Below are positions 1 through 29,221 of a stretch of DNA of 29,221 nucleotides, piece after piece. Both the position numbers and the translations under genes were made by a program. The notes under the pieces are model-generated. The model searched no databases and was not told the origin of the DNA. It saw only the letters and a list, made by a program, of their open reading frames with translations. Positions within the stretch are counted from its first letter, which is position 1. Every line of letters begins with the position of its first letter. Source of the stretch: a virus; IMG/VR virus record IMGVR_UViG_3300017782_000135, positions 1-29,221 of that record; one strand, given 5' to 3'.

Positions 1-1
1 C

Positions 2-310
2 CATAGGGATACATTTAATTATGCATCATTTAGTGAAGGTGAGAAACAGAGGATTGATCTATCCCTACTATTTACTTGGAGACAAATTGCCAAGCTCAAA
101 AATAGTGCAGCGACCAATCTACTAATTCTCGATGAAACCTTTGATAGTAGTTTAGATGTAGATGGTGTTGAGAATCTAACTAAGATCTTACAGACATTAG
201 AAGATGGTACCAATGTCTTTATTATCTCCCATAAAGGTGATATACTTGAAAACAAATTTAGAAGCAAGATTGAGTTCTTTAAATCCAAAAACTTTTCTAA
301 AATCGCATAA
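2..310 (+). CDS. 46: gp46-like recombination endonuclease subunit (SMC/Rad50-type ATPase), 3' end only
   Basis: C-terminal 102 residues of an ABC/SMC-type ATPase; the gene is cut by the window edge. The signature FSEGEKQRIDLSLL is followed by a Walker B strand LLILDETFDSSLD and an H-loop-like IISHK, the order found in the C-terminal ATPase lobe of Rad50/SbcC and T4 gp46. In T4, gp46 pairs with the Mre11-like nuclease gp47 to resect DNA ends for recombination-dependent replication. Its position just upstream of clamp and clamp-loader genes matches the T4 45-46 neighbourhood. The family is clear; gp46 rather than another SMC-like protein is inferred from the context. Confidence 0.9.
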   Translation, partial: HRDTFNYASFSEGEKQRIDLSLLFTWRQIAKLKNSAATNLLILDETFDSSLDVDGVENLTKILQTLEDGTNVFIISHKGDILENKFRSKIEFFKSKNFSKIA

Positions 311-318
311 AATATTTG

Positions 319-347
319 TTTACATTTAGAGCTTAGTGTGATATAAT
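319..347 (+). promoter_or_regulatory. sigma70-like promoter for the tRNA/small-ORF block
   Basis: TTTACA (319-324), a 17-bp spacer and TATAAT (342-347) with an extended TGTGA upstream of the -10. It lies in the gap after gp46 and ahead of the GTG-started gene at 380, and should also serve the two tRNAs. It matches the other promoters of this type in the window almost exactly. Confidence 0.85.
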
Positions 348-379
348 ACATATATTAAATAAAAGAAGGAGTCACATTC

Positions 380-616
380 GTGGCCAAAAACCGATTCGAC
401 CTAGAAGCTGCCATTATGGAAGCTTGGACCACATGCGAAGATATTGATCTAATTTATCATAATACAGATAATTTAGAATTAAATGCTAAAGACTGTGATA
501 ATTTACAAAATCAATTACTTGGTTTACGTTATATCACAGACTTACGATTTAACAAGTTATGGAGCATATTTGAATATATGGTTGAATCGGGCAAACTAGA
601 CCCAAAAGAAGATTAA
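380..616 (+). CDS. hypothetical small acidic phage protein
   Basis: A 78-aa protein with no recognised domain. It starts with GTG at 380, chosen because AAGGAG (366-371) sits eight bases upstream and no better ATG follows. It is acidic and predicted largely helical, with no membrane segment or signal peptide. It is the first gene behind the promoter at 319-347 and is followed seven bases later by tRNA-Arg. Small genes of this type are common beside phage tRNAs, but I cannot assign a function. Confidence 0.75.
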   Translation: MAKNRFDLEAAIMEAWTTCEDIDLIYHNTDNLELNAKDCDNLQNQLLGLRYITDLRFNKLWSIFEYMVESGKLDPKED

Positions 617-623
617 AGTTTAT

Positions 624-700
624 GCGCCCTTAGCTCAGCAGGATAGAGCAACGGTCTTCTAAACCGTAGGTCGGAGGTTCGAATCCTCCAGGGCGCGCCA
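624..700 (+). tRNA. tRNA-Arg(TCT)
   Basis: Full cloverleaf. The acceptor stem is GCGCCCT/AGGGCGC; the D-arm contains AGCTCAGC; the anticodon stem ACGGT/ACCGT encloses loop CTTCTAA with anticodon TCT at 658-660; the T-arm is GGAGG-TTCGAAT-CCTCC. The discriminator G and CCA are encoded (697-700). It reads AGA, a frequent arginine codon in many genes of this window, so it probably supplements the host tRNA pool. Co-transcribed with its flanking ORFs from 319-347. Confidence 0.97.
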
Positions 701-714
701 ATATAGGAAAGAAA

Positions 715-918
715 ATGTTATACTGCGATTATGTATTTGAATTACTACCAGATGGATCTATTTTACTAGATAAGGAATTACCACTGGATCATTTAAAATC
801 CCTTAACTTATGGGATGTATTTGTTTTAACAGAGACCGAATCTGGCCAACTCTTGTTAAAACGAGTTGATCAAAAAGAAGAGCAATTTGAACCACATCAA
901 TTAGAACTAGACATTTAA
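715..918 (+). CDS. hypothetical small protein between two tRNA genes
   Basis: A 67-aa protein starting at ATG 715 behind an AGGAAAG-type ribosome site (about 704-710). The pattern of a GS-I-L-D segment, then LNLWDVFVLTE and GQLLLKRV, loosely recalls the short beta-rich AbrB-like proteins common in T4-like phages, but the match is weak and I do not claim DNA binding. No membrane segment. It occupies the whole gap between tRNA-Arg and tRNA-Leu, so all three should lie on one transcript. Confidence 0.7.
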   Translation: MLYCDYVFELLPDGSILLDKELPLDHLKSLNLWDVFVLTETESGQLLLKRVDQKEEQFEPHQLELDI

Positions 919-924
919 CAAATT

Positions 925-1010
925 GCCTGGGTGGTGGAATAGGTATACACACAAGACTTAAAATCTTGCGCCATATCGGCTTGAGGGTTCGAGTCCCTCC
1001 CCAGGCACCA
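925..1010 (+). tRNA. tRNA-Leu(TAA)
   Basis: A class II tRNA with a long variable arm. Acceptor GCCTGGG/CCCAGGC, D-arm with TGGTGGAATAGGT, anticodon stem CAAGA/TCTTG with anticodon TAA at 959-961, a variable arm around 969-984, and T-arm GAGGG-TTCGAGT-CCCTC. CCA is encoded (1008-1010). It decodes UUA, expected to be heavily used in an AT-rich phage. Confidence 0.97.
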
Positions 1011-1028
1011 ATATAGAAAGAGAGTAAA

Positions 1029-1208
1029 ATGAGTAAAGAAAAGACAGACGATTTTGTAGTATGGACACTTAAGCCAGATTATGATAATGCTATTATTACA
1101 GAAAGTGACATTGGTTACTATAAGAAGATGAAAAATATTGATAGGACTGCTTCAGTTGTTTTAAAGCAATCAGATGGTACGCTCCGAGATGTATTCTGGG
1201 CTGAATAG
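1029..1208 (+). CDS. hypothetical 59-aa protein
   Basis: Short ORF starting at ATG 1029 after a purine-rich AAAGAGAG stretch. The protein is charged and soluble, ends in FWAE, and shows no domain I recognise. It directly follows tRNA-Leu in the same direction and ends before the promoter region of the VWA gene, so it is probably the last member of the tRNA operon. Support is its intact frame, the gap-filling position and the purine-rich leader; function unknown. Confidence 0.6.
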   Translation: MSKEKTDDFVVWTLKPDYDNAIITESDIGYYKKMKNIDRTASVVLKQSDGTLRDVFWAE

Positions 1209-1249
1209 CCCTTATAACCAAAATGTGTGACAAATATGTTACATATTCC

Positions 1250-1328
1250 AAAATAATATAAGAAAATACGCAAAAAGTGCAATTATTTTCACTTAGCGTG
1301 TTTACAAATATGCTCAGTGTGATATAAT
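1250..1328 (+). repeat. promoter-upstream repeat, copy A
   Basis: First of three dispersed copies of an AT-rich element that ends in a sigma70-like promoter (others at 3534-3610 and 26629-26696). The 18-base core AAAAAGTGCAATTATTTT (1272-1289) is identical in all three. In this copy AAGTG and CACTT form an inverted repeat around a 10-nt spacer (1275-1294). A constant GCGTG abuts the -35 box. Copies A and B are also identical from -35 through -10. Confidence 0.85.
1301..1328 (+). promoter_or_regulatory. sigma70-like promoter of the VWA/HExxH gene
   Basis: TTTACA (1301-1306), a 16-bp spacer, and TATAAT (1323-1328) with extended -10 TGTGA. The start codon at 1352 follows with AAGGAG at 1341-1346. 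The -35 to -10 stretch is identical to that of the promoter at 3583-3610, which implies co-regulation with the AAA+ gene. Confidence 0.9.
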
Positions 1329-1351
1329 GGTACCATAAATAAGGAGTGTAT

Positions 1352-3496
1352 ATGATTAATTATTCAAATTCAATGTTGCCGAAATTACTCGCTAAAGAGA
1401 ATATTACGGTTCAACATGGTAACTACAAGACGGCATGGTTTGATGTCAAAGACAGGGTCCTAGGTCTTCCTCTTTGGAAAGACATGGGCAAAGATGTCTA
1501 TGATTTATTAATAGGCCATGAAGTCGGTCATGCACTAAACACACCGTATGAAGGTTGGCACGACAGCCCTGAAAAACTGAAAGGTTGCCCTAGGTCATAT
1601 ATTAATGTTGTTGAAGATGCAAGAATCGAGAGAATGGTAAAATCAAGTTACCCCGGTTTAGTTGCATCATTCCAAAGAGGTTATAAAAAGTTATATGACA
1701 ATGAGTTCTTCGGACCTATCAATAAAGTTGATTGGGACCAAGTAAAGCTTATTGATAAAATTAATCTAAAAGCTAAAATAGGTCAGTTAATAGACGTTCC
1801 TTTTACAGATGAGGAATGGGTTTACATGGATAGAGCTAACAAAACTGAGACCTTTGAAGAGGTTGTTCAGTTGGTTAAAGACATTCTTTCTTGGACCCAA
1901 GAGAATCAAGAAGAACTAATTAAAAAGCCTGAGCCAAAAACTGACGATACTGAAGAGCCAGAAATCAAAAACAATCAAGAAGATGCCGACCAAGGGCATG
2001 ATGATTACCAAGAGGAAGAGGAAGAAAAAGAATCCAATGAGGAAGAAAATTCACAATCTTCTGATGTGGAAGAAATAGAAGGTGATTCAGAAGAATCTGA
2101 AGAACCAGTTTATTCTGCAGAACCTGAACATCAAGAAGCCGATGTTTCTATTACAGACGAGGCATTTAGGGCTAAAGAATCTTCTTTGTTGGACGGAGAT
2201 GTACAAGGCAAACAGAAAGCAGTAATCAAGCCAATCGACAAATCAATTGCATCTAAAGTTGTATCAACATATAAAGAACTTAAAGAGTCAAGACAAAAAA
2301 GACTCGATGAATGTTTGTATAGTGAACAGAAATATGCAACATGGAGTTTGCCTGATTACGGTTTTAATGCGTATATCAGCGGAGTCAAGAAATCAGTTAA
2401 CTTTGCTGTTAAGGAATTTGAACAAAGAAAAGCTGCTTACCAATATCAAAGAGCTACTACAGCCAAGACGGGTGAAATTAATGTAAATGCACTATGGTCA
2501 TATAAAACCAATGATGATATTTTTCTTAAGGCGACAAGACTTGCAGATGCTAAGTCTCACGGTATGATGATGCTCATTGATTACTCTGGTTCAATGTCTG
2601 GTTCCATGAAATATGTTATGGATCAAGTTATTCACACAGTTATGTTTTGTAAGGCAGTAAACATTCCATTTGAGGTTTACGGATTTACTTCAACTAATCC
2701 TAAATTACATTGGGAACTAATGAGAAATATGCCCGGCCACATTGATATGGACGAATTATCAATGCCTCTTGTAATCTCTTCTGAATTAAAGAAGGCTGAA
2801 TTTATGGAAGCCTTGAAGTGGTTATATCAGAGAGTTGCCCCATCAGAGGGTTGGTACGAAGATTCAATCAAGGCTAAAGAAGAAGATTGGGGTTCCACTC
2901 CTCTTAATCAAGCTCTTATTATTGCAGAAGATCTAATTAAGAAATTTAAAAGAAAACATCAAGTTCAGAAAATGAATTTTGTTACTTTTACAGATGGTGA
3001 CGCGAACAGAATCTCAGTCCATCAGGACCCAAGAGCTGACATTCACACACCTTATAACAGCGGCCTAAAAATTAATGTTGGTGGTAAGTGGGTAACAACA
3101 GAGAGCTCAAACTCTAAAACAGTTACTGATGCAATCTTATCTCATATTTCTAAATTGCACGATACAAATAATATCGGATTCTTTATGGCTGAAGGTTCAG
3201 ACTGGAAGTGGAGACTGAGAGACATTGCATACTCTACCAACAAATACTGGGATGAAGCTTCGAAGGAATGGGCAAAAGAATACAGAAATAATAAGTGTGT
3301 CCATATAGAAAACATCTACGGATATAATGATTATTACATGGTTAAAGCTGGAAAGGGTCTGTCTGCTCAATCAGAAGACTTTGAGATTGCTGAGGATGCA
3401 TCAAATAATCAGATAGGTACTGCCTTTAGAAAACACGCCAAAGGCAAGAAATTAAACAAAGTCTTAATGACTAAATTCGGTAAGGCGGTAGCTTAA
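1352..3496 (+). CDS. CobT-like VWA-domain protein with N-terminal HExxH motif
   Basis: A 714-aa protein with three parts. The N-terminal region carries HEVGH at residues 56-60 and a downstream VVEDARIE (Glu88 a possible third zinc ligand), the layout of gluzincin-type metallopeptidases. A very acidic low-complexity linker runs from roughly residue 190 to 270. The C-terminal half is a von Willebrand A domain with MIDAS motif DYSGS (Asp410, Ser412, Ser414) and a later FTDGD. CobT-type chelatase subunits share the acidic-linker-plus-VWA plan and work with a MoxR/CobS AAA+ partner, which is the next gene. ATG 1352 is preferred over GTG 1346 because the GTG overlaps the AAGGAG ribosome site. A true cobalt-chelation role is doubtful; peptidase activity is inferred from the motif only. 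Confidence 0.8.
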   Translation: MINYSNSMLPKLLAKENITVQHGNYKTAWFDVKDRVLGLPLWKDMGKDVYDLLIGHEVGHALNTPYEGWHDSPEKLKGCPRSYINVVEDARIERMVKSSYPGLVASFQRGYKKLYDNEFFGPINKVDWDQVKLIDKINLKAKIGQLIDVPFTDEEWVYMDRANKTETFEEVVQLVKDILSWTQENQEELIKKPEPKTDDTEEPEIKNNQEDADQGHDDYQEEEEEKESNEEENSQSSDVEEIEGDSEESEEPVYSAEPEHQEADVSITDEAFRAKESSLLDGDVQGKQKAVIKPIDKSIASKVVSTYKELKESRQKRLDECLYSEQKYATWSLPDYGFNAYISGVKKSVNFAVKEFEQRKAAYQYQRATTAKTGEINVNALWSYKTNDDIFLKATRLADAKSHGMMMLIDYSGSMSGSMKYVMDQVIHTVMFCKAVNIPFEVYGFTSTNPKLHWELMRNMPGHIDMDELSMPLVISSELKKAEFMEALKWLYQRVAPSEGWYEDSIKAKEEDWGSTPLNQALIIAEDLIKKFKRKHQVQKMNFVTFTDGDANRISVHQDPRADIHTPYNSGLKINVGGKWVTTESSNSKTVTDAILSHISKLHDTNNIGFFMAEGSDWKWRLRDIAYSTNKYWDEASKEWAKEYRNNKCVHIENIYGYNDYYMVKAGKGLSAQSEDFEIAEDASNNQIGTAFRKHAKGKKLNKVLMTKFGKAVA

Positions 3497-3504
3497 TTAA
3501 TATG

Positions 3505-3530
3505 GTTATAAAGGATATGTGGTTTATAAC
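3505..3530 (+). other. AT-rich inverted repeat after the VWA gene
   Basis: GTTATAAA (3505-3512) and TTTATAAC (3523-3530) are perfect 8-base inverted arms around a 10-nt loop, starting eight bases after the stop codon. There is no T-run after it, so it is a poor intrinsic terminator; mRNA 3'-end protection or a protein site are alternatives. A weaker GTTATA/TATAAC pair lies just before repeat copy C (around 26603-26628). Confidence 0.45.
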
Positions 3531-3533
3531 AAC

Positions 3534-3610
3534 AAAATATAAGAAAAGCGTACAAAAAGTGCAATTATTTTACATAAGCGTGTTTACAAATATGCTCAGT
3601 GTGATATAAT
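3534..3610 (+). repeat. promoter-upstream repeat, copy B
   Basis: Second copy of the element. The shared 18-base core is at 3554-3571 and GCGTG at 3578-3582, followed by a -35 to -10 segment identical to copy A. It differs from A and C just after the core, where TTTTCACT is TTTTACAT, so the AAGTG/CACTT inverted repeat is broken in this copy. Confidence 0.85.
3583..3610 (+). promoter_or_regulatory. sigma70-like promoter of the CobS-like AAA+ gene
   Basis: TTTACA (3583-3588), a 16-bp spacer, and TATAAT (3605-3610) with TGTGA ahead of the -10. Base-for-base the same as the promoter at 1301-1328. Confidence 0.9.
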
Positions 3611-3644
3611 ATACATATAAATTAATGAAGGAGTGAATTATATT

Positions 3645-4790
3645 ATGAATAACGTGAAAATTTCAACACAAAACATCGTCAAGAAATTGGCAGAACAATA
3701 TCCGGATCAAACAGAGTTCAGGAAGAACCTGATTGTTTCCGCGGCCGAATCTCTTGGCTATAAAGGATCCGATTGGTATCCTCTTTGCGACGCAGAGAAT
3801 AGGGTCAAGATCGGTACATACGATCTCAGTGCAATGATTATCCCACTTAGGGATTCCATCACTGAATCATCAACCACACAGGCTAATACGGCTCTATCAA
3901 TGCAGTCTATTGTAAACCAAGAAAGGTCTATGGCAAAAGTTGATTCAACCTTTGTACCATGGGGTTCATATTCTGATTTGGTAAAAATTATTAAATCAGA
4001 AATGTTTTATCCTACATACATTTCAGGTCTATCAGGAAACGGTAAAACCTTCATGGTAGAACAAGCGGCAGCTAAGCTCAATAGAGAGTTTATTAGAGTT
4101 CAGATTAACCCAGAAACAGACGAGGACGATTTACTTGGTGGATTCAGACTTATTAATGGAGAAACTGTATTCTCTAAAGGTCCAGTGCTTAAGGCAATGG
4201 AGAACGGCGCAATCTTATTGCTCGATGAAATTGATAGAGCTACAAATAAAATTATGTGTTTGCAAGGTATACTTGAAGGTAAACCTGTTGTGGTTAAAAA
4301 GACAGGTGAAACAATTTCTCCAGCGACTGGATTTAATGTTATAGCCACAGCCAACACCAAAGGTAAGGGCTCAGAAGATGGCAGATTTACCGCGGCCACA
4401 ATTATTGATGACGCTTTCCTTGAAAGATTCACAGTGGCAATTGACCAGAAATTCCCATCGGTCTCTATTGAAAAGAAAATCGTAGGGAAACATATGGACA
4501 AGTTTGGTAAAACAGACGAGGAATTTGCAGATAAACTTGTTACCTGGGCCGATATTATCAGAAAAACTTTTTATGATGATGGCGTAGATGAAGTTATTTC
4601 AACCAGAAGGTTGTGTCACATTGTCCAGACTTATTCTATCTTTGGAGACAAGATGAAGTCTATTGACCTATGTATCGCAAGATTTGATGATGATACTAAG
4701 GCGGCTTTCCTTGATCTTTACACTAAGGTAGATGATGGTGTAATTACTAATGAAACAACAACTGAGGAAAACAATGAAGCAAACTTCTAA
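3645..4790 (+). CDS. cobS: CobS/MoxR-like AAA+ ATPase
   Basis: A 381-aa AAA+ protein. Walker A is GLSGNGKT (residues 128-135), Walker B ILLLDEID (190-197), a sensor-1-like IATANT follows, and then the DDAFLERF segment typical of the MoxR/CobS clade. T4-like marine phages commonly carry this gene annotated cobS, after the ATPase subunit of aerobic cobaltochelatase. Here it follows a VWA-domain gene, the usual partner of MoxR-type ATPases, so the pair may be a remodelling machine acting on a protein. ATG 3645 is chosen because the upstream GTG 3633 overlaps the AAGGAG site. Its 3' end overlaps the next gene by 17 bases. The symbol follows phage usage and does not imply cobalamin synthesis. Confidence 0.85.
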   Translation: MNNVKISTQNIVKKLAEQYPDQTEFRKNLIVSAAESLGYKGSDWYPLCDAENRVKIGTYDLSAMIIPLRDSITESSTTQANTALSMQSIVNQERSMAKVDSTFVPWGSYSDLVKIIKSEMFYPTYISGLSGNGKTFMVEQAAAKLNREFIRVQINPETDEDDLLGGFRLINGETVFSKGPVLKAMENGAILLLDEIDRATNKIMCLQGILEGKPVVVKKTGETISPATGFNVIATANTKGKGSEDGRFTAATIIDDAFLERFTVAIDQKFPSVSIEKKIVGKHMDKFGKTDEEFADKLVTWADIIRKTFYDDGVDEVISTRRLCHIVQTYSIFGDKMKSIDLCIARFDDDTKAAFLDLYTKVDDGVITNETTTEENNEANF

Positions 4791-5070
4791 TCCTGATTAC
4801 AAATTTAATGAGGGAGCTCTGATTAAAGAGCTCCACTCGTACATAGATTCAACCTATAATGCACATTATGGTCAAGGTGGACTCCAATCAAGTGAGGTCA
4901 TTATTGATAGAGGTCACGGGCTGGGATTCTTTCTCGGCAACGTTGATAAGTATAATGCTCGTTATGGGAAGAAGGGCGATACTCCAGCAGAGTGGCGCAA
5001 AGACCTGATGAAGGTTTTACATTATGGACTACTTGCGCTCTATGAGCATGATAGAACTAATGGTGAATGA
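4774..5070 (+). CDS. DUF3310-like small protein
   Basis: A 98-aa protein. The segment from about residue 38, with GLGFFLGNVDKYNARYGKKG, and the later WRKDLMKVLHYGLLAL resemble DUF3310 proteins, small phage proteins with the pattern LGN--KY--R-G-K----DL-KA-WYL. Their biochemical role is not firmly known. ATG 4774 has GAGG at 4764-4767 and overlaps the end of the AAA+ gene, so translation is probably coupled. It is the last gene before the clamp promoter. Confidence 0.6.
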   Translation: MKQTSNPDYKFNEGALIKELHSYIDSTYNAHYGQGGLQSSEVIIDRGHGLGFFLGNVDKYNARYGKKGDTPAEWRKDLMKVLHYGLLALYEHDRTNGE

Positions 5071-5083
5071 TTACAAAAAGTGG

Positions 5084-5112
5084 TTTACAAACACTGCTTT
5101 TTATGATATAAT
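5084..5112 (+). promoter_or_regulatory. sigma70-like promoter of gp45
   Basis: TTTACA (5084-5089), a 17-bp spacer, and TATAAT (5107-5112) preceded by ATGA. AAAAAGTG (5075-5082) abuts the -35 and CACT lies at 5092-5095, so an AGTG/CACT inverted pair flanks the -35 and could be an operator. Confidence 0.85.
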
Positions 5113-5142
5113 ATACATATTAAAAAAATGGAGAAACGCATT

Positions 5143-5811
5143 ATGCAACTAAGTGAAGAAACACTTGCCCTATTACAAAACTTTGCCTCGATTAATCCGA
5201 ACATTGTTTTGAAACCAGGTCAAGAAATTAAAACTATTTCCGAGGCCAAGAATATTCTTGCAACAGCTTCGGTTGTCGAGGACTTTCCATCAGACCTAGG
5301 TATTTATGACCTTAATGAGTTCTTAAGTGTACTCAGTCTGATTGATAATCCAACTCTAAATTTTACAGAGAAATCTGTGAAAGTAAGTGGTACTGGAACA
5401 GGGGTAAATTATTACCTTGCTGAACCTAGTATCTTAACCGCTCCTGAAAGGGACATCACAATGCCAAACGCCGAGGTTACTGTTGAACTAACCGAAGAAA
5501 AACTTCTGAAGGCTAAAAAGGCAGCGTCAGTGCTTGGTCACTTGGATCTTGCTTTCGTTGGAAACGACGAAGGGATTTCTATTAAAGTGTTCGATCCTAA
5601 AGATGCTAGTGCAAATACATTTGACCTAGCTCTCGGAGAAAATACGACTGGGCAAACTTTTAGTTTCATCATGAACATTTCAAATCTGAAAATCATTGAT
5701 GGCGACTATGAAGTACAAATTTCATCAAAACTCATTTCAAAGTGGGTGAACAAAACTAAACCGGTAAGTTACTTTATTGCTTTGGAAAAAAGTTCAACGT
5801 TTGGTGTATAA
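5143..5811 (+). CDS. 45: gp45-like DNA polymerase sliding clamp
   Basis: A 222-aa homologue of the T4 processivity clamp (T4 gp45 is 228 aa). The N-terminus MQLSEETLALLQNFASIN aligns with the start of T4 gp45 (MKLSKDTTALLKNFATIN), which fixes the start at ATG 5143 rather than ATG 5128; GGAG at 5130-5133 fits as its ribosome site. The trimeric ring tethers gp43 to DNA and in T4 also activates late transcription with gp33 and gp55. The loader subunits gp44 and gp62 lie downstream. A late promoter overlaps its stop codon. Confidence 0.95.
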   Translation: MQLSEETLALLQNFASINPNIVLKPGQEIKTISEAKNILATASVVEDFPSDLGIYDLNEFLSVLSLIDNPTLNFTEKSVKVSGTGTGVNYYLAEPSILTAPERDITMPNAEVTVELTEEKLLKAKKAASVLGHLDLAFVGNDEGISIKVFDPKDASANTFDLALGENTTGQTFSFIMNISNLKIIDGDYEVQISSKLISKWVNKTKPVSYFIALEKSSTFGV

Positions 5812-5814
5812 ATA
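5807..5814 (+). promoter_or_regulatory. T4-type late promoter
   Basis: TATAAATA, the exact T4 late -10 consensus recognised by gp55-type sigma, overlapping the TAA stop of gp45 and 29 bases before the next start codon. No sigma70-like -35 box is present upstream. It probably drives the 86-aa gene late in infection. Confidence 0.7.
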
Positions 5815-5842
5815 ATATATTAATTAGCTAATGGAGAATATT

Positions 5843-6103
5843 ATGTCAGAAGATGTAAACGCAACACAGGAAGCCCCAGTGGGTGAGCCTGTCCAACTTG
5901 GTCTACAAGATATCGCTACTATGGTACAAGTCATTGATATTGTATCGCGTAGAGGTGGTTTTGAAGGCCAAGAACTCGAAGCAATTGGAGGTTTGAGAAA
6001 CAGAATTGTAGCTTTCTTAAACGCAGCTGCACCTAAAGATGGCGAACAGCCTGAAGGTACAGTCCCAGTTGCAGAAGAGCCTTCCGTTCAAGAAGAAGGC
6101 TAG
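5843..6103 (+). CDS. hypothetical 86-aa protein of the clamp region, probably late
   Basis: ATG 5843 has GGAGA at 5833-5837; the upstream in-frame ATG at 5831 overlaps that site and is rejected. The protein has low-complexity acidic ends (EAPVGEPVQ near the N-terminus, PEGTVPVAEEPSVQEEG at the C-terminus) around a helical centre with IATMVQVIDIVSRRGGFEGQEL. Similar proteins next to gp45 occur in marine T4-like phages (recollection, not checked). The late promoter points to a virion or late role, unlike its replication neighbours. Function unknown. Confidence 0.75.
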   Translation: MSEDVNATQEAPVGEPVQLGLQDIATMVQVIDIVSRRGGFEGQELEAIGGLRNRIVAFLNAAAPKDGEQPEGTVPVAEEPSVQEEG

Positions 6104-6113
6104 AGTTGGGGAC

Positions 6114-6182
6114 GACTAGGGGGTCAAGGTTTCGCCGACCAGAACCCCCACAAACAGGCCAGTATGAAAAGGCCCCCTAGTC
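6114..6182 (+). ncRNA. GC-rich structured non-coding element
   Basis: A perfect 10-bp stem, GACTAGGGGG (6114-6123) with CCCCCTAGTC (6173-6182), encloses a 49-nt interior with smaller possible stems: GGTC/GACC (6122-6125 and 6137-6140) and GGCC/GGCC (6157-6160 and 6171-6174). An alternative local pairing GGGGGT/ACCCCC (6119-6124 with 6144-6149) excludes the long stem. No ORF with a ribosome site covers it and no T-run follows, so a simple terminator is unlikely. It lies between the 86-aa gene and the WYL_2-like gene. A related element occurs at 27307-27351. Confidence 0.55.
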
Positions 6183-6206
6183 ACATTTATTATTACAGGA
6201 ATTATT

Positions 6207-6464
6207 ATGCAAAAAAGTGAATTACAAAGCCTTATTAAGGCACTACAAGAAGGTATCGTATATGTTACCTTTACCAAAATCGGCTCCGGCGAAGTCCGCA
6301 GAATGGAGTCCACACTCAAACCCGAAATACTAAAAGAAGCAGGTATTGCTGCTACAGTAGAAAAAATCAGTCCTGAATCTGATCATGTTGCCGTATGGTG
6401 TCTTGATAAGACTGCATGGCGTTCTTTTCGAGTTGAAACTGTTACAGGTTGGGAGGTAGCATAA
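6207..6464 (+). CDS. WYL_2/Sm-like (DUF2693) small protein
   Basis: An 85-aa protein from ATG 6207 with CAGGA at 6196-6200. The segments VYVTFTKIGSGEVRRMESTL and VWCLDKTAWRSFRVETVTGW match my memory of the DUF2693/WYL_2 family, phage proteins with a predicted Sm-like SH3 beta-barrel, often adjacent to replication genes. Nucleic-acid or ligand binding is plausible but unproven. Its TAA overlaps the ATG of gp44 (TAATG), so the two are translationally coupled. The structured element upstream forms most of the preceding gap. Confidence 0.7.
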   Translation: MQKSELQSLIKALQEGIVYVTFTKIGSGEVRRMESTLKPEILKEAGIAATVEKISPESDHVAVWCLDKTAWRSFRVETVTGWEVA

Positions 6465-7399
6465 TGGAAGAATTTTTATGGGTCGAAAAATATCGGCCCC
6501 AAACAGTTGCAGATACTATCTTACCAAAGCCATTAAAGTCTACATTTCAGACAATTGTAAATACAGGTGAAATACCTAATTTATTGTTTACTGGAACAGC
6601 TGGCGTTGGTAGAACAACTGTTGCTAAGGCGTTATGTAACCAGCTAGGACTTGATTATCTACTGATTAACGGATCAGAAGAGGGTAACATTGATACACTG
6701 CGTAATAAAATTAAACATTTCGCATCAACAGTATCCTTGCAAGGTGGTTATAAAGTTGTAATACTTGATGAGGCAGATTATCTAAACCCACAGTCAACTC
6801 AACCTGCTTTACGTGGATTCATTGAAGAGTTCAGTAACAACTGTAGATTCATAATGACCTGTAACTTTAAAAACAGAATCATTGAACCACTACACTCTCG
6901 TTGTTCAGTAGTTGAATTTAATATTGCTAAGAAAGACATGCCAGACCTATGTGGTTCATTCATGAAGCGTGTGGGTAATATTTTATCTAATGAAAATATA
7001 GAGTATGATGAACCAGTAATCGCTGAATTAATCATGAAGCATATGCCAGATTGGCGCCGTGTTTTAAATGAATTGCAACGATACTCGGTATCGGGTAAAA
7101 TCGACACAGGCATTCTTGTATCACTATCAGAAGTCTCTATGGGTAACCTAATGTCTGCTATGAAGGACAAGAACTTTAAAAAGATGCGACAATGGGTAAC
7201 GGATAACATTGATCAAGAACCGGCTTCATTGTTTCGTAAAATTTATGATAATATGTCCGACTATGTTAAACCACAATCTATTCCACAGCTAGTGCTTATT
7301 CTTGCTGATTATCAGTACAAGAATAGTTTTGTTGCTGACCACGAATTAAATATGGTTGCATGTTGTACAGAAATCATGGCAGCAGTGGAGTTTAATTAA
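6464..7399 (+). CDS. 44: gp44-like clamp loader ATPase subunit
   Basis: A 311-aa AAA+ protein close to T4 gp44 (319 aa). It has VEKYRPQTVADTILP near the N-terminus, Walker A at residues 43-52, Walker B VVILDEAD (98-105), and the SRC arginine-finger motif (Ser145-Arg146-Cys147), all typical of clamp loaders. Four gp44 subunits with one gp62 load gp45 onto primed DNA. One oddity: the Walker A lysine is Arg50 (codon AGA at 6611-6613), giving GTAGVGRTT where the family has GKT. Everything else looks intact, so the gene is probably functional. ATG 6464 overlaps the upstream stop, with GGGAGG at 6451-6456. Confidence 0.95.
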   Translation: MEEFLWVEKYRPQTVADTILPKPLKSTFQTIVNTGEIPNLLFTGTAGVGRTTVAKALCNQLGLDYLLINGSEEGNIDTLRNKIKHFASTVSLQGGYKVVILDEADYLNPQSTQPALRGFIEEFSNNCRFIMTCNFKNRIIEPLHSRCSVVEFNIAKKDMPDLCGSFMKRVGNILSNENIEYDEPVIAELIMKHMPDWRRVLNELQRYSVSGKIDTGILVSLSEVSMGNLMSAMKDKNFKKMRQWVTDNIDQEPASLFRKIYDNMSDYVKPQSIPQLVLILADYQYKNSFVADHELNMVACCTEIMAAVEFN

Positions 7400-7524
7400 T
7401 GCATAAACATACAGACGCAGTAGAAAAGACAATTGCTGATTTAAATGAACAACTCTATAAGGCATATGCCAGAATTGTAGAGTTGCAAGATAAGATAAAA
7501 GAACTAGAAGATGAAAAGAAATAA
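7399..7524 (+). CDS. tiny coiled-coil protein
   Basis: A 41-aa ORF starting at ATG 7399 inside the gp44 stop (TAATG), so translation is coupled. The sequence is a continuous charged amphipathic helix with heptad-like leucine and isoleucine spacing (IADLNEQLYKAYARIVELQ), probably a short coiled coil. Its 3' end overlaps the next small gene by 14 bases. Tiny genes of this type are common downstream of gp44 in marine T4-like phages (recollection). Function unknown. Confidence 0.65.
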   Translation: MHKHTDAVEKTIADLNEQLYKAYARIVELQDKIKELEDEKK

Positions 7525-7675
7525 GTATTGGAAATTGTGGGCAAAATCCCTAGGCGAAAAGTCTGGTACCACTGACCATGAAGCAGATGTAATTGCTTTA
7601 ATGCGAAGTGTGATTGTCCTAGTAAATTTTCTAACTTGTTTCTTTATTATAGCAGGAGTGATACATCAATGGTAA
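7511..7675 (+). CDS. small single-pass membrane protein
   Basis: A 54-aa ORF from ATG 7511, overlapping the coiled-coil gene before it and the dCMP deaminase after it. The N-terminal half is polar with KYWKLWAKSLGEKSG; the C-terminal half holds one hydrophobic helix (about residues 33-50, VIVLVNFLTCFFIIAGV). Similar peptides lie near the clamp loader in T4-like cyanophages (recollection). The tight overlaps on both sides support its being real. Role unknown. Confidence 0.7.
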   Translation: MKRNKYWKLWAKSLGEKSGTTDHEADVIALMRSVIVLVNFLTCFFIIAGVIHQW

Positions 7676-8079
7676 ATAAGTGGAAACGTGCATTCATGGA
7701 AACTGCTAATATTTTTGGCAAGTTATCCCATGCACAACGTGCTCAAGTCGGCGCTGCTATCGTAAAAGATAACAGAATTATATCTGTTGGATATAATGGA
7801 ATGCCAGCGGGCTGGGATAACACATGCGAAGTTGATAATGTTACTAAACCAGAAGTCTTGCATGCAGAAACAAATGCTATTGCTAAAGTGGCCCGATCAG
7901 CAGAATCATGTGAAGGTGCTGACATTTATACAACCTATGCTCCTTGCATTGATTGTGCTAAACTGATATATCAATCGGGTATAAGTAAAGTTTATTATGC
8001 AAACGACCACATGCGTTCAACAGCAGGAGTTGATTTCCTGCATAAATGTGATATTGAGGTAACCCATGTCCCCATTTGA
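7669..8079 (+). CDS. cd: deoxycytidylate (dCMP) deaminase
   Basis: A 136-aa zinc-dependent deaminase of the CDA fold. HAETNAIAK (His65, Glu67) supplies one zinc ligand and the catalytic glutamate; PCIDC (Cys93, Cys96) supplies the other two ligands. dCMP deaminase converts dCMP to dUMP, the substrate of thymidylate synthase, and a ThyX lies at 25952. ATG 7669 is preferred over upstream in-frame codons because AGGAG (7654-7658) precedes it and conserved sequence starts there (MVNKWKRAFM). The length is typical of bacterial and phage enzymes. It overlaps gp62 at its 3' end. Confidence 0.93.
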   Translation: MVNKWKRAFMETANIFGKLSHAQRAQVGAAIVKDNRIISVGYNGMPAGWDNTCEVDNVTKPEVLHAETNAIAKVARSAESCEGADIYTTYAPCIDCAKLIYQSGISKVYYANDHMRSTAGVDFLHKCDIEVTHVPI

Positions 8080-8446
8080 TTATGTAAACGATATAACATA
8101 CGGCAAGAAAGGCATCATGGTTGATGATATTGCCGAAAAGAATTACAATGCTTTTATTATAAATCGTTCATTATCCTATCACAATGATACGGTACTATTT
8201 GCTAATGAGATGAATATACATCATACTATAGACAGCCGCCTTCAGTATGATTTTTTTATAAATATAATCAGGAAACAGAAAAGATGGTCCAAATGGATGA
8301 AGCCATCGGAAGTTTCTGATTTGGATCTCATCAAAGAATATTATGGATATAGTAATGAAAAGGCTAAGTCCGTATTAAAATTATTAAATGATGAAAAAAT
8401 TAACGAATTGAAAAATAGGATTTATAAAGGTGGAAAACGAAAATAA
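8066..8446 (+). CDS. 62: gp62-like clamp loader small subunit
   Basis: A 126-aa protein with no ATPase motif, shorter than T4 gp62 (187 aa). Identification rests on position between the clamp loader block and regA (T4 order 44-62-regA) and on segments resembling gp62 of marine T4-like phages: MSPFDYVNDI, NRSLSYHNDTVLFANEMN and KRWSKWMK, a counterpart of the KRYGKWAK segment of T4. It joins gp44 in the loader complex. ATG 8066 has GAGG at 8056-8059 and overlaps the dCMP deaminase by 14 bases. Function inferred with good confidence. Confidence 0.85.
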   Translation: MSPFDYVNDITYGKKGIMVDDIAEKNYNAFIINRSLSYHNDTVLFANEMNIHHTIDSRLQYDFFINIIRKQKRWSKWMKPSEVSDLDLIKEYYGYSNEKAKSVLKLLNDEKINELKNRIYKGGKRK

Positions 8447-8855
8447 AGAAGTCAAAAATTGGACTCCAGCAGAAATGCTTGAAGTCTCCCTCAACGAACC
8501 AGATGATTTTTTAAAAATTAGAGAAACATTAACACGAATTGGTGTTGCCTCTAGGAAAGATCAAAAGCTATTCCAATCATGTCATATTCTGCATAAACAA
8601 GGCAGGTATTTCATTGTGCATTTTAAAGAGCTATTTCTGTTAGATGGTAAACCAAGTAATTTAATCGAAAACGACTTAGAACGTAGGAACACAATTGCTA
8701 CATTACTAGCAGATTGGGGATTAGTAAGTATTATTAATACTAAAGTCTCAACTCCATGTGCACCTTTAAGACAGATTAAAGTTATTCCATTTAAAGAAAA
8801 GACACAATGGGAATTATGCCCAAAATATAATATAGGTAATTCAAATAAGGAATAA
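8430..8855 (+). CDS. regA: RegA-like translational repressor
   Basis: Close in sequence to T4 RegA, an RNA-binding protein that represses translation of early phage mRNAs, including its own and the clamp/clamp-loader genes. Conserved segments include DFLKIRETLTRIG, LFQSCHILHKQGRYFIVHFKEL, the ADWGL motif, and a C-terminal PKYNIGN like the end of T4 RegA. The start is uncertain. GTG 8430 has TAGGA at 8416-8420 and gives a 15-residue extension. ATG 8475 (MLEVSLNEPDDF) aligns with the T4 N-terminus but lacks a clear ribosome site; weak initiation would fit autogenous control. Confidence 0.93.
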   Translation: MENENKEVKNWTPAEMLEVSLNEPDDFLKIRETLTRIGVASRKDQKLFQSCHILHKQGRYFIVHFKELFLLDGKPSNLIENDLERRNTIATLLADWGLVSIINTKVSTPCAPLRQIKVIPFKEKTQWELCPKYNIGNSNKE

Positions 8856-8860
8856 AGCCT

Positions 8861-8868
8861 TATAAATA
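8861..8868 (+). promoter_or_regulatory. T4-type late promoter of the tail-fibre block
   Basis: Exact TATAAATA five bases after the RegA stop and 28 bases before the tail-fibre gene start, with no sigma70-like -35. It marks the switch from early replication genes to a late structural block. Confidence 0.8.
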
Positions 8869-8896
8869 TATTATAAGAGAATAGGAGAATTTATAT

Positions 8897-9577
8897 ATGG
8901 CACTACAATCATCAGGCACAATGTCCATGTTTGACATTTCAAACGAATTTGGTGGATATTCTTATCCGCCTGTAGAAATAGATGACTACATGGCAGCCGA
9001 TCCTGTAAATCAACCGAGTTATGGAAACGCAGTTGGTACTGCAGTTGATTTTGCTGATTTTTATGGCACTAGTATAAAAACAACTCGACTTGCCGTTCGA
9101 CCTAATAATGATAGCTATCTCAGATATGGTTATTCCAAAACTAACGGATACTTTTATTTTATGTCCGAGAGTGGGCAGTCTGGTACTGCTTTCGGAACAT
9201 CAACTCGAAATAGTGCACTTGCATCCGGTAGTAGGACTCTTTCATGTATCGTAATGAATGACGGGTACTATGATTATCTTACAATAGGTTTTTATGGCGG
9301 CAGCAGCTCGACCAATGGTGGTTGGACTTCGGCCACATTTTATGATCATCAAAGTTCTCCTCCATATAGAGCAGACTTAACCAGTGGTATTACAATTAAT
9401 AGAACAGATGCTGTTAATTTTACTGCGCTACCAAATACGAGCCCTACAGTATATGGTTATAGATTTGGATTTGCGGGTGTTAACACCACGGCCGCGGTCA
9501 ATGCCGCAAACGTAGCGTCGTTAATAAAAGCCAATGCTACCGTGACACCTTATTACGTATACGTAGAATTTACTTAG
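8897..9577 (+). CDS. tail-fibre-like virion protein
   Basis: A 226-aa protein whose N-terminus (MALQSSGTMSMFDISNEFGG, then a YGNAVGTAVDFADFYGTS segment) resembles the short N-terminal motif on many phage fibre and baseplate-associated proteins (SG-ISMSDI--EFGG then ISLSDFYG). The remainder is rich in Gly, Ser, Thr, Tyr and Asn with beta-strand character, typical of receptor-binding or fibre tips. It starts behind AGGAG (8883-8887) and a late promoter. The next gene encodes a tail-fibre assembly-type chaperone, which supports the assignment. The receptor is unknown and the exact virion position is inferred. Confidence 0.7.
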   Translation: MALQSSGTMSMFDISNEFGGYSYPPVEIDDYMAADPVNQPSYGNAVGTAVDFADFYGTSIKTTRLAVRPNNDSYLRYGYSKTNGYFYFMSESGQSGTAFGTSTRNSALASGSRTLSCIVMNDGYYDYLTIGFYGGSSSTNGGWTSATFYDHQSSPPYRADLTSGITINRTDAVNFTALPNTSPTVYGYRFGFAGVNTTAAVNAANVASLIKANATVTPYYVYVEFT

Positions 9578-9590
9578 GAGAAAATTAATA

Positions 9591-10130
9591 ATGGCAATAA
9601 CTTATAATATAAGAAGACTTGATCCACTTGGATTATCAATAAACTTAGAATACATTCATAGTGACGAATCTCTACCTAATTGGTATACAATGGCTAGTCT
9701 TCCAGAAAACTTTACAGAAGCTCAAGTACACGAAGTTGCTGAAGACATGGCTGAAAACGCAGCAATCTTTTGGCAAAATTTTGTTGCAGTTGACCCTTTT
9801 GTATTAGCTGAATCTAGTGGAACTATTAAAAATATCCAAGTAGAAGATGCTCCAGAGTTTAATGCACTTTATGAACGACTTGAAGAAGCTTGGACCGAAG
9901 ACGAAACAACCAAATATAAGACCTATGTAAAAGTTGCTTATACTGCTGAAGAAAAAGCAAGAAATATCAGGCACAGACGAGATATGCAACTAGCAATAAC
10001 CGATATGGAAGCGGTATCTGATAGATCACCTAGTACAGAAATAATTAATTATAGACAAGCACTTAGAGATATTACAGATCAAGAAACCTTTCCCAATAGC
10101 GTTATTTGGCCAATCAAGCCGATAGGTTAA
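9591..10130 (+). CDS. tail-fibre assembly chaperone-like protein
   Basis: A 179-aa protein. The C-terminal segment NYRQALRDITDQETFPNSVI followed by WPIKP is the hallmark of the phage tail assembly chaperone family (Pfam Phage_tail_APC), which helps fold or assemble the adjacent fibre protein. The N-terminal half is helical and acidic. ATG 9591 has AGGAG 13 bases after the fibre gene stop begins (9577-9581). Because it sits directly behind the putative fibre gene, it likely acts on that protein. Confidence 0.75.
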   Translation: MAITYNIRRLDPLGLSINLEYIHSDESLPNWYTMASLPENFTEAQVHEVAEDMAENAAIFWQNFVAVDPFVLAESSGTIKNIQVEDAPEFNALYERLEEAWTEDETTKYKTYVKVAYTAEEKARNIRHRRDMQLAITDMEAVSDRSPSTEIINYRQALRDITDQETFPNSVIWPIKPIG

Positions 10131-10134
10131 TTAA

Positions 10135-11223
10135 ATGAATAAACTTCGATATTATATTCTGATTACCAGAGGCATTGCTCAAGTTAAGCGCCATGCTAGA
10201 ATGTGGGATGGAACATATAGTCAGCAAATTACTAAAGATGATGTTTACTATGTAATTAATACTAGAGACGAAGATTTCCAGGCCGAAGCAATTGCATGGC
10301 TTGAATCTGAAGGTATTGAATATAATACATCAGAAAGTAACGGTGGACCTTCAAAAGGTAAAAACGCCGTACTAGATGCTTTCCTTGCATCAGATGATGA
10401 TTATTGTATTCAAGTTGATGGTGATGATATGATTACCCCACACGGTATTCATGTTCATAAGATGATTGCTAATCCAACAGTATATGGTCTTGATGATGAA
10501 ACTCCGCCGGATGTTGTAGTACTAGATTACCAATATGGCATTGTTCCAAATGAGGGATACGGTCCATTATCCGAGTCTGAAAATATCTATTCTGCAGCTC
10601 AATTTGCTGAAGATATTTACAATGCTGAATGTATTCAAGGTTTGGGATATAGATGCTTTAACAGACCATGGGAATGGTGGGATAGAGCAATGAGAGGGGA
10701 ATACTTTGAAAAGGGAAGTCCTTATTTAAGAGCACTATCTGAAGCCCATAAAAGATTAATTACTTATGAATTTAAGTATATTAATAAGTGGGAAACACAC
10801 TGTAGAGTTATTTGGTATTCAAAGAAGGCTGCGGGCCTTACAAGATTTAAAGAAGATATTTTAGTCGGAGAAGATGTAATGAATTACTTCGATCTAAAAC
10901 ATGAATTTGCACAAGGTAATCTGACAATGAAAACCTTGCATGAAGTATATCCAACTTATGTTTATGATCAACGAGTTGGTGGTATTGTACAAATTGCAAA
11001 TGATATGAATCACGGTAGAGGTTACCTAGATTGGATGGAGGATGCAGGAGACAAATACGAAGAGTATGAAACTGCTGGTAAACTCCACGAAGATTTAGAA
11101 ATACCTTACCTAGAATTTCCAACACTGTTTGCCGAGCACGACGGCGTTAATTACGTACCTGATACTTTAGGTTTAGTTAATTATCCTGCGGCCGCTGCAT
11201 CAGAAAAACACTGTGGATATTAA
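10135..11223 (+). CDS. GT-A-fold glycosyltransferase-like protein in the late block
   Basis: A 362-aa protein. Near residues 68-80 a KGKNAVLDAFL segment is followed by CIQVDGDDMI (Asp95, Asp97, Asp98), a DxD-type motif with the strand order of GT-A (family 2-like) nucleotide-sugar glycosyltransferases. The later ILVGEDVMNYFDL could provide the catalytic acidic residues. It follows the chaperone gene by four bases, so it is part of the late tail block and may glycosylate a virion protein (inference). No signal peptide. It does not look like a paralogue of the two TAGT-like genes at 15303 and 16575. Confidence 0.65.
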   Translation: MNKLRYYILITRGIAQVKRHARMWDGTYSQQITKDDVYYVINTRDEDFQAEAIAWLESEGIEYNTSESNGGPSKGKNAVLDAFLASDDDYCIQVDGDDMITPHGIHVHKMIANPTVYGLDDETPPDVVVLDYQYGIVPNEGYGPLSESENIYSAAQFAEDIYNAECIQGLGYRCFNRPWEWWDRAMRGEYFEKGSPYLRALSEAHKRLITYEFKYINKWETHCRVIWYSKKAAGLTRFKEDILVGEDVMNYFDLKHEFAQGNLTMKTLHEVYPTYVYDQRVGGIVQIANDMNHGRGYLDWMEDAGDKYEEYETAGKLHEDLEIPYLEFPTLFAEHDGVNYVPDTLGLVNYPAAAASEKHCGY

Positions 11224-11263
11224 AATTATTTTTACATTTTATCACAATCTATGAGAAAAAGTG

Positions 11264-11271
11264 TATAAATA
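11264..11271 (+). promoter_or_regulatory. T4-type late promoter of hsp20
   Basis: Exact TATAAATA 75 bases before the Hsp20 start, immediately preceded by AAAAAGTG (11256-11263), the same 8-mer found upstream of several early promoters here. Confidence 0.8.
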
Positions 11272-11275
11272 AAAC

Positions 11276-11301
11276 CGAGATGCCGAATGGTTCGGGTCTC
11301 G
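11276..11301 (+). other. 5'-leader hairpin of hsp20
   Basis: A two-part stem, CGAGA/TCTCG outside and CCGAA/TTCGG inside, separated by a small TG/G internal loop and closed by a TGG loop. It begins about five bases after the late -10 box, so it lies at or near the 5' end of the mRNA. An end-protecting or regulatory role is possible. It does not sequester the ribosome site (AGGAGG near 11329), so a classical RNA thermometer is not shown. Confidence 0.6.
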
Positions 11302-11338
11302 TTAGTAAATAACCTTGCTTAATTAATAGGAGGAAACA

Positions 11339-11797
11339 ATGGTTAGAAGTACTTTAAATGTGCCGCGTTCTTTGTTCGTAGGCTTCGAAAGTTTGTTTGA
11401 TGAACTAGAAGGAATTCACAATTCTGCTAGATCAGGAAACGATAATTACCCACCCCATAACATTGTAAAAATTGATGAGGAGAAATTCCACATTGAATTA
11501 GCAGTGGCTGGGTTCACAGAAAAAGATATTAGTCTTGAAGTCAAGGATGGTATTTTAAAGGTGAAGGGCAGAGTAGAATCTGATGAAAAAAGGGAATACG
11601 CATTCAAGGGTATCTCGTCCCGCAAGTTTGAGAAGAGCTTCCGACTCTCTGAATTTGTTGTAATTGACGGTGCCGATTTAGAGAACGGTATACTCGTGGT
11701 TTATGCCAGAGTTGAGGTTCCCGAAGAGAGGCGTCCTAGGAAGATCGAAATAGGGTCTGCTGGGGCATCAAAGAAGAAGGAATTTATTCAAGAATAG
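11339..11797 (+). CDS. Hsp20 small heat-shock protein
   Basis: A 152-aa alpha-crystallin-family chaperone. The core domain runs from about residue 41 to 130, with IELAVAGFTEKDISLEVKDG, the NGILVV signature (116-121), and a C-terminal IEI tail motif (136-138) that docks neighbouring subunits. The N-terminal arm has FVGFESLFDELEG, as in IbpA. Such ATP-independent holdases occur in many marine T4-like phages and may assist virion folding. It has a strong AGGAGG site and a late promoter. Its base use (AGG, GTC, GGG codons) is somewhat richer in G+C than its neighbours. Confidence 0.93.
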   Translation: MVRSTLNVPRSLFVGFESLFDELEGIHNSARSGNDNYPPHNIVKIDEEKFHIELAVAGFTEKDISLEVKDGILKVKGRVESDEKREYAFKGISSRKFEKSFRLSEFVVIDGADLENGILVVYARVEVPEERRPRKIEIGSAGASKKKEFIQE

Positions 11798-11858
11798 ATT
11801 CCGGTGAGCAGCGAAACTCAGTAGATAAGTAATTAACTTTTTTACTGGAGCAAATGTT

Positions 11859-11999
11859 ATGAAACATATAGTACATTTTATGGACAAATATGAAGATATA
11901 GCAGAGACCCTAAATGGAATTCTTGTATTAACACTAACTGGTACCGTAATCCTCGGATTAGCACCATTAGTAATATATTTACAAGCTTCTCATTTTTAG
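11859..11999 (+). CDS. small single-pass membrane protein
   Basis: A 46-aa ORF from ATG 11859 with GGAG at 11847-11850. A polar amphipathic N-terminus (MKHIVHFMDKYEDIAETLNG) is followed by one hydrophobic helix, roughly residues 21-41 (ILVLTLTGTVILGLAPLVIYL). It follows Hsp20 and precedes the terminator at 12021-12040, so it should be co-expressed late. An effect on the host envelope is possible but not supported by any motif. Confidence 0.65.
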   Translation: MKHIVHFMDKYEDIAETLNGILVLTLTGTVILGLAPLVIYLQASHF

Positions 12000-12020
12000 G
12001 TCTCTATTTGAAAATCATGC

Positions 12021-12040
12021 GGGGGTAAGAAATTGCCCCC
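12021..12040 (+). terminator. intrinsic terminator closing the late block
   Basis: An 8-bp stem GGGGGTAA/TTGCCCCC (one G-U pair) closed by a GAAA tetraloop (12029-12032) and followed by ACTTTTACG. A compact GC-rich stem with a stable tetraloop and a short T-run fits a rho-independent terminator separating late transcripts from gp43. Confidence 0.8.
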
Positions 12041-12071
12041 ACTTTTACGTACAAAAAACTGCCAAAAAAAT

Positions 12072-12095
12072 ACACTTTTTCGTACATAAAAGTGT
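12072..12095 (+). promoter_or_regulatory. palindromic operator candidate at the gp43 promoter
   Basis: ACACTTTT (12072-12079) and AAAAGTGT (12088-12095) are perfect 8-base inverted arms; with the central GTAC, 20 of 24 positions are symmetric. The right arm runs into the first base of the -35 box, a place where a bound protein would block or assist polymerase. Confidence 0.5.
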
Positions 12096-12123
12096 TTACA
12101 TTTATTGTTATTTGTGATATAAT
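12095..12123 (+). promoter_or_regulatory. sigma70-like promoter of gp43
   Basis: TTTACA (12095-12100), a 17-bp spacer, and TATAAT (12118-12123) with extended TGTGA. The ribosome site GAAGGTGA and start ATG 12152 follow. Confidence 0.9.
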
Positions 12124-12151
12124 ATACATATTATGAAGGTGACTAATATCT

Positions 12152-14653
12152 ATGACAAAATTTTATACTAATGTATCTCGGTATGGTAACAACTTACTTT
12201 ACCGTGGCTATGAAGATGGCCAGAAAATCCAGAAACGAATCAAATATCAACCCACTCTTTTTGTAGCTACACCCAAAGGCACTTGGAAATCTATTGATGG
12301 TATCAAGTGTGCTCCAGTTATGATGGACTCTATGCGCGATGCTAAAGAATGGATTGCCACAAACAAAGACACGGCAGGACGCCAAATCTTTGGTAATGAC
12401 CGATATATTCCTGCCTTTATTAATGATGAATTTCCAGGCGACATTGAATTCAATCGTAGCCAAATTAATGTAACTTCAATTGATATTGAGGTTGCTTCAG
12501 ATGAAGGATTCCCTGAACCAGGCGCTGCAGATTATCCTATTATATCAATCTGTATGAAAAACAATATTGACAATACTTACTACGTATGGGGTCTTGATGA
12601 TTATGATGTAGAAAAATCATATATGACTACCAACCGAGTTGTATATCAGAAGTGTGATTCAGAATTACAACTAATGCATGCATTCATTGCTCATTGGTCA
12701 ACCCCATCACATACTCCTGATGTGGTTACAGGCTGGAATGTGCGTTTCTTTGATATTCCATATATTGTTAATCGTTGTGTAAAACTACTCGGCGAAGAAC
12801 CCACTAAACGCCTCAGTCCTTGGGGTATGGTAGAACGCCAGAATGTTCGTCAAATGAACCGTGTTCAAGAGGCATTCGAACTCAAAGGCATTAACACTGC
12901 TGACTATATGGAACTATTCCAAAAATATACTTACACGGCTCAAGAATCATATTCACTTAATCATATTTCTAGTGTAATCCTCGGCGAGAAGAAATTGTCT
13001 TATGAGGAATATGGTAATCTCCATACACTCTACCAACAAGATCACCAAAAGTTTATTGACTATAATATCAAAGACGTTGAGTTGGTAGAACGCCTAGAGG
13101 ACAAGATGGGCCTCATTACTCTTATGATGACTATGGCATATAAGGGTGGCGTTAATTATTCAGATACTTTCGGTGTGACAGGCATCTGGGAATCAATCAT
13201 CTATCGTCACTTATGGACTCAAAAAGTTGCCATCCCCTTTTATACAGATAAATTCAAGTCTGACTACCCAGGTGGTTATGTAAAAACTCCGCACGTAGGC
13301 TTATCCGATTACGTAGTGTCATTTGACCTTAACTCACTATATCCATCATTGATTATGCAATACAATATGTCTACAGAAACAATTGCTGACGGCGAAGTTG
13401 TGGGCATTAATGTTGATAAAATACTAGACGGATATACATTCGATAATCAAGGCAAGGCCACAGGCGGCAACGGCCAGTTGTTTAATGTAGACAAGAAAGG
13501 TGTATTTCCTACTCTTGTAGATAATATGTACAGTGAACGTGTGGTTATTAAAAAGGCCATGCTTGATGCAGAAAAAGAACTACAAACTGCTGACCCTGCT
13601 AATAAACAAAATATCTATGACATTGAACGCAGAATTCAAGTTGCAGAAAACCAACAGATGGCCATCAAGATTCTACTTAACAGTTTGTATGGTGCTCTTG
13701 GTAATAAATATTTCAGATTCTTTGACCAGAGAATTGCAGAGGCCATTACACTATCAGGTCAGCTGACAATTCGTTGGGCAGAAGTTGCACTTAATAAGTA
13801 CCTCAACAATATGATGGGTACTGACAAGGATTACATCATTGCTATTGATACAGATTCACTCTATGTTAATCTTGGCGACCTTGTTAAAAAATTCAATCCT
13901 AAGAATCCTATTGACTTCTTGGATACTGTTGCTTCAGAAAAACTAGAACCGGTACTTGCCAAATCATACAACGATCTTTACCAGCTTATGGGTGGCATTG
14001 AAAACAGAATGGTTATGAAACGTGAGGCCATTGCAGATAAAGGCATCTGGACTGCAAAGAAAAGATATATTCTAAATGTGCATGATAACGAGGGTGTCCG
14101 ATACAAGGAACCTAAACTCAAAATCATGGGTATTGAGGCTATCAAATCTTCTACTCCTGCACCATGTCGTGATGCACTCAAGGAATTATTCAAAGTTATT
14201 ATCCGCGGCAGTGAAAAAGAAACTCAACAGGCTGTAGAACAGTTTAAAAACTATTTCTTTACTCTTCCTGCACATGAAGTTGCATTTCCTCGTGGTGTGT
14301 CTAATGTCACGGATTATGCAGATAAAACTTTAACATATCGTAAAGGTACTCCAATCCATGTTCGTGCTGCTCTGCTGCACAATAGATTGCTGAAAGAACA
14401 TTCCTTAACCAAACGGTATGAACCTATTAAGAATGGCGAGAAAATTAAATTTGTATATCTCAAAATTCCTAACTCAATTAAAGAAAATGTTATTGGCTTT
14501 AACCAATATTTGCCTAAGGAGTTTGCTTTAGACAAATACATTGATTATGAACTCCAATTTCAGAAAACTTTTCTTGACCCCGTAGATCCTATATTCAAAG
14601 CAGTCGGTTGGAATTCAGAAGAAGTCCAATCATTGGAAGACTTTTTTGCATAA
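12152..14653 (+). CDS. 43: gp43-like family B DNA polymerase
   Basis: An 833-aa replicative polymerase (T4 gp43 is 898 aa). The 3'-5' exonuclease motifs are present: SIDIEVA (Asp111, Glu113), TGWNVRFFD and YNIKDVE. Polymerase motif A is SFDLNSLYPS, motif B is KILLNSLYGALGN, and motif C is DTDS with catalytic aspartates 566 and 568. The C-terminus ends in a short acidic/aromatic tail (VQSLEDFFA) of the kind that binds the gp45 clamp. No intein or split is seen. In T4 regA and 43 are adjacent; here a late block of about 3 kb separates them. Confidence 0.97.
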   Translation: MTKFYTNVSRYGNNLLYRGYEDGQKIQKRIKYQPTLFVATPKGTWKSIDGIKCAPVMMDSMRDAKEWIATNKDTAGRQIFGNDRYIPAFINDEFPGDIEFNRSQINVTSIDIEVASDEGFPEPGAADYPIISICMKNNIDNTYYVWGLDDYDVEKSYMTTNRVVYQKCDSELQLMHAFIAHWSTPSHTPDVVTGWNVRFFDIPYIVNRCVKLLGEEPTKRLSPWGMVERQNVRQMNRVQEAFELKGINTADYMELFQKYTYTAQESYSLNHISSVILGEKKLSYEEYGNLHTLYQQDHQKFIDYNIKDVELVERLEDKMGLITLMMTMAYKGGVNYSDTFGVTGIWESIIYRHLWTQKVAIPFYTDKFKSDYPGGYVKTPHVGLSDYVVSFDLNSLYPSLIMQYNMSTETIADGEVVGINVDKILDGYTFDNQGKATGGNGQLFNVDKKGVFPTLVDNMYSERVVIKKAMLDAEKELQTADPANKQNIYDIERRIQVAENQQMAIKILLNSLYGALGNKYFRFFDQRIAEAITLSGQLTIRWAEVALNKYLNNMMGTDKDYIIAIDTDSLYVNLGDLVKKFNPKNPIDFLDTVASEKLEPVLAKSYNDLYQLMGGIENRMVMKREAIADKGIWTAKKRYILNVHDNEGVRYKEPKLKIMGIEAIKSSTPAPCRDALKELFKVIIRGSEKETQQAVEQFKNYFFTLPAHEVAFPRGVSNVTDYADKTLTYRKGTPIHVRAALLHNRLLKEHSLTKRYEPIKNGEKIKFVYLKIPNSIKENVIGFNQYLPKEFALDKYIDYELQFQKTFLDPVDPIFKAVGWNSEEVQSLEDFFA

Positions 14654-14658
14654 AAGGG

Positions 14659-14687
14659 TTTACAAACAAGTCTAAATATGTTATAAT
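14659..14687 (+). promoter_or_regulatory. sigma70-like promoter after gp43
   Basis: TTTACA (14659-14664), a 17-bp spacer, and TATAAT (14682-14687) with ATGT upstream of the -10. It begins five bases after the gp43 stop and should drive the run of overlapping genes from 14711 to 17420. Confidence 0.85.
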
Positions 14688-14710
14688 ATACTAATTAAAT
14701 GGAGAAAACT

Positions 14711-15007
14711 ATGAACCTAAAACTAATCAGACTCATCTCAGGTGAAGAAATCATTTGCGAATTAACTGAACAAGAATCATCTTATACATTAACTAATGCA
14801 TTTGTATTAATCCCAGGAGGAGAAGGTAAAATTGCATTTATGCCATTCATGCCTTATACTACTGGTTCTGATACTGGAGTTACAGTTAAAGACACTCATG
14901 TAATGTTTGTTACAGAACCAGTTGAAGAGCTAGCTGCACAAATTAAAACACAGCTAGGTGTTGTCGAATCAGGCATTATTGTGCCAGAGCAAGGGATTAT
15001 CACTTAA
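14711..15007 (+). CDS. Sm-like fold small protein
   Basis: A 98-aa protein starting at ATG 14711 with GGAGA at 14701-14705 (the earlier in-frame ATG 14699 overlaps that site). LKLIRLISGEEIICELTEQE then YTLTNAFVLIP has the strand pattern of an Sm1-like barrel, followed by a predicted AFMPFMPY loop and HVMFVTEPVEEL. Marine T4-like phages carry related proteins (recollection). RNA binding is possible but unproven. Its TAA overlaps the next ATG (TAATG), indicating coupled translation. Confidence 0.65.
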   Translation: MNLKLIRLISGEEIICELTEQESSYTLTNAFVLIPGGEGKIAFMPFMPYTTGSDTGVTVKDTHVMFVTEPVEELAAQIKTQLGVVESGIIVPEQGIIT

Positions 15008-15303
15008 TGAACTTACAAGAAGTAATTGAAAAAACAGAACAGTGGCACATTGATCGTAACCTGATTGATGGTGCTACTGATAAAGATCAAGTATTAAAGC
15101 TCATTCAAGAGGTTGGAGAATTATCTGATAATGTTTGTAAGCAACAAGATATTTCTGATGATATTGGTGATTGTTTAGTGATTTTAATTAACATCGCTAA
15201 ACGTAATAACTTAACATTGGAGAGCTGTTTAAATGTTGCCTATAATGATATTAAGGATCGTAAAGGCAAAATGGTTGATGGAATCTTCATCAAGGAGGAA
15301 TAA
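15007..15303 (+). CDS. MazG-like nucleotide pyrophosphohydrolase
   Basis: A 98-aa all-alpha NTP pyrophosphatase. LIQEVGELSDNV supplies the first pair of metal-binding acidic residues and DDIGDCLVILINIA the second, in the MazG order; the C-terminus ends with the family-like NDIKDRKGKMVDG. MazG-like enzymes convert (d)NTPs to monophosphates, and phage versions may trim host nucleotides or (p)ppGpp-linked signals; the T4 dCTPase gp56 is of the same fold class. The substrate cannot be read from sequence. It is coupled to both neighbours by TAATG overlaps and sits immediately before a TAGT-like glycosyltransferase. Confidence 0.85.
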   Translation: MNLQEVIEKTEQWHIDRNLIDGATDKDQVLKLIQEVGELSDNVCKQQDISDDIGDCLVILINIAKRNNLTLESCLNVAYNDIKDRKGKMVDGIFIKEE

Positions 15304-16271
15304 TGCAACCCAAATATCCAATTTATATAATTTCTAAAGGCCGTGCAGATTCTCGTCTCACTGTTAAAACTCTTGAGGCAATGAACTGTCCTTATACAAT
15401 TGTTATTGAAGAATCAGAATACCCAGCTTATAGTGCTGTAATTGATCCTAAAAATATTCTTGTATTACCCGAGGGCTTTAGAGATAATCCAAAATGGGCT
15501 CACCGCTGTGAAGTGACTGGACATTTAGGTGGTTCTATTCCTGTTCGTAACTTTGTATGGGAACATTCTAAAAGCAATGGTGATAAACGTCACTGGATTT
15601 TAGATGATAACATCTTACACTTCTATCGTTTACATCAAAACAAAAAAGTAAAAATTACTGATGCTACAGGTTTTAGAGTATGTGAAGACTTTGCTGATAG
15701 ATATGAAGATGTTAAAATGTTCGGTATGAACTATGAATTCTTTGCACCAGCTACTACCAAACGACCTCCTTATTATCATAACACTAGAGTTTATAGTTGT
15801 ATTTGTTTATCTAATGACATATACCCCGAGCTCTCATGGCGTGGTAGGTATAATGAGGATACTGATTTATCACTTAAAGTGATGAAAGCAGGTTATCATA
15901 CATTCTTGTATAATGCTTTCTTATGTGGTAAAGTTGCAACTATGACTATGAAAGGTGGTAATACTGCTGAAGTCTATGGTGTCGATAAAATGGGTGGAAG
16001 TACTCAAGATGCAGGTGGAGAAAATTATGATAACCGACTTGTATTTGCTCAATCACTTAAGGATCAACATCCGGATGTAGTTCACATTACACAGAAATGG
16101 GGTAGGTATCACCATCATGTTGACTATAGAGTATTTCAGAAAGGCATTAAACCTACGCTGAAAGAAGGACTAAATATACCTAAAGGGCCAGATAACTATG
16201 GGTTAAAACTCGTAAGAATCAAACCCGAAGATAATGTAATAAATGAAATGGAGGAAGCAAATGAGGAATAA
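15303..16271 (+). CDS. TAGT-like glycosyltransferase, copy 1
   Basis: A 322-aa protein resembling the TET-associated glycosyltransferase (TAGT) family, GT-A enzymes first noted beside phage TET/JBP dioxygenases. The N-terminus reads YPIYIISKGRADSRLTVKTL; the DxD-like WILDDNILHF (Asp101, Asp102, Asn103) and the later NEDTDLSLKVMKAGY follow the family pattern, as does a conserved C-terminal ITQKWGR-H segment. It is paralogous to the gene at 16575-17420. TAGTs are proposed to glycosylate modified bases in phage DNA; here no TET gene is visible, so the acceptor is unknown. Start at 15303 is coupled to the MazG-like stop, with AAGGAGG upstream. Confidence 0.72.
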   Translation: MQPKYPIYIISKGRADSRLTVKTLEAMNCPYTIVIEESEYPAYSAVIDPKNILVLPEGFRDNPKWAHRCEVTGHLGGSIPVRNFVWEHSKSNGDKRHWILDDNILHFYRLHQNKKVKITDATGFRVCEDFADRYEDVKMFGMNYEFFAPATTKRPPYYHNTRVYSCICLSNDIYPELSWRGRYNEDTDLSLKVMKAGYHTFLYNAFLCGKVATMTMKGGNTAEVYGVDKMGGSTQDAGGENYDNRLVFAQSLKDQHPDVVHITQKWGRYHHHVDYRVFQKGIKPTLKEGLNIPKGPDNYGLKLVRIKPEDNVINEMEEANEE

Positions 16272-16578
16272 TAAAACTCTAAACTATCAACCCGAAAATC
16301 TGTTTGTAATGACAGGTCAAGAAGATGAAGCAACACCCTATGATTGGGATGGTATGCCTGAATTCGATCAACCAGAAGCTGAGGCTTGGAAGGTATTAAA
16401 GGTCAGATTTAGAAACCAAGAAGATCTTATGGAGTTTGCCAAAGTCATCGAGCAATTAAATATGACTGTAAAGACTAAAGCAATTTGGTATCCACCGCTG
16501 GATAAGAAAGCAAATAGTCTATTGCGTTATATGCCTGAAGATTCTATTGATGATAGTGTAGATGAGATTGTAGAATGA
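16261..16578 (+). CDS. hypothetical 105-aa protein between the TAGT-like genes
   Basis: Starts at ATG 16261 with GGAGG at 16250-16254, overlapping the upstream gene by 11 bases; it overlaps the next start by four (ATGA). The acidic N-terminal third (PENLFVMTGQEDEATPYDWD) is followed by a compact segment WKVLKVRFRNQEDLMEFAKV ending in KTKAIWYPP. That pattern recurs in unannotated phage proteins (recollection), but I know no function. Its position locked between two paralogous glycosyltransferases suggests a partner role, which is inference only. Confidence 0.7.
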   Translation: MRNNKTLNYQPENLFVMTGQEDEATPYDWDGMPEFDQPEAEAWKVLKVRFRNQEDLMEFAKVIEQLNMTVKTKAIWYPPLDKKANSLLRYMPEDSIDDSVDEIVE

Positions 16579-17420
16579 CCCATGAAGTTTTAGAGAAAAA
16601 TGCAAAAAAGTTACTGGCCGATATTGATTCGTATAATATGGTTCAATATCCAATTTACATTCCATCTAAAGCTAGACCTAAAAAGTCAACTGCACAAGCC
16701 CTAGAAGATGCTGGTTTAAAGTACTTTATAGTAGTTGAACCTCAGGATTACACCAGCTATAGAGAAGTTTTTACAAGAGAACAATTGATTAAACTTCCTA
16801 TGGATAACCAAGGGGTTGATTATGTTAGAAACTATTGCAAAATTCATAGTGCTCAAAACGATTGGGAATATCATTGGCAGATGGATGATAATATTAAAGA
16901 CTTTAGAATTAGAGTTAATAATAAAAATGTCAAATATAGTGCTAAAAATATTCTCTCTGCGTCAGAGACTTATGTAAGAGAATATGATAATATAGGTATT
17001 CTAGGATTATGTCATGTTGGTTTTGCCTTTGCTAGAGACAATGAGGTAGATGTAAATAAACAAGTTTATAGCTGTGTATTAGTAAACAATCAAGTACTTG
17101 CTAATTGGAGACCTGATGTTGTAGAAGATACTGACTATAGCTTACAAGTTTTAGAACAAAAATACTGCACGTTACTCTTAAATAGATTCTGTATAGGAAA
17201 GGAAACTACAAGTACCAATTCAGGTGGAAATGATAACTCTAATGAGTGGAGAATGAAACGCTCATTAGGATTACAGAAATATTGGCCAGGTGCTTTTAAA
17301 ATTACAGAACAATATGGCAGAGTAAAGATACAACCATCTCGTATATGGAAACGATATACTCATATGCCGATCGGCCAGAAGATAGATTTAAATGGAAATA
17401 ATTTATCAGATTTTTTTTAA
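16575..17420 (+). CDS. TAGT-like glycosyltransferase, copy 2
   Basis: A 281-aa paralogue of the protein at 15303. It shares YPIYIPSKARPKKSTAQALE at the N-terminus, the FIVVEPQDY strand, WQMDDNIKDF (Asp104, Asp105, Asn106), VYSCVLVNN, VEDTDYSLQVL and the late ITEQYGRVK segment. About 20 extra residues precede the fold. Two divergent copies in one operon suggest two sequential or alternative sugar additions. Its ATG overlaps the previous stop and no strong ribosome site is seen, so translation is probably coupled. Function inferred from the family. Confidence 0.72.
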   Translation: MTHEVLEKNAKKLLADIDSYNMVQYPIYIPSKARPKKSTAQALEDAGLKYFIVVEPQDYTSYREVFTREQLIKLPMDNQGVDYVRNYCKIHSAQNDWEYHWQMDDNIKDFRIRVNNKNVKYSAKNILSASETYVREYDNIGILGLCHVGFAFARDNEVDVNKQVYSCVLVNNQVLANWRPDVVEDTDYSLQVLEQKYCTLLLNRFCIGKETTSTNSGGNDNSNEWRMKRSLGLQKYWPGAFKITEQYGRVKIQPSRIWKRYTHMPIGQKIDLNGNNLSDFF

Positions 17421-17428
17421 CTTAGGGG

Positions 17429-17457
17429 TTTACAATCCCGACAATATGTGATATAAT
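17429..17457 (+). promoter_or_regulatory. sigma70-like promoter with almost no leader
   Basis: TTTACA (17429-17434), a 17-bp spacer, and TATAAT (17452-17457) with extended TGTGA. The start codon of the next gene is at 17467, only nine bases after the -10, so the expected transcript has a leader of a few bases at most. Confidence 0.88.
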
Positions 17458-17466
17458 ACTTATATT

Positions 17467-18378
17467 ATGATTAAAGGTACTCTTTTCGAGTCATTATTTG
17501 ACACTAAGACCGACAAACAAATTAGTTTGCCGGATTTCGAGCATTTCGAACAAGTGCTTTACAATCTGGCTAAGAAACCAAGGAAAGGCAAGAAGGATGC
17601 AGAACTAATGTCGCCCGCTGTTTACCTACCAGGTACAACACGAAAGAACGACAATGTTACTGCTTGGGGAGGCTGGTGTGCTGTAGATGTAGACGATTAT
17701 CAAGGTGATATTAGTGATTATAAAGTCAGCGACTATTATTATGTGTGCTACTCTACAGCATCATCAACTGATGAACAACCCAAATTCCGACTTGTATTTC
17801 CTCTTACCAAATCAATTAGTAAAGATAAAATTAAACACTTCTGGTTTGCTATAAATAAAGAGTTGGGTGAAGTTGGAGATATTCAGACAAAAGATTTATC
17901 TCGTATGTATTATATCCCAGGCAAATATAAAGATGCTAATAATTTTATATTTACAAATGAAGGACCTAGAGTTGACCCTATTGAATTAATGAATAAATGG
18001 GAATATGTAGAACCAAGTGGTAACACGATGTTTGATAAACTTCCAAAGAAAATGCAAGAAGCTATGATGTCCCACTTAAAAAATAATCTAAATAATACTA
18101 GTGTTAAGTGGACTGGTTACAGAGATTGCCCATTCTTCCCTAGAAAGCTAGAAAAAGAATATAAAACAATATCTGGTACTGGTTGGTACCACAAGATGTA
18201 TCAGATCATGGTTGCTTTGGCTGGTAATGCTATACAGGCTAAATATCCAATTAATGCAAAAGAAATTGCATACCTGTGTCGTGAACTAGACCTAGAAACT
18301 GGCAACTGGTATGAAAAAAGAAATTTAGATACAGAGGCAGAGAGAGCCCTGGAATATGTTTACAAGAATACTTTTTAA
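17467..18378 (+). CDS. AEP/PrimPol-like primase candidate
   Basis: A 303-aa protein. GGWCAVDVDDYQGD (Asp74, Asp76) followed by YYVCYSTASSTDEQPKFRLV, with Arg108, matches the hhDhD and later basic motif of archaeo-eukaryotic primase-like domains, including the VirE/PrimPol types of mobile elements. The C-terminal 130 residues are helical with WYHKMYQIMVALAGN. This is not the DnaG-type T4 gp61; no gp61 is seen in this window. Priming activity is inferred. It has its own promoter but no ribosome site, so the mRNA may be leaderless. The next gene starts ten bases later. Confidence 0.5.
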   Translation: MIKGTLFESLFDTKTDKQISLPDFEHFEQVLYNLAKKPRKGKKDAELMSPAVYLPGTTRKNDNVTAWGGWCAVDVDDYQGDISDYKVSDYYYVCYSTASSTDEQPKFRLVFPLTKSISKDKIKHFWFAINKELGEVGDIQTKDLSRMYYIPGKYKDANNFIFTNEGPRVDPIELMNKWEYVEPSGNTMFDKLPKKMQEAMMSHLKNNLNNTSVKWTGYRDCPFFPRKLEKEYKTISGTGWYHKMYQIMVALAGNAIQAKYPINAKEIAYLCRELDLETGNWYEKRNLDTEAERALEYVYKNTF

Positions 18379-18387
18379 GGAATTATT

Positions 18388-19572
18388 ATGAAAAAAATTA
18401 CTGTAGTAGGTTCAGGTTATGTTGGTTTAGCCAACGCTACCATGCTGGCCAAACACAATGAAGTTACAATTTTAGATATTGACGGAGATAGAGTAGAAAA
18501 AATTAATAACAGAATTTCACCTCTTATTGATGCTAATATTATTGATTCATTTGAAAAGGATAAACTCAATCTAGTTGCAACTACTGATAAGAGAAAGGCA
18601 TATGCTAATCCTGACTGGGTTATTATTGCTACTCCTACAGATTACTGTACAGAAACTAATTATTTTAATACTAAAACTGTCGAGGATTGCATTGCTGAGG
18701 CAATGTGGAACCACGTGGATTGGGACAAATCAGAAACTAATATCGTGATTAAATCAACTATTCCAATCGGCTTTGTAGATTCACTTAATAATGACAGAGT
18801 GTTTTTCTCTCCAGAATTTTTAAGAGAAGGTAGTGCACTTAGGGATTGCTTACGACCTGAAAGAATTGTAGTAGGTAATCAAGACCAGGCAGGAGTTGAT
18901 TGGGTAGAATTAATGTATGATTCCATCATTCAAAACTTTCCAATGCCACCAGTTACCTATTGTGGCAATAGAGAAGCAGAATCAGTTAAATTATTTGCTA
19001 ACGGCTACCTTGCTATGCGTGTGGCATTTTTTAATGAACTAGATACCTTTGCTGAATTTCATAAACTAGATACAAAACAAATTATTGAAGGTGTTGTTGG
19101 TGATTCAAGGATTGGTAAACACTATTGTAATCCTAGTTTTGGTTATGGTGGCTATTGTTTCCCTAAAGATACTAAACAGCTACTAGCTAATTATAAAGAA
19201 AACAGAATACCTAATAGACTTATTAGTTCTGTGGTGTATTCAAATGATATAAGAATGGATCATATTGCAAATCAAATACTACATAATAATCCTAAAATTG
19301 TAGGTATTCATAGATTGATTATGAAAAGTGGATCAGATAACTTTAGAAGTTCAGCAATTCAAGGTATTATCGAGCGTCTAACTCCACATTGTAAAGTAAT
19401 TATTCACGAGCCGGAATTTGGTTTTGACGGCGAATTTATGAACTGTGTGGTTGAAAGTGATCTAAATAAGTTTAAGAAGTTAAGTGATGTGATTGTAACT
19501 AATAGAATGGAGAAATGCTTAAATGATGTTAAAGATAAAGTGTATACAAGAGATGTATTTGGAGATAATTAA
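18388..19572 (+). CDS. ugd: UDP-glucose 6-dehydrogenase family protein
   Basis: A 394-aa protein of the UDP-glucose/GDP-mannose dehydrogenase family, near the length of compact bacterial UGDHs. The N-terminal Rossmann motif is VVGSGYVGLANA, IIATPTD follows, the central FSPEFLREG is family-typical, and the catalytic cysteine lies in GYGGYCFPKDT (Cys257). The reaction oxidises UDP-glucose to UDP-glucuronate with two NAD+, though other NDP-sugars cannot be excluded. The next gene is an NDP-sugar epimerase coupled by a one-base overlap (TAATG), suggesting a two-step sugar pathway. AAGGA precedes ATG 18388. Confidence 0.92.
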   Translation: MKKITVVGSGYVGLANATMLAKHNEVTILDIDGDRVEKINNRISPLIDANIIDSFEKDKLNLVATTDKRKAYANPDWVIIATPTDYCTETNYFNTKTVEDCIAEAMWNHVDWDKSETNIVIKSTIPIGFVDSLNNDRVFFSPEFLREGSALRDCLRPERIVVGNQDQAGVDWVELMYDSIIQNFPMPPVTYCGNREAESVKLFANGYLAMRVAFFNELDTFAEFHKLDTKQIIEGVVGDSRIGKHYCNPSFGYGGYCFPKDTKQLLANYKENRIPNRLISSVVYSNDIRMDHIANQILHNNPKIVGIHRLIMKSGSDNFRSSAIQGIIERLTPHCKVIIHEPEFGFDGEFMNCVVESDLNKFKKLSDVIVTNRMEKCLNDVKDKVYTRDVFGDN

Positions 19573-20426
19573 TGAGTAATATTTTAGTAACAGGAGGAGA
19601 GGGCTTAGTTGGTTCTCATTTAGTTCATACTTTGGCTGATCTTGGCCATAAAGTAACTTCGGTTGATAATCACTTTAATAGTAGTGATAATCCAAGACAT
19701 CCTGCAGTTGATTATTGGATTCAAGATTGTAAATTCATTAGACAATCTAATATGGCAGAGAAAGAATTTGATTATATTTTCCATTTAGGAGAATATGCTA
19801 GAGTAGAGCAATCATTTGAAGATCTCGATATAGTTATGGATTATAATTTAACAACATTTCCACTAATGCTCAAATTTGCAAAAGAAAAGAATGCTAAATT
19901 TATTTACTCTGGCTCATCTACTAAATTTGCAGTAGGTGAAGTTGGTAGTGCACAGAGTCCTTATGCTTTTACTAAAGCTCAAAATACCGAACTACTTAAA
20001 AACTTTGCTGAATGGTATGGCCTTGAGTATAGTATTGTGTATTTTTATAATGTTTATGGTAAGGGTGAGAAAGGTACTGGTAAATATGCTACAGTGGTTC
20101 AGAAATTCATAGATAAAGCTATGTTTTCAGACGATCCACTTCCAGTCACTTCGCCTGGAACTCAATTAAGAAATTTCACTCACGTTGATGATATTGTCTC
20201 TGGCTTAATGCTTGCAGGCTTTAGAGGTAACGGAGATGGTTATGGAATTGGTAATGATTATAAATATTCCATTCTGGACCTAGTTGATATGCTAGGTTGT
20301 GAACCAGAAATGAAACCTGAAAAGCCTGGTAACAGAATGGATGGTGAATTAAAAACAGACAAATTAAAAGCTCTCGGCTGGTCTGCTGAGAAAGATTTAA
20401 GAGATTATATTAGGAGTCAGATATGA
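19572..20426 (+). CDS. NAD-dependent NDP-sugar epimerase/dehydratase (SDR)
   Basis: A 284-aa extended SDR. TGGEGLVGSHL is the NAD-binding glycine motif, SGSST supplies the serine region, and YAFTK (Tyr131, Lys135) is the YxxxK catalytic pair. YFYNVYGKGE and RNFTHVDDIVSGL are typical of NDP-sugar epimerases and decarboxylases. It follows the UDP-glucose dehydrogenase directly, so it may act on UDP-glucuronate or a product of it (epimerisation, or decarboxylation to a UDP-pentose). Substrate is not determinable from motifs alone. Its stop overlaps the next start (ATGA). Confidence 0.88.
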   Translation: MSNILVTGGEGLVGSHLVHTLADLGHKVTSVDNHFNSSDNPRHPAVDYWIQDCKFIRQSNMAEKEFDYIFHLGEYARVEQSFEDLDIVMDYNLTTFPLMLKFAKEKNAKFIYSGSSTKFAVGEVGSAQSPYAFTKAQNTELLKNFAEWYGLEYSIVYFYNVYGKGEKGTGKYATVVQKFIDKAMFSDDPLPVTSPGTQLRNFTHVDDIVSGLMLAGFRGNGDGYGIGNDYKYSILDLVDMLGCEPEMKPEKPGNRMDGELKTDKLKALGWSAEKDLRDYIRSQI

Positions 20427-20965
20427 AATATTTAATCTTAACACTACAAGCAATTTTATTCTTTTGGTTTGTATTAGTAGCAACAGTAGCAGCTGATACA
20501 GGAGACGAAGAATTTTATTCATTCCACGGACACTATATCCCCTTACCAGCAGATCAAGATAAAGTCTGCCTGGCCAAAAACATTTATTTTGAAGCAGCAA
20601 ATCAATCCTTTGCAGGAAAACTTGCAGTATCTCATGTAGTTATAAATAGAGTTATGGATACACAATTTCCAGATACTATCTGTGATGTAGTGTATCAAGG
20701 CTACACGAAAATTAATTGGAAGGGCAATGAAGTTCCTATCAGGAATAAATGTCAATTTAGTTGGTACTGTGATGGGTTATCAGATGAACCTGTGGACTCA
20801 AAAACATGGGCTAAATCACTTATTATTGCCGAAATGGTTTTAACAAGTACTTATCCTGACATTACGGAAGGTGCTTTATGGTATCATGCCGATTATATAC
20901 TGCCTTATTGGGCAGATGAACTTGAATATGTTACAACTATAGACGAACATATTTTTTACAAATAG
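20423..20965 (+). CDS. SleB-type cell-wall hydrolase with signal peptide
   Basis: A 180-aa protein. Residues 1-24 look like a signal peptide (KYLILTLQAILFFWFVLVAT then VAA before ADTGD). The mature part matches the SleB/Hydrolase_2 family: CLAKNIYFEAANQSFAGKLA with a candidate catalytic glutamate, then VVINRV, the CQFSWYCDG segment and EGALWYHADY. Family members cleave peptidoglycan and occur widely in marine phages. Export signals a periplasmic action, either in lysis or local wall modification. It overlaps the epimerase stop by four bases, an unusual partner for a lysis-type gene. No holin is evident beside it. Confidence 0.85.
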   Translation: MKYLILTLQAILFFWFVLVATVAADTGDEEFYSFHGHYIPLPADQDKVCLAKNIYFEAANQSFAGKLAVSHVVINRVMDTQFPDTICDVVYQGYTKINWKGNEVPIRNKCQFSWYCDGLSDEPVDSKTWAKSLIIAEMVLTSTYPDITEGALWYHADYILPYWADELEYVTTIDEHIFYK

Positions 20966-20973
20966 GAACTTTT

Positions 20974-21225
20974 ATGAAGATGATTGGAACGAATGTCTTA
21001 ATTGCAGAGACATCAAAAGAAGAAACAACTGCTGGTGGTATTATTTTAACAGGAGAAACAAGTAAGGCTGCTAAGCCTGGTTTAGTTTTAGCAACTGGCC
21101 CAGAAGCTAAGCATATACAGAAAGGCGATAGAGTATTTTTGGATTGGTCCAAGTCTATGCCAGTTGATGTAGATGGCAACCCTGCTGTTATTGTTGATAT
21201 GCTATTTATTAAAGCAGTATTATAG
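20974..21225 (+). CDS. GroES/gp31-like cochaperonin
   Basis: An 83-aa protein with MIGTNVLIAETSKEETTAGG corresponding to the GroES start and mobile loop (TAGGIIL), followed by PGLVLATGP and KGDRVFLDW. T4 gp31 (111 aa) replaces host GroES to let GroEL fold the major capsid protein; this homologue is shorter, nearer the GroES core minus part of the roof loop. A role in capsid folding is inferred. AGGA at 20965-20968 precedes ATG 20974; the in-frame ATG 20980 is a weaker alternative. Confidence 0.85.
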   Translation: MKMIGTNVLIAETSKEETTAGGIILTGETSKAAKPGLVLATGPEAKHIQKGDRVFLDWSKSMPVDVDGNPAVIVDMLFIKAVL

Positions 21226-21234
21226 GAGAAAAAA

Positions 21235-21648
21235 ATGTATACTTATAAAGTAGAGGTTACCAGAGTTGTAGACGGAGACACTATTGATGTTGACGTTGAT
21301 TTAGGCTTTGGTATGATTTATAAAAAACAAAGAGTGAGAATGATGGGTATTGACACACCTGAATCACGAACTAGAGACCTAGAAGAAAAGTTTTATGGTA
21401 AGGCGAGTAAAGCTCACTTAGTAGAAAAACTAGAAGGTCAAGATGTTAAACTGGTATCACATGATAAAGGTAAGTTTGGGAGAATCCTAGGTGAACTTTT
21501 TATTGGAGATAATGCAGTAAGTGTTAATCAGCAAATGATTGACGAGTTCCATGCAGTCCCATACTATGGAGACTCTAAGGATTTAACAGAAGAACATCAC
21601 ATGAATAACCGTAAAAAACTTGCAGAAACCGGTTTACAATACAGTTAG
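21235..21648 (+). CDS. thermonuclease-like (SNase) nuclease
   Basis: A 137-aa SNase-domain protein. VTRVVDGDTIDVDVDLG, RVRMMGIDTPESR and KFGRILGELF carry the calcium-binding aspartates and the Arg/Glu/Arg catalytic set in the usual order (RVRMMGID arginine, PES glutamate, FGR arginine). No signal peptide, so the enzyme should act inside the infected cell, possibly on host nucleic acid. AGGAG (21224-21228) precedes ATG 21235. Its last codons overlap a promoter for the following gene. Confidence 0.9.
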   Translation: MYTYKVEVTRVVDGDTIDVDVDLGFGMIYKKQRVRMMGIDTPESRTRDLEEKFYGKASKAHLVEKLEGQDVKLVSHDKGKFGRILGELFIGDNAVSVNQQMIDEFHAVPYYGDSKDLTEEHHMNNRKKLAETGLQYS

Positions 21649-21661
21649 ATTGTGTTATAAT
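21633..21661 (+). promoter_or_regulatory. sigma70-like promoter overlapping the nuclease 3' end
   Basis: TTTACA (21633-21638), a 17-bp spacer, and TATAAT (21656-21661) with TGTGT before the -10. The -35 lies within the last codons of the nuclease gene, whose stop is at 21646-21648. Confidence 0.82.
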
Positions 21662-21689
21662 ATATTATATTTGAAAATTGGAGTTTATT

Positions 21690-22256
21690 ATGAATGAATT
21701 GATTAAAAGTAAAAGCGAATGGTACCCTATTTCTTGGATACCAAGTACCAACAGTTCCACTTGGAAGGAATTTGTAAAGCAACATGGCGTCGGTGGTAAA
21801 ATCCCAGGATGCTATCAGACTGCTTTAACAAAAGATATTGAAGATATTGGGGACAATATTGTCCACGAAGCTATTGGATATAATGGTAAAGCAAAGGATG
21901 TTATAGGTAGAACTGGTGGTATTCGTGCACCTAAGGGCAGACATGGAGTCAGACGCTATATTGACAGTAATGATTTATGTAGAGAAAAAGATGTTGTTAT
22001 TAGGTATTTAATTACCGAGAATGAGGACACATCTACCGAATTAGAAAACTCATTGCATAAAGAATTTGAAAATCAATTTGGTTTTAGGTTTGCATGGAAA
22101 ACTGCTTCAGGTGGAATTGATGGTAAATATGATAACATCTTAGCCGAAGCAGAATATTTAACCTCAAAACAAGGGCTCGATATTATCAAAGACCTGAAAG
22201 AACTCTTTCTTGCCAAGTCGCTTGAAGAATATCAGGAGAAGCTAGATAATGTCTAA
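21690..22256 (+). CDS. GIY-YIG-like protein (tentative)
   Basis: A 188-aa protein starting at ATG 21690; the upstream in-frame TTG at 21678 overlaps the TTGGAG ribosome site. IPGCYQTAL could correspond to the GIY strand, DVIGRTGGIR to the YIG strand with the following arginine, and ELENSLHKEF to the conserved glutamate helix, suggesting a GIY-YIG-type nuclease fold. The match is loose and no DNA-binding module is obvious. It overlaps the next gene by eight bases. Treat as a hypothetical protein with a possible nuclease fold. Confidence 0.4.
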   Translation: MNELIKSKSEWYPISWIPSTNSSTWKEFVKQHGVGGKIPGCYQTALTKDIEDIGDNIVHEAIGYNGKAKDVIGRTGGIRAPKGRHGVRRYIDSNDLCREKDVVIRYLITENEDTSTELENSLHKEFENQFGFRFAWKTASGGIDGKYDNILAEAEYLTSKQGLDIIKDLKELFLAKSLEEYQEKLDNV

Positions 22257-22677
22257 TAGAGTGGGTATTACCTGTAGCACATTTGATTTACTTCATTCTG
22301 GTCATGTTGCTATGTTAAGAGAAGCAAAGACTCAGTGTGATTATCTTATTTGTGCTTTACAAAATGATCCATCAGTTGATAGACCTGAAAAGAACCAACC
22401 CGTACAAAACATTGTTGAAAGACAGGCACAACTAGCTGCTATTAGCTATGTTGATGAAATTTTAGTATATAATACAGAGAAGGAACTTCTTGATATTCTT
22501 GGAATGTATCAAATAGATGTTAAGATTATGGGACAAGAATATCGTGATCTAGAATTTACAGGCAAAGATTTATGCCGACAAAGAGACATTGAGTTCTATT
22601 TCAATAAAAGAGACCATAGGTTTTCTACAAGTGATCTAAGAAAACGAGTAGTTATTTCTGAAAATGAAAGAAAATAA
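22249..22677 (+). CDS. cytidylyltransferase-like nucleotidyltransferase
   Basis: A 142-aa protein of the HxGH nucleotidyltransferase superfamily. TFDLLHSGHVAML carries HSGH (His16, His19), followed by ALQNDPSVDR, an E-RQAQLAAISYVDEILVY segment, and the C-terminal RFSTSDLRKR equivalent of the RTxGISTT-type motif. The size and motifs match glycerol-3-phosphate cytidylyltransferase (TagD-like) or the adenylyltransferase domain of RfaE. It may prepare a CDP- or ADP-linked precursor; the substrate is unknown. Overlaps the GIY-YIG-like gene. Confidence 0.85.
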   Translation: MSNRVGITCSTFDLLHSGHVAMLREAKTQCDYLICALQNDPSVDRPEKNQPVQNIVERQAQLAAISYVDEILVYNTEKELLDILGMYQIDVKIMGQEYRDLEFTGKDLCRQRDIEFYFNKRDHRFSTSDLRKRVVISENERK

Positions 22678-22680
22678 TGG

Positions 22681-22709
22681 TTTACATTTCACACGGAATG
22701 TGATATAAT
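22681..22709 (+). promoter_or_regulatory. sigma70-like promoter of the bS21-uvsX operon
   Basis: TTTACA (22681-22686), a 17-bp spacer, and TATAAT (22704-22709) with extended TGTGA. TAGGAG (22722-22727) and ATG 22732 follow closely. Confidence 0.9.
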
Positions 22710-22731
22710 ATACTAATAATTAGGAGAAAGT

Positions 22732-23001
22732 ATGCCAAGTATAGATTTAAGGCCAAGGCCAAATAGAAATAAAAAGGACAAGAGACCGCCTAGGGAAATG
22801 CCTTTTGATATAGCTCTAAGAAAATTTAGGAAAGCTGTAGAAAGAGCTGGAACTCTACAGAAAGTAAGGGAGAAGGAATTTTATGAAAAGCCTACTGCCA
22901 AAAGAAAACGTAAAAAAGCAGAGGCCATTTCCAGATGGAGAAAGCAAGAAAGACAAATGCAAATGAATGGTGGTGGTAAATCACCGAGGAGAAGAAAATA
23001 A
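22732..23001 (+). CDS. rpsU: phage ribosomal protein bS21
   Basis: An 89-aa very basic protein. Residues 24-66 carry the bS21 signature: [20 protein letters not shown], then [20 protein letters not shown], matching bacterial bS21 (PFDVALRRFKR, CEKAG, EVRRREFYEKPT-ERKR). It is longer than the 71-aa E. coli protein because of a Pro/Arg/Lys N-terminal extension and a C-terminal [10 protein letters not shown] tail. bS21 sits on the 30S platform near the anti-Shine-Dalgarno region and exchanges readily between ribosomes. Viral bS21 genes are known, especially in marine phages. It leads an operon with uvsX (TAATG overlap) under its own strong promoter. Confidence 0.95.
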
Positions 23002-24056
23002 TGTCAGTAATGGATAAATTAAAGAAGAATAGTAAAATTAAAGGAACAGATGTTCTAGAAGATTCTATTTACTTCACAGAAAAAGATATGTGTAAGACAG
23101 ATGTTCCTATGATTAATATTGCCTTATCAGGTGATGTTAATGGTGGTTTAACTGCTGGACTTACAGTTTTGGCTGGGCCTAGTAAACACTTTAAAACAAG
23201 TTTTGCTTTACTTATGGCTGGTGCCTATATGAAAGAACATAAAGACGCTGTTATGCTTTTCTATGATTCTGAGTTTGGTTCACCCCAATCATATTTTGAA
23301 TCATTTGGCATTGATACATCTAGAGTATTACACACTCCTATTACTGATGTAGAACAACTAAAATTTGATCTAGTTGGTCAGTTGGATAACATCGAACGCA
23401 AAGATAAAGTTATTGTAGTCATTGACTCTATTGGTAACCTTGCATCTAAGAAAGAACTAGAAGATGCTTTAAATGAGAAATCAGTTGCCGATATGAGTAG
23501 AGCTAAAGCATTAAAGGGACTATTCCGAATGGTCACTCCTTATTTAACTATGAAGAATATCCCTTTACTTGCTGTTAACCATACGTACCAAGAAATGGGT
23601 CTATTTCCTAAAGCAATCGTATCAGGTGGCACAGGCATTTATTATTCTGCCGATAATATCTGGATTCTAGGCCGTAGACAGAATAAGAAAGGCACAGAAG
23701 TTAAAGGATATGACTTTGTTATTAATGTAGAAAAATCTAGGTTTGTAAAAGAAAAATCTAAGATTCCAGTAACAGTCAGCTGGGAAGGTGGTATTGAGAA
23801 ATACTCAGGCCTTCTTGAAGTTGCTCTTGCAGGTGGTTATGTTACCAAACCTTCAATGGGTTGGTATTCAAAAGTTGACCAAACTACAGGTGAGCAGATG
23901 GAAGGTAAGGTAAGAGAAAAGGAAACACTTACTGCTGAATTTTGGGAACCAATCTTTGCAGATACTAACTTTGCAGAATTCCTAAAAGCTCACTATTCTA
24001 TCGGCCATAAACCAATGTTAGAAATTGATTTAGAAAGCACTTTACAAGAGGGATAA
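23001..24056 (+). CDS. uvsX: UvsX-like recombinase
   Basis: A 351-aa RecA-family recombinase (T4 UvsX is 391 aa). Walker A is GPSKHFKT (residues 59-66), nearly identical to the T4 form GPSKHFKS; Walker B is KVIVVIDSIGNLASKKELED; further conserved segments are DMSRAKALKGLFR and PLLAVNHTY. It forms the presynaptic filament for strand exchange and recombination-dependent replication. ATG 23001 overlaps the bS21 stop, so the two are translationally coupled. T4 uvsX is linked to gene 41, as here. Confidence 0.95.
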   Translation: MSVMDKLKKNSKIKGTDVLEDSIYFTEKDMCKTDVPMINIALSGDVNGGLTAGLTVLAGPSKHFKTSFALLMAGAYMKEHKDAVMLFYDSEFGSPQSYFESFGIDTSRVLHTPITDVEQLKFDLVGQLDNIERKDKVIVVIDSIGNLASKKELEDALNEKSVADMSRAKALKGLFRMVTPYLTMKNIPLLAVNHTYQEMGLFPKAIVSGGTGIYYSADNIWILGRRQNKKGTEVKGYDFVINVEKSRFVKEKSKIPVTVSWEGGIEKYSGLLEVALAGGYVTKPSMGWYSKVDQTTGEQMEGKVREKETLTAEFWEPIFADTNFAEFLKAHYSIGHKPMLEIDLESTLQEG

Positions 24057-24057
24057 A

Positions 24058-24414
24058 ATGGGTTATAATATAACGGACAAAGACTTTAAACTTGTAGAAA
24101 ACGACGGCGATAGTGACTTTGCAGAATTTTATGGTGTTAAACTTACAAGTGGTAAATACAGAAACATCATTGTTATTTATGGCAAGGTATCTGTACAAGA
24201 ACTAGACACGGATGAAGCTAAATTATCGTTTACATATGCTATTCAGGATCCAGCAGATTTTGACTTAGAGTTTTTACAAAGTGATGAAGATTTTAATAAT
24301 TATTTAGGCGCAGTTTTGGAATATTTTATTCAAGACAGCTTAGAAAATAAAGAGGCAACAATTGGAAATATCAAATCAACTACCGACGCACATACTGAAT
24401 CATCTCCTCAATAA
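24058..24414 (+). CDS. hypothetical protein between uvsX and 41
   Basis: A 118-aa acidic protein beginning one base after the uvsX stop. It shows alternating strands (FAEFYGVKLTSGKYRNIIVI, KVSVQELDTDEAKLSFTYAI) and an aromatic acidic helix (DFDLEFLQSDEDFNNYLGAV), but no family I can name. In T4 the gene at this place is 40; there is no sequence evidence of homology. Its last 53 bases overlap the helicase gene in another frame. Probably real because of the tight packing. Confidence 0.7.
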   Translation: MGYNITDKDFKLVENDGDSDFAEFYGVKLTSGKYRNIIVIYGKVSVQELDTDEAKLSFTYAIQDPADFDLEFLQSDEDFNNYLGAVLEYFIQDSLENKEATIGNIKSTTDAHTESSPQ

Positions 24415-25753
24415 CGAGGAGTATTGCCGTAGGGTAATACCTTACATCAAAAAAGAGTATTTCGAAGGTTCACATAAAACTGTATTTGATATGATAGTAC
24501 AGTTTGTTCAACAGACTAACAAGTTGCCCACATCTAAAATATTGCAACTTGAACTAAGAAAGCTGAGTGCGCCAGAGGAACTTCTGAATAGTGCAAATCA
24601 GCTGATTGGTGAAATATCTGTAAAGTCAGACGTTGATACTGAATATCTTGTTAAGGAATCTGAGAAGTGGTGTCGTGATAGAGCAGTATATAATGCTATC
24701 ATGGATTCTATTCAAATCATTGATGGCCAAGACAGCTCAAAAACAGATGGTGCTATCCCAGAAATTCTATCAGATGCTCTGGGTGTATCATTTGACCAAG
24801 CTATCGGACATGATTATATTGATAATTCCGAAGAGCGTTTTGAATTTTATAACACTAAAGAACACAGAACACCATTTGATTTAGATTACTTTAATAAAAT
24901 TACAAAGGGTGGTTTGCCTAATAAAACACTAAACATTGCTCTTGCAGGAACTGGTGTAGGTAAATCATTATTTATGTGTCATTGTGCTGCTTCTATTCTG
25001 CAACAAGGTAAAAATGTTTTATATATTACTATGGAAATGGCAGAAGAAAGAATTGCTGAACGTATTGATGCTAACTTAATGGACTTGCCTATCGAGCAAC
25101 TTGAAAGATTACCAGAGAATGTTTTCAATGACAAGATTGCTAATATTGCAAAAGCGTCTATCGGTAAACTTATTATTAAGGAATATCCTACTGGTGCAGC
25201 GCATACAGGACACTTTAGAGCTCTTCTAAATGAGCTGAAAATGAAGAAAAACTTTAAACCTGACATAATTTACATAGATTACCTTAATATTTGTGCCTCT
25301 TCGCGTATGAAAGGTATGGGTGGAAGTATAAATAGTTACACCTACATTAAAGCCATTGCTGAAGAACTTCGTGGCCTTGCTGTAGAGTTTAATGTACCGA
25401 TTGTGTCGGCAACACAGACCACTAGGTCTGGTTTCAGTAATACTGATGTCGGCCTTGAGGATACGTCGGAATCATTTGGTTTGCCTGCCACGGCTGATTT
25501 AATGTTTGCTCTTATTTCAACAGAGGAACTAGAAGAATTAGGCCAGATAATGGTAAAACAATTGAAAAATAGGTATAATGATCCTACCAAATATAAGAGA
25601 TTTGTAGTTGGTATTGATCGTTCCCGCATGAAATTATATGATGTAGAAGAATCGGCGCAACAGGATTTGGTATCAGATTCTGTTCCCGATAAACCAATAG
25701 CAACGTGGGGAGACCGAGAAAACAAAGACACGTTTGCTGAATTCAAAATATAG
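24362..25753 (+). CDS. 41: gp41-like replicative DNA helicase
   Basis: A 463-aa DnaB-family helicase (T4 gp41 is 475 aa). An N-terminal helical domain precedes the RecA-like core with Walker A AGTGVGKS (Lys201), the NVLYITMEMAEERIAERIDA segment, Walker B DIIYIDYLNI, and the VSATQTTRSG sensor region. It unwinds DNA ahead of gp43 with the primase. The start is TTG 24362: AGAGG at 24351-24355 has six-base spacing, and the protein MEISNQLPTHILNHLL aligns with the family N-terminus. It overlaps the previous gene by 53 bases, so a rare start codon and coupling may tune its level. Confidence 0.95.
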   Translation: MEISNQLPTHILNHLLNNEEYCRRVIPYIKKEYFEGSHKTVFDMIVQFVQQTNKLPTSKILQLELRKLSAPEELLNSANQLIGEISVKSDVDTEYLVKESEKWCRDRAVYNAIMDSIQIIDGQDSSKTDGAIPEILSDALGVSFDQAIGHDYIDNSEERFEFYNTKEHRTPFDLDYFNKITKGGLPNKTLNIALAGTGVGKSLFMCHCAASILQQGKNVLYITMEMAEERIAERIDANLMDLPIEQLERLPENVFNDKIANIAKASIGKLIIKEYPTGAAHTGHFRALLNELKMKKNFKPDIIYIDYLNICASSRMKGMGGSINSYTYIKAIAEELRGLAVEFNVPIVSATQTTRSGFSNTDVGLEDTSESFGLPATADLMFALISTEELEELGQIMVKQLKNRYNDPTKYKRFVVGIDRSRMKLYDVEESAQQDLVSDSVPDKPIATWGDRENKDTFAEFKI

Positions 25754-25762
25754 GAGAAAAAT

Positions 25763-25942
25763 ATGGATATGTTATTAAAAGCAAAAGACTGGGTATCAGA
25801 AAGAGTGTTTGAAAGAACATCACTAGATGGTATCAGTTTAATTGTAGTTTGTGGTTCAGTCATTTTATTTGGCGGCATTGCAAAACTACTTGCCTGGGCC
25901 GGATTACTCTGGGGCATTTATACACTAGTGAAAAAGGGCTAA
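25763..25942 (+). CDS. small membrane protein after gp41
   Basis: A 59-aa ORF from ATG 25763 with AGGAG at 25752-25756. An amphipathic N-terminus (MDMLLKAKDWVSERVFERTS) precedes hydrophobic residues of about 24-55 (ISLIVVCGSVILFGG then IAKLLAWAGLLWGIYTLV), long enough for one or two membrane segments. Similar peptides follow gp41 in marine T4-like phages (recollection). Likely translated with gp41. Function unknown. Confidence 0.75.
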   Translation: MDMLLKAKDWVSERVFERTSLDGISLIVVCGSVILFGGIAKLLAWAGLLWGIYTLVKKG

Positions 25943-25951
25943 TAATAATCA

Positions 25952-26611
25952 ATGTTTAATGTGAAACTTATATCATATAGTCAACCGCCGGAGGGGTCAG
26001 AGTTAAACAATGACCTTCTCCAGTTGGTTGCATACTGTGCTAGAGTATCAAACCCTAGCAACCAAAACAACGAAGCCACATCAGAAAAGCTCGTAAAATA
26101 TCTAATCAAACACAAACATTGGAGTCCATTAGAAATGGTATCTCTATGCCTTGAAATTGATACTACAAGAGATATTGCACGACAAATTCTAAGGCATCGT
26201 TCATTTACTTTTCAAGAGTTTTCTCAAAGATATGCTGATCCAACTGAGGATTTGTCATTCGTAACTAGAGAAGCTCGATTACAAGATACTAAGAATAGGC
26301 AAAATTCTGTTGATATTCCCCATGAAGATTCTATTCATTATATTTGGGAGTCATATCAAGAAGTTATTATTGAAAGATGTAGGCATGCATATCAATGGGC
26401 TTTAGATGCTGGTATAGCAAAGGAACAGGCCAGGGCAGTCTTACCCGAGGGTTTAACTAAGTCTCGTATGTATGTTAATGGTACACTCAGATCATGGATT
26501 CATTATATGGATCTAAGAAGCGGTAACGGTACACAGAAAGAGCATGCCGAAATCGCCAAAGCTTGTGCAGAAGTGATCTATAAGTTGTTTCCTGTTGATG
26601 ATGTTATATAA
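25952..26611 (+). CDS. thyX: flavin-dependent thymidylate synthase ThyX
   Basis: A 219-aa protein with the ThyX signature RHRSFTFQEFSQRY (Arg81-His82-Arg83 then seven residues to Ser91), HWSPLEM upstream, and LPEGLTKSRMYVNGTLRSWI near the C-terminus that binds FAD and dUMP. ThyX methylates dUMP to dTMP using FAD, NADPH and methylenetetrahydrofolate, so it completes the route from the dCMP deaminase at 7669. ATG 25952 lacks a strong ribosome site; a purine-rich AAAAAGGG lies 13 bases upstream. Phages with ThyX are common in marine hosts that themselves use ThyX. Confidence 0.95.
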   Translation: MFNVKLISYSQPPEGSELNNDLLQLVAYCARVSNPSNQNNEATSEKLVKYLIKHKHWSPLEMVSLCLEIDTTRDIARQILRHRSFTFQEFSQRYADPTEDLSFVTREARLQDTKNRQNSVDIPHEDSIHYIWESYQEVIIERCRHAYQWALDAGIAKEQARAVLPEGLTKSRMYVNGTLRSWIHYMDLRSGNGTQKEHAEIAKACAEVIYKLFPVDDVI

Positions 26612-26628
26612 AAGCGTACCTTTATAAC

Positions 26629-26696
26629 AAAATAATATAAAAAAGTGCAATTATTTTCACTAAGCGTGTTTACTTTTGCTCTATATGTGTTATAAT
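26629..26696 (+). repeat. promoter-upstream repeat, copy C
   Basis: Third copy of the element. The 18-base core (26640-26657), the AGTG/CACT inverted pair, CACTAAGCGTG and the -35 follow in the same order as in copies A and B. The region between -35 and -10 has diverged. It lies more than 22 kb from copies A and B. Confidence 0.8.
26669..26696 (+). promoter_or_regulatory. sigma70-like promoter after thyX
   Basis: TTTACT (26669-26674), a 16-bp spacer, and TATAAT (26691-26696) with TGTGT before it. It precedes the run of small genes and ligase from 26728 onward. Confidence 0.82.
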
Positions 26697-26727
26697 ATAC
26701 CTATATTAAATGATAAGGAACCACATT

Positions 26728-27057
26728 ATGAAAGACTTAATTACAGAAATCCAAGATTTACTTATGATTATGCAAAATCAACTTCACAGTAAATTTGAAC
26801 ATACCATTGAAACTACTAAATACCACATGGAAGAAGGTAGAAATTATATCAAGTTGGTAAGATCTGATGAAGGTCGTGAATCAGTTTGTGGTTTCATTGT
26901 CAAAAATCCCCCAAAATACATTGATAACAAAACAAATAAACCATTTGAAATTGGTGATATGTTGATGGCAGCTGGATGGAACAAACCTGCCACTAACTTT
27001 GCAAGGGGTAACATCTTTGACTATAATGAATCATCAATCAGATGGACAGGAATTTAA
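26728..27057 (+). CDS. hypothetical protein with a GNIF-type C-terminus
   Basis: A 109-aa protein starting at ATG 26728, chosen because AAGGA (26715-26719) is eight bases upstream; ATG 26710 in the same frame precedes that site. The N-terminal half is helical; the C-terminal half, VCGFIVKN, FEIGDMLMAAGWNKPATNFA and RGNIFDYNE then IRWTGI, resembles a recurrent phage domain ending in GD-LKAA-WKAPA-NFARGN (recollection). No function is known. It follows the repeat-C promoter. Confidence 0.7.
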   Translation: MKDLITEIQDLLMIMQNQLHSKFEHTIETTKYHMEEGRNYIKLVRSDEGRESVCGFIVKNPPKYIDNKTNKPFEIGDMLMAAGWNKPATNFARGNIFDYNESSIRWTGI

Positions 27058-27067
27058 GGAGAATATT

Positions 27068-27268
27068 ATGAATAAATTAAAAGGTCTTTTATACGGAACA
27101 ATTGCTGGTATTGCATTTGGTTTAACACTAAATTATATTGGTAATATTCCTGAAGTTCAAACAAGCTATTCTACTGGAGACTGCGTCAAGGTAGTCAACT
27201 ATAAGGAAGGCGATATTTACTCTTGTGAGAATATGCCTACAAAATACAATCACGTCTGGGTTCAGTAG
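27068..27268 (+). CDS. small membrane-anchored protein
   Basis: A 66-aa ORF from ATG 27068 with AAGGAGA at 27056-27062. A hydrophobic N-terminal segment (about residues 6-25, GLLYGTIAGIAFGLTLNYIG) could be a signal anchor. A polar remainder with two cysteines (DCVKVV and YSCENM) follows and would face the periplasm if the anchor is inserted in the usual sense. An in-frame upstream start inside the previous gene is possible but lacks a ribosome site. Function unknown. Confidence 0.7.
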   Translation: MNKLKGLLYGTIAGIAFGLTLNYIGNIPEVQTSYSTGDCVKVVNYKEGDIYSCENMPTKYNHVWVQ

Positions 27269-27329
27269 TGGTTGTGCGTCACCTGCAGACGGAATTAAAA
27301 GTGCGTGGGGGTTATGACCGAATATACAC

Positions 27330-27351
27330 AGGGGAAATGAAAAAGTCCCCT
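27330..27351 (+). other. hairpin in non-coding gap, related to the 6114-6182 element
   Basis: AGGGGA (27330-27335) and TCCCCT (27346-27351) form a 6-bp stem with a 10-nt A-rich loop, followed by ACTAATTTT. An upstream GGGGG (27307-27311) could instead pair with the same CCCC, and AGT with ACT outside it, mimicking the layout at 6114-6182. It could act as a weak terminator or leader structure before the gene at 27374. Confidence 0.45.
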
Positions 27352-27373
27352 ACTAATTTTAAAGGAGTAAATT

Positions 27374-27553
27374 ATGAATTATTATGAACTATTAGCCAAA
27401 CAATCAATTGTTGATGGCAAACAAACATTAAATGAGGATCAAGTTAGGTCTATGGTAGGGGCACCGAGTGTCTCTGAGGCCGATACATGTGCTTGTGGTG
27501 ATAATGTAAACACATGTCCTGATTCTTATGAACATATGACCCACGGAGTATAA
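27374..27553 (+). CDS. hypothetical 59-aa protein before ligase
   Basis: Starts at ATG 27374 with AAGGAG (27362-27367). Its N-terminal half is polar helical (MNYYELLAKQSIVDGKQTLN); the C-terminal half has three cysteines (CACGDNVNTC), which might bind a metal. The stop is immediately adjacent to the ligase ATG (TAAATG), so the two are probably translated together. No known family. Confidence 0.65.
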   Translation: MNYYELLAKQSIVDGKQTLNEDQVRSMVGAPSVSEADTCACGDNVNTCPDSYEHMTHGV

Positions 27554-28906
27554 ATGAAGCCTTGGAAAATTATTCAGAAACTAGAAGCAACTAGTTCTCG
27601 GCTTGAGAAAGAAGAAATAGTAAAGTCAAATTGGCATAATGTTGAATTTAAAACTGGCTTGAAACTTGCACTTGATCCTATGACTACTTTTGGTATTAAA
27701 CAAATTCCAGAAAAGGTTGGTGGTGAGCCTTGGCCAGAGGTTCATTATCAAGTCGATGGCTGGGATGTACAACAAACTGGTGATACACTATTAACCATTC
27801 ATGATTTTGTGGCATGTTGTGATCACTTCTCAAAAAGAGAATTAACTGGTAATAATGCTAAAGATGCTGTCGCCGGCATGATTGCTAGATGTGAATCATT
27901 AGATGAATGGAATTATTGGTACCGTAGAATCTTACTTAAAGATTTAAAATGTGGTATATCAGAAAAGACAGTTAATAAAGTTTATGGTAAGGGATTTATT
28001 CCCATTTTCGGCTGTATGTTGGCCAAAGACATTGCTGGTAAAGAAGATAAAATTCAAGGTGTTAATATTGTCGAGTATAAATTTGACGGAGTCAGATGTC
28101 TGGCAATGATAGAAAACAACGAATGTACTTTATATACTCGCTCTGGTCGTGTAATAGAGAATGTTCCGCATATTAATAAGGCATTGAGTAAAGAGTATTA
28201 TAATGGATATGTTCTCGATGGCGAGTTAATGGGCAAAGATTTCCAACTTCTTATGAAAAAAATAAATGCAAAACATGGTTGGAAAGAAGAATCAATGGAG
28301 GAATATTTTGCTTGTTTTGATATTTTAACCATTGAAGAATTTAAAGCAGGTGGTAGTGATATACCACAAGCACAAAGAAAGAAAAAACTAGATAAATTAT
28401 TCCGTGGAGATGCAGATTTATTTTGGAATTTTGCTGTTCAAAGTGTTAATTATGATGTATTGGATATGGACGATGAACTGGACTCTAGCCAATTTGCTGA
28501 GAAAATAGCCAAAGCAGCCCTTGAAGGGTTCGAAGGTGTTATGGTTAAACCAGCTGATGGTGTATACAAAACAAAGAGATCAGACGCATGGTTGAAATTG
28601 AAGCCCTTTATTGAAGTAACATTGGAGTTAAAAGATGTTGAAGAAGGAACAGGAAGAAACGCTGGAAAGCTTGGTGCACTCATTTGTGAAGGTACAGACA
28701 ATGGTAAACACATTAAAGTTAATGTTGGTTCTGGCCTCAGTGACGATGATCGCGATGCTATTTGGTCACTTCCTGAAAAATATTTAGGCTTGATGGTAGA
28801 GGTAAAAGCTGATACAATTAGTCAAGCAGAAGATGCTGATTACTACAGTCTTAGGTTTCCTAGGTTTAAGGGATTCAGAGGATTTAAACCAGGGGAGAAA
28901 ATATAA
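27554..28906 (+). CDS. 30: ATP-dependent DNA ligase
   Basis: A 450-aa ligase comparable with T4 gp30 (487 aa). The catalytic motif I is EYKFDGVR with adenylated Lys176; other nucleotidyltransferase motifs include TRSGRV, LDGELM, FDILT, EGVMVKPADG and WLKLKP. The N-terminal domain contains CCDHFSKRELTGNNAKDAV, and the C-terminal OB region holds VNVGSGLSDDDR. It seals nicks on lagging-strand DNA. Its TAA overlaps the ATG of the following gene. Confidence 0.95.
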   Translation: MKPWKIIQKLEATSSRLEKEEIVKSNWHNVEFKTGLKLALDPMTTFGIKQIPEKVGGEPWPEVHYQVDGWDVQQTGDTLLTIHDFVACCDHFSKRELTGNNAKDAVAGMIARCESLDEWNYWYRRILLKDLKCGISEKTVNKVYGKGFIPIFGCMLAKDIAGKEDKIQGVNIVEYKFDGVRCLAMIENNECTLYTRSGRVIENVPHINKALSKEYYNGYVLDGELMGKDFQLLMKKINAKHGWKEESMEEYFACFDILTIEEFKAGGSDIPQAQRKKKLDKLFRGDADLFWNFAVQSVNYDVLDMDDELDSSQFAEKIAKAALEGFEGVMVKPADGVYKTKRSDAWLKLKPFIEVTLELKDVEEGTGRNAGKLGALICEGTDNGKHIKVNVGSGLSDDDRDAIWSLPEKYLGLMVEVKADTISQAEDADYYSLRFPRFKGFRGFKPGEKI

Positions 28907-29115
28907 TGTTAGGATACTATAAGCCAATTGATGTTTTATGCGAAGACAACGGAAAAGTTGTTAAAGGTGAGGTTGTTAATATGGTTACAGGTAAATATAT
29001 GAATGTGGATCTAGGTGGTATGAAACTTAGTATGCAGTGGAATTCTAAGTTGCAAGAATTTAGAACTAGAAAATCAGGACTAGATTTCATTGCTGGTGTT
29101 CCGGAGACTTACTGA
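28906..29115 (+). CDS. hypothetical 69-aa protein after ligase
   Basis: A short protein whose ATG overlaps the ligase stop (TAATG), giving coupled translation. The sequence shows short strands (IDVLCEDNGKVVKGEVVNMV then KYMNVDLGGMKLSMQW), suggesting a small SH3-like barrel, and no membrane segment. Nothing indicates a specific function. Confidence 0.7.
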   Translation: MLGYYKPIDVLCEDNGKVVKGEVVNMVTGKYMNVDLGGMKLSMQWNSKLQEFRTRKSGLDFIAGVPETY

Positions 29116-29221
29116 TGTTTGCTTATAAAGTAATTGCTAAAGTAAAATACACAGAAGAAATAGTGGCTGAATATGTTTTTGATAAGATGCAAGATGCAAT
29201 CAAATTTCATTCAGACATGAC
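29115..29221 (+). CDS. hypothetical protein, cut by the window edge
   Basis: The first 35 codons of an ORF whose ATG overlaps the preceding TGA (TGATG). The visible segment FAYKVIAKVKYTEEIVAEYV then DKMQDAIKFHSDM is soluble and charged. No family can be assigned without the missing 3' part. Confidence 0.6.
   Translation, partial: MFAYKVIAKVKYTEEIVAEYVFDKMQDAIKFHSDM

Follow-up and report, generated by a model that had tools for sequence, protein, structure and literature searches.

The gene at positions 6464–7399 of the window (the whole 29,221-nucleotide stretch of viral DNA analyzed here) is a real and ordinary T4-type gp44, a clamp-loader ATPase subunit, and its codon 50 specifies arginine at the position of the Walker A lysine. 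On sequence comparison, this private A-to-G change is very probably an error of sequencing, amplification or assembly or, next in likelihood, a rare deleterious allele that would be present in the sampled population and not maintained; the working lineage would then carry lysine. We infer that base 6612 is erroneous or transient, and the arginine is best read as no trait of the phage lineage.

The gene lies on the plus strand, starts with ATG and encodes an AAA+ protein of 311 amino acids with the N-terminus MEEFLWVEKYRPQ. Its match to phrog_168 spans residues 1–310 (E = 3.4e-121), so that it belongs to the family over its full length. Both the AAA and the Gp44_lid families of Pfam were matched, and T4 gp44 in PDB 3U5Z matched with E = 1.9e-49. 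By translation and by alignment to 3U5Z, the Walker A motif, or P-loop, is GTAGVGRTTV (residues 44–53, positions 6593–6622, plus strand). The Walker B motif VVILDEAD (residues 98–105, 6755–6778) and the SRC arginine-finger motif (residues 145–147, 6896–6904), both on the plus strand, are intact by translation and by comparison with relatives, as is the sensor-1 TCN. The first-pass annotation had described Walker B and the arginine finger as intact, and the comparison bears this out: D102, E103, R146 and C147 were identical in all 80 relatives. Nor did the rest of gp44 or the neighboring genes show a frameshift or any further hint of low base quality, which speaks against an error.

The surroundings are likewise those of a T4-type clamp-loader gene. 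On the same strand, gp44 is preceded by the gp45 sliding clamp (5128–5811; gp45-slide_C, phrog_223) and followed by the gp62 clasp subunit of the clamp loader (8066–8446; Phage_clamp_A, phrog_225) and by the translational repressor RegA (8430–8855; phrog_242). The order gp45, gp44, gp62, regA is the usual one of the T4-like replisome cluster, and the source is a marine Kyanoviridae-like phage. The predicted role of this gp44 would be ATP-dependent loading of gp45. Four gp44 subunits and one gp62 would bind ATP and open the gp45 ring, the ring would then be closed on primer-template DNA, and ATP hydrolysis would let it go. Compared with T4 gp44 in 3U5Z, the window protein shares full-length homology, the AAA+ domain, the Gp44 lid, Walker B, the SRC finger and the neighbors gp45, gp62 and regA, and differs in having Arg rather than Lys in Walker A. 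The same difference separates it from gp44 of Phage C48C1 (OQ984149, Kyanoviridae), which has 68.8% amino acid identity and the same gene cluster but a Walker A motif, GSAGTGKTT, with Lys.

Codon 50 (6611–6613, plus strand) reads AGA in the context LLFTGTAGVGRTTVAKALCN, and its residue aligns with the lysine of GTGKTT in T4 gp44 (PDB 3U5Z). The arginine in the P-loop GTAGVGRTT, as the first-pass annotation had called it, was thus confirmed by the sequence, the translation and the 3U5Z alignment, and that annotation had also named the gene correctly as gp44. AGA differs from AAA by one base, at position 6612 (A-to-G), and the lysine of the GxGK[T/S] pattern of T4-type gp44 is lacking in the window record alone.

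We compared the window with the 80 closest gp44 loci among IMG/VR viral contigs; the search may omit the genome of the window itself and those very close to it, and a second Arg50 record could thereby be missed. Codon 50 encodes lysine in 80 of 80 relatives (AAA in 73, AAG in 7), and AGA occurs in the window alone. The first-pass annotation had counted uniform lysine among close relatives, together with an unsupported read, as telling against the arginine; the uniform lysine is what the alignment returned. Even the nearest contig (L002), 97.8% identical over 5.7 kb, has AAA, and in L001, L002 and L022 the codon, again AAA, differs from that of the window by base 6612 alone. With 98.7% amino acid identity and the same gene order, the gp44 of L001 and of L002 is practically the same protein as that of the window except for Lys50. 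Since it is one base from a family to which it is more than 98% identical at the protein level, we do not place the window gp44 in a family of its own but read it as a member that is probably damaged or misread.

Wider searches gave the same picture. Lysine was present at 206 of 206 homologous places in the fetched contigs (174 distinct 123-base contexts) and in six isolate phages of 55–69% identity (C48C1, Melnitz-3, DLP_6, HTVC008M, SynMITS9220M01 and P-SSM2), and no clade with Arg50 was found among the 80 nearest relatives, these 206 places and the six isolates. When IMG/VR was scanned for the exact context with either A or G permitted at 6612, only the contigs of L002 and L022 matched, and both have A. 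Three degenerate-pattern scans, limited to particular motif contexts, found no clamp loader with an arginine version of Walker A in IMG/VR; the lysine counterpart of the first pattern had at least 120 matches, a lower-bound denominator. None of the 13 matches to the arginine patterns was a clamp loader: they comprised frames open by chance, structural-like proteins with repeats and a single short P-loop protein resembling kinases. The last of these (L213) is a 198-amino-acid frame starting IAMKIFVVGMPGSGRTTVAKALCQ on a 95.7-kb contig, in which Arg occupies the Walker A lysine position (4661–4692, minus strand).

As a lone deviation K50R is notable, since all 80 relatives have lysine in this column, but a single base of a single record gives it no significance as a trait of the population. 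When gp44 is aligned with these relatives, 156 columns are strictly invariant and another 10 deviate in exactly one sequence. Among the latter, K50R is the only one due to the window. The other nine are due to other contigs, and private changes at conserved columns are therefore not rare in such assemblies. With some 166 near-invariant columns and many windows read, an occasional deviation at a catalytic column would be expected. The same collection does contain isolated damage at the base level: another gp44 (L059, 3001–3930) has a stop codon, TAG, at codon 6 of an otherwise intact frame, whereas the window codon is TGG (Trp); this TAG might reflect a base error, a damaged allele or a later start. 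Between the window gene and the gp44 of L001, 71 codons differ synonymously and 4 non-synonymously. This implies strong purifying selection, with which a change at one of the most constrained residues is out of keeping.

What is known of related loaders suggests how an arginine here might act. In clamp loaders, ATP binding drives binding of the clamp and DNA, and hydrolysis drives release (PMC3740443). In T4 gp44, the residues most sensitive to mutation are reported to cluster at the ATP sites (PMC8121543); the text of that deep-mutagenesis paper emphasizes that ATP-site residues are extremely sensitive, and no passage was found in it that gives a fitness value for the lysine-to-arginine change. 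In the AAA+ loader DnaC, the Walker A substitution K112R abolished ATPase activity (PMC8213410). Yeast rfc4-K55R strains are viable and are sensitive to damage and replication stress (PMC5625722), a limited parallel because the change affects a single ATPase subunit among several and the others keep lysine.

These observations bear on whether K50R could be real and fixed, with a loader that works with Arg in four identical gp44 sites, uses ATP more weakly or slowly and is possibly compensated elsewhere. We consider this unlikely. In its favor, the reading frame is open and no other AAA+ motif is impaired, Arg is positively charged like Lys, the exchange can be tolerated in some loaders, as the viable yeast strain illustrates, and a GxGRTT P-loop exists naturally in the unrelated phage protein L213. 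However, the arginine is common to no relative, even at 97.8% DNA identity, and the equivalent change in DnaC removes the ATPase activity. The T4 complex is gp44(4):gp62(1), with every ATPase subunit supplied by the single gene 44; no ATP site would therefore be spared, none would retain lysine, and Arg50, if real, would probably impair the loader. Neither is there a sign of compensation. No private second-site change accompanies K50R in gp44, gp45 or gp62, and at otherwise invariant columns of gp45, gp62, regA, ORF6207 and the AAA gene upstream none was found. The window and the nearest contig have identical gp62 (100%). I139, G171 and S255, the other gp44 differences from that contig, each occur in several lysine-bearing relatives; these three and I179 were considered as compensating candidates and rejected, all being present in relatives with lysine. 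The earlier suggestions of a functional subunit with altered ATP use, or of a compensating change elsewhere, thus found no support.

Degenerate Walker A motifs occur in non-catalytic clamp-loader subunits, and the window gene could in principle be such a paralogue, like RFC5 or delta-prime, with a second, catalytic gp44 elsewhere in the genome. We regard this as highly improbable: the 29-kb record holds one gp44 match, six longer relative contigs (32–130 kb) hold one each, with K, the residues of Walker B and of the arginine finger are retained, and the gene order gp45-gp44-gp62-regA is canonical. An ordinary gp44 with a private error or unmaintained allele thus remains our preferred reading. 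That all four ATPase subunits of a natural phage clamp loader should function with a Walker A arginine appears unlikely. If true, it would mean that the P-loop lysine is replaceable in a homotetrameric AAA+ loader, and a fixed and functional Arg50 would be a rare departure, found in nature, from the residue that P-loop ATPases conserve most strongly. On present evidence, the case mainly cautions that an unexpected residue in a single metagenome-assembled contig should be checked against reads and close relatives before it is interpreted.

Three further features of the window were noted. A dCMP-deaminase-family gene (7672–8076) lies between gp44 and gp62 and was detected in 5 of the 80 gp44 loci, many of which are short; it appears to be an insertion peculiar to close relatives of the window. 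The gene after regA (8897–9577) has no Pfam match, and 16 of its first 86 codons differ non-synonymously from those of L002, whereas gp62 and RegA are 100% identical between the two; this suggests that its product may be a diversifying or recombining virion-type protein. Upstream, the region 1346–4790 encodes a 716-amino-acid protein without a Pfam match, followed by a MoxR/CbbQ-like AAA_5 ATPase, a pair that we take to resemble the CobT/CobS-like pairs of marine T4-like phages.

Follow-up and report, generated by a model that had tools for sequence, protein, structure and literature searches.

What do two TAGT-like glycosyltransferases, encoded in a phage replication region beside a UDP-glucose dehydrogenase and a sugar epimerase, act on, and which sugar do they transfer? 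The window analyzed here is the entire 29-kb IMG/VR record, and the genome is known from that fragment alone. The phage is probably a T4-like marine phage related to the SAR11 pelagimyophages. An initial annotation had proposed a DNA hypermodification pathway, and we found all six of its open reading frames at or near where it had placed them (Table 1). We consider it fairly likely that this cassette hypermodifies DNA with a uronic sugar, using a two-part glycosyltransferase (TAGT1-U111) and a second, clamp-tailed one (TAGT2).

Table 1. Genes of the cassette and its surroundings in the window.
Feature	Coordinates	Strand	Supporting match
DNA polymerase gp43, marking the island's left side; C-terminus SLEDFFA	12152..14653	+	
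MazG-like nucleotide pyrophosphohydrolase, 98 aa	15007..15303	+	PF03819 E 8.8e-5; PHROG_1992/715 MazG E 2e-38/7e-35
TAGT1, 322 aa, ILDDN and NEDTDLS motifs	15303..16271	+	PF20691 E 1.2e-41
U111, putative TAGT1 partner domain, 105-111 aa	16243..16578	+	homology to N-terminal domain of one-piece TAGTs
TAGT2, second TAGT, without U111, 281 aa	16575..17420	+	PF20691 E 1.7e-29
Primase-like protein, 303 aa	17467..18378	+	PHROG_9765 DNA primase E 7e-47
Ugd, UDP-glucose 6-dehydrogenase, 394 aa	18388..19572	+	PF03721/PF00984
SDR, NDP-sugar 4-epimerase type, 284 aa	19572..20426	+	PF01370 E 3.3e-34
HldE-type nucleotidyltransferase (CTP_transf_like)	22249..22677	+	PF01467 E 7.5e-14
UvsX/RecA-like protein, marking the island's right side	23001..24056	+	

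The cassette recurs between gp43 and uvsX

Relatives were gathered with TAGT1, the primase-like protein and uvsX as queries. The arrangement is not due to chance, because it recurs in dozens of contigs. TAGT1, U111, Ugd and the SDR were found together in 21 of the 22 distinct gp43-uvsX intervals that contain TAGT and U111. In contrast, Ugd was present in 8 of the 31 intervals that lack them (Fisher p = 2e-7, a value that is too small because all 53 intervals are related by descent). These eight carry the Ugd-SDR pair without TAGT-U111; thus, this pair also supplies enzymes other than TAGT-U111. Phage T6 has the order gp43-imm-gp42-ggt-uvsX, with its TAGT gene, ggt, in the same interval as the cassette. 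In Vibrio phage Kuja, from a different phage family, there are two U111-TAGT proteins, and an adjacent Ugd-SDR pair is located elsewhere in the genome.

Some genes of the island are less tightly linked. The glycosyltransferase genes do lie about 1 kb before ugd, as had been noted, but that gap is filled by the primase-like gene, which relatives keep both with and without TAGT. It is probably a replication gene that is a neighbor rather than a member of the pathway. The MazG-like gene is present in many, not all, related islands, and other clades have a PRA-PH/MazG-like protein instead. This enzyme probably trims the dNTP pool. The HldE-type nucleotidyltransferase, which also matches TIGR02199 (E = 3.5e-19, yet under the cut-off), recurs in most TAGT islands and could possibly supply a second sugar-activating step.

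TAGT1 and TAGT2 belong to the TAGT family

Both glycosyltransferases that the initial annotation had called TAGT-like are members of PF20691, scoring 143.4 bits (TAGT1) and 103.6 bits (TAGT2) against a curated cut-off of 27.5, and they are 37% identical to each other. A profile search that could have placed them in an LPS- or protein-glycosylating family returned PF20691 as the sole family above cut-off for either protein, with no match to GT8. In an alignment of 32 TAGTs, D101/D102, E185/D186 and the GGN residues were invariant.

We found no solved structure related to TAGT1 by sequence. An AF2 model of a fused TAGT relative had pLDDT >90 across most of the core, and Foldseek matches to this model included GT-A enzymes, COLGALT1 and SunS among them, at weak scores (TM about 0.35). 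From this model and these weak scores, the fold is predicted to be GT-A with the conserved DD and ED residues. The same fold has been predicted for TAGTs, including that of T6 (PMC13216743). TAGT2 used as a query over viral contigs retrieved no relatives, and its slot is variable: other enzymes take its place in sister phages.

U111 is a candidate partner domain of TAGT1

The initial annotation had described a gene of 105 aa with no known function enclosed by the two glycosyltransferase genes. The protein, U111, is 111 aa from the first ATG (16243) and 105 aa from the second. Its ORF shares 29 nt with TAGT1 and 4 nt with TAGT2, and because of these overlaps the three genes look translationally coupled. 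U111 has a conserved N-terminal NLFVMxGQE and a WxGMPEF...WYP core, and is homologous to the N-terminal domain of the one-piece TAGTs of POP12, Aeh1, PTm1, V1076 and phage 65. In addition, it is fused to TAGT in two related loci (L083 and L077). Judging from these one-piece proteins and fusions, U111 is not an unrelated gene but part of the first glycosyltransferase: it is the missing half of TAGT1, and cultured phages encode both halves as a single protein. U111 is thus a candidate for co-expression with TAGT1.

In two other loci (L074 and L084) U111 is fused behind a ParB-like domain. This domain is of the type found on phage DNA methyltransferases, and it matches PHROG_498 DNA methyltransferase (E = 2.6e-20). 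We infer that TAGT1 is the catalytic half of a two-part glycosyltransferase with DNA as its substrate.

The structure of U111 was predicted poorly (pLDDT 63). Some U111 N-termini, QVALF in L083 and QFALF in L077, resemble bacterial clamp-binding peptides, a likeness that is suggestive only. We rejected the N-terminal NLFVL of T4-like U111s as a sign of clamp binding; this motif is common by descent.

TAGT2 has a polymerase-type C-terminal tail

TAGT2 has the C-terminal tail IDLNGNNLSDFF, which ends in NNLSDFF and has the L-x-x-F-F pattern of gp43. No protein of the window other than gp43 and TAGT2 has a tail of this clamp type. Among relatives, the tail was present on gp43 (94/95), C5-methylase-like proteins (28/28), HMUDK-like proteins (8/8) and the GT-B proteins in the TAGT2 slot (7/8). 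In contrast, it was found on none of 48 Ugd, 1 of 66 SDR, none of 98 UvsX and none of 61 TAGT1 proteins, and at a rate of 0.03% in shuffled protein ends. It is missing from a second TAGT2 subtype as well as from TAGT1. An AGT-family protein of a sister phage (PF11440, E = 1.4e-54; the T4-type DNA alpha-glucosyltransferase) ends in SDLSEFFG, and the T4 alpha-glucosyltransferase binds the gp45 clamp (PMC13216743). The gp45 gene of the window is at 5128-5811. TAGT2 therefore appears, from the sequence of its tail, to hook onto the replication clamp in the manner of gp43. Such a tail could serve as a sequence mark for spotting DNA-acting enzymes in phage genomes.

The sugar is probably a uronic acid

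Ugd matches the UDP-glucose 6-dehydrogenase structures 3phl and 3pid (E about 3e-121; for 3phl, 2.7e-121 over residues 2-393) and carries GYGGYCFPKDT with the catalytic Cys. By sequence, it is predicted to convert UDP-glucose to UDP-glucuronate. The SDR has the Ser-Tyr-Lys residues. The positions of ArnA E434 and R619, the decarboxylase residues, hold other residues in it, as in all island SDRs aligned. The best solved matches of the window SDR are generic 4-epimerases, and an SDR from a sister clade has matches to 6zl6 (E = 2e-43) and MoeE5 (E = 3e-36). The SDR probably converts UDP-glucuronate to UDP-galacturonate. The initial annotation had allowed for either a UDP-pentose or a uronic sugar. 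Because the SDR lacks the decarboxylase residues, a uronic sugar (glucuronate or galacturonate) is the better fit and a pentose is weakened.

Relatives lack known acceptor-making genes

The initial annotation left the base acceptor open, which is correct but understated: relatives with TAGT1 and U111 lack the hydroxymethylase and the TET gene that other members of the group carry. A profile for the TS-like hydroxymethylase found none in 133 TAGT-U111 loci and none in three long relatives (G001-G003), whereas 27 of the 31 gp43-uvsX intervals without TAGT-U111 encode one. PF00303 (TS family) had no match in 24 related contigs of up to 334 kb. TET/JBP (PF12851) was found in none of the TAGT-U111 phages, with P12024L detected as the positive control. 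Thus the suggested search for dCMP hydroxymethylase and TET/JBP genes, run in relatives, turned up neither with this type of TAGT. There seem to be two TAGT classes in the T4-like marine phages surveyed: U111-linked TAGTs never occur with a hydroxymethylase, and U111-less TAGTs can.

Two other candidate acceptor makers were rejected. The 2OG-Fe(II) families PF13640 and PF13759 matched only in G002, above cut-off for PF13640 alone. The C5-methyltransferase family PF00145 was present in no island-type relative, and was present in the distant G008 and V1124.

A tentative idea, which we regard as somewhat doubtful, is that TAGT1-U111, held at the clamp, puts a uronic sugar directly on an unmodified base (or that U111 makes the acceptor), with no hydroxymethylase or oxygenase step. 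If true, this would be a third route of DNA glycosylation, beside the hydroxymethylase-first and TET-first routes.

A proposed pathway and its alternatives

DNA hypermodification is the best reading because of the TAGT family, the T6-like interval, the U111-ParB fusion and the clamp-type tails. We infer DNA as the substrate, a uronic acid as the sugar, and the following order of steps. Starting from UDP-glucose of the host, Ugd would form UDP-glucuronate by oxidation, which the SDR would epimerize, probably to UDP-galacturonate. TAGT1 and U111, as one two-part GT-A glycosyltransferase, would attach the first sugar to the DNA of the phage. TAGT2, brought to the replication fork by its polymerase-type tail, would add to or vary this first decoration, and MazG would shape the dNTP pool. 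The phage would probably thus decorate its DNA with acidic sugars during replication. Replacement of TAGT2 by other enzymes in sister phages would be expected if modification-reading defenses attack the outer decoration.

The most different alternatives place the sugar on something other than DNA. The genes could build or alter the host LPS O-chain and exclude other phages. The rfaE, UDP-glucose 6-dehydrogenase and glycosyltransferase genes of pelagimyophages have been assigned to LPS, and the scarcity of restriction systems in SAR11, which counts against a role in DNA modification, has been taken to favor LPS (PMC7029224). This reading is unlikely, since the enzymes are TAGTs rather than GT8 proteins, the cassette lies between polymerase and UvsX like gp42-ggt of T6, TAGT2 and the glycosyltransferases in its slot in sister phages have clamp-type tails, U111 is fused to ParB, and we noticed no membrane or lipid-carrier gene in the island. 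Our results challenge the published LPS assignment for these abundant ocean phages. A role in glycosylating a protein of the phage or its host, such as the capsid or RNA polymerase, seems very improbable given the replication-gene context, the clamp tail and the ParB fusion, even though the V1076 gene stands among head genes and GT-A folds, as in the COLGALT1 and SunS matches, also glycosylate proteins.

Two other possibilities keep DNA as the substrate and change the sugar. TAGT might use host UDP-glucose, as T6 ggt does, with the Ugd-SDR product used for something else. V1076 and V1124 have a one-piece U111-TAGT and no Ugd-SDR pair in the stretches examined, which would fit a plain hexose. 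We think this somewhat unlikely, because Ugd accompanies TAGT-U111 in nearly every island and Kuja keeps both U111-TAGT and Ugd-SDR. A pentose is less probable than that. UDP-glucuronate is the usual bacterial precursor of UDP-xylose and UDP-arabinose, and RB69 and Mosigvirus NP have cytosine bearing one or two arabinoses, which is attributed to a pair of glycosyltransferases (PMC13390438). Against a pentose are the missing E434 and R619 and the TAGT/GT-A type of the cassette enzymes, compared to the GT-B reported for RB69 ORF003c.

Relation to known DNA-glycosylating systems

The cassette most resembles the T2/T6 beta-glucosyl-HMC-alpha-glucosyltransferase (ggt) in its family (the DNA glucosyltransferase T6 ggt matches PF20691 at E = 1e-8), although the profile similarity to T6 ggt is weak, and in its gp43-uvsX location. 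T6 ggt lacks U111 and acts after the gp42 hydroxymethylase and the alpha-glucosyltransferase; the cassette differs in U111, a second TAGT and Ugd-SDR, and its relatives lack the hydroxymethylase. The U111-TAGTs of Aeromonas phages Aeh1 and 65 are about 41% identical to TAGT1. They are one-piece enzymes, with no Ugd or SDR seen adjoining, and are predicted DNA modifiers, with the base unspecified in the summary of Iyer 2013 in PMC8056088.

In RB69 and other Mosigviruses, too, the gp43-uvsX region contains phage-encoded sugar-nucleotide genes, and there are two glycosyltransferases (PMC6024577, PMC13390438). Published descriptions do not support the comparison with RB69 in the initial annotation: the putative arabinosyltransferase of that phage has been described as GT-B (PMC6024577), but the prediction for TAGT is GT-A. 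RB69 also has a TS-family 5-hydroxy-dCMP synthase to make the acceptor, and SIS isomerase and NTP-transferase sugar genes; a TS-like gene is in none of the TAGT-U111 relatives. The role in DNA modification that the annotation proposed nonetheless gains from T6 synteny, the U111-ParB fusion and the TAGT2 tail.

Bacillus phage SP-15 has Ugd within a DNA hypermodification cluster and glucuronate on its DNA (DHPU), but as phosphoglucuronate on a thymine-derived acceptor made by a hydroxymethyl-dU synthase, and no TAGT is named in the passages on this cluster (PMC5977210). A TAGT was reported without a known first-step DNA glycosyltransferase in 288 of 753 glycosyltransferase-bearing phage genomes, and its role there was given as open (PMC13216743). 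In TET-TAGT systems, such as Nonlabens phage P12024L, a TET/JBP oxygenase adjoins the TAGT, unlike in the U111-bearing relatives. The Ugd-SDR pair also occurs in C48C1, a phage with a TET-GT-Glf operon.

Gene content and a partner piece for TAGT1

All of the reading frames named in the initial annotation were found in the window. Both of its TAGT-like glycosyltransferases, TAGT1 and TAGT2 (37% identical to each other), matched Pfam TAGT far over the cut-off, and the MazG-like, Ugd (UDP-glucose 6-dehydrogenase) and SDR (NDP-sugar epimerase-type) neighbours were confirmed. Frames overlap or abut in 14699-17420 (102-aa gene, MazG, TAGT1, U111 and TAGT2) and in 18388-20965 (Ugd, SDR and a wall hydrolase), which points to operons; a primase-like gene fills the stretch ahead of Ugd. 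The window is a complete 29-kb IMG/VR fragment, and claims of gene absence are therefore drawn from relatives.

Table. Features of the window and of related loci (L-numbers, metagenomic)
Source	Positions	Feature
Window	10135-11223	362-aa protein with VDGDD motif, GT-A-like by eye; 70% conserved in L005; nothing above chance in Pfam or PHROG; may be a further glycosyltransferase
Window	12152-14653	gp43, DNA polymerase
Window	15303-16271	TAGT1
Window	16243-16578	U111
Window	16575-17420	TAGT2
Window	17467-18378	Primase-like
Window	18388-19572	Ugd
Window	19572-20426	SDR
Window	22249-22677	HldE domain II/glycerol-3-phosphate cytidylyltransferase-like; recurs across the majority of related islands; may serve in activating a second sugar
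Window	23001-24056	uvsX
L074	2874-3527	Extended U111
L084	9373-10011	Extended U111
L207 and similar loci	10202-15379 (L207)	gp43-uvsX interval: TS-like (PF00303), GT376, Glf, SDR and C5-methylase-like proteins
L253 and ~20 similar loci	4568-7911 (L253)	Same interval: N4/N6-methylase-like, TS-like and asparagine synthase, consecutively; looks like another base hypermodification
L217	16013-17140	HMUDK_hel-domain protein with clamp-type tail NTLEEFFV; adjoins C5-methylase-like and TS-like genes
L322 (Phage C48C1 49583-53030)	3584-7031	TET/JBP oxygenase (ends SLEEFFV), 344-aa GT-like (by eye), UDP-galactopyranose mutase-like; all annotated 'hypothetical'

U111 had been called unknown, and had zero matches in Pfam and NCBIfam. 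By BLAST, it aligned with the N-terminal part of one-piece TAGTs from Pectobacterium phage POP12 (E 5e-11), Aeromonas phages Aeh1 (7e-8) and 65 (5e-4), Tenacibaculum phage PTm1 (3e-5) and Vibrio phage V1076 (9e-5). A U111 profile search found U111-TAGT fusions in L083 and L077, and in L074 and L084 a U111 upstream of TAGT and preceded by an N-terminal extension. ParB-like families matched this extension, as did the N-terminal part of the PHROG_498 DNA methyltransferase (E 2.6e-20). Its ParB-like part is similar to the one on phage DNA methyltransferases, so TAGT seems here to stand in for the methylase. On the evidence of these fusions and this extension, U111 represents the other piece of the TAGT1 enzyme, with a past association with DNA-modifying enzymes. 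Six alignment columns, Met-Pro and Tyr-Pro included, were invariant over 20 diverse copies. In an AlphaFold2 model of a fused relative, the TAGT core was confident (pLDDT mostly >90) and the U111 part uncertain; the six best Foldseek hits, at low TM, included the GT-A enzymes LARGE1, COLGALT1, SunS and heparosan synthase.

Clamp-type tails and the case for DNA

In the T4 system, the tails of gp43 and of the clamp binder gp55 bind the clamp; gp43 of T6 ends SLDFLFG, and gp55 ends SLDFLYEAND. In the window, the polymerase has the C-terminus SLEDFFA and TAGT2 has NNLSDFF; none of the other predicted frames shows a clamp-type ending. Across all loci, the tail was present in gp43 (94/95), C5-methylase-like (28/28) and HMUDK-like (8/8) proteins and slot GT-Bs (7/8), and rare or absent in Ugd (0/48), SDR (1/66, a loose match), uvsX (0/98) and Glf (0/8). 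Shuffled ends gave a tail at 0.03%, and in three long relatives only 1-3 of 118-196 proteins had one, always including gp43. A 407-aa sister-phage protein, plainly a T4-type DNA alpha-glucosyltransferase (PF11440, E 1.4e-54), ends SDLSEFFG; binding to the clamp, gp45, has been reported for the T4 enzyme (PMC13216743). The tail is the best evidence that TAGT2 would act on replicating DNA. None of 61 U111-partnered TAGTs had it, versus 10 of 30 others, a group that includes fused cultured-phage proteins and a tail-less TAGT2 subtype. The tail evidence does not extend to TAGT1, any recruitment of which would have to come about through U111.

T6 carries gp42 and its own TAGT (ggt) between gp43 and uvsX, like the cassette, and the putative arabinose genes of RB69 also lie in this interval (PMC6024577). 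A predicted role in DNA glycosylation is well supported by context. The published alternative, LPS modification (PMC7029224), accounts for the sugar genes but leaves the clamp tail, the ParB fusion and the T6 synteny unexplained.

The acceptor and sister gene sets

We surveyed gp43-uvsX intervals, seeding also with the primase-like gene and uvsX to avoid selection by TAGT. TAGT and U111 were present in 22 of 53 distinct intervals. Ugd and SDR accompanied them in 21 of 22, whereas Ugd was in 8 of the 31 others (Fisher p 2e-7, too small given shared descent). In contrast, a thymidylate-synthase (TS)-like gene was in 0/22 versus 27/31 (p 3e-11, likewise made too small by shared descent), and it accompanied both TAGTs that lacked U111 in this survey (L249 and L317). 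None of the 133 loci having TAGT and U111 gave a TS-like match, and neither did three long relatives, G001 (119 kb read), G002 (165 kb) or G003 (177 kb); the Pfam TS model had no match in 24 related contigs. TET/JBP was absent from the TAGT-U111 class; the positive control worked. Cultured phages with one-piece U111-TAGT differ: a TS family gene is absent from V1076 and V1124 and present in Aeh1, 65, PTm1, henriette, POP12 and Kuja, that of Kuja perhaps being a dUMP-type hydroxymethylase. The exclusion thus applies to the T4-like marine group but does not extend to all U111-TAGT phages. Either the acceptor would be made through an unrecognised gene, or U111-TAGT would take unmodified DNA.

In sister phages, this interval contains further gene sets that look like hypermodification sets, in which a TS-like gene accompanies C5-methylase-like, HMUDK-like, Glf or AGT genes, or else AsnB plus an N4/N6-methylase-like gene. 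Phage C48C1, the closest named phage by polymerase (51%), has a D12 methylase at the position of TAGT1-U111, retains SDR-Ugd and has elsewhere a TET-GT-Glf operon, which suggests furanose decoration of DNA. So the Ugd-SDR pair accompanies more than one DNA-modification set.

Sugar donor

A UDP-pentose or uronic sugar was first proposed; three comparisons make a uronic acid the most probable donor. Along its whole length, the window Ugd matched UDP-glucose 6-dehydrogenases of solved structure. In an alignment to E. coli ArnA, the SDRs of the window, Kuja, C48C1 and the other islands compared kept Tyr and Lys but lacked the decarboxylase residues E434 and R619, which argues against a pentose. 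A sister-clade SDR matched 6zl6 (E 2e-43) and MoeE5 (E 3e-36), which we take to be UDP-glucuronate 4-epimerases; its top match, 5u4q, is labelled dTDP-glucose 4,6-dehydratase. The window SDR was too divergent to call.

Relatives and the variable slot

TAGT1 had 354 relatives in candidate IMG/VR stretches; among the 80 fetched, TAGT1 and U111 were a near-constant pair. The order in the window clade is gp43, small gene, (MazG), TAGT1, U111, slot, primase-like gene, Ugd, SDR, further genes, HldE-like and uvsX. The slot holds TAGT2, a GT-B (weak match to Glyco_transf_4), a GT-like protein of 315 aa that carries LDMDS, or a SAM methyltransferase-like protein, or is empty. A 120-kb relative carries CsgG and CsgF alongside head and tail genes of T4 type; SAR11 pelagimyophages are reported to have a curli operon (PMC7029224), and the host is probably of SAR11 type. 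Between the primase-like gene and Ugd/SDR, small GIY-YIG-like or nuclease-like proteins (c20, c22 and c82, assigned by eye) are variably present in L030, L031, L036 and L055; these are possible homing endonucleases aiding slot exchange. In L028 and L029 (62- and 165-kb contigs), gp43 and uvsX had no match in the fetched flanks and TAGT1-U111-Ugd-HldE-SDR forms one compact block, so the cassette is found as a unit too.
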